A stretch of 46,142 nucleotides of DNA from a virus, in the IMG/VR virus record IMGVR_UViG_3300028031_000005, positions 1-46,142 of that record; one strand, 5' to 3'. Shown piece by piece: positions 1-46,142 of the stretch. The position numbers and the translations under genes are program-made. The notes under the pieces are model-generated. The model saw only the letters and a list, made by a program, of their open reading frames with translations. It did no database searches and was not told the origin of the DNA. Every line of letters begins with the position of its first letter. The first letter of the stretch is position 1.

Positions 1-1
1 C

Positions 2-172
2 GAAGAGTACATGTTTCATTTTTCAGTGGCAATGAACAAGATAAGTATTGAAGCAGAAGCGTGGAACAATCTGTACGCTCTGTGTCACTCAGCAATAGAA
101 TCAGCAATAAAAGATCACAGCGCAACAAGGCTACCCATCAAAGAACTATCTGACATAGAGAAAGAGCGATGA
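2..172 (+). CDS. 3' end of an unidentified phage gene (partial)
   Basis: This is an open frame of 56 codons before the stop that enters from the left edge, so its start is missing. I do not recognise the product. The visible part is mostly helical and mixed in charge, with no membrane segment or cysteine motif, and ends in KELSDIEKER. Its TGA overlaps the ATG of the next gene, as in a translationally coupled phage operon. Confidence 0.6.
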   Translation, partial: EEYMFHFSVAMNKISIEAEAWNNLYALCHSAIESAIKDHSATRLPIKELSDIEKER

Positions 173-384
173 AGTACAACCTTATTAAGTTTAGCAACGG
201 TGAATTCGGAGTTAGGCGTTACGATCCTAAATACGGATGCAGCCAGTACTATGTCAGCGGCGTTAACTACTGGTTGGATATTCCCGATCAAAGTCGCTGC
301 TTCCTGCCAGAAAACGAAGCAAGAATAATCCTAGAAGAACTAAGAAACCCCAACAGCCCACCCACCTATGAGGTTATAGAATGA
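169..384 (+). CDS. small hypothetical protein, 71 aa
   Basis: I do not recognise the family. The product is soluble-looking and rich in Tyr and Asn, with a short beta-strand-like N-terminus (MKYNLIKFSNGEFGVRRY). The start is fixed by the 4-base ATGA overlap with the preceding gene, and the stop overlaps the next ATG in the same way, so it sits in a tightly coupled operon. It is probably an early accessory protein. Confidence 0.65.
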   Translation: MKYNLIKFSNGEFGVRRYDPKYGCSQYYVSGVNYWLDIPDQSRCFLPENEARIILEELRNPNSPPTYEVIE

Positions 385-515
385 ACATAGATAAATTTAT
401 ACCGTTTGCCTTCTTGCTGATTGGAATGGAGCTTATTTTGTTGTGGGATGGCGCGATAGAGTTTGGCGGTGTAGCGCTTATGCTGCTAGCGTATGAAATT
501 AAGCGCCACAAATGA
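381..515 (+). CDS. small membrane protein, 44 aa
   Basis: A short gene coupled at both ends by ATGA overlaps. The product begins MNIDKFIPFAFLLIGMEL and has two hydrophobic stretches (about residues 6-22 and 27-38) followed by a basic tail EIKRHK. It is probably a small inner-membrane protein. The function is unknown. Confidence 0.55.
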   Translation: MNIDKFIPFAFLLIGMELILLWDGAIEFGGVALMLLAYEIKRHK

Positions 516-706
516 CTCACGCCTTACTAGACATAGCCAGACCGCCAGAAATCGACGAAACTGTGGCACGCAGAATAATCGATGGTGCGAGCAAGTTTGA
601 AAAACATCAGATATCGAGCTACTACACAAGAGAAGCGTGTAAGCTTAAAATGAGCAAATATGAATTAATGCAGAGGCTTAAAAAACACCGGAGGATTTTA
701 GAATGA
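512..706 (+). CDS. small basic protein, 64 aa, possibly HTH-like
   Basis: I do not recognise the family. The product is helical, with a basic C-terminal half (KLKMSKYELMQRLKKHRR), and the segment YYTREACKLKMSKYELMQRL could form a helix-turn-helix. That reading is inference only. It is coupled to both neighbours by ATGA overlaps. Confidence 0.6.
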   Translation: MTHALLDIARPPEIDETVARRIIDGASKFEKHQISSYYTREACKLKMSKYELMQRLKKHRRILE

Positions 707-936
707 AACTTATGATGACGTTTTTAATATTGAATATAATATGTGCAGTTATTAACTTATATGTGGGAAATTCTGTTATTGGATTTGCTAATACTATCGC
801 CGCTTGCATTATTGGCTATATGGTATACGATCTTCGCAAAGACATAAAAGACAGGAGGCGAACGATTGAAAAAGTGTACTCTCTGTATGAGAAAAACGAT
901 TTAATTATTCTGAACAGCAAGAATATGGAAAGCTAA
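703..936 (+). CDS. small inner-membrane protein, 77 aa
   Basis: Two hydrophobic segments are visible (residues about 3-20 and 24-42), followed by a charged cytoplasmic tail beginning DLRKDIKDRRR. A GGAGG-like site (cggaggattttag) lies just upstream. The stop at 934-936 directly abuts the ATG of the zinc-finger gene. The function is unknown; small membrane proteins in this position may be exclusion or accessory factors. Confidence 0.6.
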   Translation: MKLMMTFLILNIICAVINLYVGNSVIGFANTIAACIIGYMVYDLRKDIKDRRRTIEKVYSLYEKNDLIILNSKNMES

Positions 937-1491
937 ATGAGCAGACAACTAGCCAGACTATCCATGCTAAACACCAAGCCGCAGAAGTTCAATACAATAT
1001 CAGGCGGGTTTGGTGGAATTAAGCCAGAGGATTTAGCAGGAGCCATGGCTTACGCTAAGATACACGACGACGCTAGCCGGTACATACGGGCTAAATACGT
1101 CATGTGTGGTGAGGATCAGGAGCGAGAATTAGCCAACGGCCTAATCCAAGCGGTAGCAAAAGAGTGTTTATTGCTCAAGCCATCGAACGAAAACAAACGT
1201 TTCAGGAAAGAGACACTAGACAAATTCGTGAACATGATGGTGCGCCAAGATATAAACCCAGCTAAGTGCATGCATTGCCGTGGCAAGGCTTACGATGAGT
1301 TCAGGCGCATATGTGGCAGTTGCAACGGAACCGGAAAGCAGCAACACACTCAGGTAGCCAGAGCCAACCTGTCGAACATCGACGTGAGCAACTACCAGCG
1401 CAAGTGGGCGCAGCATGAGAATGAGATAACTTCGATATTCCAGCGATGGGAGTCATTGACAGCGCGTAGATTGGCCGTGCAATTATCATGA
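937..1491 (+). CDS. zinc-finger protein, probable Q-like late antiterminator
   Basis: A 184-aa protein with one treble-cysteine module, CMHC (C111, C114) then CGSC (C126, C129), separated by 11 residues and followed by a basic C-terminal region. Phage Q-type antitermination proteins combine a Zn finger of this kind with a helical DNA/RNA polymerase-binding body, and they sit at the end of the early rightward operon just before the late genes. This gene has exactly that position. A Q protein would load on RNA polymerase at the late promoter and make it ignore terminators. The several terminators downstream (3779-3807, 3940-3968, 11622-11643) would need such a factor. The assignment rests on position, size and zinc motif, not on a clear family signature. 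A DnaJ-like Zn-finger protein of other function is the alternative. Confidence 0.6.
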   Translation: MSRQLARLSMLNTKPQKFNTISGGFGGIKPEDLAGAMAYAKIHDDASRYIRAKYVMCGEDQERELANGLIQAVAKECLLLKPSNENKRFRKETLDKFVNMMVRQDINPAKCMHCRGKAYDEFRRICGSCNGTGKQQHTQVARANLSNIDVSNYQRKWAQHENEITSIFQRWESLTARRLAVQLS

Positions 1492-1856
1492 AATATCTCG
1501 GCGATAGATTTGAATTTAAGGATGACGAAAAGAACGGCTGCTTAGTTGGTTCTGATGGCTGTCATTACGATAATAAAAAAGAGGCAATTTACTTTGCTGA
1601 GATAGGCTTGTGTGGATGTGGAAATCCAGAGGACGTACATAAATTCCTGTTGGATTGCATGAAAGCAACAGATGGAAATATTATTGACTACAAAAAAGTA
1701 TCTAAATTGATATCAGACAATCCAGACACCGTTACACAATTTGTTTTGCATTTTCTCGATAGCATAAGTTTTACAGAGCATGGCAGTTCTGTTTACGGGT
1801 CGTGGCTTACCGATCTTGGCAAGCAAGCGATTGAGATAGGCTCGATTAATGAATAA
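1488..1856 (+). CDS. hypothetical protein, 122 aa
   Basis: I do not recognise the product. It begins MKYLGDRFEFKDDEKNGC, contains a small cysteine cluster (GLCGCGNPEDV), and has a helical middle part ending in SWLTDLGKQAIEIGS. It is coupled by ATGA to the Q-like gene and is the last gene before the promoter that opens the anti-defence locus. Confidence 0.65.
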   Translation: MKYLGDRFEFKDDEKNGCLVGSDGCHYDNKKEAIYFAEIGLCGCGNPEDVHKFLLDCMKATDGNIIDYKKVSKLISDNPDTVTQFVLHFLDSISFTEHGSSVYGSWLTDLGKQAIEIGSINE

Positions 1857-1903
1857 CCATTTTCCCGATGCTGGCAATATAGTCTGCGATTAATTTCAAA
1901 TAA

Positions 1904-1936
1904 CGCTTGACACTGTACGTTATAAGCGTATACTTA
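1904..1936 (+). promoter_or_regulatory. promoter/operator copy 1 of the anti-defence locus
   Basis: A consensus -35 TTGACA (1907-1912) lies 16 bases before -10 TATACT (1929-1934). The spacer holds an inverted repeat, TACG at 1916-1919 and CGTA at 1927-1930. The 33-base block is repeated at 2989-3021 with 31 of 33 bases identical, so the same regulator should bind both. It drives the genes from 1968. Confidence 0.85.
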
Positions 1937-1967
1937 CTACATCAAGTTAATCAATGAGCAAGTAAGA

Positions 1968-2231
1968 ATGAAAGCAATGAAAGCCCCAATAAAGCTAAGC
2001 ATCACAATTAAGCGACCGAATGGTGTGATTGAAACATCAACCCACCCAAAACTGAAATATATCAGCGATGAGTCATTTGCAGTTATGCGAGCAGCTACGC
2101 TTGAGGCCGGTTTTGGTGAATGTTTAAGCTATGAGGTTACGTATGAAACAGTACGTGGCATGAGTAAGCGAGAAATGATGGGAGCTGGCGTTGATAGAAC
2201 TGTTGAGAATATGTCGAGAATGGGAGAGTAG
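1968..2231 (+). CDS. hypothetical protein, 87 aa; candidate anti-defence gene
   Basis: First gene of the operon controlled by the promoter/operator at 1904-1936. I do not recognise the product. It starts MKAMKAPIKLSITIKRP, looks like a small alpha/beta protein, and its C-terminal half is basic and Met-rich. Size and setting (promoter, inverted-repeat operator, HTH gene at the end of the operon, AcrIF11 homologue next door) match known anti-CRISPR loci, so an anti-CRISPR or other anti-defence role is a reasonable inference but is not shown by the protein itself. The ATG at 1968 is preceded only by a weak purine tract (gcaagtaaga). Confidence 0.65.
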   Translation: MKAMKAPIKLSITIKRPNGVIETSTHPKLKYISDESFAVMRAATLEAGFGECLSYEVTYETVRGMSKREMMGAGVDRTVENMSRMGE

Positions 2232-2234
2232 GAT

Positions 2235-2585
2235 ATGATCGCACTAAAACAACAAGTGAAAATTTATAAAATTGTGTGTGCCAGAAACATATCAATCCAC
2301 GATCAAGGAGCAGGATATAGCCTTAATCCGTGGGGCAGCAATACAACGGAAATTGAAGGGTATGACGATGGTGGTATGTTATACGACTTAGAGGATGGGT
2401 ATACGTTGAGCGCAACAAAGTACGGCGATAGAGCTATATATGACGTAGATCAAAATCATTGCGATATTGTTATTCACTGTTCTGGTAGGCCGCAGTTGGT
2501 ATCAGCAACCGACAAAATGCCAGTATTAAAACAAAACAGATCGGACTTAACGGGTCGCTTTTTAATCAATAGAACAGAGGTTTAA
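2235..2585 (+). CDS. hypothetical protein, 116 aa; candidate anti-defence gene
   Basis: Second gene of the same operon, 3 bases after the previous stop, with a good ribosome site (gagagtaggat). I do not recognise the family. The product is mildly acidic, rich in Asp, Gly and Tyr, with no membrane segment, and appears mostly beta-stranded. Acidic beta proteins of this size are frequent among anti-CRISPR and DNA-mimic proteins, but that is context only. The last codons precede the next small gene by one base. Confidence 0.65.
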   Translation: MIALKQQVKIYKIVCARNISIHDQGAGYSLNPWGSNTTEIEGYDDGGMLYDLEDGYTLSATKYGDRAIYDVDQNHCDIVIHCSGRPQLVSATDKMPVLKQNRSDLTGRFLINRTEV

Positions 2586-2586
2586 T

Positions 2587-2745
2587 ATGACAATCCAAGA
2601 AGCAAATAAATTTAAAAGAGGAATTGACAGAAAGCTGAGAGTTGAGGGTGTGTTACGACTACAGAGAGAAAAAGCCGAGAAAACTCTAGCAAGATGCGTT
2701 ATGGGTGGCATGATGGTCGAGGCGTTTAGGGTGCTTTACACATAA
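2587..2745 (+). CDS. very small basic protein, 52 aa; candidate anti-defence gene
   Basis: An open frame beginning MTIQEANKFKRGIDRK and ending in FRVLYT, coded between two better-defined genes with one-base spacings on both sides. It is strongly basic and helical. An SD-like agagg precedes the ATG. The tight fit between neighbours supports it as a real gene. No family is recognised. It belongs to the operon that ends with the Aca-like regulator. Confidence 0.55.
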   Translation: MTIQEANKFKRGIDRKLRVEGVLRLQREKAEKTLARCVMGGMMVEAFRVLYT

Positions 2746-2746
2746 T

Positions 2747-2995
2747 ATGAAACCACAACAACTAAAGAAAATACGCGAATCGTTCGACATGTCTCAAGCT
2801 GATTGGGCGGAGTTCACCGGATGCAATAAACGAACTATTCAGAATGTTGAGCAGGGTCGGACAAAGGCGAGTGACGCTTATTGCTCACTACTTAGGTTGT
2901 TGGTGATGGTTAGTGAGCATTCACCGCTGTTGATAATAGCTATGCGCATGCAGCGACAAGAAACTAATTTAAAAGATAACACTATTATCGCTTGA
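2747..2995 (+). CDS. XRE-type HTH regulator, Aca-like (anti-CRISPR-associated)
   Basis: An 82-aa protein with a Cro/CI-type helix-turn-helix at residues about 4-50 (KIRESFDMSQADWAEFTG, then RTIQNVEQGRTKAS), like the small HTH proteins Aca1-3 that repress acr operons. It is the last gene of the operon starting at 1968, and its stop codon (2993-2995) lies inside the -35 box of the promoter for the AcrIF11 homologue. The two promoters flanking it carry the same inverted repeat. The most economical reading is that it binds both operators and shuts down its own operon and the acr gene after the first burst of expression. HTH fold: clear. Aca role: inference from context. Confidence 0.8.
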   Translation: MKPQQLKKIRESFDMSQADWAEFTGCNKRTIQNVEQGRTKASDAYCSLLRLLVMVSEHSPLLIIAMRMQRQETNLKDNTIIA

Positions 2996-3021
2996 CACTG
3001 TACGCCATAAGCGTATACTTA
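2989..3021 (+). promoter_or_regulatory. promoter/operator copy 2, upstream of the AcrIF11 homologue
   Basis: TTGACA (2992-2997), 16-base spacer, TATACT (3014-3019). The spacer contains a perfect inverted repeat, TACGC (3001-3005) and GCGTA (3011-3015), around CATAA. It matches copy 1 at 31 of 33 positions. The ATG at 3026 is seven bases after the -10, so transcription should begin at or next to the start codon. Confidence 0.88.
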
Positions 3022-3025
3022 GCCC

Positions 3026-3445
3026 ATGAAATTAATACATACAAGCCCAGCAGAAATAACAGAGATATCAAACACAGGACTTTTTGGAGATTGCTTGTTT
3101 TTCTCAGCAAGCGAATACTCAATGGGTAGCGTTGAGGCTGTGTATAACATTGATATTCAAGGTGAAAAAATAATCGAAGTAGAAGATTTGGAAGACGATG
3201 AGACCGTAGACCACATATCCAGTGTTCTGAGCGTTAGCAAGGATGATGCGATAGACTTACTTTGTGGCGACGAGCAAGCCGGAGTGTTAACTGGTGACTT
3301 TGAAGATGATTGGTTCATTCAAGCTCAACAGGGTTATGTAGCAAAAAAGATGGGCTATGAAGCGGTTTTATCTAACGATGAGCAGGGTGCAGTTTACATA
3401 GTGCCAATGTTCGGTAGAGAATCAGACTTAGTTCGGGTGGCTTAA
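3026..3445 (+). CDS. acrIF11: AcrIF11-family anti-CRISPR (ADP-ribosyltransferase of Cas8f)
   Basis: A 139-aa acidic protein. From memory of the Pseudomonas aeruginosa AcrIF11 sequence, the match runs the full length: an N-terminal IHTSPAEIT block (residues 4-12), FG..LFFSASEYSM (20-33), a YNIDI strand, WFIQAQ and AKKMGY (96-111), then the most conserved part, NDEQGAVY and MFGRESDLVRV (117-138). AcrIF11 uses NAD to ADP-ribosylate Cas8f in the type I-F Csy complex, which blocks PAM recognition. His5, the Tyr31 region and Glu119 are the likely NAD-binding and catalytic positions (inference from ADP-ribosyltransferase folds). The gene has its own promoter with an Aca-type operator, no Shine-Dalgarno and a predicted leaderless mRNA, which suits rapid expression on infection. 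A hairpin follows at 3495-3525. Confidence 0.88.
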   Translation: MKLIHTSPAEITEISNTGLFGDCLFFSASEYSMGSVEAVYNIDIQGEKIIEVEDLEDDETVDHISSVLSVSKDDAIDLLCGDEQAGVLTGDFEDDWFIQAQQGYVAKKMGYEAVLSNDEQGAVYIVPMFGRESDLVRVA

Positions 3446-3494
3446 CAATAAGTCAGAGATAAAGTTTTAATAAGCTTTGGCATACTAAGCCCTA

Positions 3495-3530
3495 CCCCAG
3501 TGGGGCGCTGACGAATAGACTGGGGATTTA
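3495..3530 (+). terminator. hairpin after the acr gene, possible terminator
   Basis: CCCCAGT (3495-3501) is complementary to ACTGGGG (3519-3525), followed by ATTTATTT. An alternative local hairpin, CCCC-AGT-GGGG, uses the same 5' arm. The T-run is imperfect, so termination strength is uncertain. Confidence 0.45.
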
Positions 3531-3543
3531 TTTCAAAAACCAC

Positions 3544-3571
3544 TTGCCTTAACGCATAGTTTTGGTATAGT
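3544..3571 (+). promoter_or_regulatory. promoter for the structured RNA
   Basis: -35 TTGCCT (3544-3549), 16-base spacer, -10 TATAGT (3566-3571). Predicted start is at about 3578, just before the first helix of the RNA. No open reading frame of note follows before the terminator at 3779-3807. Confidence 0.55.
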
Positions 3572-3577
3572 AAATAT

Positions 3578-3807
3578 CTAGTGTGGCGAGTTGTCACAAA
3601 TAAACACTACGCCTGATGATTCCGTTGGGATGAAATACAAATGTATAGCGTAGGTCTACTAGGTTGGATGTCAGTAGAACAAGGCCAGCACTTAGCTGTA
3701 AACATATTCGATGAGTGTTTTTATAGCTAAGGCGGAACAAGCTGGTGAGGTATTCCGGTACGAAGTCAACCAAACAAGCCCAGTTCGTTAATTCGAGCTG
3801 GGTTTTT
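3578..3807 (+). ncRNA. structured non-coding RNA, about 230 nt
   Basis: This stretch lacks a credible coding frame and is framed by a promoter (3544-3571) and a strong intrinsic terminator. Perfect helices can be read by eye: TAGTGT 3579-3584 with ACACTA 3604-3609; CTACGC 3607-3612 with GCGTAG 3648-3653, enclosing ATAC/GTAT 3635-3646; TCTACT 3655-3660 with AGTAGA 3673-3678; CCAGC 3685-3689 with GCTGG 3741-3745, enclosing CTTAGCT 3691-3697 with AGCTAAG 3725-3731. The first two helices share bases and so exclude each other, which would allow a switch. I recognise no known RNA family. Its place between the acr gene and the late genes makes a regulatory RNA or leader for late transcription possible. 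Confidence 0.6.
3779..3807 (+). terminator. intrinsic terminator of the structured RNA
   Basis: CCCAGTTCG (3779-3787) pairs with CGAGCTGGG (3794-3802), nine pairs with one wobble, around a TTAATT loop, followed by five T residues. A textbook Rho-independent terminator. Confidence 0.9.
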
Positions 3808-3912
3808 ACAAAGTTTGAAAGTTTCTGGCAGATAACTGTGCTGCTTCGAAAGCGTGTAGGGTTTCAGTAGATCGCTGATAGCGAGAAAATATAGTCCGTA
3901 AGTGTCTTTAAA

Positions 3913-3936
3913 GCTGGTTCGAATCCAGCCTGCACC
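3913..3936 (+). other. tRNA T-arm-like hairpin with acceptor-like 3' strand
   Basis: GCTGG-TTCGAAT-CCAGC (3913-3929) has the stem and loop of a tRNA T-arm, including the GTTCGAATC core, and is followed by CTGCACC, which looks like an acceptor 3' strand. Upstream, a GTGTAGG segment (about 3854-3860) could pair with CCTGCAC, and TCAG/CTGA could form a D-like stem. I find no anticodon arm. It is therefore a tRNA relic or tRNA mimic rather than a working tRNA. The terminator at 3940-3968 follows directly. Confidence 0.45.
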
Positions 3937-3939
3937 TAG

Positions 3940-3968
3940 ACCCGCATCCTAATCGGTGTGGGTTTTTT
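3940..3968 (+). terminator. intrinsic terminator before the Panacea gene
   Basis: CCCGCATC (3941-3948) pairs with GGTGTGGG (3955-3962), with two wobbles and a closing A-T pair, followed by six T residues. It isolates the T-arm-like element from the next promoter. Confidence 0.85.
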
Positions 3969-3979
3969 ACGTTAAACTG

Positions 3980-3988
3980 TGCTATAAT
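3980..3988 (+). promoter_or_regulatory. extended -10 promoter of the Panacea gene
   Basis: TGC-TATAAT (3980-3988) is a perfect extended -10. No good -35 is seen, which is usual for this class. The ATG at 3995 is seven bases downstream of the -10, so the transcript should be leaderless. Confidence 0.7.
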
Positions 3989-3994
3989 ACAGGC

Positions 3995-4468
3995 ATGAAA
4001 TATGATGTAATAACCGTTGCAGATAGAATTCTCAAAACAGCTAAACTAAAGAGTGCCGCATTAACTCCATTACAGCTTATGAAGTTAGTTTATATCGCTC
4101 ATGGTTGGCATTTAGCTCTTTTTGATTCTGATTTGTTTTCTAACAAAATAGAAGCGTGGAAGTATGGCCCAGTAATTCCTGACTTGTATCACGCTACTAA
4201 AAGCTTTGGTCGTAGCCCGATACCACTTAACATAATATCTGATGATCCTGCTGGCGTTGATGATCTTGATCGCGCGTTCCTTGACGATGTGTATGAAAAA
4301 TATGGTCACTTAACTGGAATTCAATTATCTTCATTGACACACCAAGCTGGTACTCCTTGGGATCAAGTATATGAAGATGGCGTACGCAGCAAAGAAATTA
4401 GTGATTCTTTGCTTAACCACCACTACAAGGGATTGCTAAATGATCATGATCTTGCCACAGCGGCCTAA
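3995..4468 (+). CDS. Panacea/SocA-like domain protein (DUF4065, GepA type)
   Basis: A 157-aa protein starting MKYDVITVADRILK. The segment LTPLQLMKLVYIAHGWHL followed by IEAWKYGPVIPDLYHA is the signature of the Panacea/SocA family (phage-associated GepA). These proteins act as antitoxins, or as adaptors that bring toxins to ClpXP, in several toxin-antitoxin systems; phages also carry them alone. The longer frame from 3956 is rejected because it would run through the terminator and promoter, and the ATG at 3995 sits exactly seven bases after the -10. The stop overlaps the start of the next small gene, which would be the expected place of a cognate partner. Confidence 0.85.
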   Translation: MKYDVITVADRILKTAKLKSAALTPLQLMKLVYIAHGWHLALFDSDLFSNKIEAWKYGPVIPDLYHATKSFGRSPIPLNIISDDPAGVDDLDRAFLDDVYEKYGHLTGIQLSSLTHQAGTPWDQVYEDGVRSKEISDSLLNHHYKGLLNDHDLATAA

Positions 4469-4665
4469 TGATGAAATCATCAGATGAAATGATTGAGACA
4501 ATCGGCAATAATGAGAAAACTATCTCTAGGTTAGAGGACTCAGGTCACGAGTGTTCATTTCTAAGAGAGAATCTAGCCAAACAGATTCATTGCGCAGAGC
4601 AAACGCTTATAATGGAAATGTCTTTCTCCAATTCATTTGGTAGACAAAACATTGTGATGCATTAA
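4468..4665 (+). CDS. hypothetical protein, 65 aa, coupled to the Panacea gene
   Basis: It overlaps the Panacea stop by one base, so it is translated from the same message. The product (MMKSSDEMIETIGNNEKTIS at the start) is helical with a possible coiled coil at residues 5-48 and two cysteines. No toxin family is recognised. Because Panacea antitoxins pair with unrelated toxins, it could be the partner, but it has no visible nuclease or membrane motif. Confidence 0.6.
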   Translation: MMKSSDEMIETIGNNEKTISRLEDSGHECSFLRENLAKQIHCAEQTLIMEMSFSNSFGRQNIVMH

Positions 4666-4730
4666 ATTATAGCTATTTGTCATGTCAGGATTAACGAACC
4701 GATCAGTAACTTTAATAACGAGGTAAAACT

Positions 4731-4907
4731 ATGGTTGGAAGCTTGCTAAAAGCTGTTGTAGGTGTCGCTGTTGATCTGCCGGTGTCCGTAGTAAAGGATG
4801 TTGCGACGCTGGGAGGCGAGTTAACAGGCGATGATAGCGCGATAGTTGAGAGCTTAGATAACATTGGTCAGAACTTGAATAATGCGGTCGATCCAGACAA
4901 AGACTAA
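4731..4907 (+). CDS. small protein, 58 aa, hydrophobic N-terminus
   Basis: An open frame beginning MVGSLLKAVVGVAVDLPVSV, with a ribosome site (cgaggtaaa). The N-terminal half is amphipathic and Val-rich, like a short membrane-associated helix; the C-terminal half is acidic (LTGDDSAIVESLDN). Similar short Val/Gly-rich proteins are common near phage terminase genes. The function is unknown. Confidence 0.6.
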   Translation: MVGSLLKAVVGVAVDLPVSVVKDVATLGGELTGDDSAIVESLDNIGQNLNNAVDPDKD

Positions 4908-4921
4908 ATTGAGGATAAGCA

Positions 4922-5104
4922 ATGAGCGAAGTAATCAATAGAATTGTATCCACTTCCTATGATGAAGACGGTGACGAACAGTATTTAATTACAGGAAAGC
5001 ATACGATAGCTGATATAGCTCGCTGGATTGTAGAAAACAACTGGCATGATGAAATCCTTTTTATGATCGATGAAGAAGTACAGAAAAATAAGGAAACTAA
5101 ATAA
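4922..5104 (+). CDS. small acidic protein, 60 aa
   Basis: I do not recognise the family. It has a strong ribosome site (ttgaggataagca) and an acidic product with one predicted helix (HTIADIARWIVENN). Its stop overlaps the next ATG by one base. Confidence 0.6.
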   Translation: MSEVINRIVSTSYDEDGDEQYLITGKHTIADIARWIVENNWHDEILFMIDEEVQKNKETK

Positions 5105-5277
5105 TGAACATTAAAAATAGCGTTGGAATCAAAGACGACAATTATGGCTTGATTGATTACGATGCATTGTGGATAAAGGCAAATACCATAGGAAAGTTTT
5201 TCACTATGTCTGTAGCTCAAATGGTGAGCAACGCTATAAAAGATCAAGACCTGATTGAGGGTTGGGAAGTGAGATGA
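5104..5277 (+). CDS. hypothetical protein, 57 aa
   Basis: A short gene that overlaps the previous stop (TAATG). The product starts MNIKNSVGIKDDNYGLIDYD and has no recognised motif. It is probably co-translated with the gene before it. Confidence 0.55.
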   Translation: MNIKNSVGIKDDNYGLIDYDALWIKANTIGKFFTMSVAQMVSNAIKDQDLIEGWEVR

Positions 5278-5305
5278 TCAAATCAGTTGCGCACGGGGAG
5301 TACAG

Positions 5306-5461
5306 TTGAGTAATCCAATCCATAGAAAGATGCAATCACTCAGGGGTGAGATATACATCATCACGAGGAAGAAAGTCGAAGAAATATTATCTGATAATGT
5401 AGATTATGCGAAGCTTAGTGATAAACCAGCCAAGCACAGAACTAGTTTATCAGACAAATGA
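5306..5461 (+). CDS. small basic protein, 51 aa, TTG start
   Basis: The frame has no ATG at its head. TTG at 5306 is preceded by a strong GGGGAG site seven bases upstream, and the stop overlaps the ATG of the Ntn-hydrolase gene (ATGA), so it looks translated. The product is basic (IHRKMQSLRGEIYIITRKK). The function is unknown. Confidence 0.5.
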   Translation: MSNPIHRKMQSLRGEIYIITRKKVEEILSDNVDYAKLSDKPAKHRTSLSDK

Positions 5462-5859
5462 CCACAATAGCATGGGACGGTAAGACGCTAGCAGCAGACA
5501 GCCAAATGACGAGTGATTACATAGAAACCGTGTCACTCAATAAGATATTAATCAACAAAGACCATACTATCGGCGGGGTTGGTAGTTGCTCAGACATAAA
5601 AAGATTCTCACAAGATATCTCTATGCAGATTGGCAAAGAATGTGAGGCACTAGTCATAAGTAACAAAACAGGGAAATGCCAGTACCATTGTGATTCAGGG
5701 TCGCCGCTTGATATGAACTTTATAACAGCTATTGGTTCGGGTGCTAAGTTCGCAATGGGCGCTATGCTAGCCGGTGCAGACGCTAAACAAGCCGTAAAGA
5801 TAGCATCAAAGCTAGACCCATACACTGGCGGCAGAATCAGATCAAAGAAATTTAAGTAA
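5458..5859 (+). CDS. HslV/proteasome-like Ntn hydrolase
   Basis: A 133-aa protein beginning M-TTIAWDGKTLAADSQMTS. HslV and proteasome beta subunits start with a catalytic Thr exposed by removal of the first Met, followed by the same T-T-I-x-x-D-G-x-x-x-A-A-D pattern. Further matches are the IGGVGSCSDI strand and the C-terminal block AIGSGAKFAMGAMLAGADAK, which corresponds to the conserved Gly-Ser-Gly region of HslV. At 133 residues it is shorter than HslV (about 175). Family membership is strongly suggested; substrate and partner are not known. Its place directly before the terminase suggests a packaging or head-related protease, or one that acts on host proteins. Confidence 0.8.
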   Translation: MTTIAWDGKTLAADSQMTSDYIETVSLNKILINKDHTIGGVGSCSDIKRFSQDISMQIGKECEALVISNKTGKCQYHCDSGSPLDMNFITAIGSGAKFAMGAMLAGADAKQAVKIASKLDPYTGGRIRSKKFK

Positions 5860-5871
5860 TCACGTAAAAAC

Positions 5872-5905
5872 ATTGAACGAGATTCAATTAATGCAGCGAG
5901 GCTGC
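5872..5905 (+). promoter_or_regulatory. two inverted repeats just before the small terminase gene
   Basis: ATTGAA (5872-5877) and TTCAAT (5883-5888) form a perfect 6-bp inverted repeat. GCAGC (5893-5897) and GCTGC (5901-5905) form a second hairpin, whose loop and 3' arm contain the GAGG ribosome site of the next gene. They may control translation of the small terminase or form part of a packaging signal. Confidence 0.4.
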
Positions 5906-5906
5906 T

Positions 5907-6377
5907 ATGTCAATAACGAAACCAACAAAAATAGAGGCGACTAAAGCTGCTGAAAGCTTCATCCTATACGGAGACAAGACAAAAGCATTCAGAGCTGCGT
6001 TTCCAAAGAGCAAAGCAAAGAAGGAATCAATGAATGTATTGGCTATAAAGCTACATTCTAGCGTTAAGGTTCAGTTAATGATTCAAACTTTGCGCAGTGA
6101 GATGGAGGTTGTTGTTGTTGATGGCGCTGAGTTTTCTATTGAAAGCAAAAAAAGATTATTAATAAGTACGGCTATGTATGGCGTTGAGCAAGAAGTTATT
6201 GCAAAGCCAAAGTGGATGAAAGACGAAGATTACGACCCAGAGTTTAAGCAACGTAACCCACAAGCGACAGTATCAGCAGTTAAAGAATTGAATTTAATGG
6301 ATGGTGATCACGCGGCTAAAGAATTTAAGGTAGAGCAGACAAGCTTGGAAGAATACCGGAATCGACTTGGCAGGTAA
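5907..6377 (+). CDS. terS: small terminase subunit
   Basis: A 156-aa protein with an N-terminal helical DNA-binding region (TKAAESFILYGDKTKAFRAA, residues about 11-30), as in the Terminase_2-type small subunits, a middle oligomerisation region, and a charged C-terminus. It lies directly before the large subunit, which starts 11 bases inside it. It would recognise the packaging site and load the large subunit. Identification rests on the N-terminal pattern, size and order. Confidence 0.85.
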   Translation: MSITKPTKIEATKAAESFILYGDKTKAFRAAFPKSKAKKESMNVLAIKLHSSVKVQLMIQTLRSEMEVVVVDGAEFSIESKKRLLISTAMYGVEQEVIAKPKWMKDEDYDPEFKQRNPQATVSAVKELNLMDGDHAAKEFKVEQTSLEEYRNRLGR

Positions 6378-7968
6378 TTTAGAGCTATATGACACAGGCG
6401 AAGAATTACTAAACAAGGTTCTAGCTGATCCAGAATGCCGACAACATTGGCTTGATGGGTTATTTAATAAGTGGTTCCGGTTAAATGTTTTCTATGATAT
6501 AAAAAACGACGATGGAAAAGTAATACCATTTCGCGCAAATGACGCGCAGGTTGATTTGTTTATCAATCAGCATTATCGCGACATTTGTCTAAAGGCAAGG
6601 CAGTTAGGATTCACCACTTTCGAGATGCTAGATGCTCTGGACAGTTGTTTATTTGTTGATAACTTTAACGCTGTTTGTATTGCGCATGACCGTGAATCTG
6701 TTGTTGATATCTTTGATAACAAAGTTAAATTCGCTTATGAAAGTTTAGATTTTGGAATATTCCAAAAGATTACAAACGGTCAATTTTCAATTCCCAACAC
6801 GCGGATTGATTCTGCGCATGCTTACAAATTCAGCAACGGGTCAAAGATTCGAGTCGCGACAAGCTCACGCGGCGGAACAGTTCAGAAACTGCATATATCT
6901 GAGTTTGGTAAGATATGCAAAAAATATCCAGAAAAGGCGAAAGAAATTGTTACAGGTTCATTTGAGTCTGTAGCGCAATTCGGCCATCTAAGCATTGAAA
7001 GCACGGCTGAAGGTAAAGAGGGTTACTTTTTTAATTTCTGCGAAGGTGCGAAAGATAAGACTGAACACGCTGCGCTAGAGTTTAAACTTCACTTTTACCC
7101 ATGGCATGGCAAGCCAGCATATTCGAGCGTAGATGGAGAAATAAACCCGTCTCTGGTCGAATATTTTGACGAGCTAGAACACAAGCATGAAATACATTTA
7201 TCTGACGGACAAAAGCGCTGGTATAGCCTAAAGTATAAAACGCTAGGCGATGATATATTTCGTGAACATCCTTCAACTTATGATGAATGTTTCAAGGTTT
7301 CTGTAGAAGGCGCTTATTACAAGAAAGAATTTCTACAGATATACAAAGACGGCAGGATCGGCGAACCGTTAAACACAAAGTTTTCAGATGTTTGTACGGC
7401 TTGGGATATTGGAACAAGCGATTCAACAGCGATTTGGTTTTATATCCACATTGGAAACGAAATTCATGTCATCGGTTATTATGAAAACCATAGCGTTGGG
7501 TTAGAGCATTATTTAAAAGTTTTATCTGACAAGGGTTATCAATATAAAACCCATTACGCGCCTCACGACATGGACAACCGGCAATATGCCGTGAAGGCGA
7601 AAACGCTTAAAGAATTAGCGTCCGAAGGCCTTGAAGCAGAGGACGGATTTACCTACAGCGCAGAATTTACTATTGTTCCTAAGATTGGAGTCAATGACGG
7701 GATTGCGCACGTTAGAAACACACTGAAGAGGTCTTATTTTTATGATAATGGTGAAATTGATAAACCAGACGACTTCCCAAAAGTCACGGTCGCGCACGGG
7801 GTTAAGTGCCTTGAAAATCATAAAAAGATTTGGGATGACAAGGGCGGATTTTGGCAAGACAAGCCAAAACATGACTGGACTTCGGACGGCTCTGACGGGT
7901 TTCGTTATTTGTCAGTTGCAGAGAATCTAATGATTGAGTACTCAGGAACAAACGACGATCCATTCTAA
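6367..7968 (+). CDS. terL: terminase large subunit
   Basis: A 533-aa packaging motor. ATPase part: adenine-binding Q-like segment FRANDAQVDLF (55-65), variant Walker A KARQLGFTT (76-84), Walker B LHISEF (175-180) and coupling motif STAEG (212-216). Nuclease part (RNase H fold): WDIG with Asp347, HYAPHDMDN (396-404) and a C-terminal Asp cluster DGSDGFRYL. It translocates DNA into the prohead and cuts it. The start is TTG at 6367, overlapping the small subunit by 11 bases; the next in-frame ATG would remove the N-terminal region. The portal gene begins directly after the stop. Confidence 0.96.
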   Translation: MAGNLELYDTGEELLNKVLADPECRQHWLDGLFNKWFRLNVFYDIKNDDGKVIPFRANDAQVDLFINQHYRDICLKARQLGFTTFEMLDALDSCLFVDNFNAVCIAHDRESVVDIFDNKVKFAYESLDFGIFQKITNGQFSIPNTRIDSAHAYKFSNGSKIRVATSSRGGTVQKLHISEFGKICKKYPEKAKEIVTGSFESVAQFGHLSIESTAEGKEGYFFNFCEGAKDKTEHAALEFKLHFYPWHGKPAYSSVDGEINPSLVEYFDELEHKHEIHLSDGQKRWYSLKYKTLGDDIFREHPSTYDECFKVSVEGAYYKKEFLQIYKDGRIGEPLNTKFSDVCTAWDIGTSDSTAIWFYIHIGNEIHVIGYYENHSVGLEHYLKVLSDKGYQYKTHYAPHDMDNRQYAVKAKTLKELASEGLEAEDGFTYSAEFTIVPKIGVNDGIAHVRNTLKRSYFYDNGEIDKPDDFPKVTVAHGVKCLENHKKIWDDKGGFWQDKPKHDWTSDGSDGFRYLSVAENLMIEYSGTNDDPF

Positions 7969-9372
7969 ATGATAAATAATCCTTCATCAATTTGTGCTGC
8001 AATGATTACGCAATGGAAGCTACCCGAGACTTTATTCGGGGACACTCCAGCAATGAGAGCGGCGAGCACAACATATCTACCTCAACGGTCTAAAGAAAGT
8101 GATGCCGCTTATGATGTGCGGCTTAATGAAACAACACTTGTAAATTATCTAACACCTGCAATTGAATCATTGAGCGGCAAGGTATTCAGCAAGGAGATTG
8201 TGGTAGGTGAAAACCTAAAGCCATATCAAGACTGGTTAGATAATATTGATATGGAAGGGTCGAATATTAACGAGTTTGGCAAAGAGCTATTTGTGGCTTC
8301 AGCATTGCGGGGCGTGACTTACATAGTTGTAGATGCCCCATTTGCAGTTAAAGCAGATAATCTTAAAGATCAGAAAAACAGTAATGTTCGACCTTATTTG
8401 GTTCACGTAACGGCTAATCAAATAATTGGATTTAAAACTAGGATCATCAACAACGTAAAAACTTTGTCAGAGGTCAGAATTTCTGAAACGATAATCGAGA
8501 CTGATGAAGATTATAATGAGGTAGAAAAAGAGAGAGTACGAAAGCTATTTATTCCTGAATCAGGCGGTCGCGCCGGTTGGGAGATACACGAGCCTGTAAA
8601 CACAGACAAAGGCATTGAGTGGGTTAAAACCGAGGAGGGTTTATTCAGCGTTGACTATATTACGATCATTCCTTATTACACAAATAAGCAGGGATTCATG
8701 CAGGCTCGAACATACTTTACGACGCTTTGCTATATTAATCTCCAGCATTGGAACTCATCAAGCTATCAGCGCAACATTTTAAATACGGCTCGCGTTCCAA
8801 GATTAACGGGGTTCGGATTTGGTGAAGATGAAATAAAAGAGTTTGAAAAGCATGGTGTAGCTAATGGTGTCTTTTCAACGAATAAAGATGCAACAGCTGG
8901 TTGGATGGAGTGCGAAGGCAAGTCTATTGGGCATGGTGAGAGAGACCTTAAGAGCATGGAGGAACAAATGGCGCTGCTATCACTTGATCCTATTCTTAAA
9001 AAAGAAACCACGACGGACTTGGCAACGGTCGCAAACATCGAATCATCTAAATCTAACTCAGTGATCGAGCAGTGGGCTGGAAGTTTACAGGCTGCACTAA
9101 TCGATGCCATTGTTATCATGGGCGAGCTGGCAAACAGGAAGATTGATAAGCCGGATATAAAAGTTAATGACGAATATCAGTTGATTGACAATTCGGCTGT
9201 TTCAATGAAGGAATTGCGAGAGCAGCGCGGCGCTGGAGACCTTTCTCGGAGAACTCTATTAACCGAGGCCAAGAGGATCGGTTTTTATGATGACGATTTT
9301 GATGTTGATACAGAGATATCATTGATTAAGGCGGAAGAAAACGACGAAGACGAAGGCTTCAATGAAAGTTAA
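7969..9372 (+). CDS. portal protein, DUF4055 family
   Basis: A 467-aa protein right after the large terminase. The N-terminal pattern (ITQWKLPETLFGD, then NYLTPAIESLSGKVF at about residues 55-69) and the long central beta/helical part match DUF4055 portals of siphophages. It forms the ring at the capsid vertex that holds the terminase and later the neck. The C-terminus is very acidic (KAEENDEDEGFNES), as is common in portals. The last 11 bases overlap the minor head gene. Confidence 0.92.
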   Translation: MINNPSSICAAMITQWKLPETLFGDTPAMRAASTTYLPQRSKESDAAYDVRLNETTLVNYLTPAIESLSGKVFSKEIVVGENLKPYQDWLDNIDMEGSNINEFGKELFVASALRGVTYIVVDAPFAVKADNLKDQKNSNVRPYLVHVTANQIIGFKTRIINNVKTLSEVRISETIIETDEDYNEVEKERVRKLFIPESGGRAGWEIHEPVNTDKGIEWVKTEEGLFSVDYITIIPYYTNKQGFMQARTYFTTLCYINLQHWNSSSYQRNILNTARVPRLTGFGFGEDEIKEFEKHGVANGVFSTNKDATAGWMECEGKSIGHGERDLKSMEEQMALLSLDPILKKETTTDLATVANIESSKSNSVIEQWAGSLQAALIDAIVIMGELANRKIDKPDIKVNDEYQLIDNSAVSMKELREQRGAGDLSRRTLLTEAKRIGFYDDDFDVDTEISLIKAEENDEDEGFNES

Positions 9373-10378
9373 TGACAGGCTGCAAGATGATGCAATCATG
9401 GAGGCCGTGCGGTTTAAGAAGCTTCAGAACAGAACGTATAGACGATTAATAAAAAGTTTAATCGAAACATACCAAGAAGTTATTGGCGACATCAACAATG
9501 AAAATCTAACATCATTTCAGGCTCGGAGGCTAAATCAACTAGCTGCCGGAATTAAAGATAAGTTACAAGCTGCTTACGCTGCGATGGGGTTAGAGTTAGA
9601 ATCAATGCTGCCATCAATGGTGACAGACACAATTGCAACAGGCGGGTCATCATTAGATTCTGCGGTCGGGGTTGCGTGGACTAGCACACCATCTACTGCG
9701 ACAACGTACGCGACCGCATACGCTAGGCCATACCAAGGCCGATTGCTACGTGAACATTTCGCAAAGTTGCCGGTAACGATATCAGATTTGGTTAAGCGCC
9801 AGTTACGAATAGGCTATCAGTCTGGCGAAACAACAACTCAGGTTGTGGCGCGAGTCAACAAAATATTAAAGCGTCAAGGTAAGGCTTGGAATCGCACGTT
9901 AATCAATACCGCGATGACTCATTTCCGTGGCGTTGCGGTAATGTCGCTGTATAAAGCAAATGCTGGAGCGATACGGGGCATAAAGTGGAATGCAACGCTA
10001 GACACGCACACGACAGAGTTTTGCTATGCAAACGACGGTAGAGTATTTAAAATCGATAGAGTTCCGTTATACCCAAATCATTACAATGAGAGGTCGATTT
10101 TAACTCCAGAACTTTTACCGTGGGATAAATCAGGCATAGACGTACCAGTAGGAACGCGCTCTAGTATGGACGGGCAGATTTCAGCAGAACTGAACGCCAA
10201 ACAATGGCTAGAGCAAAGCTCGTTCAGTCGTAAATCTGAGGCGATTGGTGTTACTAAAGCAAAGATGAATAGAGAAGGCGTATCGATTGAAGACATGTTT
10301 CTTAAAAACAGAATGTACACGCTACCAGAATTAAAGGTTAAATTTCCAGACCAATACGCGGCGGCTGTTGCAATATGA
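9362..10378 (+). CDS. minor head protein, SPP1 gp7 / Mu F family
   Basis: A 338-aa protein with the head-morphogenesis signature in its second half: NTAMTHFRGVAVMSLY, then TLDTHTTEFCYANDGRVF and VPLYPNHYNERS (about residues 180-245). This family binds the portal and helps DNA ejection or capsid assembly. In the usual motif the last block is HPNCRC; here it reads YPNHYNERS, so the normal Cys cluster is lost. The region before it has a typical helical spacer. Confidence 0.9.
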   Translation: MKVNDRLQDDAIMEAVRFKKLQNRTYRRLIKSLIETYQEVIGDINNENLTSFQARRLNQLAAGIKDKLQAAYAAMGLELESMLPSMVTDTIATGGSSLDSAVGVAWTSTPSTATTYATAYARPYQGRLLREHFAKLPVTISDLVKRQLRIGYQSGETTTQVVARVNKILKRQGKAWNRTLINTAMTHFRGVAVMSLYKANAGAIRGIKWNATLDTHTTEFCYANDGRVFKIDRVPLYPNHYNERSILTPELLPWDKSGIDVPVGTRSSMDGQISAELNAKQWLEQSSFSRKSEAIGVTKAKMNREGVSIEDMFLKNRMYTLPELKVKFPDQYAAAVAI

Positions 10379-10629
10379 ATTTAGCCTTGGTTGAAACTAA
10401 AAAACAACCATCGTATCGAGATAAAAAAGCAGATGGTAAGTTTATATATTCATGCCCTCGTTGTGTTAAAAGCTGCACGGTAATTATTGAACACACATTG
10501 CCGCAAGAGAACGGTAGGCAGATTTTTCTAAATACACTTAGTCAAAATAATGTTGCAAAATGCGGTTTATGCGGTGAGATTGTTGCTATACTTAAAGATC
10601 ATAAATGGTTAAAACTTGCAGGAGTTTAA
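10375..10629 (+). CDS. zinc-ribbon protein, 84 aa
   Basis: Coupled by ATGA to the minor head gene. CPRC (about residues 24-27) and CGLC (about 63-66) form a four-cysteine zinc ribbon. The family is not recognised. The place inside the head module suggests a small accessory protein rather than a structural one. Confidence 0.65.
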   Translation: MNLALVETKKQPSYRDKKADGKFIYSCPRCVKSCTVIIEHTLPQENGRQIFLNTLSQNNVAKCGLCGEIVAILKDHKWLKLAGV

Positions 10630-10630
10630 A

Positions 10631-10849
10631 ATGAACGAACCAACAGTTACAGCAACACAAATTGTGCTACAAAAAGAAATTGCAGAAAGATATATTACTG
10701 AAGCGGCGCGTAGAGCATTGAGTGAATTCAAGTCTAACACTGGAATATCAATTGCATCTGTTACAGTGCCGATGATGAAAAGAAATACTATCGCGAGTGA
10801 ATATAAAGAATATGTAGTCTGCGGTGTTGAGTGTGACATAGCTTTATAA
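10631..10849 (+). CDS. hypothetical protein, 72 aa
   Basis: Start chosen at the ATG at 10631 because AGGAG at 10620-10624 is well placed; a TTG 15 bases upstream is less likely. The product begins MNEPTVTATQIVLQKEIAER and is an alpha/beta protein of unknown function. Confidence 0.6.
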   Translation: MNEPTVTATQIVLQKEIAERYITEAARRALSEFKSNTGISIASVTVPMMKRNTIASEYKEYVVCGVECDIAL

Positions 10850-10851
10850 TC

Positions 10852-11127
10852 ATGATTAACCGCAGAGGCTTTCTAACAGCAACGCTAGCGGCTGGCGTGG
10901 CTCCGGCATTTGTTAAGGCTGAAAACTTAATGGGGCTTTATGTTCCTAAGCCCATAGCCATTCCAGAATTCATAGTGGGTAAAAGCTACACCATTTCGCA
11001 CGGAGATTATATTTTTAATAGCATGTTGGTCGAGTCTGTTGAGTGGCCGGATAAAAACACAATGCACGTAAGTTTTGCATGTCCTTTTGGTAATAAGGTG
11101 AACAGCATGATCATTACAAAGACATGA
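10852..11127 (+). CDS. small secreted protein with Tat signal peptide, 91 aa
   Basis: The N-terminus MINRRGFLTATLAAGVAPA, ending FVKA-EN, is a complete twin-arginine signal: Arg-Arg-x-Phe-Leu, a hydrophobic core, and an Ala-x-Ala-like cleavage site at about residue 23. The mature part is a short beta-rich domain (IVGKSYTISHGDYIFNSML). Folded proteins leave the cytoplasm by this route. Phage genes with Tat signals are uncommon, though short ones beginning RRGFL recur in several siphophages. The function is unknown. Confidence 0.75.
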   Translation: MINRRGFLTATLAAGVAPAFVKAENLMGLYVPKPIAIPEFIVGKSYTISHGDYIFNSMLVESVEWPDKNTMHVSFACPFGNKVNSMIITKT

Positions 11128-11324
11128 ACAGATACAGATCAACTCCAAGACTTTATAAAGTAACTGGATGTGTGATGTGGTTTACTCAAGAGAGATATTT
11201 AATATTCTTTTGGCGTGATTGCATTATTGAAGGTAGTGGTGTTTATTTCTACGAACACCAAGCCTATGAAGCTATTAATGGCGTTTCTGAAGAAGATAAA
11301 ACTAATTTTAGTATTGAGGCTTGA
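11124..11324 (+). CDS. hypothetical protein, 66 aa
   Basis: Coupled by ATGA to the Tat-signal gene. The product is aromatic-rich (MWFTQERYLIFFWRDC) with a charged C-terminus. No family is recognised. Confidence 0.55.
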   Translation: MNRYRSTPRLYKVTGCVMWFTQERYLIFFWRDCIIEGSGVYFYEHQAYEAINGVSEEDKTNFSIEA

Positions 11325-11326
11325 TT

Positions 11327-11596
11327 ATGATGAATAATTTAGGTGTGTTCTCTGTCGCTGGAACAATGAAGATGACTAGCAACTGGGCGGTGATAGATAG
11401 GGTGCTTGCAGAACAAACATTAGATATTGATAAGCAGAGACGCAAATATAATTATACATTTCCCCAGATAGATTTTGAGAGGCTGCTAGCTAACGCGAAC
11501 GATTTTCAAGAAACCAGCTATAAATTAGGCACTATGGACATTCTAAAGAAATGGTATAAGCTTTTAATTGCTGGCGAAGAATTACCGATTAGTTAA
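11327..11596 (+). CDS. hypothetical protein, 89 aa
   Basis: The start is placed at ATG 11327, seven bases after a GAGG site. An upstream in-frame TTG at 11321 is weaker. The product begins MMNNLGVFSVAGTMKMTS and is helical in its second half. It is not recognised. It is the last gene before the terminator at 11622-11643. Confidence 0.6.
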   Translation: MMNNLGVFSVAGTMKMTSNWAVIDRVLAEQTLDIDKQRRKYNYTFPQIDFERLLANANDFQETSYKLGTMDILKKWYKLLIAGEELPIS

Positions 11597-11621
11597 ACTA
11601 ACAAAACAAGAGATTTAATAG

Positions 11622-11643
11622 GATCGCTTCGGCGGTCTTTTTT
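11622..11643 (+). terminator. intrinsic terminator before the scaffold gene
   Basis: GATCGC (11622-11627) and GCGGTC (11632-11637) close a TTCG tetraloop, followed by six T residues. It would separate the minor head genes from the scaffold/coat genes unless an antiterminator acts. Confidence 0.85.
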
Positions 11644-11675
11644 ATGGCTGCTCGGATGGGTGGCTTTTTTAATGT

Positions 11676-11706
11676 CCGCGATGCGGATTCAATAACCGCG
11701 ATGCGG
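11676..11706 (+). repeat. two copies of an 11-bp palindrome-like repeat before the scaffold gene
   Basis: CCGCGATGCGG occurs at 11676-11686 and again at 11696-11706, 20 bases apart. Each copy is itself an inverted repeat (CCGC/GCGG around GAT). They lie between the terminator and the preferred scaffold start, so they may be a protein-binding site or a small RNA hairpin pair. Confidence 0.5.
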
Positions 11707-11718
11707 GGGATAGAAGAA

Positions 11719-12462
11719 ATGAGATTGAAAGGCATATTAGAAAGCATAGATGATTTGGATGAATCAATAGCTGGGTGTTATACCAAAAACGAAAAAGGCT
11801 TGTTTGAGCTTGATGTAGATTTAGATGGTACTGGACACAAAAGTGCATTAGATAAAATCAAAACTGAACGAAATACGCTTAGAGCGTCATTGAAAAATTC
11901 AGAGGATGCTTTAGCGGTTTACAAGCCGATTATGGATTTGGAGGATTTTGACCCTTCAACAATTTCAGATTTAATTGTTAAGGCTGAGGCGGCTGGTGAT
12001 CCAGAAGCAATTGAAAAACTGCAACGCCAGCACGAAAAGCTACTAGGCGAAGCAAACGAAAAAGTTACAAAAGCCGAGGAGGATTCATTGAAATCTAAAT
12101 CGGCAATGAAGAAATTTATCATTAAGGGTGTTCAAAAAGATGCGGCTATTGATGGCGATGTCAGGCTAGATAATATTAGTGATGTAGTAACATTGACCAG
12201 CAATCATTTTGACCTTGATGAAAATGATGAGGTTATCGTCGTTGATGACGAAGGTGACCCAACAGGAAAAACTCCGAAGGAGTATTACGCGTCTGTTTAC
12301 AAAGAACAAAAACCTCAGTTTTACAACGCTGAAGGTCTTGAAGGAAGCGGCGCAAGAAAAACTACTACCCGAGGGGCAGAAAAAACAATATCTCGAACCA
12401 AATGGTCGGCGCTTGATCCACAAACTAAAGCGGCTATGGCTAAAACACACACAATAATTTAA
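11719..12462 (+). CDS. capsid scaffolding protein
   Basis: A 247-aa acidic, highly helical protein directly before the coat gene, as expected for a scaffold. Long charged coiled-coil segments are visible (KLQRQHEKLLGEANEK; KAEEDSLKSKSAMKK), and the C-terminus is basic (ARKTTTRGAEKTISRTKW), typical of the coat-binding end. The start is placed at ATG 11719, with GGGGGA eight bases upstream. The longer frame from 11644 would begin exactly at the end of the terminator, with no ribosome site. Confidence 0.82.
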   Translation: MRLKGILESIDDLDESIAGCYTKNEKGLFELDVDLDGTGHKSALDKIKTERNTLRASLKNSEDALAVYKPIMDLEDFDPSTISDLIVKAEAAGDPEAIEKLQRQHEKLLGEANEKVTKAEEDSLKSKSAMKKFIIKGVQKDAAIDGDVRLDNISDVVTLTSNHFDLDENDEVIVVDDEGDPTGKTPKEYYASVYKEQKPQFYNAEGLEGSGARKTTTRGAEKTISRTKWSALDPQTKAAMAKTHTII

Positions 12463-12474
12463 AGGTAAAAAAAG

Positions 12475-13617
12475 ATGGCTAACATTTTAACAGGTTTAAT
12501 CCCCGACATTTACGAGGCGCTAGATGTAGTTTCTCGTGAAAATGTCGGATTCGTACAAGCAGCATCACCAGATCACGATATTGAGCGGGCGGCTCAAGGT
12601 CAGTCTGTTCTAGTTCCGATTTATGGTGCTGAAACAGCAACAGATATCACAGTGGGTGTAACTCCGCCTGATGATGGTGACAACACGACTAATAATGTCT
12701 CTGTTCTTTTAGATAGTGCGCGTCGTGTTCCGGTTCGTTTGACCGGAAAAGATGCTCGCGGACTTAATTCAGGCGTTGGTTCTGGAAATTATGTGGCGGG
12801 TCGCTTTGCTCAAGGTTTCAGAACATTGGCGAATGAGATGGAAGTTACACTAGCAGCCAAAGCGTTGCTAACCTCACGCGCAGTCGGTACTGCGGGAACT
12901 ACTCCATTCGCATCTGATATTTCGGCCACTGCTTTGGCGTATCAAGTGTTGAGCGACAACGGTGCCCCTAAGTCTGATCTTCGCATGGTTGTAAATAGTG
13001 CGGCGGCGGCTAATCTTCGTTCATTAGGTCAATTGACTAAAGCGAATGAGGCGGGTACAGATTCAACTTTACGAACCGGTGCATTGCTTGATATTAACGG
13101 CTTTATGATCGGAGAATCTGGTGCTAGTTCAACTCTGTCCCATACGAAAGGAACGGGCACAGGTTATCTAGTGAATGATGCTTCGCTGTCTGCTGGCGAT
13201 ACAGTAATCGCCGCCGATACCGGAACGGGTACTATTCTTGCGGGTGACACTGTTACTTACGCGGCTGATCCTGCGAATCAATACGTTGTTACCGCTGCGC
13301 TTGCAGGTGGTTCGTTCACTATCGGCGGTCAAGGTCTTAAAGTTGCGATTCCGGACAATAATGCGATTACAGTCGGGGCTAGCTACGATGGCAATGTTGG
13401 TTTCTCACGGTCTGCGTTTGCATTAGCATCACGCGCACCTGAATTGCCTGATGAGGGTGATTTAGCGATTGACCGCGAGATTGTCACTGATCCGTTTAGT
13501 GGATTGTCGTTTGAAGTGGCGGTTTATCCTCAATATCGTCAAATCCAATACGAAATCTCACTAGTTTGGGGTTCGTTAATGGTTAAGAGCGAGCATGCGG
13601 TAACAGTTCTAGGTTAG
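12475..13617 (+). CDS. major capsid protein, P22 gp5-like
   Basis: A 380-aa protein with the HK97 fold as seen in P22-type coats: N-terminal IYEALDVVSRENVGFV, then AAQGQSVLVPIYG, a Val/Arg strand SARRVPVRLTGKDARG, and the C-terminal block KSEHAVTVLG. Residues about 225-300 (DTGTGTILAGDTVTYAADP and on) look like an inserted beta domain, which in P22 coats sits on the capsid surface. Expressed together with the scaffold; a strong ribosome site precedes it. The terminator at 13626-13659 lies just after its stop. Confidence 0.93.
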   Translation: MANILTGLIPDIYEALDVVSRENVGFVQAASPDHDIERAAQGQSVLVPIYGAETATDITVGVTPPDDGDNTTNNVSVLLDSARRVPVRLTGKDARGLNSGVGSGNYVAGRFAQGFRTLANEMEVTLAAKALLTSRAVGTAGTTPFASDISATALAYQVLSDNGAPKSDLRMVVNSAAAANLRSLGQLTKANEAGTDSTLRTGALLDINGFMIGESGASSTLSHTKGTGTGYLVNDASLSAGDTVIAADTGTGTILAGDTVTYAADPANQYVVTAALAGGSFTIGGQGLKVAIPDNNAITVGASYDGNVGFSRSAFALASRAPELPDEGDLAIDREIVTDPFSGLSFEVAVYPQYRQIQYEISLVWGSLMVKSEHAVTVLG

Positions 13618-13625
13618 CTTAGATG

Positions 13626-13666
13626 AATATCGACGGTTGATAACTTGACCGTCGATATTTTAATTT
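13626..13666 (+). terminator. hairpin terminator after the coat gene
   Basis: A perfect 12-bp stem, AATATCGACGGT (13626-13637) with ACCGTCGATATT (13648-13659), then TTAATTT. Placed here it would raise coat mRNA over the downstream tail genes, as is common after coat genes. Confidence 0.85.
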
Positions 13667-13689
13667 AAAGATTATTTGAGAGGCACAAA

Positions 13690-13851
13690 ATGAGCGGTAA
13701 AAAAGACAGTAAGAAAGTGGCTGATAAATCTAAGGCTAGTTCAAAATTGGTCGCAATGAAGAAGATCAATCTTGATGGTGATGTTGTTCGAACGGCTGAT
13801 GTACACCCAGATGAAGTAGCAAACTTTCAAGCGGGCGGCTGGAGCAAATAA
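13690..13851 (+). CDS. small protein after the coat gene, 53 aa
   Basis: Begins MSGKKDSKKVADKSKAS; the second half (KKINLDGDVVRTADVHPDEV) recurs in small proteins found after coat genes in many siphophages. It is basic at the N-terminus. The ribosome site is gagaggc. The stop overlaps the next start (TAATG). The role is not known; a head accessory or connector peptide is possible. Confidence 0.7.
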   Translation: MSGKKDSKKVADKSKASSKLVAMKKINLDGDVVRTADVHPDEVANFQAGGWSK

Positions 13852-14090
13852 TGAAGATTACATTTTTAATTAGAGGCGCTTTATCGGCAAATCAAGAAAC
13901 AGTTATTAAGAAAGCGTCTGCCGGAAAGAACAAAGTTTCCGTCGTGTCATCACCGGCAGAAGTTTTAGATTCCGATCTATTGGTTTACGGAGCTGGATTT
14001 GGAGACACCTTAAAGGCCATTGAGGGCATGGAAATGATTTCCTTTGCGGACTATAAGCCAAAGAAAGAAAAGACCACAAAGGCTGAATAA
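13851..14090 (+). CDS. small head-region protein, 79 aa
   Basis: Alpha/beta product (MKITFLIRGALSANQETVIK; SDLLVYGAGFGDTLKAIEG) with a basic tail (KPKKEKTTKAE). No family is recognised. It is overlapped by one base at both ends in the head-to-tail connector block. Confidence 0.65.
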   Translation: MKITFLIRGALSANQETVIKKASAGKNKVSVVSSPAEVLDSDLLVYGAGFGDTLKAIEGMEMISFADYKPKKEKTTKAE

Positions 14091-14578
14091 TGGCTCTTGA
14101 TGCAACAATTAGTGGTACTACATCAAATAGCTATGTGACAGAAGCTGAGGCGCTGACTTACTTTGATGATAGCTTAGATGCTGCTGCATGGACGGCTATT
14201 ACGACAAAAGCACCTGCCCTGATTAGCTCTACAAGTTTTCTTGAGCTGATGTTTTACTATGGGACTAAAACAGTTTCTGCACAGGCACTAAACCATCCAA
14301 GAAGCGGCATATATGACCAATACGGAATTTCCATTCCATCGACAATCATTGCTCCACAGATTAAAGAAGCGACTTATTTGCTGGCGTTGTACATGGCAGA
14401 AAATCCTGATGCCTTTGATGTTAAAAGTTACGTTAAGAAAATCCGTGTTGATGTTATTACGATTGAAAAGGATGTAGCGGCATTTGGTAAATATCAATCA
14501 TTGCCAGAGCGCGTTAAAGCATTAATCGATCCGTTTCTAGTAGAGAGCGGCGCAGGCGTAACGCTGGGATTAGCATGA
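14090..14578 (+). CDS. head-tail connector (adaptor), DnaT-like family
   Basis: A 162-aa protein. The start, ATISGTTSNSYVTEAEALTY, and the later blocks NHPRSGIYDQYGISIP and IKEATYLLALYMAENPD are the signature of the phage family annotated as DnaT-like ssDNA-binding, which in siphophages is the gp6-type adaptor that binds the portal. The gene order (coat, adaptor, stopper, neck, terminator) supports the structural role rather than DNA binding. Confidence 0.82.
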   Translation: MALDATISGTTSNSYVTEAEALTYFDDSLDAAAWTAITTKAPALISSTSFLELMFYYGTKTVSAQALNHPRSGIYDQYGISIPSTIIAPQIKEATYLLALYMAENPDAFDVKSYVKKIRVDVITIEKDVAAFGKYQSLPERVKALIDPFLVESGAGVTLGLA

Positions 14579-14931
14579 CTGTAAGATCTGATGCAATTGC
14601 TGCTGTGGCAGAGGCAAAGAAAGAAACATTATCATTATGGATAACAATCACTCTGGTTTCATCGAATCCACCTGTATATGACCCTGATGACCCGACTGCG
14701 ACTAATGATACTCCAACAGTTATCACAGGTCTGGAAACAAAATTTACTTGGCTAGAGACAAACAGCGGCAATGTGCAAATCAATGATCGAAGATTCCTCA
14801 TAGAGCCTGCTGATTTTGCTGCTGTAAAATTAATTGATCACGTCTTAATTGATTCAGAAAAATATGAAATATTGCAAATACACAAAATACAGCAAGACGT
14901 TTTGTATAAATTAGATATTCGGGGTGCGTAA
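14575..14931 (+). CDS. probable head closure (stopper) protein
   Basis: A 118-aa beta-rich protein coupled by ATGA to the adaptor. Position and the strand pattern (FTWLETNSGNVQINDRRFL; DHVLIDSEKYEILQIHKI) fit the head-closure proteins that seal the portal channel and join the tail. Assigned mainly from gene order. Confidence 0.65.
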   Translation: MTVRSDAIAAVAEAKKETLSLWITITLVSSNPPVYDPDDPTATNDTPTVITGLETKFTWLETNSGNVQINDRRFLIEPADFAAVKLIDHVLIDSEKYEILQIHKIQQDVLYKLDIRGA

Positions 14932-15263
14932 TGGCATGGTCAACGCCACTCAGTTTGGTAGTGCCGGAATTTGAGAAAGGTTTTGACGACTACACTCAAA
15001 GTATGGCTCTGTATACATTAAAGCGTTTTCAGGATAATACTCCAGTTGGATTACCGTCCCGATGGAAAAACCCAAATTCGGCACCAAAAGGCTATGTCGG
15101 CGGCGCGTTAAGACAATCATTTACCATTGATCGGGTCAATAACGGCTGGAATATATTTTCTCAGTTGCCATACGCCGAAGCAATTTGGGCTGATGGTCAT
15201 TCGACATTATTGGCTGCTGGCGCGGTTGACTTAATTATTGCTGATTTAACAAACAGACCATGA
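14931..15263 (+). CDS. neck / tail completion protein, HK97 gp10-like
   Basis: A 110-aa protein with an amphipathic helix (EFEKGFDDYTQSMALYTLKR), a basic loop containing TPVGLPSRWKNPNSAPKGY, a GGALRQSFTIDR strand and an EAIWADGHS turn. This helix-then-beta layout is that of gp10-type tail-completion proteins. It overlaps the stopper by one base and the tail terminator by ATGA. Confidence 0.72.
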   Translation: MAWSTPLSLVVPEFEKGFDDYTQSMALYTLKRFQDNTPVGLPSRWKNPNSAPKGYVGGALRQSFTIDRVNNGWNIFSQLPYAEAIWADGHSTLLAAGAVDLIIADLTNRP

Positions 15264-15661
15264 GCTTATTAGAAACCACTACAAATTTACTAGAGAAAGA
15301 ATGGGTAACTAATTGGTCTGAGACATCATTCAGTGTCGAGAATAAAAAGCATACAAGATCGAAAACGCTTGATAGCGTTCATTTGCAAATACTATTCGGT
15401 GATGGCTTTAATAAATTCAGATGCGGGGATGGTGTTACTTATGACCAATCTGGAACAGTGCGAGTCGAGATATTCGTACTATTTGATAAAGGCTCACAGC
15501 GAGCCTATGAAATAGCTGATCTTGCGCGAGACGTATTTAATAACAAGCAAATCCAACACATCCGGCTAACGATGGGAGCCATCGCGCCGACATTTATAGA
15601 AGGTATTTACTATCGAACATCTGTATCGATACCCTTCACATACGAAGACAAAACCACTTAG
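15260..15661 (+). CDS. tail terminator protein (DUF4128-like)
   Basis: A 133-aa alpha/beta protein (VHLQILFGDGFNKFRCG, VRVEIFVLFDKGSQRAYEIA) located between the neck gene and the tail tube gene, where the tail terminator ring protein is always encoded. The C-terminal strand SVSIPFTYEDKTT agrees with the DUF4128 pattern. It caps the tail tube at its final length. Confidence 0.75.
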   Translation: MSLLETTTNLLEKEWVTNWSETSFSVENKKHTRSKTLDSVHLQILFGDGFNKFRCGDGVTYDQSGTVRVEIFVLFDKGSQRAYEIADLARDVFNNKQIQHIRLTMGAIAPTFIEGIYYRTSVSIPFTYEDKTT

Positions 15662-15670
15662 GCAATCAAA

Positions 15671-16594
15671 ATGACAGCAAGAAACGTAACAACAAGATTT
15701 ATCAAAGAGACTACTTTGGGTACGACTCCGGTCGCTGGAGTATGGGATTTCTTCCCAATAGCAGGCGGCGGAGGATTAACTGCAAAGCCCGTCACTATTG
15801 AATCAAACACGAAAAACGCTAATCGCGGTAAGAGCGCACCGCTATTAGTTGGCCGTGATATTACTGGCACACTGCCTGCAAACTTTCGCGCAGATCAATT
15901 CGATACATTAATCGAAGCAGTGTTTTTGGGCGCATTTTCAGCAGGAACATTAAACAATGGATCAACGGAATCATCATTTACATTCGAAAGCGATTTTACC
16001 GATGATTTGACCTCAAAATACATCGCATACCCCGGCGTTAGGATTGATACGATGACCTTTAAATGGTCAAACAGAGGCGTGGCAACAATCAGCTTTACAG
16101 TCATGGGTCTAACCAGCGACTCAGATAATAGCGCCTCACTCGTTGGCGCAGGCAGCACTACAGCGCTCAGCACTAACCGCGAAATGACTGTTATAGATGT
16201 TTCTGGCATTTCAATTGGCGGAGCGACTACTTACTGCCTAGAATCCCTTGAGTTCACAATCAGCAATAACCGCGACGCTAAAATATGCGCTGGAACTGCT
16301 CTGGGTGATGTAACGGATAATCTTGCTGGTTCTTTTTCAGTGACTGGTAGCATGACTGTTGCAACAACTGATTCAAGCTGGGATTTGATTGCTAAGAAAG
16401 ACGCACAAACATCAGTGCCGATCACTTTTGATATCGGCGATGGTACAACATCTTATAACTTCGATTTCCATGAAACTTCGATAGAGTTCGCTGATCCGAT
16501 TGACGCAGGTCAAGATGAGAGCGTGATTTTGGATATCACCTTCTCGGCGTATAACAATAGTTCGGATTTAATGGCAACTTGCATTAAAACATAA
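15671..16594 (+). CDS. major tail tube protein
   Basis: A 307-aa beta-rich protein. The start, RNVTTRFIKETTLGTTP, and the blocks RGKSAPLLVGRDITGTLPAN and FDTLIEAVFLGAF are typical of the phage tail-tube family (Phage_tube). The remainder is a series of strands ending FHETSIEFADPIDAGQ. The tail tube forms the long hollow tail. It is followed by an 87-base gap and then the chaperone gene. Confidence 0.88.
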   Translation: MTARNVTTRFIKETTLGTTPVAGVWDFFPIAGGGGLTAKPVTIESNTKNANRGKSAPLLVGRDITGTLPANFRADQFDTLIEAVFLGAFSAGTLNNGSTESSFTFESDFTDDLTSKYIAYPGVRIDTMTFKWSNRGVATISFTVMGLTSDSDNSASLVGAGSTTALSTNREMTVIDVSGISIGGATTYCLESLEFTISNNRDAKICAGTALGDVTDNLAGSFSVTGSMTVATTDSSWDLIAKKDAQTSVPITFDIGDGTTSYNFDFHETSIEFADPIDAGQDESVILDITFSAYNNSSDLMATCIKT

Positions 16595-16628
16595 CTCTTT
16601 AATGGCGGCTGGCATTAACAAGTAAACT

Positions 16629-16662
16629 CCTGCACTTGGTCAGTCGTCATTAATCTTGCAGG
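16629..16662 (+). other. inverted repeat in the gap after the tail tube gene
   Basis: CCTGCA (16629-16634) and TGCAGG (16657-16662) form a perfect 6-bp stem with a 22-base loop. There is no T-run, so it is not an obvious terminator; it may slow transcript decay or lower chaperone expression. Confidence 0.35.
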
Positions 16663-16681
16663 GATATAAGTCAGGTGAATT

Positions 16682-17176
16682 ATGAGTACGTTTAATTTTT
16701 TAAAAGCAGATAGAAACAAAAAGACCCAAGGTGTTTGGATTGAGAAATTCGGAGGCGAGTATAGAATTGGCTCACCCAATGCATTAGAGATTACACGCTG
16801 CCTTGAAAAGCACACAAAGATTAAAGTCGGAAAGCGCAAGGACTATCAACTAAAGTCATCAGAACAGTTTGTATGTCAGATTGAGGTTATGCTCGAATTA
16901 AAGCTGATGGATTGGCGCAATGTAAAAGATGTCAACGGCGATCCTGTAAAGTTTACGCATGATGTTGCATTTAACGCTCTGATATCTGATATGGATTATG
17001 TCTTAAAAATTGATGAAGATGGCGAAGCTGAGTTTGACGAGAACTCAGAGTATAAAACATTGTTCCAGTGGGTAAATGAAGAAGCTGATTTAATGGCGAA
17101 CTATGAGAAAGATGCAAAGGAGAAGACAGCAAAAAAGTCGCAGAGTTCGTCAACTGGGCGAGAGAATCAGAGCTAA
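16682..17176 (+). CDS. tail assembly chaperone, short form (G-like)
   Basis: A 164-aa protein encoded between tail tube and tape measure. It begins MSTFNFLKADRNKKTQGVW, has a core of alpha/beta character and an acidic C-terminal part (DEDGEAEFDENSEYK). Proteins at this place wrap the tape measure during tail assembly. The last codons contain the slippery run at 17131-17137, after which the zero-frame tail is short (SQSSSTGRENQS). Confidence 0.82.
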   Translation: MSTFNFLKADRNKKTQGVWIEKFGGEYRIGSPNALEITRCLEKHTKIKVGKRKDYQLKSSEQFVCQIEVMLELKLMDWRNVKDVNGDPVKFTHDVAFNALISDMDYVLKIDEDGEAEFDENSEYKTLFQWVNEEADLMANYEKDAKEKTAKKSQSSSTGRENQS

Positions 17177-17454
17177 CGCCTGAGAGAATACAGACGTATA
17201 AAAACGTCAAAGAAGATTCACCAAATCAGATAACACCTCTCGACAGGCGACCCGAAATAACCAATTTTGAATATTTGTTGGTTGCTGCGTACAACTTTAT
17301 ATCAAGACCCTCTATTTTTGAAAACCGTCCTCTATATCCATCGGATATTGCTGTTGCAATGCCGCTGTATGAACCTGATGACCCCGGCGAATTCGCTGAA
17401 ATGATTTATTTAATTGACGAACAAATATGCCAAGCCAAACAACTTTCGGAATAA
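16682..17454 (+). CDS. tail assembly chaperone, -1 frameshift product (GT-like)
   Basis: At 17131-17137 the zero frame reads GCA-AAA-AAG, a perfect A_AAA_AAG slippery heptamer. A -1 shift enters an open frame from 17137 to the TAA at 17452-17454 (105 codons: KVAEFVNWARESELTPER and on, ending AKQLSE). That frame has no start codon of its own near its head, so it can only be made by frameshifting. The resulting fusion, about 257 aa, is the exact equivalent of lambda gpGT. The end overlaps the tape-measure start by 28 bases. Coordinates are a join: 16682..17136 and 17136..17454. Confidence 0.88.
17131..17137 (+). promoter_or_regulatory. -1 ribosomal frameshift site
   Basis: Heptamer A AAA AAG in the reading frame of the chaperone gene. 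This is the strongest slippery sequence for -1 shifts in gammaproteobacteria. It sets the ratio of the short to the long chaperone. Confidence 0.88.
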
Positions 17455-20400
17455 CAATTGATGAGGGCGGTTCAATCACAGTCCTTAAGAAATTGGATTC
17501 TGCATTCAAAAAAGTAGATACAAGTTCTGGCAAACTTGATCGTGGATTAAATAAAAGTGCAAAAACCAATCGATCATTGTCGAATGAAGTTGATTCGCTT
17601 AAAGTAAAGTACTTAAGCGCTGGCGCTGCTATTGCAGGTGTGACCGCTATTATTGCTGGGTCTGTTCGACAGTATTCACAATTTCAAACAGCAATCTCTG
17701 AAGTAAATACCTTGCTTGGCGCTGGTCAAAAGATTGACGATTATAGCGATTCTGTGCGCGAGTTATCCAAGCAATTTGGAACAAGCAATATAGAGCAAGC
17801 AAAAGCGTTTTACAGTGTAATATCAGCGGGTGCGTCAGATGCAGCGGAAGCCACTAATATAATGACAGCGGCCAATAAGCTAGCGGTCGGCGGTGTTACT
17901 GATATTGAGACAGCGGCGGACGGTTTGACATCTGTACTGAACGCTTACTCATTAGACGCAAGCGAAGCGGGTAAAGTTTCGGATATTCTATTTGCGACAA
18001 TGCGCGGTGGAAAAACGACAATTGGCGAATTATCATCATCTTTGGGCAAGGTTGCTCCAATCGCTTCACAGGTTGGTGTTGGACTTGATGAACTAAACGC
18101 GGCTCTCGCTGTAATAACAAAGGGCGGAGTATCGACAAACGAGGCCGTAACCCAAGTCAAAGCTGCGCTTGCTAATGTTTTAAAACCATCTAAAGAAGCG
18201 TCAGAGCTAGCGGAGAAGCTAGGTATTAATTTCACAGTTGCCGGATTGAAGGCGAATGGCTTTGCTGGGTTTATCCAAGAGGTTGCTAAAAAAACAGGCG
18301 GCAGTAGTGAGCAACTTGCGTTGTTATTTGGAAGCATTGAAGCGGTGCAGGCCGTCATGCCGTTGGCCGGTTCCAAGGCTGGAGAGTTTGCCGAAATGGT
18401 TGATAACATTAAAACCTCAGCAGGCGCAACCGATACAGCCGTTAAAATAATGATGTCTACACTTGGCAAGCAAACAGATTTATTGACATCTCAGATTCAA
18501 GATGTTGCAACATCTTTTGGTGAAACATTAGCGCCTGCCGCATTGGCAGCGATTAAGGTTGCTCGACAATTGTTGAACGTCTTGCCTGAAACTGGTATTG
18601 CGGTGGCTGCTTTTGGAGTTACATTATTGACGCTTAGTTTTGTTCCACCATTGTTTGCGGCCATTGCCGCTCAGGCCACAATAGCTGGTAGCTCTATTGC
18701 TTTTCTGGGAGTTAGATATACAGCATTGCTAGCAGGAACAGCTCTGCTAACAGGAGCGACAACAGCGCTTAAAACCGCCTTTGCGTTTTTGGGTGGGCCG
18801 GTAGGCGTAATATTCATAGCAATCGCAGCAATGACCGCGTGGATAGTAATCTCTAAAAGTAGTAAGCAAATAACGACTGATCTAACCGCTGAGGTTGAAA
18901 AACTAAATGATGAATATTTCGGACTTACAAAAAGCATTGATCAAGTCGCGATTGCAGAACATGAGAGTGAAATATCCAGCCTACAAAAGGAAATATCAGG
19001 GCTGGTTGAGTGGAATAAGAAATGGGGCTTTACGTCTGACATTGCAGCACAAAAAATAGAGGGTTTGCGTGAGCGCGTGGGGTTGCTAATTGAGAAAAAA
19101 ACACTGCTGCAAAATAGGATTATTAAAACCAAAAAGGAAACCGAAAAACTCAGCGGTGTTATCGAAGAAAATACCATAGTTTATGGCGCAAATAACACCA
19201 TAACATCTACTGCATTGCAGCATGCCAAAGGATTGGTAGGCGGTATAAGCGAATTAATCAAAAAAACCAAAGAACTGACGAATATATACGGTGAATTTGG
19301 GAGCGCTGCTGATGAAGTTGATAATATACTTTTCAGCAACGCTAAATCAGCATTAAGGCTTGAGAAAATACAAGCAGAGTTAAATAAAAGATTTAAGGCT
19401 GGCGATATAGACGCAAATTCTTACAAGGACGCGCTGAAAGCAGCAGGATTTGAAACTGAATCACTTGGCGATAAGAGCAAAACTACAATAGAGTTAATGC
19501 AGCAAGGATGGAAAAAACTGCAAGACGGAATACAAGACGCATTCTTTAACGCTTTTCGATCAGGCGAGAACTTTTTTAAATCACTTAAAAACCTAGCATT
19601 TGATATTCTTGCTCAAATTGCTGCAAAGATATTAGCAACATTTGCTATAAAAGCAATTGGTCAATTATTGGGCGGCACGAAAGTTGGTACATTTTTAGGA
19701 ATTGAAGCTGGAAGTTCTAATTCTGAGATAGCTGGCGCATTAGTTGGTTCTCTAGGGACTACGACTGGTCAGCAGGCGGCGGGTGCAGTATTTGGCGAAG
19801 CAGCGGCCACCAACATTAGCCGTGGAGTTCAAGGTCTCGGCGGTGCAGCAAGTGTCGCGGGTGGAGTTAATCAGATCAGCGAAGGAGGTACGACGAACAC
19901 GATCAGCGGATTAGCATCAATAGCTGGAGGCGCAAACCAAATTGCGGTAGCCACCACAGGTGACAGCCTTCTGACCGTGCTTGGGATATCTACAGCGGCT
20001 GGAGCGGCGGCTGCATCCGCTGCAATAGGAGCGGTCGCATTAGAAACCACTGCCTTAACAAGCGCCGCACTAACTGCATCCATAAACGCGACATTTGTAC
20101 CGGCGGCTGTAACTGCTGTTGAGTCTGCTGCCGTAAGTGCTGCTAATTCTGTGATCTTAGGAAGCGGTACAGGTGGGGCAACAGGATCAAGCGCTTTACT
20201 TGGTTCTGGCTCGGGTAGCGCGGCAGGTGGTAGCGCTGGAGCAGGCGGAGCAGCGGGTACAGGAGCAGCCGGAACAGCCACTATTGGCGCAGCGGTGGCG
20301 GCTGGTATAATTGGTGGCAGGGCATTATCTGAGGGAACTGGAGACACAGGCAAGGCGCTTGGTAGCTTAGGCATATTGGGTGGCGCTTTCGCACAAGTTT

Positions 20401-21287
20401 TTAAGGCTCTTGGCATAATTGGCAATGCCAGATCACCGCAACAATTAGGACTTGATCAACTGCAAGCGGTAGACGAAGCGACCAAAGCAGGACGAAATCA
20501 GAATGTTCAACTGGGAGAGTCTGCTGGCACAGCGGTAAGTCTTATTGGCGGGTTTGATGAAAATTCCATATTCTTTGGTATTGACTTAATTCAATCTGAG
20601 TTGCAAAAAGTAGGCGATACTTATAAGCGCGTCTTTGGCGCTGATCAGGCGCTAGCTCTAAAAGATGGAGTGCTTAGATTAGAGGATTTTAGTCAAGATT
20701 TCAGTAGCAACCATGAGAAAATAGTCTCACAAGTTAAGGCTGCGATAGCGATTACCAAGATAAGTTTCATTGACGCAGAAAAGTCTAAATTGGCGGCTCT
20801 GGGCAAGTCTGTGATTGCCATGGATAGATTATTCGATCAAACAAAAGATAGCCAACTGAGCGTTGCTGACAGGATACAGCAGGCGTACATGGGCGCGTTC
20901 AACGCTACTGAATCAGTCGCTACACAAGCGCTTGAAAGAATCGGCATATCGTCCGAAAGAATGGGCGAGATATTTACCAATACTAGTGATAATGTTCTTT
21001 CAGCTATGCTTGGAATAGGCGAACAATCGCAGTCTACCGCTGATATTATAATAGGCTCATTTGGCGATGCTAGAGACACTGTTGCTGGCAGTTGGGAGGG
21101 CTTGAGTTTGGGTCAGATTGCACCGATTACAGTGCCTACAATTCAAACAGGCGCAACAACTCAGCAAGCCCCAGCGCAACAAAGCGCAGCACCCAATCAA
21201 CAGTTGGACTCATTAATATCTGCGATTGATCGACAGAATAACAATTTAGAATTACTAAGGGCGAGCGGTCATGACGGACTTGGTTAG
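17427..21287 (+). CDS. tape measure protein
   Basis: 1286 aa, the longest gene in the window. The N-terminal part (ADGLTSVLNAYSLDASEAGK; GLDELNAALAVITKGGVSTN) is the TP901-type tape-measure core. Two hydrophobic stretches (about residues 390-440 and 450-475) could insert in the membrane at DNA entry. A long Ala/Gly-rich segment at about residues 770-980 is followed by a Gln-rich tail (TGATTQQAPAQQSAAPNQQ). Its length sets tail length, roughly 190 nm at about 1.5 angstrom per residue (inference). The end overlaps the next tail gene by 17 bases. Confidence 0.93.
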   Translation: MPSQTTFGITIDEGGSITVLKKLDSAFKKVDTSSGKLDRGLNKSAKTNRSLSNEVDSLKVKYLSAGAAIAGVTAIIAGSVRQYSQFQTAISEVNTLLGAGQKIDDYSDSVRELSKQFGTSNIEQAKAFYSVISAGASDAAEATNIMTAANKLAVGGVTDIETAADGLTSVLNAYSLDASEAGKVSDILFATMRGGKTTIGELSSSLGKVAPIASQVGVGLDELNAALAVITKGGVSTNEAVTQVKAALANVLKPSKEASELAEKLGINFTVAGLKANGFAGFIQEVAKKTGGSSEQLALLFGSIEAVQAVMPLAGSKAGEFAEMVDNIKTSAGATDTAVKIMMSTLGKQTDLLTSQIQDVATSFGETLAPAALAAIKVARQLLNVLPETGIAVAAFGVTLLTLSFVPPLFAAIAAQATIAGSSIAFLGVRYTALLAGTALLTGATTALKTAFAFLGGPVGVIFIAIAAMTAWIVISKSSKQITTDLTAEVEKLNDEYFGLTKSIDQVAIAEHESEISSLQKEISGLVEWNKKWGFTSDIAAQKIEGLRERVGLLIEKKTLLQNRIIKTKKETEKLSGVIEENTIVYGANNTITSTALQHAKGLVGGISELIKKTKELTNIYGEFGSAADEVDNILFSNAKSALRLEKIQAELNKRFKAGDIDANSYKDALKAAGFETESLGDKSKTTIELMQQGWKKLQDGIQDAFFNAFRSGENFFKSLKNLAFDILAQIAAKILATFAIKAIGQLLGGTKVGTFLGIEAGSSNSEIAGALVGSLGTTTGQQAAGAVFGEAAATNISRGVQGLGGAASVAGGVNQISEGGTTNTISGLASIAGGANQIAVATTGDSLLTVLGISTAAGAAAASAAIGAVALETTALTSAALTASINATFVPAAVTAVESAAVSAANSVILGSGTGGATGSSALLGSGSGSAAGGSAGAGGAAGTGAAGTATIGAAVAAGIIGGRALSEGTGDTGKALGSLGILGGAFAQVFKALGIIGNARSPQQLGLDQLQAVDEATKAGRNQNVQLGESAGTAVSLIGGFDENSIFFGIDLIQSELQKVGDTYKRVFGADQALALKDGVLRLEDFSQDFSSNHEKIVSQVKAAIAITKISFIDAEKSKLAALGKSVIAMDRLFDQTKDSQLSVADRIQQAYMGAFNATESVATQALERIGISSERMGEIFTNTSDNVLSAMLGIGEQSQSTADIIIGSFGDARDTVAGSWEGLSLGQIAPITVPTIQTGATTQQAPAQQSAAPNQQLDSLISAIDRQNNNLELLRASGHDGLG

Positions 21288-22848
21288 CGTTCTTTCTCGC
21301 GCAGAGCGAATAATAATCTGCTTAGAAGCGCGTTTAAATAATACGCTTTTTTCTCAGTGGGGTTTTGAGGATATGGTATGCGGCGATGTTCAGGTTGCAG
21401 GACTAGACACAAGCATAGAAATTAATAGTAACTCGCGCGTATTGATAACCGGCGGTCGGTCTAAACACTCCGGCGCAAGCGATGTAATTACAGGCGGAAT
21501 ACAGTACCAACAAATATTGTCTGACCCGTGGCAGGGCGGTTTTGCTCAGTCGATTGGTAAAATTAATATTGCTTTTCTGCACGGAGTTGACCAATTAAAT
21601 TTTAGAGATTGGGACAATAAAGACGTTACTCTATCGGTCGGCGGTGTTGTTGATGGTGTTGAAATGGAACACTCGGATTATCCGACTTTATTCGATGGTG
21701 TGAGCCTAGGGCATGATAACGACGAAAAAAGCATGCAAGTCGCATTGTCGTTTAAATCAAAACACATGGGGCGTGAGTTCCCGCCAAATATATTAACAGG
21801 CTTTGCAAAAGGCCAAACAACCCCTGTTATTTATGGTTTTGTTCGCAATTACTCACCCATTGATCTAGATAATGGGCTTTATCACTACAACGATAATGAT
21901 GTGATTGTCGCGCAGGGCGTTGACAAAGCCTATAATACGGGCGATGAATTGACGTTGGTTGTTCCCAGCGACTTCGACACTGACACTCCTGCTACCGGCA
22001 CTTATTACGATAACGGATATCAAGTTAAAGTTAATCCAAATGATGATATGCTTTTGACGTTAGACATTAACGGAGCAAACATAATTACCTTACCGAACGC
22101 CGATAATCAGCTTATGTGGGTGATATTCAGCATGGTCGGACTGGCCACTGATAGCAGAGTTACGGTTAATTACAAAGGCGATGATGGATCACCAACAAGT
22201 CTTTATGCAACGACGGAAAATGTGGGTATTGTTTTAGATAAGAAAAAACCAATTCGAGATTGGTTAAAAGACATACTAACGCCGCTGGATATCTACGCGA
22301 TTGAAAGCACCACAAATGACGCGATTGAAATTAAGCGGCGGTACAACGGAAAAGCCATTGATATCAACGGCGATTCAAATACTTTAGATTCCTTTGTGTT
22401 TAACGAGAACAACATTATTGAAGGCTCAGTTAAGCGCATAAGGTCTGAGTATCGCCCACAATCTACACAAGTTTTATACAATAGAAATTTAACGGTCTTA
22501 ACAAACAAAGATGTGCCTAGCGTTAATCGTAGGGCGATGCGCTCTGATTGGGATAGAACAGACCCGATAGTAACGGGTGTTGGCAATGGCGAGCCGCTTG
22601 TTATTAAAACTGTGTTGATCGATGAAGCGGACGCTATTGCATTAAATGAACTTGCAGCGCACAGAGCAAGCCAAGGCGGTCAGCGTTGCACAATGAGATT
22701 ATACGACGTGGGTCATGGCGTTGTTGCTGGTCAGGTTGGGGCTGCTATTAATGATATTATACCCACGAACAAAAAGACCCAAATTATGAGTTATAAAATA
22801 GACACTGCAACACGAGAGACTGATTTAACGGTGGTTGTTCATGGGTAA
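21271..22848 (+). CDS. distal tail / baseplate protein
   Basis: A 525-aa beta-rich protein directly after the tape measure. It begins MTDLVSVLSRAERIIICLEA. The centre is a chain of strands (NDDMLLTLDINGANIITLPN), and the C-terminal third resembles a hub domain (DWLKDILTPLDIYAIESTTN). It is placed where distal tail or tail-tip proteins are encoded. No precise family is recognised. Confidence 0.7.
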   Translation: MTDLVSVLSRAERIIICLEARLNNTLFSQWGFEDMVCGDVQVAGLDTSIEINSNSRVLITGGRSKHSGASDVITGGIQYQQILSDPWQGGFAQSIGKINIAFLHGVDQLNFRDWDNKDVTLSVGGVVDGVEMEHSDYPTLFDGVSLGHDNDEKSMQVALSFKSKHMGREFPPNILTGFAKGQTTPVIYGFVRNYSPIDLDNGLYHYNDNDVIVAQGVDKAYNTGDELTLVVPSDFDTDTPATGTYYDNGYQVKVNPNDDMLLTLDINGANIITLPNADNQLMWVIFSMVGLATDSRVTVNYKGDDGSPTSLYATTENVGIVLDKKKPIRDWLKDILTPLDIYAIESTTNDAIEIKRRYNGKAIDINGDSNTLDSFVFNENNIIEGSVKRIRSEYRPQSTQVLYNRNLTVLTNKDVPSVNRRAMRSDWDRTDPIVTGVGNGEPLVIKTVLIDEADAIALNELAAHRASQGGQRCTMRLYDVGHGVVAGQVGAAINDIIPTNKKTQIMSYKIDTATRETDLTVVVHG

Positions 22849-24157
22849 TATCGCTATTTCAAAACCGGAGCATGGCGGTAAATTATTTGTATCGTACTGG
22901 ACTCAATCAGATACAAGCTGGGCTGTACCGGTTGACATTACAAACTCATTTCTGACAGACAGAACAACGCCATTAACGACGACAGTCAGCGGCGATGTGA
23001 GCTTAACTGAGTCCGATATAGTTGAAAAGTTCAGATTAATCATGGTCTACACAGTTTCAACAACTTTAGATAAGATTTATTTATCAGGAATTACGCAAAA
23101 CACAGGATTGGATTTTGATGTTTTCCACGGGGCACAAACTGAGGCAGACGTATTGGCCGGAACTGTACCGAGTACGGCCATTGGCTCTACTCAAGCACAA
23201 ACTGTACCGGCTAGGCCGCGCAATACTGGCAACGAACTAATCACGTTTTCTGATCAATCTGCATTGGCTTTTATGGTTGAGGTGTCAAATATTGACGCTG
23301 CTAATGAAGGGCAGAACTTAAACTTAATTAAAAACGGAGACTTTCAAGATTCTCTCGATAGCTTTTGGACTAAAAGCGAGGCAGGAGGCTCAACGGCGAC
23401 AAACGAAACAGACGGAACGGGCAACGTCACAAAAAAACTATCTTACTCTACGGGGGGGGATGTAAGCTGGCATCAACAGCTTGGATTCACTACTCAGTCA
23501 GCGCAAGACTTTACATTTTCAATTGATGTTATAGGTGGGTTTAATATTGTAACACAGGATTTGGGTGATTATCGAATAGGGTCAACCATCGCTGGCGGTG
23601 AATCTCTTTCTGATACTGCGGTTACAGGCGATATAGGGACTACGTTATCTGTTAATTTTAGTGTTTTATCGGGTGTCAATTTGGAGTATTTAACATTTAT
23701 TTATGACTCTGGACAAACGGGTGAGTTTGAATTTGATAATGCCTCGCTTGTCGCCACAACTGGCGATTCGTTTATCGGTCAACGCTTAGATGTTCGTGGG
23801 GTGTTTTTCGGTGTAGAAATATACCGGCCTGACCTCAATTATTCATACGGCGCGACGCTTGATAATTCATATAAGTACTCTGAAAATAATACAGCAAACA
23901 GTCACTATCAAAACAAGTTAAATTCACTTCGCGTTGATAATTTACCAGTTGAATCACAAACAGACGAACAGATCAAAGATGCTGAATATCTTGATTATCT
24001 GCTTGGTGATGGGTATTGTTTTTATCAGCGCGATGTTGCCGCAACCGATCAATCGGAATACTTTTTAGCTAATTTTAAGCACACTAAAAGAACCCCCGAT
24101 CACTTCAACAGAAACACAACGCAATTGACGCTTAAAGAAGCGCACGAGTGGAACTAG
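22841..24157 (+). CDS. tail protein with carbohydrate-binding-like domain
   Basis: A 438-aa protein. The start is set at ATG 22841; a TTG six bases upstream is less likely. Residues about 165-300 (NLIKNGDFQDSLDSFWTKSE, then SWHQQLGFTTQSAQDFTFSI and EFEFDNASLV) have the form of a CBM4/9-type jelly-roll that binds sugars, suggesting contact with cell-surface glycans. A run of eight G at 23452-23459 lies inside this domain. It is probably part of the tail tip or receptor-binding apparatus. Confidence 0.68.
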   Translation: MGNIAISKPEHGGKLFVSYWTQSDTSWAVPVDITNSFLTDRTTPLTTTVSGDVSLTESDIVEKFRLIMVYTVSTTLDKIYLSGITQNTGLDFDVFHGAQTEADVLAGTVPSTAIGSTQAQTVPARPRNTGNELITFSDQSALAFMVEVSNIDAANEGQNLNLIKNGDFQDSLDSFWTKSEAGGSTATNETDGTGNVTKKLSYSTGGDVSWHQQLGFTTQSAQDFTFSIDVIGGFNIVTQDLGDYRIGSTIAGGESLSDTAVTGDIGTTLSVNFSVLSGVNLEYLTFIYDSGQTGEFEFDNASLVATTGDSFIGQRLDVRGVFFGVEIYRPDLNYSYGATLDNSYKYSENNTANSHYQNKLNSLRVDNLPVESQTDEQIKDAEYLDYLLGDGYCFYQRDVAATDQSEYFLANFKHTKRTPDHFNRNTTQLTLKEAHEWN

Positions 24158-24160
24158 ATT

Positions 24161-24976
24161 ATGGCTGGACATATACTAACTAACGCAAAAGAAGCTACTC
24201 GCTACACGTCTACGGGGACTAAGTTTATGTTGGGTGGTGCTGTGAGTGGCGCTAAAACGATTAAATCAGCGCTAGCAATATCATCCGGAGTAACTGACCC
24301 AGACACAGAGCCATGTGATGTTACAGTTAGATACCGCAACCCACAAAATGCGGGTGAGGCGAATGCATCCGAGACATTTTTTGGAACTTATAACACGTCG
24401 GATAATTCAATCACTAGAGTGACTACAATATCATCAACATCTGGAGTAGCTGCAATCGCATGGAATGAGTCTGCATCACTAGATGATCTTGTTATTTACG
24501 GTACGCGGTCTCATGCTTCTGATGGCGTTAGGACATTACAAGACGACATAGTGACAAGCTTCGGAACGCTAACAAGCGGGCATACAACGACCACCTTTGT
24601 GTCTGGCTCTACATTATCTGCAACGATCCAACAGACCCTTACCGGCTCTAGGCTGCTACTAACTCCGTATGCAGAGTTCAATACTGCAAATAATGCGAGC
24701 GGTCAATCGTTCAGGTCAAGAGTTAGAGCTTATTACAAAAATTCATCATCTGTGTACACGGCTACAGGCGAAACAATAGAAGGTGGGGGCTATTTATTTC
24801 CGACTGATGTAAACATGGGAATGTCTGTTCCTGTTAGTACTTGTTTTAAGTTGACTGGTTCAGAGTTGAACGCGTCTGGTGATTGGGAAATAAAGCCATA
24901 TATAGCTACATTTGATGGAGGCACAGTGGTTACGCTGGCATCATTTAGATTGGCGTATAGAGAGGTAATAGGATGA
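24161..24976 (+). CDS. tail fibre-like protein, 271 aa
   Basis: A Ser/Thr/Gly-rich protein, mostly beta strand (TGTKFMLGGAVSGAKTIKSA; SGSTLSATIQQTLTGSRLLL), three bases after the preceding tail gene. It probably lies at the tip of the tail. No catalytic motif is seen. The stop overlaps the phosphoesterase ATG by four bases. Confidence 0.65.
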   Translation: MAGHILTNAKEATRYTSTGTKFMLGGAVSGAKTIKSALAISSGVTDPDTEPCDVTVRYRNPQNAGEANASETFFGTYNTSDNSITRVTTISSTSGVAAIAWNESASLDDLVIYGTRSHASDGVRTLQDDIVTSFGTLTSGHTTTTFVSGSTLSATIQQTLTGSRLLLTPYAEFNTANNASGQSFRSRVRAYYKNSSSVYTATGETIEGGGYLFPTDVNMGMSVPVSTCFKLTGSELNASGDWEIKPYIATFDGGTVVTLASFRLAYREVIG

Positions 24977-25845
24977 TATTGAGGGTTGTATTTCTATTAT
25001 TAATATCTCAATGGACACACGCTGGGTCACTAATCATTACAAGCGATATACATATATCTGGCGATGAAGGAAGGTTCACGGAAAAGAATCAGGAATTTCA
25101 AACGCTGCTAGATGAGAACTGCGGCGTGAATGATTATTTTATCGTGGGCGATGTTGTTGATAATGTTTTAGACAATCCTATCAGGGTTGGTTCTGTTGAT
25201 TATCGTAATAGCGAGTTCGATATATTTAACGCTATGATGGGCGATAAGACATTTAACTATTCTTATGGAGTAGGCCACGATTTTGGCGCAGGTGAGAATA
25301 ACTTAATTGATGCTGTTGAATATACTGGCATGCCAAGCCGTGGCGTTATGGGATGGGGTCAAGTTAATCTTATCTGGCTAACTCCAATCGTCGGATCATT
25401 TCCAAGTCTTGATGGTATTACACGACAGGCATTTAGCGACGATGATATAGCGTGGTTAAACCAGACTTTATCCGATAAAAAGAATTTCATTCTAATGTTT
25501 CATGTACCGCTCAGGGCTACTGGCTGGCAAAGCGCGTATTACCAAACACCGGACGGTCGAGAATACGCTATTCCGTTAGCCGACCACATTTATCAAGCAA
25601 TAGAATCAAACAAAGAATCATTGATAGCAATAATTGCCGGACATGTGCATATCTCATTTTCAAGCGTAGTATCTGGAGTGCCATATTACATGTTTGCGTT
25701 CGATGAAGGCGGATGTCATGCTAAACTCACGCAGAAGCTAAGCCTACTGAATATTAAATCACGCGATTGCAATAATCAGATAGAGAATGACATTGATCTA
25801 AACACCCCTTTTATAATCCCCATCACAAACTTAATATTAGACTAA
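24973..25845 (+). CDS. secreted metallophosphoesterase (calcineurin-like)
   Basis: A 290-aa enzyme with all signature motifs of the calcineurin-like superfamily in order: SDIHI (Asp25, His27), VGDVVDN (Asp60, Asp63), GVGHD (His102), MFHVP (His177) and AGHVH (His224, His226). These bind two metal ions and cut phosphate esters. The first 18 residues (MILRVVFLLLISQWTHAG) form a signal peptide, so it should work outside the cytoplasm. Coupled to the fibre gene by ATGA. A secreted phosphoesterase in a tail/lysis block is unusual; it could remove phosphate groups from surface polysaccharide or scavenge phosphate. The physiological substrate is unknown. Confidence 0.9.
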   Translation: MILRVVFLLLISQWTHAGSLIITSDIHISGDEGRFTEKNQEFQTLLDENCGVNDYFIVGDVVDNVLDNPIRVGSVDYRNSEFDIFNAMMGDKTFNYSYGVGHDFGAGENNLIDAVEYTGMPSRGVMGWGQVNLIWLTPIVGSFPSLDGITRQAFSDDDIAWLNQTLSDKKNFILMFHVPLRATGWQSAYYQTPDGREYAIPLADHIYQAIESNKESLIAIIAGHVHISFSSVVSGVPYYMFAFDEGGCHAKLTQKLSLLNIKSRDCNNQIENDIDLNTPFIIPITNLILD

Positions 25846-25857
25846 ACAGGTAACACC

Positions 25858-26172
25858 ATGTCACCAAAACCATCCCCATTAAGCGCGATTAAAACAGGCT
25901 ATATGCTTGAAAAAGCAGAGCGCAAGGCTACCAAGTGCTTATTGGAAGCTCAAGAGTGCTTGCAGCAAACCATTGAGGATTTAAAGGAACTTGGTGAGAC
26001 CGTTAATCAATACGACGTTACTGTAGAGCGCGAAGAAATATTCGACATTATGGGCGGCATTCAGCGAGTTAGAGCAGTACATAAAAGCCTTGCTGATAAA
26101 TTATTAGAGCTTGGTTATGAGCCAATTACTGATGCAGACTTTGAGCAATTCGGAGCTGGCACAAAAAGATGA
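25858..26172 (+). CDS. hypothetical helical protein, 104 aa
   Basis: The product is a long amphipathic helix bundle (EKAERKATKCLLEAQECLQQ), with no membrane segment. It is coupled by ATGA to the following membrane gene. The function is unknown; it opens the lysis block. Confidence 0.6.
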   Translation: MSPKPSPLSAIKTGYMLEKAERKATKCLLEAQECLQQTIEDLKELGETVNQYDVTVEREEIFDIMGGIQRVRAVHKSLADKLLELGYEPITDADFEQFGAGTKR

Positions 26173-26651
26173 ATTTGTTTTACGATGGCGCGATAGTTAC
26201 AAACACTGTAACAGTGTTGGTTATGGTGACTATAGCGTTATCGTGGTTTACAAACAGGCAGTTATCTATTGCCTTATTTGTTAGCTTATTTTCTATAAAA
26301 TATTTTACTCATATCGATGCTGTTTGGATGCATGTGTTGGTATTGCCTATTTGCGCTTTTATATCTATTGTCCGATTCGATAAGATAGGTTTTGTGGACA
26401 ATAAGGACAATTATGCAATTGGATTTATTTACATATTAAGGGAGCCGGTAGCGATATCGTTTATGCTGGGGTTAATCAGTTTAGAGCCTTATTGGGTTCT
26501 TAACATTTTGCTTTTAACGCTACAACTTATAATAATTTGGATAGGCATCTATGGATCAGCAAACAGTATATTTGATATTCGCAGCAATTGGCGTGGCGGA
26601 GGTTATGGCATGGATTTGGTTCGTGATGATTTACGAGGGGATAACCATTAA
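26169..26651 (+). CDS. multi-pass membrane protein, possible holin-region protein
   Basis: A 160-aa protein with about five hydrophobic segments (for example NTVTVLVMVTIALSWF and WVLNILLLTLQLIIIWIGIY) and a short charged C-terminus (MDLVRDDLRGDNH). It lies directly before the probable holins and may take part in lysis timing or exclude other phages. Its last 101 bases also encode a second membrane peptide in another frame (26551-26697). Confidence 0.6.
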   Translation: MNLFYDGAIVTNTVTVLVMVTIALSWFTNRQLSIALFVSLFSIKYFTHIDAVWMHVLVLPICAFISIVRFDKIGFVDNKDNYAIGFIYILREPVAISFMLGLISLEPYWVLNILLLTLQLIIIWIGIYGSANSIFDIRSNWRGGGYGMDLVRDDLRGDNH

Positions 26652-26697
26652 AGACATTATCCGCATAATAATTAACTGCGTTAGGAAGAAAACATGA
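26551..26697 (+). CDS. nested small membrane protein, 48 aa
   Basis: An ATG frame that overlaps the end of the previous gene in a different reading frame. The product begins MDQQTVYLIFAAIGVAEVMA, has one strong transmembrane helix (residues 6-27) and a basic tail (CVRKKT). An AGG site lies six bases upstream, and its stop overlaps the next ATG (ATGA), which favours a real, coupled gene. It could be a small holin or antiholin. Confidence 0.55.
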   Translation: MDQQTVYLIFAAIGVAEVMAWIWFVMIYEGITIKDIIRIIINCVRKKT

Positions 26698-27044
26698 AAT
26701 TTACATCGACGGCGGCGGGTGTAGCTGGAGCGGTTACGGTTGCGGCGACGGACACTTATTTGGCCGCGTTATTTGGGCTTATAGGCGCTATCTCATTTAT
26801 TATATACGGTTACTCACACAACGAAAAAGTAACGTTTAGAGCGTCACTATTCCCTATTGTTTTTGGAACGATAGCGGGGTTTTTAGTCGCGATGGTCGGA
26901 TGGGAATATCTATACAATTTCATAGACTCACCCAACGTGAGCCAGACTTGGGTTAAATGCGGGATAGCTTTTTCAGTCTCATTCATGAGTGAAAATGTAT
27001 CCAGATTTTTACTTGATTATAAATTTAAATGGGTGAAAGAATGA
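26694..27044 (+). CDS. probable holin, 116 aa
   Basis: Three to four hydrophobic segments (residues about 8-22, 24-40, 52-70, 85-100) and a charged C-terminus (LLDYKFKWVKE). This is the usual size and layout of a class I/III holin, and it lies just before the endolysin. It would form the membrane holes that release or activate the endolysin. Confidence 0.65.
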   Translation: MKFTSTAAGVAGAVTVAATDTYLAALFGLIGAISFIIYGYSHNEKVTFRASLFPIVFGTIAGFLVAMVGWEYLYNFIDSPNVSQTWVKCGIAFSVSFMSENVSRFLLDYKFKWVKE

Positions 27045-27325
27045 CTCTCTACACTTTTTCAATCGGAATCAAATTCATTTGCGTTCTGCTCCTTGGTGTC
27101 AGCGCCGGTACAGCATTCAGAAACAGCAATAAAATATTCGGCTATGTTCTATGGTCGTTAACAATATTGATGTTCGTATCAGCAACAATAGTGTTCGAAC
27201 ACTCACCGACAATTGACGAAATACTTAAAGACATACTCCTTTGCTCAACTACAATCATTGTTTTGGCTAGAGGCATATTTATCACGAGGCGCAGCATTCA
27301 GCAGGGGCGGCGGGGTATCTGGTGA
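27041..27325 (+). CDS. second holin/antiholin-like membrane protein, 94 aa
   Basis: The start is at ATG 27041, overlapping the holin stop by ATGA, with GGTGAAAG upstream. Three hydrophobic helices are visible (about 6-22, 31-49 and 62-80), and the C-terminus is basic (TRRSIQQGRRGIW). It overlaps the endolysin start (GTGA). It may pair with the first holin as an antiholin. Confidence 0.65.
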   Translation: MTLYTFSIGIKFICVLLLGVSAGTAFRNSNKIFGYVLWSLTILMFVSATIVFEHSPTIDEILKDILLCSTTIIVLARGIFITRRSIQQGRRGIW

Positions 27326-27642
27326 CACTAAGACAGAAACAAAGCCTATTTGTCAGGATGCTAGGTAGGCTCATACACCAAGCAGAGATACTCGGCTATG
27401 AATTGACACTGGGGCGCGGGTTCGCGTCTGAGGCTGCAAATAAAGCCGACGGAGGGCATAAGAAAAGCAACCATCTAATAGCTTTGGCTCAGGATTTAAA
27501 CCTATTCAAAAACGGGCGATACCTAACCTCTACTAAATCACATGAACCACTAGGCTTGTATTGGGAATCGATAGGTGGCACATGGGGCGGTCGGTTTAAT
27601 GATGGAAATCACTACAGCCTTGAACACAACGGAGTAAAATAA
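27322..27642 (+). CDS. endolysin, M15-type peptidase
   Basis: A 106-aa enzyme with the zinc-peptidase ligands of the VanY/M15 family: His51 and Asp58 in SNHLIALAQDLNLF, then His97 in WGGRFNDGNHYS. It cuts the peptide part of peptidoglycan, like the L-alanyl-D-glutamate peptidase of phage T5, and is short for the family. The start is GTG overlapping the previous stop. There is no signal peptide, so it relies on the holin. Confidence 0.9.
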   Translation: MTLRQKQSLFVRMLGRLIHQAEILGYELTLGRGFASEAANKADGGHKKSNHLIALAQDLNLFKNGRYLTSTKSHEPLGLYWESIGGTWGGRFNDGNHYSLEHNGVK

Positions 27643-27935
27643 TGACAGCATGGTTAACGCGCCGATGGAACTCTCTATTCACTACAGGAGGGCAACGCAA
27701 TCCTTTGGCAACAATAATTTATCTAGGAATCATATTGTATGGATTCAATGATTTTAGAAGCTGGATGGATAAACGGCACTTAGTCAAGGATTGCAACATA
27801 ATCCAAACGGCATCCGCCGACAAGGTACAAAAAATAAACGAGGCAAGACATGAGCAAGTACGCGCTAACAAAGCAATTGACGATGGTACTTTTAATAATG
27901 ATTGGCTTGAACGGGTGCAGCGCGAGCAAGATTAA
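27642..27935 (+). CDS. Rz: inner-membrane spanin (Rz-like)
   Basis: A 97-aa protein with one N-terminal membrane helix (PLATIIYLGIILYGF, about residues 22-37) and a periplasmic coiled part (ADKVQKINEARHEQVRANKA). It starts on the endolysin stop. The Rz1-like frame begins inside it, as in lambda. It fuses the membranes in the last step of lysis together with Rz1. Confidence 0.82.
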   Translation: MTAWLTRRWNSLFTTGGQRNPLATIIYLGIILYGFNDFRSWMDKRHLVKDCNIIQTASADKVQKINEARHEQVRANKAIDDGTFNNDWLERVQREQD

Positions 27936-28119
27936 TCAAACTGTACTACCATCTCTTAAACCAACATTTCTAACATTGCCAGACAATCCAACAGACAGAG
28001 ATTATCAACATGTTATTTCAATATGTGTAATCGAGCGTGGAGTTTTATACAAAGATATTTTGCGAAACGCAAAGACTCAAAAGAAACTAAACCGGAAGTG
28101 GTGGCAAGTTTGGCGGTAA
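27850..28119 (+). CDS. Rz1: outer-membrane spanin lipoprotein (Rz1-like)
   Basis: An 89-aa lipoprotein. The signal MVLLIMIGLNGCSA carries the lipobox L-N-G-C with Cys23. The mature part is short and proline-bearing (LPSLKPTFLTLPDNPTDRDY), typical of Rz1. It overlaps the Rz gene in another frame and runs past it. Its presence implies a host with an outer membrane. Confidence 0.85.
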   Translation: MSKYALTKQLTMVLLIMIGLNGCSASKINQTVLPSLKPTFLTLPDNPTDRDYQHVISICVIERGVLYKDILRNAKTQKKLNRKWWQVWR

Positions 28120-28243
28120 TATGGTATGCTTACAAGACATTAACAGCCTTGACTTTCATTAAGTTACCTATCTTAAGTGTTAATCGTCCGTGTAACGTGG
28201 CATGTTATTGTTTTTCGGATCACGTCAATGGTCTGGACTAATC

Positions 28244-28265
28244 AAGCGCCAGTTGGCGCTTTTTT
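28244..28265 (+). terminator. intrinsic terminator at the end of the lysis block
   Basis: AAGCGCC (28244-28250) and GGCGCTT (28255-28261) form a perfect stem around AGTT, followed by a T-run. It closes the late operon. The bases from 28120 to 28243 show no gene. Confidence 0.9.
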
Positions 28266-28269
28266 ATTG

Positions 28270-28298
28270 TTTAAATAAAACGTTAAATATGGTATTAT
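28270..28298 (+). promoter_or_regulatory. promoter for the second structured RNA and accessory genes
   Basis: -35 TTTAAA (28270-28275), 17-base spacer, -10 TATTAT (28293-28298). The start would be at about 28305, immediately before the TATAGTGG stem of the RNA. It lies right after the terminator, so the two genes that follow form their own unit. Confidence 0.6.
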
Positions 28299-28304
28299 CA
28301 TTGG

Positions 28305-28487
28305 CTATAGTGGCGGTGCTGAAAGCGTTTAGCAATCTCGGCGTAACGTAGAAGCACGATAACCTTGATTATAGAGAGACTCACTTGCACGGTTAGAGTT
28401 GTTTTCTAATAAATGAATTCGTGGTTAACAGGAGGCAGAGCATAGAATCAAGGCTCACGTAGCTGGATTAACGCCCAGCCCACTATA
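28305..28487 (+). ncRNA. structured leader RNA of about 180 nt
   Basis: TATAGTGG at the predicted 5' end (28306-28313) is complementary over all eight bases to CCACTATA near the 3' end (28480-28487), closing the whole element. Inside, CCTTGATT (28363-28370) pairs with AATCAAGG (28446-28453), and GCTGG-ATTAACGC-CCAGC (28462-28479) forms a hairpin right before the closing strand. The closed element ends 10 bases before the AAGGAG ribosome site of the next gene. It could be a riboswitch-like leader or a separate RNA. I recognise no known family. Confidence 0.65.
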
Positions 28488-28508
28488 ACTATTTAAAAGG
28501 AGCAAATC

Positions 28509-29333
28509 ATGGCTACAACACAATGGACAATCAGCAATCACGGCGTACAAATAACCGCATATGACTATCTAGCTGGCGGCATAGGATCACTAAAATACAA
28601 AGGCATGGACTATGCCTACAACATACTTCCAAGCGACCCCAGAGGACTCACAGTAAGCGACCACGGACAGCAAATACAATCAGCTGGGGAACCCAACGAT
28701 CCAAATCAAAAGGAAGTCGAGAACCCCACTGAGTGCGGCGCTTGGCATGCTACGGATGGAACGATACCGAATAAATCAAGTTCAATATTAAAAGGAATAA
28801 GAACCGATAATAATATACTCGAAACCCAATGCCAGATGGCATACTTCAAACCTTACAAAGGCCGCAATACGTCCGGTGTAATACACAGCAAGCGGGTCGA
28901 AATAATCAAAGCAGGGCTTATAGATTACCGCGTATCGTTCACTTTAGATAAAATCTACCCGTCATATAAGTTCGAAGTTTTGACGGGTTACACGCTGCCT
29001 GAGTTCAACACGTTCTATAAGTTCAAAAAGGGCAAGCTGGTTAAAGTCAAGAAGATGATTAACCATCCTGACGCTAATCGAGCGAATAGCAAAACCCCTA
29101 TTGTTTCGGCAACCGCAGATGGTAAGCATGCGATTGGAGTTTATACCGTGCCGCGTGGCGGCGATGATTGGAAGCGAACGTACACCGTGGCTAATTTCAC
29201 CAAAGAGCGCATCACTAAATGGAATTCAGCTTGGCGCAGGGGTAATACTCAAGGGCGTTATGATTTTCAATCGTTCGTCATGGTTGGCACACTGGGAGAA
29301 GTTGAGAAACTAATGAACGAGGTCGTGAAATGA
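28509..29333 (+). CDS. accessory beta-sandwich protein, 274 aa
   Basis: A strong ribosome site (aaaggagcaaatc). The product begins MATTQWTISNHGVQITAYDY and is strand-rich throughout, with a C-terminus (YDFQSFVMVGTLGEVEKLMN) reminiscent of carbohydrate-binding or aldose-epimerase-like folds. That resemblance is weak. It has no signal peptide. It may be a surface-glycan-binding or tail-associated protein, or a moron. It overlaps the next gene by ATGA. Confidence 0.6.
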   Translation: MATTQWTISNHGVQITAYDYLAGGIGSLKYKGMDYAYNILPSDPRGLTVSDHGQQIQSAGEPNDPNQKEVENPTECGAWHATDGTIPNKSSSILKGIRTDNNILETQCQMAYFKPYKGRNTSGVIHSKRVEIIKAGLIDYRVSFTLDKIYPSYKFEVLTGYTLPEFNTFYKFKKGKLVKVKKMINHPDANRANSKTPIVSATADGKHAIGVYTVPRGGDDWKRTYTVANFTKERITKWNSAWRRGNTQGRYDFQSFVMVGTLGEVEKLMNEVVK

Positions 29334-30409
29334 CTTGTCAAACAGAGTATCTAAAGCGCTATCCTGACGTTGCTAGACATGAATATTACGGCGATAAGCC
29401 ACAAGAGCATTATGATACTCACGGACGCTCAGAGGGTCGCAAGGCTTGTAAGGAGTGGCAACGTGATTTAACTTGTGAAGAACAGTATTTAGTTGACCAT
29501 AAAGACGTTGCTGGATCGTCGTACAAAGACAATCCAGAAAGACATTACCAAGAATGGGGTCGCAACGAGGGTAGGAAAGTATGCGTGTTGTGGAAAGAAC
29601 TATACCCGCCTGACGTGCCCGACAGCCAGCCAGAATTGCCCATTGGTAGGTACATAACTATAAACGACTTTAACCCATCCCTGCGCGATATGAGCAAGGG
29701 AGACCCCGATTCATCGCAGGACTTTGGCGCTCAGATAGCTTTGATGTTTCATTACAACTCAAAACCTTTGGCTATAGGATGTAGTCAGACGGAGGGCAAG
29801 AATTACACATCAATTCCTTCAGAGCTATTGGAAGCTGCAAAACTTGATGTTCCAATACTAAAAGGGCATCCTAGCAAAGGCGGTGCGGGTAAATCTGCGC
29901 TATCTAAATTTGTTGTGTCGGAGTCAAAGAAAGGCAAGCTAGCTTTAATTATTGGCGGCACAACCGGCGATGTTTCAAGGGCTTTAAAGGATGGCGCAAC
30001 AGCCAGCAATATTACTTTGTACCTGACCAGAAACACATGGAACGAACAAAACTCAGATGGCGCTACAGAATATATTACGTCTCGCTGCATAACACACCAA
30101 GTACCCACCAGTGATCTATACCACACGCTTGGCGAGAAAGGTAAGCCATTCGACATTAACGGACTATCCGCGAATAAATGGATAGACCAGAATCGTAATA
30201 TTAAAATGTGGGCGATGGCTAATAATCAAAGCGTCATTCAAGCCATACGCAACATCAACACGTTCATGTCTCAATTCAAGGACAATCACCCGCTGAGGAT
30301 TGCTGATGCTCTGCATTTAACACAATATTTCGGCGCACCCAACAACGGACATTTGCATCATTTTAACGTGATCAATAACGGGCTTAAGATTATGCGCCGG
30401 TATCAGTAA
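29330..30409 (+). CDS. accessory protein: two YPDV repeats plus nucleoside-hydrolase-like domain
   Basis: A 359-aa protein in two parts. Residues 1-90 carry two copies of a roughly 40-residue repeat (YLKRYPDVARHEYYGDKP, then HYDTHGRSEGRK; and YLVDHKDVAGSSYKDNPE, then HYQEWGRNEGRK), a unit known from bacterial surface and exported proteins. Residues about 110-359 hold a Rossmann-like segment (LALIIGGTTGDVSRALKDGA), reminiscent of DUF1593/nucleoside-hydrolase-like proteins, and end in NGHLHHFNVINNGL. Enzyme activity is not certain. The 3' end overlaps the convergent YopX-like gene by 20 bases. Confidence 0.6.
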   Translation: MTCQTEYLKRYPDVARHEYYGDKPQEHYDTHGRSEGRKACKEWQRDLTCEEQYLVDHKDVAGSSYKDNPERHYQEWGRNEGRKVCVLWKELYPPDVPDSQPELPIGRYITINDFNPSLRDMSKGDPDSSQDFGAQIALMFHYNSKPLAIGCSQTEGKNYTSIPSELLEAAKLDVPILKGHPSKGGAGKSALSKFVVSESKKGKLALIIGGTTGDVSRALKDGATASNITLYLTRNTWNEQNSDGATEYITSRCITHQVPTSDLYHTLGEKGKPFDINGLSANKWIDQNRNIKMWAMANNQSVIQAIRNINTFMSQFKDNHPLRIADALHLTQYFGAPNNGHLHHFNVINNGLKIMRRYQ

Positions 30410-30800
30410 GTAGCTCAGGGTTTTCGTAGGTATTTCCGATTATTTCAATCATATCGTCTGTAGGAAAGCCATGCATTGTGTCATAGCATTCATAGGACGT
30501 TTTTATATAATCGTTTCTCGCATCAGAAAAACCAAAGCACATATCGTCAAACCATTTAATGCGAAATTTACGTTCATCGCCATCTATTAAAACAAAATCC
30601 CTCTCATAAACCTGACCCCCTTTCTTGTCTGTTAGTCCGACGCATTGGTCTACAGACACTAATTCGTATTTAACTTTCCAATCATAATCAAAGTCATTGA
30701 CTGCGTTTCCTGAGTATATTTCCTGAAGATCGAAAACAATAATAGTCATTTTATTTGTTGTCCGATTTTTCCAAACGTACCTAAATTTAATATCCCTCAT
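30390..30800 (-). CDS. YopX-family protein
   Basis: A 136-aa protein with the YopX pattern: RDIKFRYVW at the N-terminus and QCVGLTDKKGGQVYERDFVL at about residues 52-71 (the usual core is Q-x-T-G-L-x-D-x-x-G-x-x-I-Y-E-G-D). YopX proteins are very common in phages and have no settled function. It is the last gene of the leftward operon and runs 20 bases into the end of the convergent gene. Confidence 0.85.
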   Translation of the reverse strand: MRDIKFRYVWKNRTTNKMTIIVFDLQEIYSGNAVNDFDYDWKVKYELVSVDQCVGLTDKKGGQVYERDFVLIDGDERKFRIKWFDDMCFGFSDARNDYIKTSYECYDTMHGFPTDDMIEIIGNTYENPELLTDTGA

Positions 30801-30955
30801 AGTTTCACCTCGTTAATCTCAAGTTTCAATTTCTCTAACCTATCCTCAACTATACGCACATACTCGCTAGCCACGATAGGATAGTTTCCGGTTTCGTGCA
30901 TTGCGCAATCTTTTATGTCTGATATCGCTTTGTCGATTAGTTTTGATGTGTTCAT
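30797..30955 (-). CDS. small helical protein, 52 aa
   Basis: The frame begins MNTSKLIDKAISDIKDCAM and ends in an amphipathic helix (VEDRLEKLKLEINEVKL). It overlaps the YopX start by ATGA and the preceding gene by TAATG, so it fits exactly in the leftward operon. No family is known. Confidence 0.6.
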   Translation of the reverse strand: MNTSKLIDKAISDIKDCAMHETGNYPIVASEYVRIVEDRLEKLKLEINEVKL

Positions 30956-31137
30956 TATTTTAATTCCTTTATGAGGCTACCTAACCTTTGAGACACAATA
31001 TTCAACTCACCTCTTTTCATGTCTTTTAAGCACGAGCATGTACCGTTTGTGCAAACGCCCTGTGAGTCTTTGATTATGCAATCTCGGTTAGAGCAGCCTT
31101 TGAAACCTTTAAATAAATAATTTTTAATATCCATCAT
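30955..31137 (-). CDS. small cysteine-rich protein, 60 aa
   Basis: Start at ATG 31137 (MMDIKNYLFKGFKGCSNRDC); a TTG nine bases upstream is possible. Five cysteines (GCSNRDC, GVCTNGTCSC) suggest metal binding or disulphides. The function is unknown. Confidence 0.55.
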   Translation of the reverse strand: MMDIKNYLFKGFKGCSNRDCIIKDSQGVCTNGTCSCLKDMKRGELNIVSQRLGSLIKELK

Positions 31138-31234
31138 CAATCTCAATCTGTTTTTTCATTATCGGCATTATTACCTGCATGCGTTGCTGGCGCTTAGTTT
31201 GTTTCTTGATCGTGTCTTGATTCGTTACGCGCAT
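31124..31234 (-). CDS. basic micro-protein, 36 aa
   Basis: A frame MRVTNQDTIKKQTKRQQRMQ and on, strongly basic, that overlaps the previous stop (TAATG) and runs 14 bases into the next gene. It may be a real small protein or only a coupling frame. Confidence 0.45.
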   Translation of the reverse strand: MRVTNQDTIKKQTKRQQRMQVIMPIMKKQIEIDDGY

Positions 31235-31509
31235 TACTTTTCATCTACGTTAAACTTTGGTGACAATATCGCGGTGAACTTATTAAGTAATTCTTTGGAA
31301 TCGTTCATAAAGTCCAACACATTATCAGCGTCGCTTTGTCTTTGGAAGTACGCATAGCATCCAATTACCGCTGATTCTATCGTAGTATAATATCTGAATG
31401 ATTGCCAAGCAGTCTCGCCTGTGTTTTTATTAACAGATTTTAGTTGTAACTTCCACTGGTGTGATCCGCTTTTAAGTCTGTGTGTATCGTCTATTTTAAA
31501 ATGTGCCAT
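31234..31509 (-). CDS. hypothetical protein, 91 aa
   Basis: The product starts MAHFKIDDTHRLKSGSHQWK, with a predicted alpha/beta fold (TAWQSFRYYTTIESAVIGCY). No family is named. It overlaps the exonuclease stop by one base, so it is probably translated with it. Confidence 0.65.
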   Translation of the reverse strand: MAHFKIDDTHRLKSGSHQWKLQLKSVNKNTGETAWQSFRYYTTIESAVIGCYAYFQRQSDADNVLDFMNDSKELLNKFTAILSPKFNVDEK

Positions 31510-32162
31510 TACTTCACCATCGCGTTATATATTTGTCTGGTGGCATTCACGTCATCAGCGCAATATTGCTTAATCTCGTCGTGTCTACCGTCTAAGTATG
31601 CTTGATGTACCATATCACCGCTTAGATTGCTTTTAGGCGACTGTACGCCAAATGCAAGGCATAGATTAGCAAGCGAGTACATGCTCTTAGTGCCGGCAGC
31701 AAACATCAACATTGTATCGTCAACCGGCAAATCCCATGGCTTAACCCCATGCCTAAATAATGGTTTAAGTCCATTAATCATCATGCGCTGAGATAAAAAC
31801 GGCACATCGAAATTAAGTATGTTATGGCCGACTAGTGTATCTGCGCAATAATGTTGCGACGCTACATTGGTTGAGCATAGCATCGTTCTAAGCTCGCTTA
31901 ACATATTCCTCTCGCTATCATAATCATCTAAATAAAACATTTGATGATCTGCGCTGTCGTCTTCAACAACATCAACGCAAAGAACCTTGCCAAACAATCC
32001 AGATAATCCTGTTTTGTGAATCGCACCATCTACACTATTATCAATGTACGCTTTTATTTTCTCAGGGTCTTTATAATTCGATGGCGCTTTTAAATTGCCT
32101 TTGATCGACTCAATGATAACAGGATCGCTGGTTGGTAGTGTTTCTATATCTAGGAATATCAT
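31509..32162 (-). CDS. DnaQ-like 3'-5' exonuclease (PolB-exo type)
   Basis: A 217-aa nuclease with the three motifs of the DEDDy class: FLDIET (Asp5, Glu7), GHNILNFDVPF (Asp119) and YCADD (Tyr200, Asp204). The layout is that of the predicted 3'-5' exonucleases related to the PolB proofreading domain. It would degrade single-stranded DNA ends during phage recombination or repair. Coupled to the ATPase gene by ATGA, so the pair probably works together. Confidence 0.9.
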   Translation of the reverse strand: MIFLDIETLPTSDPVIIESIKGNLKAPSNYKDPEKIKAYIDNSVDGAIHKTGLSGLFGKVLCVDVVEDDSADHQMFYLDDYDSERNMLSELRTMLCSTNVASQHYCADTLVGHNILNFDVPFLSQRMMINGLKPLFRHGVKPWDLPVDDTMLMFAAGTKSMYSLANLCLAFGVQSPKSNLSGDMVHQAYLDGRHDEIKQYCADDVNATRQIYNAMVK

Positions 32163-33019
32163 GTTGTTTCCTCTGGTTGTAGCTTTAATTTGTTTTTAGT
32201 TGCCTCATCCTTAAGTTTTTTTAGTGAGTCACTATCGCCTATTAGTGAAGCAGAGCCGGACTTGTAAATTGATGTTAATGATTCGATGTCCTGCGCCCTA
32301 GACATATCAGCAATGAAGCTAATCAATACTTCCTCTGTGCTTTTACCGTCATTAAGCCAAGACAATATTAATTCGCCAGTTTCCCTCGTTATCGGCTGCG
32401 GTGGCTTGTCTGCGAATATCCCAGTCCGGTCTTTAATTGCGTTGGCGTAATGGCCATCATGAACTAGATCGAGAGCCAGCGTAAACTCATACTCGAAGTT
32501 GTCGCGCTGCACAAGCTTGGTTCCCAGTCGCATTATCTTTTTACCTTCTTGAGCCGTTTCTGTTTTGCTTCTAGCTGTACAAATAACGTGCGATGAACTA
32601 TGCACAATTGCATCGATGAATTTTTGATGCTCTTTGGCTGTATCACTCCATGCAGACCAAGTATTACCTCTAAACTTAGCCCTCGCTGTCTGCTCATTCA
32701 TTTCTAGGCAGCCACCAGCTCCGTCCCACTCATGGGTGGCTGAATCTATTACTATTACAGTGTAGCCCGACTCTTCTGCTGACTTAATTAGCTCAACGAA
32801 CCGAACAGGGTTAAACGGAGGCTCCATATTCAATACGTCGAAATCAAACTTGTTCGCGTACAACGAAGCTGAGCCATTCTCTGTATCAACGAGAGCCACC
32901 CTACCATCACATTTGATTGCGTCTGCTAATAGTAGCGCACCCGTAGTCTTACCTGACCCACTGGGGCCGGAAACGCATAGCCGTAATTTAGATTTTTGTC
33001 TGGTTGCTTTTTGAAACAT
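32159..33019 (-). CDS. RecA-like ATPase, Sak4-type recombination protein
   Basis: A 286-aa P-loop ATPase: Walker A GPSGSGKT (residues 18-25), Walker B VIVIDSAT (88-95) and a short RecA-like core. The C-terminal region is charged. This size and pattern match phage Sak4-type recombinases, which pair with a nuclease and an SSB-like protein to anneal DNA. The start is ATG 33019, with GGAG eight bases upstream; an upstream extension to 33058 lacks support and overlaps the preceding gene. The exonuclease follows directly. Confidence 0.85.
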   Translation of the reverse strand: MFQKATRQKSKLRLCVSGPSGSGKTTGALLLADAIKCDGRVALVDTENGSASLYANKFDFDVLNMEPPFNPVRFVELIKSAEESGYTVIVIDSATHEWDGAGGCLEMNEQTARAKFRGNTWSAWSDTAKEHQKFIDAIVHSSSHVICTARSKTETAQEGKKIMRLGTKLVQRDNFEYEFTLALDLVHDGHYANAIKDRTGIFADKPPQPITRETGELILSWLNDGKSTEEVLISFIADMSRAQDIESLTSIYKSGSASLIGDSDSLKKLKDEATKNKLKLQPEETT

Positions 33020-33155
33020 TCTTAATCTCCGATAATATTTGCTTACATTCCGCCTCAACTGCTGGCGCTCTATTCCACATTGCGCGCTGATCTGGGGTTA
33101 GGAATTCCCATTCGCGATGCTCTAATTCTTGCTGGTGATGCTCGTCTGCGTTCAT
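32988..33155 (-). CDS. small acidic helical protein, 55 aa
   Basis: The frame begins MNADEHHQQELEHREWEFLT and ends KNVSKSNQTKI. It overlaps the preceding HTH gene by ATGA and the ATPase start by 32 bases. The segment LTPDQRAMWNRAPAVEAECK resembles short phage helical proteins encoded next to recombinases. The function is unknown. Confidence 0.55.
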   Translation of the reverse strand: MNADEHHQQELEHREWEFLTPDQRAMWNRAPAVEAECKQILSEIKNVSKSNQTKI

Positions 33156-33361
33156 GATTCCTCAACTAGATAATATTCAGCATAGTGACTACGCCCGTTT
33201 CTGATTGTGTTCTTGTCGATGTTCATATCATGGTCATTGATCAGGTCGTAAATTCTCGCACTCAACCTAGTTATCTGCCACCAGCGAATTGCCTGCCAAG
33301 TCGAAATTGTTTCGCCTAGTTCCAGATGCGCCCTGACCTTTTTATTCTGTGATTGGTACAT
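33152..33361 (-). CDS. winged-helix DNA-binding protein, 69 aa
   Basis: The segment ETISTWQAIRWWQITRLSAR followed by IYDLINDHDMNI and HYAEYYL is the pattern of the phage helix-turn-helix family that reads A...L-x-x-x-I-x-x-L...I (HTH_55-like). Such proteins bind DNA or act as small regulators. It is in the recombination block. Confidence 0.78.
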   Translation of the reverse strand: MYQSQNKKVRAHLELGETISTWQAIRWWQITRLSARIYDLINDHDMNIDKNTIRNGRSHYAEYYLVEES

Positions 33362-33509
33362 TGTTGGCCTCTATTAGTTTGATTGCGTACAGTAATGATT
33401 TCTTGCGTCTGTCTATAAGCTGCTTATCATAGTAATTGCCCTTGTCTGATTTTGATTCCAGAGTTAGACCAATCATCATATGACGCAAAACATCAACGTG
33501 CGTTTTCAT
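33342..33509 (-). CDS. hypothetical protein, 55 aa
   Basis: The frame begins MKTHVDVLRHMMIGLTLESK and contains a basic stretch (DKQLIDRRKKSLLYAIKL). It overlaps the HTH gene by 20 bases and the upstream gene by ATGA. No family is known. Confidence 0.55.
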   Translation of the reverse strand: MKTHVDVLRHMMIGLTLESKSDKGNYYDKQLIDRRKKSLLYAIKLIEANNVPITE

Positions 33510-33652
33510 GCAATCACCTTGTTAATATTGCACCCTTCAAAGTGACGCATCGGCTCACAGTGATTGTACAAGTCGTTAATTATCATAGGGATTGCGATGC
33601 AAAACATCAAGCAAGCTGTGGCTATGTACTTAGTTTGTGATCTTGTTTTCAT
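33506..33652 (-). CDS. small membrane protein, 48 aa
   Basis: Start chosen at ATG 33652 (MKTRSQTKYIATACLMFC); a longer frame to 33688 has no ribosome site. One hydrophobic helix covers residues about 9-25, and the C-terminus is polar. The stop overlaps the next start (ATGA). Confidence 0.5.
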   Translation of the reverse strand: MKTRSQTKYIATACLMFCIAIPMIINDLYNHCEPMRHFEGCNINKVIA

Positions 33653-34055
33653 TATCCTTCTTATCCTGTCGTTCCTGATTAAGTTCAAACGCTTTAGTTA
33701 TTCCTTTGTGCTGCAAAACATCAATGTGGCTAGTGAAAGACATCTTATAACCGTCTGGATAGTGCTTTTTGAAATCTTCATGCCTATCAGGTCTTGATCC
33801 TGTTAGCACACCTAAGTCTGATGGCATATAAGCCTCGCTAGAACATGCGTGAGAGCCTAGACCAGTGCCGTCCTCTGCTACCAGAACGGCGCTCAAAAAA
33901 CCTCTAGAGGAGAACGCTGTCGAGTTATTAAATCCAAATATGTTTGGCAATTCACTCTGTGGTTTATAGTGCGGATTGTAAACAGCCCATTCTTTTCTAG
34001 CCCATCTCTGCAAGTGTTCTTGTTCATATCTTGCTTCTTCTTGTTTAGTGGTCAT
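33630..34055 (-). CDS. hypothetical protein, 141 aa
   Basis: The product begins MTTKQEEARYEQEHLQRWAR, is charged at both ends, and has a glycine-bearing centre (SAVLVAEDGTGLGSHACSSE). No family is recognised. The region PDRHEDFKKHYPDGYKMSF suggests an ordered globular protein. It is one of the larger unknowns of the leftward operon. Confidence 0.6.
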   Translation of the reverse strand: MTTKQEEARYEQEHLQRWARKEWAVYNPHYKPQSELPNIFGFNNSTAFSSRGFLSAVLVAEDGTGLGSHACSSEAYMPSDLGVLTGSRPDRHEDFKKHYPDGYKMSFTSHIDVLQHKGITKAFELNQERQDKKDNENKITN

Positions 34056-34078
34056 AATTCAATTCTCCGGTTATTGGT

Positions 34079-34399
34079 TCAAAGTCCGATACACAACACC
34101 AGCACAGCGAGTAAGCAAAAACCTGCTATCACATAACCGATGTTAATTTTTGATTCGTCGCCAATTGATAAAGTTCGATGCACAATACCTGCACCATCCG
34201 ATCCAGTTGGCCTAATGTTCATTAGAGAGCTGTTGGTTAGCCTCTTGTAATACTCAGCCTCATGTCCTAGCCTAATTCTGTTAATTTGTAGCTCGTTCAT
34301 ATTCTGCCTAATCGTAATCTGGTCGGTTAGGTAGTCACTCTCACGCTGTGCTTTGAAATTCATGTGATCGAAGGCTCGGCGGCATTCGTTAAGGTTCAT
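34079..34399 (-). CDS. tail-anchored membrane protein, 106 aa
   Basis: A basic, helical N-terminal part (RIRLGHEAEYYKRLTNSSLM) is followed by a single C-terminal membrane helix, IGYVIAGFCLLAVLVLCIG, which would anchor it with the bulk in the cytoplasm. The function is unknown; such proteins may act in exclusion. Confidence 0.6.
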   Translation of the reverse strand: MNLNECRRAFDHMNFKAQRESDYLTDQITIRQNMNELQINRIRLGHEAEYYKRLTNSSLMNIRPTGSDGAGIVHRTLSIGDESKINIGYVIAGFCLLAVLVLCIGL

Positions 34400-34563
34400 T
34401 CTGAATTCTCCAGACCGTCGTCTATATACTGTTTTAGATCGGATATTTCTTGCTCTGCGTAAGACAGTAAAAACTCAAGACCTTTAACGCGCATTTCAGC
34501 GCTTGTCAGGTCATCTTCAAGATCATCAATCTCAGCCTCTAGCATTTCTCTGGACTTACTCAT
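34396..34563 (-). CDS. coiled-coil micro-protein, 55 aa
   Basis: An almost pure acidic coiled coil (MSKSREMLEAEIDDLEDDLT and on to DLKQYIDDGLENSE), overlapping its downstream neighbour by ATGA. No catalytic motif. Probably a small binding protein. Confidence 0.6.
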   Translation of the reverse strand: MSKSREMLEAEIDDLEDDLTSAEMRVKGLEFLLSYAEQEISDLKQYIDDGLENSE

Positions 34564-34786
34564 TTGTACTCTCCGCTATTGCTACAGCTTCCTGTAGATG
34601 TTTAATGTGTTGTTTGGCTTGGTCTATCGTTAGTGTTGCGCAAGACGCGCAATGTTTACCTATATAATAAGTGTCTATGTCGATAGTATTCAAATTATCC
34701 CAAGCCAACACCTCAACACAGCTACCGTCATCGTCATTAACAAAAGACGCGTGCGCAGAATTTATGTCGGTTGATTTGTGGTACAT
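34556..34786 (-). CDS. hypothetical protein, 76 aa
   Basis: Start at ATG 34786, seven bases after GGAGG; a GTG one codon upstream is possible. The product has an acidic beta part (NDDDGSCVEVLAWDNLNTID) and a helical C-terminus with CASC. The function is unknown. Confidence 0.6.
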   Translation of the reverse strand: MYHKSTDINSAHASFVNDDDGSCVEVLAWDNLNTIDIDTYYIGKHCASCATLTIDQAKQHIKHLQEAVAIAESTNE

Positions 34787-35016
34787 CACTCACCCTCCGC
34801 TACGGCCTTGGCCTCTAATCCTATTACTATTCTATCCATAGCATCCTCACAACTTTTAAGATGCTCTCTAATATCTTTTAAGTGCTTTCTATGCGCACGT
34901 TTTGCTCGATCAAGTTCAATTCGATAATCAAGTATTTGTCTTTGCAGAATGGAATTGCCGGCTATTTTTCTGACTTCTATCGGAAGGTTATTAAACTGAT
35001 CGTTAATTATGCTCAT
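34786..35016 (-). CDS. helical protein, 76 aa
   Basis: Coiled-coil-like product (QILDYRIELDRAKRAHRKHL), basic in the middle and acidic at the end. Coupled to both neighbours by overlaps. The function is unknown. Confidence 0.6.
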   Translation of the reverse strand: MSIINDQFNNLPIEVRKIAGNSILQRQILDYRIELDRAKRAHRKHLKDIREHLKSCEDAMDRIVIGLEAKAVAEGE

Positions 35017-35207
35017 GGCTTCACCGCCTTATCAACGGTGTAAAGCCTATCTGTAGGTGCGTGGTAGCAGTAGGTTTCATTAGCTTGCAGCTTGCACGAA
35101 GTTGAGTTTATTAAGGTAAGCGCGAAGCTTGCCAATACAAAGCCAAGTATCAATGCAAAAATGAATATCAAAATAGGGTGGAATCGTTTTGTTTTATGCT
35201 CGCTCAT
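35013..35207 (-). CDS. single-pass membrane protein, 64 aa
   Basis: A basic N-terminus (MSEHKTKRFHP), then one membrane helix (ILIFIFALILGFVLASFALT) and a short outside part with two cysteines (SCKLQANETYCYHAP). It probably sits in the inner membrane with its C-terminus in the periplasm. The function is unknown. Confidence 0.62.
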   Translation of the reverse strand: MSEHKTKRFHPILIFIFALILGFVLASFALTLINSTSCKLQANETYCYHAPTDRLYTVDKAVKP

Positions 35208-35589
35208 GGTTCCACTCCAGATTGTGAGATACTGCTAGTAGCTTGACATCTAATATAAAGTCATCCACAAACCTTTTTCCTTTTTGACTGTCGTCATGCG
35301 CTCTTTGTAGCCCCCTAATCAGACGGTCATACGATCCTTTTAGACGCGGGAACATTGATACGCAACCTTCGCAACCATACAAATTAACCCAAAGCGCACT
35401 TACTTCGTCTGCTGCCCTTGCCTCACCGTCTGTTAAGAATATTCCAGCAGCACAGACAAGCAATCCATCTTTAGACCTATACTTGCACACTCCTGCATTT
35501 CTACTCTGCTCACCCTGCTCAATAACATGCGATACCGAAGCATCAAACACCTCTTGTGCAGTCATTTGTGTAATGTCGTAGTATTTCAT
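35194..35589 (-). CDS. conserved phage protein, 131 aa, cysteine-rich
   Basis: The N-terminal segment (TAQEVFDASVSHVIEQGEQS), then CKYRSKDGLLVCAAGIFLTD, has the look of a widespread phage family of unknown function. Four cysteines (including YGCEGC) may bind metal. The role is not known. Confidence 0.65.
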   Translation of the reverse strand: MKYYDITQMTAQEVFDASVSHVIEQGEQSRNAGVCKYRSKDGLLVCAAGIFLTDGEARAADEVSALWVNLYGCEGCVSMFPRLKGSYDRLIRGLQRAHDDSQKGKRFVDDFILDVKLLAVSHNLEWNHERA

Positions 35590-35591
35590 TT

Positions 35592-35798
35592 CTATATCCT
35601 GTTGAATGACTCAACCATTACTTTATTTCCCTGATCGTTTTCCAGTTTGTCGTTAAGCTCAGATAGACAAGCATCAAACGCCGCTGTTGTGTCTGTAAAC
35701 CAAGACCTATGTGAACTAGCGCAACATGCAAACGAATAACCGCCTGCTCCATCGCTATGTATTTTCTTGCCGCTCATAAAATATCTTCTAGTTATCAT
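35592..35798 (-). CDS. hypothetical protein, 68 aa
   Basis: The ATG at 35798 has AGGA seven bases upstream, so the longer start is kept; a second ATG lies at residue 8. The product carries a CC pair (GGYSFACCASSHRSWFTD). The function is unknown. Confidence 0.6.
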   Translation of the reverse strand: MITRRYFMSGKKIHSDGAGGYSFACCASSHRSWFTDTTAAFDACLSELNDKLENDQGNKVMVESFNRI

Positions 35799-36098
35799 TT
35801 ATTTATCCTCTGTTACCATTTTGCGTTCTTCAAAGTTGAACTCGAAACCACACTTTTCGCACGAGCATCTATAATAAATCGTAAACTCCCCATTGCTATC
35901 TACGCCTATCTCATAATCTTCTCTAAGCGTATCTTCATGTTTTTCGGTGCTGGTGGAAAGCGCCTCATCTCTCATCTTTAAATATTCTTCCTCTGAAACG
36001 GCTGCGTAAGCGTTGCTAACAGAATCTATTAAATCCTTACATTTTCGCACCTCTCGTTTTAAACATTCAGGACATGCGCCCCAGTTACTAGCACTCAT
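35799..36098 (-). CDS. zinc-binding protein, 99 aa
   Basis: CPEC at residues 9-12 and CSCEKC near residue 80 form two cysteine pairs at opposite ends, as in split zinc ribbons. The centre is acidic and helical. It may bind DNA or a protein partner. Confidence 0.65.
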   Translation of the reverse strand: MSASNWGACPECLKREVRKCKDLIDSVSNAYAAVSEEEYLKMRDEALSTSTEKHEDTLREDYEIGVDSNGEFTIYYRCSCEKCGFEFNFEERKMVTEDK

Positions 36099-36101
36099 TT
36101 C

Positions 36102-36368
36102 TCATTTACCTCGTGTTTGAATGTAAACGTGAAACGCTCTGGAATTATGCTGACATGTTCCAAGGTATTTCATATCACCAATATCCAAATCCATCCCAGT
36201 GCCAACTATAGCGAATCTTGCTGATACAGTCTTAGTCTCATTTGCGTCGAACTCACCCCAAATGCACGGTATTCCGTCTTGCATTTGAACAGATAAAAAC
36301 TTGATTCCTTTTGCGCAATCAATTACTTGGTTGCGTCCATCTAACGGATACTTAAATATATGCTTCAT
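36102..36368 (-). CDS. conserved phage protein, DUF7352-like, 88 aa
   Basis: The start, MKHIFKYPLDGRNQVIDCAK, then IKFLSVQMQDGIPCIWGEFD, follows a pattern common in phage early regions (K-x-P-L, then I-L-S-V-x-x-Q-x-G-x-P-C-x-W). It is a small beta protein without known role. Confidence 0.7.
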   Translation of the reverse strand: MKHIFKYPLDGRNQVIDCAKGIKFLSVQMQDGIPCIWGEFDANETKTVSARFAIVGTGMDLDIGDMKYLGTCQHNSRAFHVYIQTRGK

Positions 36369-36637
36369 TTGTCATTTACCTCGTGGTGTAAAGCCCGTGC
36401 GTGATCGCTTGCGGTCTGTTCTGCGTCTTTGATTGAGTCGTTTACAATATTCCAGAATAGAATTGCGTGGTTTAACGACTGAGCTTTAGCGCTATCTTTT
36501 CCATCATATTTAATCTTTGCTAGCTCGATAAATTGATCACTATACAGATCAACATTCGCGGCTATAGCATCCATAAGCATATCTGGAGTGTATGGTGGAA
36601 CGTCTATCTCATGCTCGTCTGGTTCTGGTCTAGTCAT
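36365..36637 (-). CDS. hypothetical protein, 90 aa
   Basis: An acidic N-terminus (MTRPEPDEHEIDVPPYTPDM) and a helical rest. It overlaps its neighbours by ATGA and TAATG. The function is unknown. Confidence 0.6.
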   Translation of the reverse strand: MTRPEPDEHEIDVPPYTPDMLMDAIAANVDLYSDQFIELAKIKYDGKDSAKAQSLNHAILFWNIVNDSIKDAEQTASDHARALHHEVNDK

Positions 36638-36822
36638 TAGTACAAGTCCTTAGATAGCTTTTCAAGGACAGACACTGCATCGTCAATTTCAGCAACCTGA
36701 GACACATTATTAGATTTCAATAGCCCTAATGCTTCATGGACTTTATTTTCTATCTCGTCAATTAATAAACGCTTAGTGAAATCACGGTCTACAGTTAATA
36801 TCCTATCCCTTAAATTACTCAC
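36637..36822 (-). CDS. helical protein, 61 aa, GTG start
   Basis: Starts at GTG 36822 in a GTGA overlap with the upstream gene and with a GGGGGTG site before it. The product is a two-helix hairpin candidate (LLIDEIENKVHEALGLLKSN; VSVLEKLSKDLY). The function is unknown. Confidence 0.58.
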   Translation of the reverse strand: MSNLRDRILTVDRDFTKRLLIDEIENKVHEALGLLKSNNVSQVAEIDDAVSVLEKLSKDLY

Positions 36823-37007
36823 TTATCACCCCCAGCCACAGCCATTGCGCGGGTTATTGCCATTACTAGATCGGCTGCATCTTCTAAGTGATATTCTATG
36901 ATGTGGTCAATAGCAACTATGTGAATCGTACCGCTAGAATTAGTCGCTACTACTTCGGTTTTATCACCAGCAGCATCTAAAACCACTTCTCTAAACTTGT
37001 TGATCAT
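36819..37007 (-). CDS. hypothetical protein, 62 aa
   Basis: An alpha/beta product (MINKFREVVLDAAGDKTEVV; HIVAIDHIIEYHLEDAADLV). No family is known. The stop overlaps the next GTG start. Confidence 0.6.
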   Translation of the reverse strand: MINKFREVVLDAAGDKTEVVATNSSGTIHIVAIDHIIEYHLEDAADLVMAITRAMAVAGGDK

Positions 37008-37016
37008 TTATTCCAC

Positions 37017-37202
37017 CTATTGATGTTGACTTAAAAGATCAGCAGCGTTTTCTAAACTTGAGATAGCGTCTGACACATCTTCATAAGAGCTATCAACTGC
37101 ATCGTATTCACTTTCTATGTCCGCGATCAAGTCTCTCAAGTTATTGCGTTTTTCCGCTATATCTATTCGTATCTTTTTTAAACGGCTAATGTAACTCTTC
37201 AT
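37017..37202 (-). CDS. coiled-coil protein, 61 aa
   Basis: Start at ATG 37202, with AGGTG seven bases before it; an in-frame GTG nine bases upstream is less likely. The product is a continuous coiled coil (ISRLKKIRIDIAEKRNNLRD and on to ISSLENAADLLSQHQ). Confidence 0.6.
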   Translation of the reverse strand: MKSYISRLKKIRIDIAEKRNNLRDLIADIESEYDAVDSSYEDVSDAISSLENAADLLSQHQ

Positions 37203-37223
37203 TTGTTTCACCTATTTATATGG

Positions 37224-37589
37224 TTAGCTTGCGTTCATTTCTGGCTTGTGCGCCCTAAATGCAATATCAATTGTCACGCTAACACTAAATATATCTGTAC
37301 TATTGTGACCACTGCCAAAATATTCATAATCGTATGAAACAGGAATCCAGATATGCATCTTCTCGCCATCGTCACTCACCTTAATGGAGCCGCCAAAGTT
37401 AGCAACGTTTAAATCCTTAAACATAACTGGCGATGTCTGAAACTTTTCGGTTTCCAATAAGATAATGTTATCTACCAGAGCAAACTTAATTATATCGGCA
37501 TGAATGCCTCTCTTTGAAAGCTCGTCGCTTACGAATGTCTGTATTTCTGGTAGCTTGCTTTTAATCAACTTAATGTGTGATTCTTTCAT
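37224..37589 (-). CDS. hypothetical protein, 121 aa
   Basis: An alpha-then-beta layout: two N-terminal helices (IKLIKSKLPEIQTFVSDELS) and a beta half (NFGGSIKVSDDGEKMHIWIP). No cysteine or membrane motif. The function is unknown. It lies near the head of the leftward operon, so it is among the first proteins made. Confidence 0.6.
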   Translation of the reverse strand: MKESHIKLIKSKLPEIQTFVSDELSKRGIHADIIKFALVDNIILLETEKFQTSPVMFKDLNVANFGGSIKVSDDGEKMHIWIPVSYDYEYFGSGHNSTDIFSVSVTIDIAFRAHKPEMNAS

Positions 37590-37621
37590 TTCTTAATTCC
37601 TGATTCGTATATTTGATGTGG

Positions 37622-37855
37622 TTAGATTGATTCCCAACAATGCCCGTTATACTTGCCTTTTATTACCGTTCGCATTTGTTGCAATGCTTGTGCCACGGTA
37701 TCAGTATGGATGGTTTGTGTTTCTTTCAATGGGTTAAAGAACGGCGACCGTATAGACACCCAGTAATCAAGACCTCTCTCGTTGTGGTCTTCATTCCACC
37801 ACTCGATAAACTTATCGGGGTGTTTGTCGATATAGTTTTGTATGGTCTTGCTCAT
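37622..37855 (-). CDS. first gene of the leftward operon, 77 aa
   Basis: Start chosen at ATG 37855 (MSKTIQNYIDKHPDKFIEWW), since the longer frame to 37921 would run through the leftward promoter. The product is Trp-rich (EWWNEDHNERGLDYWVSI). No family is known. As the first gene after the promoter it may be a host-takeover factor, but that is inference. Confidence 0.62.
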   Translation of the reverse strand: MSKTIQNYIDKHPDKFIEWWNEDHNERGLDYWVSIRSPFFNPLKETQTIHTDTVAQALQQMRTVIKGKYNGHCWESI

Positions 37856-37887
37856 TTGCTCGCTACCGTTCGTTATTCGATGTACAC

Positions 37888-37916
37888 ATATTAGCAAATG
37901 TAATTCATTATTGCAA
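37888..37916 (-). promoter_or_regulatory. leftward early promoter (PL)
   Basis: On the minus strand, -35 TTGCAA (37916-37911), 17-base spacer, -10 TAATAT (37893-37888). It points to the operon ending at 30390. The operator copy at 37890-37904 overlaps the -10 and spacer, so binding there would block it. Confidence 0.65.
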
Positions 37917-37973
37917 CACATATTCTAATATTTATTTAAAACATACCGCTTGCAATACATTAGCGGATGTAAT
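37890..37973 (+). repeat. paired operator repeats in the divergent control region
   Basis: ATTAGC-AA-ATGTAAT at 37890-37904 and ATTAGC-GG-ATGTAAT at 37959-37973 match at 13 of 15 positions. One copy overlaps the leftward -10, the other the rightward -10. TTGCAA followed by C/T-ACAT also occurs twice (37911-37920 and 37950-37960). A repressor, most likely the HTH protein at 37985, could use these sites to set both promoters. Confidence 0.65.
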
Positions 37974-37978
37974 ATAGT
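37950..37978 (+). promoter_or_regulatory. rightward early promoter (PR)
   Basis: -35 TTGCAA (37950-37955), 17-base spacer, -10 TATAGT (37973-37978). The ATG of the HTH gene follows at 37985, so the first gene is predicted to be read from a leaderless mRNA. Confidence 0.7.
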
Positions 37979-37984
37979 GTGAGA

Positions 37985-38182
37985 ATGATTAAAAACATTA
38001 GAGAATTACTAGGCTTAACTCAGTCTGAATTAGCGGCTAAATTAGACCTAACGCAAAGCAATATATCGCATATCGAACAAGGGCGACATTCTATTAGTCC
38101 GAAGTTAGCGGAAAAACTTATAAAGGTAGCCGCTGATCAGGATGTTGTTATATCGTATAACAATATATATTCACAATCATGA
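37985..38182 (+). CDS. Cro/CI-type HTH regulator, 65 aa
   Basis: A small HTH_XRE protein: IRELLGLTQSELAAKLDLTQ, then SNISHIEQGRHSISPKLAEK. It lacks a C-terminal peptidase or dimer domain, so it resembles Cro or a minimal repressor. It is the first gene of the rightward operon and lies beside the paired operators at 37890-37973, its probable targets. The start is ATG 37985, seven bases after the -10; an in-frame GTG at 37979 would lie upstream of the predicted transcript. Confidence 0.85.
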   Translation: MIKNIRELLGLTQSELAAKLDLTQSNISHIEQGRHSISPKLAEKLIKVAADQDVVISYNNIYSQS

Positions 38183-38457
38183 ACAGCAAAAAACTAACAA
38201 TCAAGATGAGTGTTGATAGCCACGAGCTAACAGACTTTATCGATAAATTTAATTCACTTATTGATGGCGATGAATCATTGCAAAGTGTGGCTGATGCGTT
38301 CTGTACAGGCGGGTCGATTGAGGATATGGTGAATATTCGACAACATCCGACTTTAAATAAATCTTATATTAGTGTAGGTCTTAGACCGTCAATTAAATTT
38401 ATAGCTCTATACGAAACATTGCTAGAAGTAGCATCAATTCACAACAACAGAACATGA
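38179..38457 (+). CDS. hypothetical protein, 92 aa, coupled to the regulator
   Basis: Begins MNSKKLTIKMSVDSHELTDF; an alpha/beta protein without recognised motif. It overlaps the HTH stop by ATGA, so the two are made together and could interact. Confidence 0.62.
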   Translation: MNSKKLTIKMSVDSHELTDFIDKFNSLIDGDESLQSVADAFCTGGSIEDMVNIRQHPTLNKSYISVGLRPSIKFIALYETLLEVASIHNNRT

Positions 38458-38510
38458 ACCGAGGCGGAGCGCCAACCTCATTTGTATCTCCTAGCTTCGT
38501 CTCGGTTCAT
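38454..38510 (+). promoter_or_regulatory. long perfect inverted repeat after the regulator genes
   Basis: ATGAACCGAG (38454-38463) and CTCGGTTCAT (38501-38510) match over ten bases, and GGCG-GAG-CGCC (38463-38473) forms a small hairpin inside. There is no T-run. It may be an attenuator, RNA processing site or pause site between the regulator genes and the rest of the operon. Confidence 0.55.
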
Positions 38511-38526
38511 TTATCGAGGTTACATA

Positions 38527-38790
38527 ATGAAAGCGCACTACAATTTACATCCGGTTAACATCCCTGAATGCTACGACAGTTTTCCAGATAGCTTTTTGCT
38601 AGACACTATTGACGTTATGCAAATGTTTAATTTTTCGCAAAAGAGTGGTGTTAGCATGTTAGTTATGGGTGGCGAATTATCTGTATCAGGGCATAGGGAC
38701 GGTGTTTCACAGGGCAAGAAAAACACGTACAAGCTTGGCGACATGCGCGCACTAAGAGACAAACGAAACAAGCAACTTGAGGAATTGTAA
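38527..38790 (+). CDS. small DNA-binding-like protein, 87 aa
   Basis: The start is ATG 38527, with GAGG eight bases upstream; the longer frame would begin inside the inverted repeat. The segment LLDTIDVMQMFNFSQKSGVS, then KNTYKLGDMRALRDKR, has the shape of AlpA/excisionase-like winged helices. The assignment is tentative. Confidence 0.6.
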   Translation: MKAHYNLHPVNIPECYDSFPDSFLLDTIDVMQMFNFSQKSGVSMLVMGGELSVSGHRDGVSQGKKNTYKLGDMRALRDKRNKQLEEL

Positions 38791-39059
38791 TGCATACAGT
38801 TGACTATCACGACTTCACAGACATAGACACTCCGCTTGAAACAAGGCGCAAATCTAAAATTGGTGACATTTGGATTAATGCGGTCGAGTGTGTGGGTTGT
38901 GGTGACACGATGAGATCAATGAACCAGTACGATCTTGCGTGGTGTGGTTGTGGTGCAATCGCAGTTTATGGCGGAAGTTGGTATAAAAGGCGTGTTGGAA
39001 ATATCGATAATTTTACAGATAAGAGCGTACTATTTAACGACTTAGAGGAATCACAATGA
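38790..39059 (+). CDS. zinc-ribbon protein, DUF7695-like, 89 aa
   Basis: CVGCGDTMRSMNQYDLAWCG, then CGAIAVYGGSWYKRRVG: two CxxC/CxC pairs around a short linker, followed by a G-G-x-x-Y-x-R-R end, as in DUF7695-type phage proteins. Its role is unknown. It overlaps the neighbouring genes at both ends. Confidence 0.72.
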   Translation: MHTVDYHDFTDIDTPLETRRKSKIGDIWINAVECVGCGDTMRSMNQYDLAWCGCGAIAVYGGSWYKRRVGNIDNFTDKSVLFNDLEESQ

Positions 39060-39175
39060 GAAAGACCATAGGGGAATTATTCATTGAATATGAGCTATCA
39101 AGAAACATTGTTACTCGGTGCGTATTGAGAAAGATAATAGCTAGCAGATTAAACGATTTAGAGGCCACAAAATGA
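39056..39175 (+). CDS. micro-protein, 39 aa
   Basis: Coupled on both sides by ATGA. Basic, helical product (MRKTIGELFIEYELSRNIVT and on). The overlaps support it; the function is unknown. Confidence 0.5.
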   Translation: MRKTIGELFIEYELSRNIVTRCVLRKIIASRLNDLEATK

Positions 39176-39261
39176 GCTACAAACGATTATTAATAACCGC
39201 CATTGCTCTGCTGTCCCTGCCTGTTTGGATGGCTTACAGCGCGTTAGAGGCCGTGTTGTGA
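39172..39261 (+). CDS. membrane micro-protein, 29 aa
   Basis: MSYKRLLITAIALLSLPVWM and on: a single membrane helix, coupled by ATGA and GTGA overlaps. Function unknown. Confidence 0.45.
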   Translation: MSYKRLLITAIALLSLPVWMAYSALEAVL

Positions 39262-39470
39262 ATAAGCTAAAATATAGACGGCATGGAGATTCAGAATCAA
39301 TATTCGTCATTGGCTCGATGCGATGCGGAAATCCAAATAGAATAGGATCATTAGCAATGCTGGCTAAAGGTGATGACGGATGGTCTCTTGATAGCGTTAT
39401 ATGGAGAATTGAAGCAGATCAACTAAGAGAAATTTCCGACAAACTTGACGAGCTAAACTACCCTACATGA
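39258..39470 (+). CDS. hypothetical protein, 70 aa, GTG start
   Basis: The GTG at 39258 has AGAGG six bases before it and overlaps the previous stop (GTGA), which is better supported than the upstream start at 39225. The product is alpha/beta (KYRRHGDSESIFVIGSMRCG; IWRIEADQLREISDKLDEL). Function unknown. Confidence 0.58.
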   Translation: MNKLKYRRHGDSESIFVIGSMRCGNPNRIGSLAMLAKGDDGWSLDSVIWRIEADQLREISDKLDELNYPT

Positions 39471-39511
39471 ACACCCTACAAAAGACATGCTACATGCAGG
39501 CTACGTTATGA
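39467..39511 (+). CDS. possible leader peptide, 14 aa
   Basis: ATG at 39467 overlaps the previous stop, and the frame (MNTLQKTCYMQATL) stops with an ATGA overlap onto the next gene. It may serve only to keep ribosomes coupled between the two genes. Confidence 0.3.
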   Translation: MNTLQKTCYMQATL

Positions 39512-39738
39512 AGAAAGAAGATTTAATATGGGAAGCTGCAAGCGAGGGCGTAATAGTCACTCGAATGGGACTGCATAGACTCTTGGTTGATAAGCTAAGT
39601 TTTGCTGATTATTCGGCTGTTGATACTGAGTTACACCGTTGTGAAATACGTGCAGCTAATTATGCAGTGAAAGCGTATAGAGCAGATTGCACAAAAATCA
39701 AGAACGTCAAACAGTTAATTAGTGAGCTAGGAAGATGA
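39508..39738 (+). CDS. hypothetical protein, 76 aa
   Basis: Start at ATG 39508 (MKKEDLIWEAASEGVIVTRM). The product is helical with a basic C-terminus. An earlier ATG at 39487 adds seven residues. The function is unknown. Confidence 0.58.
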   Translation: MKKEDLIWEAASEGVIVTRMGLHRLLVDKLSFADYSAVDTELHRCEIRAANYAVKAYRADCTKIKNVKQLISELGR

Positions 39739-39971
39739 ACATACAAAAACAATCAAAAACCCCCATAGATCAGCGTATAGAGGATAGTGACATAAATTTT
39801 ACCGTGGATAATAACGGATACTTTTTGTTCAACCAATCTGAAACAAAAACACCAAGCAAAGAATTGCGCAGAATCGGGCTAACGATAGGCTACACAATAA
39901 CTCTAATCATTGCACTTGCTGCTGGTCTTATGATCGGCACAGTTATTTCAATATTTTTGGGGTTTGTATGA
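39735..39971 (+). CDS. tail-anchored membrane protein, 78 aa
   Basis: A polar N-terminal half and one C-terminal membrane helix (IGYTITLIIALAAGLMIGTV). Coupled by ATGA at both ends. Function unknown. Confidence 0.6.
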   Translation: MNIQKQSKTPIDQRIEDSDINFTVDNNGYFLFNQSETKTPSKELRRIGLTIGYTITLIIALAAGLMIGTVISIFLGFV

Positions 39972-40093
39972 AGATATATTATTATTTAAAAGTAAGTGCT
40001 GCACTCATTGCTGTGGTCGGTTTGTTGTGGGGATGGTTTTATTTAATATGGCTACTGCACGTCTACCTTGTCAAGCTGGCGGTGTCTGTATGA
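39968..40093 (+). CDS. membrane micro-protein, 41 aa
   Basis: MKIYYYLKVSAALIAVVGLL and on, almost wholly hydrophobic with two possible helices. Its start overlaps the previous stop and its stop overlaps the next ATG, so it is coupled. It occupies the stretch that a longer alternative frame (from 39964) would use, which I reject. Confidence 0.5.
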   Translation: MKIYYYLKVSAALIAVVGLLWGWFYLIWLLHVYLVKLAVSV

Positions 40094-40392
40094 GTGATAA
40101 ATTCAAATTAGATGATTTCTCGAATATTGTGCGAACCTGCAATGAGTTAATGCTGTTGCCAGTAATTAACTTGGGCACTGGTGGAGTATCAAACATACCG
40201 ATGCAAGAAAAACAAGCACGGTTGGTTTGTGATGCGTTAAACGGTAAAGCATCAACACCCGAACAGCTAGACGCTGAACGTCAGGAGATTATTGATAAAA
40301 TAAATAATGTTAAAGAATCGATCAGCATGAAAAACCCTCTTTTAATTATAGAACTGCACAGCATAATCAAATCAATAGAGGCTAAACGATGA
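40090..40392 (+). CDS. hypothetical protein, 100 aa
   Basis: Start at ATG 40090 (MSDKFKLDDFSNIVRTCNEL). The region MQEKQARLVCDALNGKASTP followed by a coiled C-terminal helix is typical of small phage proteins of unknown role. ATGA overlaps on both sides. Confidence 0.62.
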   Translation: MSDKFKLDDFSNIVRTCNELMLLPVINLGTGGVSNIPMQEKQARLVCDALNGKASTPEQLDAERQEIIDKINNVKESISMKNPLLIIELHSIIKSIEAKR

Positions 40393-40574
40393 GTATGGAC
40401 GAATTACAAATTGATGAATTGAAAGATTCACACGATGAGCTTCTAGCCATGATAATGATGGACTTGATCGCCGCTAGAGATGATTTGTTAAGCAATAATT
40501 CAGCACATTGTGAAGAAAGATTAAGGAATATAATACAGTCCATAAAAATGCAGAGAGAACAAATTAAAACCTAA
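40389..40574 (+). CDS. helical protein, 61 aa
   Basis: Acidic two-helix product (MSMDELQIDELKDSHDELLA; AARDDLLSNNSAHCEERL). Function unknown. Last gene before a short gap. Confidence 0.58.
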   Translation: MSMDELQIDELKDSHDELLAMIMMDLIAARDDLLSNNSAHCEERLRNIIQSIKMQREQIKT

Positions 40575-40603
40575 TCCCCTATAACTAAAAACTATACAGA
40601 ACC

Positions 40604-40825
40604 ATGAACAATAAACAAGTCGTTAACCTAACCGAGAAACGCCTAGAGCTAAATCCGGTAGTGTACAGCGTTGAATTTACCCACGACCAGAGAGGCATGA
40701 GCTTCACTGTGTGCGACGTTCAGGAATCAGCAAGGGATATGCTAGCGGTTGCAGATGATCTTGAATATGCGGCTAATGCTTTGAGAAAGAATGCTTTATC
40801 ATTTTACGATAACCCAAAGTTATAA
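40604..40825 (+). CDS. hypothetical protein, 73 aa
   Basis: The product has a beta part (NPVVYSVEFTHDQRGMSFTV) and a C-terminal helix (MLAVADDLEYAANALRKNAL). There is no clear ribosome site. A TATACA box ends five bases before the ATG, but no -35 supports it as a promoter. The function is unknown. Confidence 0.58.
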   Translation: MNNKQVVNLTEKRLELNPVVYSVEFTHDQRGMSFTVCDVQESARDMLAVADDLEYAANALRKNALSFYDNPKL

Positions 40826-40855
40826 CGAATCAAATAAGCCATAACCACAAACTAT

Positions 40856-40884
40856 ATGACAATCAATGCAAAAAGGGGTACAAT
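40856..40884 (+). promoter_or_regulatory. promoter of the replication genes
   Basis: -35 ATGACA (40856-40861), 17-base spacer, -10 TACAAT (40879-40884); each box matches consensus at five of six positions. The start at about 40890 coincides with the first base of the leader stem. Confidence 0.72.
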
Positions 40885-40889
40885 TACAC

Positions 40890-40945
40890 AGTGCGGATAG
40901 GGTGATAACCCGAAAATTGGAAACGCTTGCCAGCTTCCGCGCACT
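40890..40945 (+). ncRNA. structured 5' leader of the replication gene
   Basis: AGTGCGGA at the predicted transcript start (40890-40897) pairs with TCCG-CG-CACT (40936-40945) with a two-base bulge. Inside are GGGT-GATA-ACCC and a GGAA/TTCC stem. The stem ends 36 bases before the replication-gene ATG. It may protect the 5' end or regulate translation; no known family is recognised. Confidence 0.5.
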
Positions 40946-40981
40946 TCTTAATTTAACAAGCAAATTCTTAAGCGAGGGTTT

Positions 40982-41752
40982 ATGAGTAAATACGGAACAA
41001 TTGACAACGCGATATGGAGACACGCTGTTTTTAAGTCATTGGATGATGATTCAAAACTACTATTTTTCTATCTAAAAACGTGCGGTCATCAAAATATGAT
41101 CGGGTGCTTTCATTTGCCTCTAGGGTATATTGTAGCGGATATAAAATGGTCAGATAAGAAGGTCAGGCAAACCCTTCGCAAGCTGTTTGATAAGGGTTTC
41201 GTAATGGTTGACTACGACCTAGAAATAATGCTACTACCAAAGCATTTAATCAAGCATCGATTACAAAACACAAATCAAGCTAAGGGAGCAGAGACGCTAT
41301 TTAATGATATTCCAAAAAAGTTTAAATATTACAAAGAGTTAGCTGAAATATTGTTGTTAAGTGAATGGGTTAGTAAAGGGTTTCGTAACCGTTTAGAAAG
41401 CGTTACGAACTATATAACTGTATCTGTATCTATAACTGAAACTGTATCTGAAACTGTAACTGACATCCCACAAACGGTTTGCTTTGACAAAAATAAATCG
41501 TTTAATGAATTTTGGGAATTATATCCAAGGCGTGAGGGTAAGAAAAAAGCAAAAGACAAGTTTGATAGCAAATGCAACAACGAGATAACATTCACCGATA
41601 TTATGATTTCCTTAAAAAACCAGATTGATAAAAAATGGGATAACCCAAAATTCATACCTCACGCGACCACATGGCTGAATGGTGAATTATGGAACGATGA
41701 AATTAAATTATATGGCAGTGACCACGCGCTGGAGGCGTTCATTAATGAATAA
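40982..41752 (+). CDS. replication initiator (O-like)
   Basis: A 256-aa protein with a winged-helix N-terminal half (YGTIDNAIWRHAVFKSLDDD; WSDKKVRQTLRKLFDKGFVM) and a C-terminal domain common in phage replication proteins: FWELYPRREGKKKAKDKFDS, then HATTWLNGELWNDE. The linker (residues 145-160) is made of Thr/Val/Ser/Glu and is encoded by four 12-base repeats that could be the origin. In the lambda model it binds these repeats and recruits helicase through the next gene product. Ribosome site gcgaggg. Confidence 0.85.
   Translation: MSKYGTIDNAIWRHAVFKSLDDDSKLLFFYLKTCGHQNMIGCFHLPLGYIVADIKWSDKKVRQTLRKLFDKGFVMVDYDLEIMLLPKHLIKHRLQNTNQAKGAETLFNDIPKKFKYYKELAEILLLSEWVSKGFRNRLESVTNYITVSVSITETVSETVTDIPQTVCFDKNKSFNEFWELYPRREGKKKAKDKFDSKCNNEITFTDIMISLKNQIDKKWDNPKFIPHATTWLNGELWNDEIKLYGSDHALEAFINE
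41416..41463 (+). repeat. four 12-bp tandem repeats (iterons), candidate replication origin
   Basis: Units AACTGTATCTGT, ATCTATAACTGA, AACTGTATCTGA and AACTGTAACTGA run head to tail inside the initiator gene. In lambda the origin iterons lie in the same place, within gene O. An A/T-rich stretch follows after about 15 bases. Confidence 0.65.
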
Positions 41753-42404
41753 TTCAGATAAAGCAGAATTTGGTAGAATCTGGAAAGCAGTCCGTGAGGA
41801 ATACGCAAGACCAGTAACCAAAGAAGGATTGAAGATCATGTTTAACGCATTAATTCGTTATGACATAGATCAGATCAAAAAAGCGATTACGCTACACATA
41901 AACGATACCGATAACGGACAATTTCCGATAATGCCAGCTCATGTGGTTGCTCAGATTGAGGGGCGCGGTGATGAACGCGCAGGGGCTGCATGGAGAAAGC
42001 TATACGCTGCAATAGGCGAGATTGGTAATTATTCTGATGTGATATTCGATGATGCGATTATTCATGCCATAGTGGATAATGAGGGCGGCTGGCAGCATGT
42101 TTGCATGATGGTTGAGGATGATTTGAAATTTATGCAAGCAAGGTTCAATAAACAATACGTGCAGTATGTGAGCAAGTCAGGTTTATTCGATTACTCGAAA
42201 ATATTACGTGGTGCCATCAATTTAGATCGCATGTCTAAGAACTTGGAGATTGACCCGCCGCAAACGGTTGGCAATGTTGAAAAGTGCAGGCAGGTGTACA
42301 GGATTGGAACAGACAACAGAATCAATATTGGTAGACCAAACTCTATTGACGAATTGCTGGTATTAGAGACCGGCGACATTAAACTAATTAAAGCTAAATT
42401 ATAA
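41745..42404 (+). CDS. replication protein, DUF6475 / P-like helicase loader
   Basis: A 219-aa protein. Start at ATG 41745 (GGAGG nine bases upstream), overlapping the initiator stop by 8 bases. FGRIWKAVREEYARPVTKEG and MPAHVVAQIEG, with the helical second half (RAGAAWRKLYAAIGEIGNYS), are the pattern of DUF6475, found after initiators in many phages. By position it would bring the host DnaB helicase to the origin. Confidence 0.75.
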   Translation: MNNSDKAEFGRIWKAVREEYARPVTKEGLKIMFNALIRYDIDQIKKAITLHINDTDNGQFPIMPAHVVAQIEGRGDERAGAAWRKLYAAIGEIGNYSDVIFDDAIIHAIVDNEGGWQHVCMMVEDDLKFMQARFNKQYVQYVSKSGLFDYSKILRGAINLDRMSKNLEIDPPQTVGNVEKCRQVYRIGTDNRINIGRPNSIDELLVLETGDIKLIKAKL

Positions 42405-42418
42405 AACGAGGCATTAAG

Positions 42419-42652
42419 ATGCAAAAAATATTTGACCAAGAAGGTTATGAATTATTTATAGAAGTTAGAGCGGAATTACACCGAGTGATTGAGGAGTGCG
42501 GAGATACTCCGGTCTCAAGAGAGACAGAAATGCAGCTAAATTTTTATCAAGAACGATTGCTAGCAAGATCAAAGCAAATATACTGGCATGCGATTGATGA
42601 TGTTGCTGCTCTTAGGCGAATTCTTGAGAAGTCATTACAAAACAATCAATAA
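42419..42652 (+). CDS. hypothetical protein, 77 aa
   Basis: An acidic helical product (MQKIFDQEGYELFIEVRAEL). Ribosome site aacgagg. The 3' end overlaps the region of the next promoter. Function unknown. Confidence 0.6.
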   Translation: MQKIFDQEGYELFIEVRAELHRVIEECGDTPVSRETEMQLNFYQERLLARSKQIYWHAIDDVAALRRILEKSLQNNQ

Positions 42653-42657
42653 ACATG

Positions 42658-42686
42658 TTTACATCAACAATGTTAAATGGTACAGT
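42658..42686 (+). promoter_or_regulatory. promoter of the LexA-like gene
   Basis: -35 TTTACA (42658-42663), 17-base spacer, -10 TACAGT (42681-42686). The ATG at 42693 is seven bases downstream, and no ribosome site is present, so the mRNA should be leaderless. Confidence 0.6.
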
Positions 42687-42692
42687 TACGTT

Positions 42693-43007
42693 ATGAGAAA
42701 TAAGAAACCGACAGCAATACAACAAAGCTACATAGATTTTATCTTTAACTTCAAAAAAGATTACGGCTATCATCCAATTGTTCAAGAGATAGCAGACTAT
42801 TTTGGAGTTTGGCAAAACGCCGCATCAGAAATGCTTGTTAGATTGAACAAGAACGGTTTCATAATTTCAACCATTGTAAATGATCGCACTAGACAAATCA
42901 CACCAACCGAATCGGGAATGGCTTATAGCAAGCTACAACTCGAAACGAAGAGAGCAGACCAGCCTAGAACTAGAGCTACAGGCTTTGTTGCGGGTAATTA
43001 TCCATGA
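42693..43007 (+). CDS. LexA-type winged-helix regulator, 104 aa
   Basis: N-terminal LexA DNA-binding domain: TAIQQSYIDFIFNFKKDYGY, then HPIVQEIADYFGV and ASEMLVRLNKNGFIIS. The catalytic Ser/Lys peptidase half of LexA is absent, so it is a DNA-binding domain alone with a basic tail (KRADQPRTRATGF). It could block SOS-type operators or regulate phage genes. The start at 42693 is chosen because it sits seven bases after the -10 box; the longer frame from 42588 overlaps the preceding gene. Confidence 0.8.
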   Translation: MRNKKPTAIQQSYIDFIFNFKKDYGYHPIVQEIADYFGVWQNAASEMLVRLNKNGFIISTIVNDRTRQITPTESGMAYSKLQLETKRADQPRTRATGFVAGNYP

Positions 43008-43228
43008 GTAATCAGCAACTAGACGAGAGCAGGTACACAAAAATATACTCCGGTAAAGTCCAGTATGGCGATTGGATTGCTAATTGGGATGGTAGCGCAG
43101 ATTTAGTAGAGCTAGACACTGTCACCAATTTACGCGAGGGTGCTGATATTGAGTGGTTGCGGGATAACGCGGATGTTGCTTTTATATTCAGGTGTCCTAT
43201 GGATAATATTAAGCATGGTGAATTATGA
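43004..43228 (+). CDS. hypothetical protein, 74 aa
   Basis: Small acidic protein (MSNQQLDESRYTKIYSGKVQ; WIANWDGSADLVELDTVTNL). It overlaps both neighbours by ATGA. No family is recognised. Confidence 0.6.
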   Translation: MSNQQLDESRYTKIYSGKVQYGDWIANWDGSADLVELDTVTNLREGADIEWLRDNADVAFIFRCPMDNIKHGEL

Positions 43229-43398
43229 GTAACAAAATAACTGTCGATGATTTTCATGCTGTTGGCTGGGGCTATCTTGAGGAAATTTTAGCAGACATAT
43301 TAAACAAAGAGTACGACCTTGACGAAGCCATAGACGATATTAGAGGTCTAATTGGCTCCAAGTACGACAATAGAATTACTGGGGGTGATAAACCATGA
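43225..43398 (+). CDS. small acidic protein, 57 aa
   Basis: Begins MSNKITVDDFHAVGWGYLEE; helical and acidic. Overlaps both neighbours by ATGA. Function unknown. Confidence 0.55.
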   Translation: MSNKITVDDFHAVGWGYLEEILADILNKEYDLDEAIDDIRGLIGSKYDNRITGGDKP

Positions 43399-43688
43399 GC
43401 GACGCACCAAAGAGTTTGTTTATTCATTCTCTCGATATTAGAGCGGTAACGGGGTACGCCCTGACAGAGTACGACGCTACAGAGAATCAGCCAAAGAATT
43501 ATCTTGAATACCGCCTTGTGGGTGAGTGTCCTTGGACTGCGAACGGTTTCAGTTGCGGATATTTGGAAATGTATGATACGGGATGTGGTGGCTCTAGAGG
43601 GTTAACTGTTACAGAAGCAGAATGCGTAAATGGCATGCACTGCATATGCGGAGACCGGATTAAACTAATACAACAGACTACGGAGTAA
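43395..43688 (+). CDS. cysteine-rich protein, 97 aa
   Basis: Seven cysteines (including CPWTANGFSCGYLEMYDTGC and CICGD) suggest a zinc-binding domain. Begins MSDAPKSLFIHSLDIRAVTG. Overlaps the next start (TAATG). Function unknown. Confidence 0.62.
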   Translation: MSDAPKSLFIHSLDIRAVTGYALTEYDATENQPKNYLEYRLVGECPWTANGFSCGYLEMYDTGCGGSRGLTVTEAECVNGMHCICGDRIKLIQQTTE

Positions 43689-44017
43689 TGACTATGGATT
43701 TTCCTTTTGAGAGTAAAAAACAAAGAATTAACCACGAAGAAAATGGCTATAATGTTGTAAACACGCACTCAGGACAGAAAAGAGCATACGGTGATTCTTT
43801 TTACGAATACACCATAAAGACTGATAAACCAGCGGATGAGGTCGAAGAATATTGCACCGAAAACGTTATGAAGTGCGGCCTAACAACAGAGGAATATCTC
43901 GCCGATGAAAGGGCAGGAGTCAAGGACTTTGGAGACCATTTTAGATCAAACTACACGTTTAGGAAATCGAGAGACAGCGAATACCGCTACATTGTAACGC
44001 GGCCATCAACCCACTAA
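43688..44017 (+). CDS. hypothetical protein, 109 aa
   Basis: Charged, alpha/beta (MTMDFPFESKKQRINHEENG; RSNYTFRKSRDSEYRYIVTR). A second in-frame ATG at codon 3 could be the start. No family is known. Confidence 0.6.
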   Translation: MTMDFPFESKKQRINHEENGYNVVNTHSGQKRAYGDSFYEYTIKTDKPADEVEEYCTENVMKCGLTTEEYLADERAGVKDFGDHFRSNYTFRKSRDSEYRYIVTRPSTH

Positions 44018-44030
44018 CTAGGATACAATC

Positions 44031-44264
44031 ATGAACTACCACGCACTCACAGCAATACCCGAAATGGGTCAGTACGATAGAGAAATATCTCGAAGAGTAG
44101 CGGTCAAGAAAAAATTGAAAGGAACTACAGCCGCGAAGTTAGTCAGGCGCATGGAAAGATGGAGAGGCGCAAAGCTTAAATTTTACGACAAGATAGCCAA
44201 AGAGCAAGATTTAACCAGCAAATACATTGCGCGCATAATATGCGAGTACAAGAAGAACCACTAA
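44031..44264 (+). CDS. basic HTH-like protein, 77 aa
   Basis: Strongly basic product with a helical hairpin (AAKLVRRMERWRGAKLKFYD; AKEQDLTSKYIARIICEYKK) that looks like a DNA-binding helix-turn-helix. Ribosome site ctaggata. Family not recognised. Confidence 0.62.
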   Translation: MNYHALTAIPEMGQYDREISRRVAVKKKLKGTTAAKLVRRMERWRGAKLKFYDKIAKEQDLTSKYIARIICEYKKNH

Positions 44265-44276
44265 CCGGATTAGATC

Positions 44277-44459
44277 ATGAAAATGTTAGACAAGCTTAGG
44301 AAAAAACTAGCTGAAATTGAAGAAAGCAACCAATGGGAGCATGATTTTGTTGAAGGTCTTTTGATTGAAATGGAAGAGGGTCGAGACTTTAAAAGCAAAC
44401 CCGTATCTGACAAGCAATTTAAAATTCTGACTGATATTAACTACAAATACAACGGATAG
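44277..44459 (+). CDS. hypothetical protein, 60 aa
   Basis: Begins MKMLDKLRKKLAEIEESNQW. The C-terminal part FKSKPVSDKQFKILTDINYK is a pattern seen in many small phage and plasmid proteins of unknown role. Confidence 0.62.
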   Translation: MKMLDKLRKKLAEIEESNQWEHDFVEGLLIEMEEGRDFKSKPVSDKQFKILTDINYKYNG

Positions 44460-44463
44460 AACA

Positions 44464-44730
44464 ATGACATCGAGCAAAACAGAGTTTGAAGCAGTTATTA
44501 TTCAAAACTTTAAAACAAACTGGATAGCCTCAACAATGAGTCACGAAAACGCATCGCTCGAACAAGTTGTAGAGTGGTACGGTGGCAGCGGCTTAGATGA
44601 ACTGCATAACAGGATATCTGGAGCAAAAGTAACTATTGTTCAATGTGAATATGATAAGGGCGAAACTGATTACTTCGAGAAAGAAGATAACAATTTCATG
44701 ATACACAGAAACCTATTTGCCAAAGTTTAA
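44464..44730 (+). CDS. hypothetical protein, 88 aa
   Basis: Alpha/beta protein (ASLEQVVEWYGGSGLDELHN; ISGAKVTIVQCEYDKGETDY). No family is recognised. Confidence 0.6.
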   Translation: MTSSKTEFEAVIIQNFKTNWIASTMSHENASLEQVVEWYGGSGLDELHNRISGAKVTIVQCEYDKGETDYFEKEDNNFMIHRNLFAKV

Positions 44731-44740
44731 AGAGGACACC

Positions 44741-45133
44741 ATGACGCCGTTCCAAAAGAAATTTCCTAACGCGGATAAAGATACCGTTTTTATAATCAAA
44801 AAATCATACTCCGGATTACCGCCAGCCGGATCAAGGGTTTTTCTGTCACACGATTATGGTACTACTGCACCCAGGTTTTTTTACGGCCTTAATGCCTTCG
44901 TATGCATCGACATTCACGCTATAGAACTAGCAGAGTTAAAGCTAGGCGATAAGGTTGAGTGCTGTATGTGTGATTCAGATATTAGGAGCACTGGAAATAT
45001 ATTTATCGCCGATACAATTGAATTAAAGACAGGTATATTTGTAGACAGAGGTAGGTATATCTGCGCAAATAATGAAGGAAGGTTAATCTATTGGGATAAA
45101 GTGCGCCAAGACAGCGGAGACCATCACATTTGA
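44741..45133 (+). CDS. hypothetical protein, 130 aa
   Basis: Start at ATG 44741, with AGAGGA upstream, rather than the longer frame from 44717. Beta-rich (DTVFIIKKSYSGLPPAGSRV; NAFVCIDIHAIELAELKLGD) with a CCMC pair. No family is recognised. Its last 44 bases overlap a possible ATT-start gene in another frame. Confidence 0.62.
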   Translation: MTPFQKKFPNADKDTVFIIKKSYSGLPPAGSRVFLSHDYGTTAPRFFYGLNAFVCIDIHAIELAELKLGDKVECCMCDSDIRSTGNIFIADTIELKTGIFVDRGRYICANNEGRLIYWDKVRQDSGDHHI

Positions 45134-45188
45134 GGACGGTACAGAGGTCGAAATATCAGCGGATCAGGCACAGGAATTGCGTGAATAA
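45090..45188 (+). CDS. possible small gene with ATT start, 32 aa
   Basis: An open frame that reads like a phage protein end (TITFEDGTEVEISADQAQEL) but has no ATG, GTG or TTG at its head. The only candidate is ATT at 45090, with a strong AAGGAAGG site seven bases upstream. ATT starts are rare (infC). Alternatives are a +1 frameshift from the gene before it or a decayed gene. Confidence 0.35.
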   Translation: MGIKCAKTAETITFEDGTEVEISADQAQELRE

Positions 45189-45190
45189 AT

Positions 45191-45379
45191 ATGAACTCAA
45201 AAAGTTATGTCTTGCTCGGGACATATACGGTGGCTGCTATGTTTCCCAGTTACTGCCGAGCTGCAGTGGCGATAGAGAAGAAAATACACGCAGAAAAATT
45301 AAAGAAAAAACGAGACGCTGATTACAGCGACTGCATGGCTAAAATGAAAGCAATCAAGACAAGGGTCGGTGATGAATAG
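45191..45379 (+). CDS. small protein with hydrophobic N-terminus, 62 aa
   Basis: MNSKSYVLLGTYTVAAMFPS forms a weak membrane or signal segment, followed by a basic coiled coil (EKKIHAEKLKKKRDADYSDC). It could be a spanin-like or membrane-anchored peptide. It starts two bases after the ATT-start frame. Confidence 0.5.
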   Translation: MNSKSYVLLGTYTVAAMFPSYCRAAVAIEKKIHAEKLKKKRDADYSDCMAKMKAIKTRVGDE

Positions 45380-45524
45380 ATTCAAGTGGTATAGAAAATT
45401 GCGCGGAGGGTATTGGGTTTTCTACGATGTGATTGGTTGGAAAAAAGTTCACCGCCCTCAATGGATAATTGCTATGCGATACAGAGAGTGGAATGAAAGC
45501 AATGGCCTGGAATATTATGAATAG
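45372..45524 (+). CDS. basic Trp/Tyr-rich protein, 50 aa
   Basis: Begins MNRFKWYRKLRGGYWVFYDV, with WKKVHRPQW following. The basic aromatic composition recurs in short phage proteins. It overlaps the previous stop. Function unknown. Confidence 0.55.
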   Translation: MNRFKWYRKLRGGYWVFYDVIGWKKVHRPQWIIAMRYREWNESNGLEYYE

Positions 45525-46020
45525 AGAATACCCATACTACCCAGTTAACACGCCAGAACATTACGCTAACTTCCTATCGTTGTACGCACAGCGCGACATG
45601 AAGCAAGATTGGATGGCGTGCCTTAAGCCACTAGAACAAGACCGTAGCGACGCACAGAGGGCGCTTGATTGGGTTTGGAACGCACAGATTGCAAAAGAAT
45701 CAGATGACAATTATTCAGCAAACTACATTCACGGATTAACCAAGATGATTTATCTATTACCATTGTATAAAACTTGGGGTGATAAGCGCAGAAAGCGTGC
45801 TGAATTTGTAGAGACTGTTTTGCGACAGGTGGTTAAGTATAGCCACAAAGTAGGCACGGCTTACGATATGGTTAGAACGAAAAATTTACCAATAAAACAA
45901 ATGGCTGAATATCTAACGCTCAAGCAAAACAAATACGCAGAACTAGGAATAATACTAGAGAGCAATGACGATTTAGAATTCAAGTCATTGATGAAATCAG
46001 CTAAAGAGGTGAAGCGATGA
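45517..46020 (+). CDS. helical phage protein, 167 aa
   Basis: Start chosen at ATG 45517 (MNREYPYYPVNTPEHYANFL), overlapping the previous stop by 8 bases; ATG 45493 is possible. Helical throughout, with a basic centre (WGDKRRKRAEFVETVLRQVV). Not recognised. It could be an early DNA-associated protein. Overlaps the methyltransferase start. Confidence 0.6.
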   Translation: MNREYPYYPVNTPEHYANFLSLYAQRDMKQDWMACLKPLEQDRSDAQRALDWVWNAQIAKESDDNYSANYIHGLTKMIYLLPLYKTWGDKRRKRAEFVETVLRQVVKYSHKVGTAYDMVRTKNLPIKQMAEYLTLKQNKYAELGIILESNDDLEFKSLMKSAKEVKR

Positions 46021-46142
46021 AAAAGGTTTTAGATGTTTGCTGTGGAAGCAGGATGTTTTGGTTTGACAAAAATAATCCGCTGGCCGTGTTTGGAGACATC
46101 AGAAGTGAAGATCACACGCTATGTGACGGAAGGAGCTTGAGT
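46017..46142 (+). CDS. class I SAM-dependent methyltransferase, N-terminal part
   Basis: The first 42 residues, MKKVLDVCCGSRMFWFDKNN and on, with FGDIRSEDHTLCDGRS, contain the SAM-binding motif I (VLDVCCGS) and the GDIR acidic turn of a family of phage DNA methyltransferases. The right edge cuts it. DNA methylation of this kind usually protects phage DNA from restriction. ATGA overlap with the gene before it. Confidence 0.78.
   Translation, partial: MKKVLDVCCGSRMFWFDKNNPLAVFGDIRSEDHTLCDGRSLS

Follow-up and report, generated by a model that had tools for sequence, protein, structure and literature searches.

An AcrIF11-family anti-CRISPR gene preceded by a duplicate of a putative repressor operon's promoter-operator in a phage genome

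How phages gain anti-CRISPR genes without loss of control over them is a question for which the locus described here could serve as a cheap test. The window, by which we mean the whole 46,142-bp stretch of DNA analyzed, is a virus record (IMGVR_UViG_3300028031_000005) with terminase, portal, major head, tail and replication genes, and the anti-CRISPR homolog that it holds is thus carried by a mobile element. AcrIF11 is among the few known enzymatic anti-CRISPRs. A sequence-only reading of the window had placed a gene of this family at 3026-3445, in a neighborhood that it did not recognize. In this report, we found that this gene adds a member to the known family, and that the promoter-operator of an adjacent regulator operon recurs directly in front of it.

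The open reading frame at 3026-3445 (plus strand, + below) begins with ATG and encodes 139 amino acids. The IHTSPAEIT, LFFSASEY, NDEQG and GRESDLVRV segments that had first suggested AcrIF11 can all be read in its translation. Because an in-frame TAG lies upstream at 3020-3022 and the conserved N-terminus of the family begins at position 3026, this ATG is the only plausible start. The proposed likeness over the whole length was borne out by the NCBIfam equivalog model NF052490 (“AcrIF11 family anti-CRISPR ADP-ribosyltransferase”), which aligns over profile positions 1-142 of 142 (E=1.4e-30) and, at 107 bits, clears its cut-off of 50. In the PDB, sequence searches ranked the two solved AcrIF11 proteins first: a single-sequence search returned 8dwq (AcrIF11Pae2) at E=2.7e-14 and 6kyf (AcrIF11Pae1) at E=3e-5, and a 17-sequence profile returned them at 1.8e-39 and 2.4e-9, respectively. 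An AlphaFold2 model of the protein (pLDDT 93.9, pTM 0.87) has the AcrIF11 crystal fold; it matches 8dwq at 2.1e-7 and 6kyf at 6.2e-7. No other PDB entry reached E≤0.001 in the fold search, the next being 8gug, a toxin with its antitoxin, at 0.03. Matches of the protein to the Pfam families LuxE, UBA and DUF3126 were below cut-off and were taken as chance, and PADLOC returned nothing for it, as expected of a library of defense systems.

The catalytic residues are also retained. H5, Y31, D118 and E119 align with H20, Y46, D146 and E147 of AcrIF11Pae2 and do not vary across 21 aligned viral sequences. In AcrIF11Pae2, the double mutants H20A/Y46A and D146A/E147A lose both the ADP-ribosylation of Csy1 and phage protection (PMC12421852). 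Besides these four residues, the window protein shares with AcrIF11Pae2, a mobile-element protein of Pseudomonas aeruginosa (PDB 8DWQ), homology over the whole length, the fold, the HTSP, Y and DEQG motifs and the C-terminal LVRV, although the two are only 36.8% identical. AcrIF11Pae1 (PDB 6KYF) is more distant (33% identity over the 114 residues compared); it has the same fold and the same D/E catalytic loop, with D115/E116 aligned to D118/E119, but has neither the TSP nor the EY motif of the branch to which the window protein belongs. Given the curated family model, the profile search, the high-confidence fold and the catalytic residues, the protein is almost certainly a member of the AcrIF11 family, as judged from its sequence.

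In a tree, the window protein groups with a homolog from L009 (support 99/93; 60% identical) and then with those of L012 and L010, all from metagenomic viruses; we know of no tested member of this branch. It is very likely that the protein inhibits a type I-F system, and ADP-ribosylation of Cas8f (Csy1) would be its expected activity by analogy with the family (PMC12421852). A type I-F CRISPR-Cas system in the host is a reasonable inference from the presence of acrIF11. Among 298 genomes of the L038 host family there was one AcrIF11 match, too few to gauge co-occurrence with type I-F Cas genes. Two other homologs (L025 and L026, each at 4001-4984) bear an extra, fused C-terminal part of 186 residues, and that of L025 matched nothing in Pfam, NCBIfam or the PDB.

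The feature that sets this locus apart lies upstream of the gene. Two 30-nt sigma70-type promoters, P1 (1907-1936, +) and P2 (2992-3021, +), are identical at 28 of 30 positions. P1 reads TTGACA-N16-TATACT and contains the near-palindrome TACGT-TATAA-GCGTA at 1916-1930; P2 contains the perfect palindrome TACGC-CATAA-GCGTA at 3001-3015 and has its -10 box at 3014-3019. The inverted repeat TACGC-N5-GCGTA, with one mismatch in P1, thus lies within the -35/-10 spacer in both. With up to three mismatches allowed, the 30-mer occurs twice in the window and in none of 100 shuffles, and no other site in the window agrees at more than 20 of 30 positions. A third, degenerate copy 3' of acrIF11 (ATACTAAGCCC, at ~3482) was rejected, 52 of 1000 shuffles having scored equally well. 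P1 precedes four genes spaced 1-3 nt apart: orf87, orf116, orf52 and hth82, the last encoding a helix-turn-helix (HTH) protein. P2 shares nucleotides with the stop codon of hth82 and is followed immediately by acrIF11.

Comparison with a sister phage, L002, suggests how this arrangement arose. L002 is a 39-kb viral contig whose terminase differs from that of the window. Across its regulatory half, short and highly conserved blocks form a mosaic that is colinear with window positions 30361-46142 plus 1-5113. L002 carries the operator, again with the inverted repeat in the spacer, as a single copy (TTGACGCTGTACGCCGTAAGCGTATACTTA) directly upstream of orf52-hth82, and acrIF11 is absent from the whole record. 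Relative to L002, window positions 2975-3528, comprising P2 and acrIF11, are an insertion that separates the hth82 end from a conserved block of 69 nt (3529-3597, +; 98.6% identical in the sister phage). As L002 has one copy of the operator and lacks the anti-CRISPR gene, acrIF11 either came in together with a copy of the regulator's operator or was put downstream of one. In viral contigs, the operator DNA had no match under a strict pattern, and a relaxed pattern retrieved the sister phage only; one of 2.9 million viral contigs therefore holds the pattern, in one copy, and it is the contig that carries hth82. In the open-licence literature, we found no acr gene with a second inverted-repeat promoter beside an aca gene. 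If confirmed, an acr gene outside an acr-aca operon and behind a duplicate of the regulator's operator would be new.

The first three genes behind P1 are not known acr genes. orf87 (1968-2231, +) has no Pfam, NCBIfam or PHROG family at E<0.01, and the sole viral relative found is in L041 (53% identity over 53 amino acids). That relative is flanked on either side by a 113-nt element with promoter-like hexamers, the two copies (4860-4972 and 5290-5402 of L041) being 96% identical. orf116 (2235-2585, +) is an orphan, with no relative in viral contigs or phages and no match in Pfam, NCBIfam or PHROG; its single-sequence model (pLDDT 34.5) was uninformative. orf52 (2587-2745, +) has a 96% identical counterpart in the sister phage, there the sole gene between the operator-promoter and hth82; orf52 had no relative in phage records and matched no toxin or other family in Pfam. 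It is a candidate either for an anti-defense gene or for a partner of hth82, whereas orf87 and orf116 are candidate anti-defense genes. The three could equally be ordinary early phage genes, as small open reading frames are common early in phage genomes and the family and structure searches for orf87 and orf116, like the Pfam search for orf52, gave no match. On the other hand, all three sit in the operon of hth82 and behind its operator, and anti-defense genes cluster upstream of aca (PMC7648647); moreover, the sister phage keeps orf52 but has neither orf87 nor orf116. We rate the chances that at least one of the three has an anti-defense role as even.

The fourth gene, hth82 (2747-2995, +), encodes an 82-residue, repressor-like protein of the HTH_3 family (26.1 bits; gathering cut-off 23). 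Its position suggests that it is a probable Aca (anti-CRISPR-associated) repressor, since acrIF11 lies behind a copy of this regulator's own operator. Several characteristics of Aca proteins are present. The known Acas that have been listed are short HTH proteins of 55-140 residues, a range into which hth82 falls. An inverted repeat inside the core promoter has been reported for every bacterial Aca family analyzed (PMC9410906), and one is found in P2 before acrIF11, as well as in P1 and in the sister copy. The operator and hth82 travel together in two phages, between which hth82 is 82% identical; combined with the repeat inside the core promoter, this matches the described signature of Aca repressors (PMC9410906). 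Like the acr-aca operons of Aca1 to Aca12, the locus combines a short HTH protein and a sigma70-type core promoter bearing an inverted repeat with several small genes in a row ahead of the HTH gene. But the published pattern is usually an operon in which aca follows acr, whereas acrIF11 is downstream of hth82 behind a second promoter-operator copy of its own. For this reason we propose that hth82 acts like an Aca and do not assign it to a named Aca family. It is a probable Aca-like repressor of acrIF11, and it is fairly likely to control both P1 and P2.

The ancestry of hth82 bears on this proposal. Its nearest solved relatives are HigA-2 antitoxins (E=8.5e-5), it is 36-38% identical to plasmid MqsA-like antitoxins over 52 amino acids, and in the libraries searched it was not recognizable as one of the known Aca families, its match to Aca3 (9vt3) being marginal (E=0.051). 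The protein may therefore be an antitoxin-derived regulator. It is of a HigA/MqsA-like HTH type that differs from those of the acr-aca operons; its only close relative was found in the sister phage, and 84,980 bacterial and archaeal genomes yielded none. Another explanation, then, is that hth82 and orf52 are a toxin-antitoxin remnant, or some other accessory repressor, and that the second operator put acrIF11 under hth82 by accident, with no dedicated Aca involved. The antitoxin matches favor such a history, as does the retention of orf52-hth82 in a sister phage that lacks acrIF11. Further, on two plasmid lineages, Alteromonas NZ_CP018030.1 (L004 4230-5432) and Providencia NZ_CP072454.1 (L008 2606-3691), acrIF11 lies directly 3' of a Gp49-type toxin gene and an HTH antitoxin gene, so that acrIF11 evidently can ride on antitoxin-regulated operons. 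These plasmids share with the window an antitoxin-type HTH gene directly upstream of acrIF11, but there the toxin is present and acrIF11 is apparently in the same operon, whereas the window has no recognized toxin and a separate operator copy. In a Photobacterium plasmid, acrIF11 is likewise directly 3' of an HTH gene; two viral loci (L027 and L030) have the reverse order, with an HTH-like gene after acrIF11. The HTH gene adjoining acrIF11 is thus of the antitoxin type in several unrelated elements. Against a remnant, orf52 matches no toxin or other Pfam family. The contrast with an Aca is, besides, largely one of naming, as hth82 would regulate acrIF11 through P2 either way. We consider the remnant explanation rather unlikely.

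With hth82 as an Aca-like repressor, the locus could work as follows. P1 would drive orf87-orf116-orf52-hth82, and P2 would be the own promoter of acrIF11; both would fire together on infection. acrIF11 would be strongly transcribed on entry, before the repressor builds up, and its product would bind NAD and transfer ADP-ribose to Cas8f (Csy1) in the assembled type I-F Csy complex, thereby blocking interference. Since modification of Cas8f by AcrIF11 is catalytic, little protein suffices (PMC12421852). As hth82 accumulates, it would bind TACGC-N5-GCGTA in both core promoters and shut P1 and P2 down. The published reason for acr repression is that strong acr transcription interferes with downstream late genes (PMC9410906), and this rationale would fit a locus immediately upstream of a late-promoter-like site and the packaging genes. 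That AcrIF11-type ADP-ribosyltransferase activity toward Cas8f, expression from the duplicate P2 and repression of both promoters by hth82 act together here is, in our estimation, likely. If so, duplication of an operator adds an anti-CRISPR gene outside an acr-aca operon and still leaves it under the same repressor.

A changed substrate, with the AcrIF11-fold enzyme modifying another host defense protein or another Cas subtype in place of type I-F Cas8f, is improbable: the low identity to AcrIF11Pae2, a helical region in which the family varies most (PMC12421852) and a tree group of metagenomic viral members only (L009, L010, L012) would allow it, but the curated equivalog cut-off is exceeded twofold, and Pae1 and Pae2, which are comparably distant from each other (~27% similar), both act on Csy1 (PMC12421852).

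The start of acrIF11 is unusual in its own right. In P2, the -10 box stops 6 nt short of the ATG, and the gene has no Shine-Dalgarno-like 4-mer, which is present in 29 of 30 distinct relatives. These facts suggest that the acrIF11 transcript is probably leaderless, with a predicted start at or next to the ATG; we found no leaderless anti-CRISPR transcript in the open-licence literature. A broader proposal is that operator duplication produced a regulon here, in which hth82 represents a new family of HigA/MqsA-like HTH repressors with two operators, orf87, orf116 and orf52 encode new anti-defense proteins, and acrIF11 forms a leaderless cassette. We advance this more tentatively, at somewhat below even chances. 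In any event, the locus yields a candidate Aca-like repressor with a precise predicted operator, as well as three small candidate genes.

The surroundings are as unfamiliar as had been claimed. Window positions 1-20000 had no nucleotide match in 50,697 phage records, and the gene order is indeed unusual: an HTH regulator operon, whose operator-promoter recurs before acrIF11, is set between a weakly Q-like antiterminator gene and packaging genes. The upstream border gene (937-1491, +) encodes a 184-residue protein with a CxxC..CxxC zinc-finger-like motif; residues 122-181 match phrog_127, Q-like, at E=8.9e-5, and the protein is 61% identical in L002. At the downstream border is the gene for the terminase large subunit (6367-7968, +), which is ~45-51% identical to terminases of Pseudoalteromonas, Vibrio and Shewanella phages. 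The host is probably a marine gammaproteobacterium. Just upstream of the terminase genes, 5458-5859 encodes a protein of the HslV/proteasome-like peptidase family (phrog_1040, E=1.3e-32). Elsewhere in the window, an int-alpA RNA (Rfam RF02996; 40890-40958) scores 41.1 bits, above the gathering score, upstream of a replication-initiation-like gene.

The 69-nt block at the 3' edge of the insertion holds an extended -10 promoter-like site, TTGCCT-N16-TATAGT (3544-3571). Its position, the weakly Q-like gene upstream and a ~230-nt leader with a terminator-like hairpin make it a possible late promoter. The putative untranslated leader RNA (3572-3806, +), proposed from sequence and fold, ends in a GC-rich hairpin and T-run at ~3774-3806 and has no match in Rfam. 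Window positions 3529-3810 and L002 positions 6219-6440 share the promoter block and then diverge into different RNAs, each with a terminator-like hairpin, an arrangement like the lambda pR'-tR' late leader. L002 has a tRNA-Met (cat) at 6519-6592, in the interval that corresponds to window positions 3840-3940. A tRNA-like piece can be discerned there by eye (pairings GTGTAGG/CCTGCAC, TCAG/CTGA and GCTGG-TTCGAAT-CCAGC), which ARAGORN rejects; across 3446-3994, ARAGORN at normal settings gave no tRNA or tmRNA, and Rfam gave nothing up to E=5.

Beyond this interval is an orphan gene for a SocA/Panacea-domain protein (3995-4468, +; PF13274, E=6.7e-21; phrog_1281, E=3.9e-40), with no toxin recognized beside it. 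An antitoxin domain of this kind could be useful to the phage against toxin-based host defense. As at acrIF11, an extended -10 box (TGCTATAAT) ends 6 nt before the ATG. The sister phage has the 33-nt promoter block (3966-3998) at 97% identity, with a different sequence behind it.
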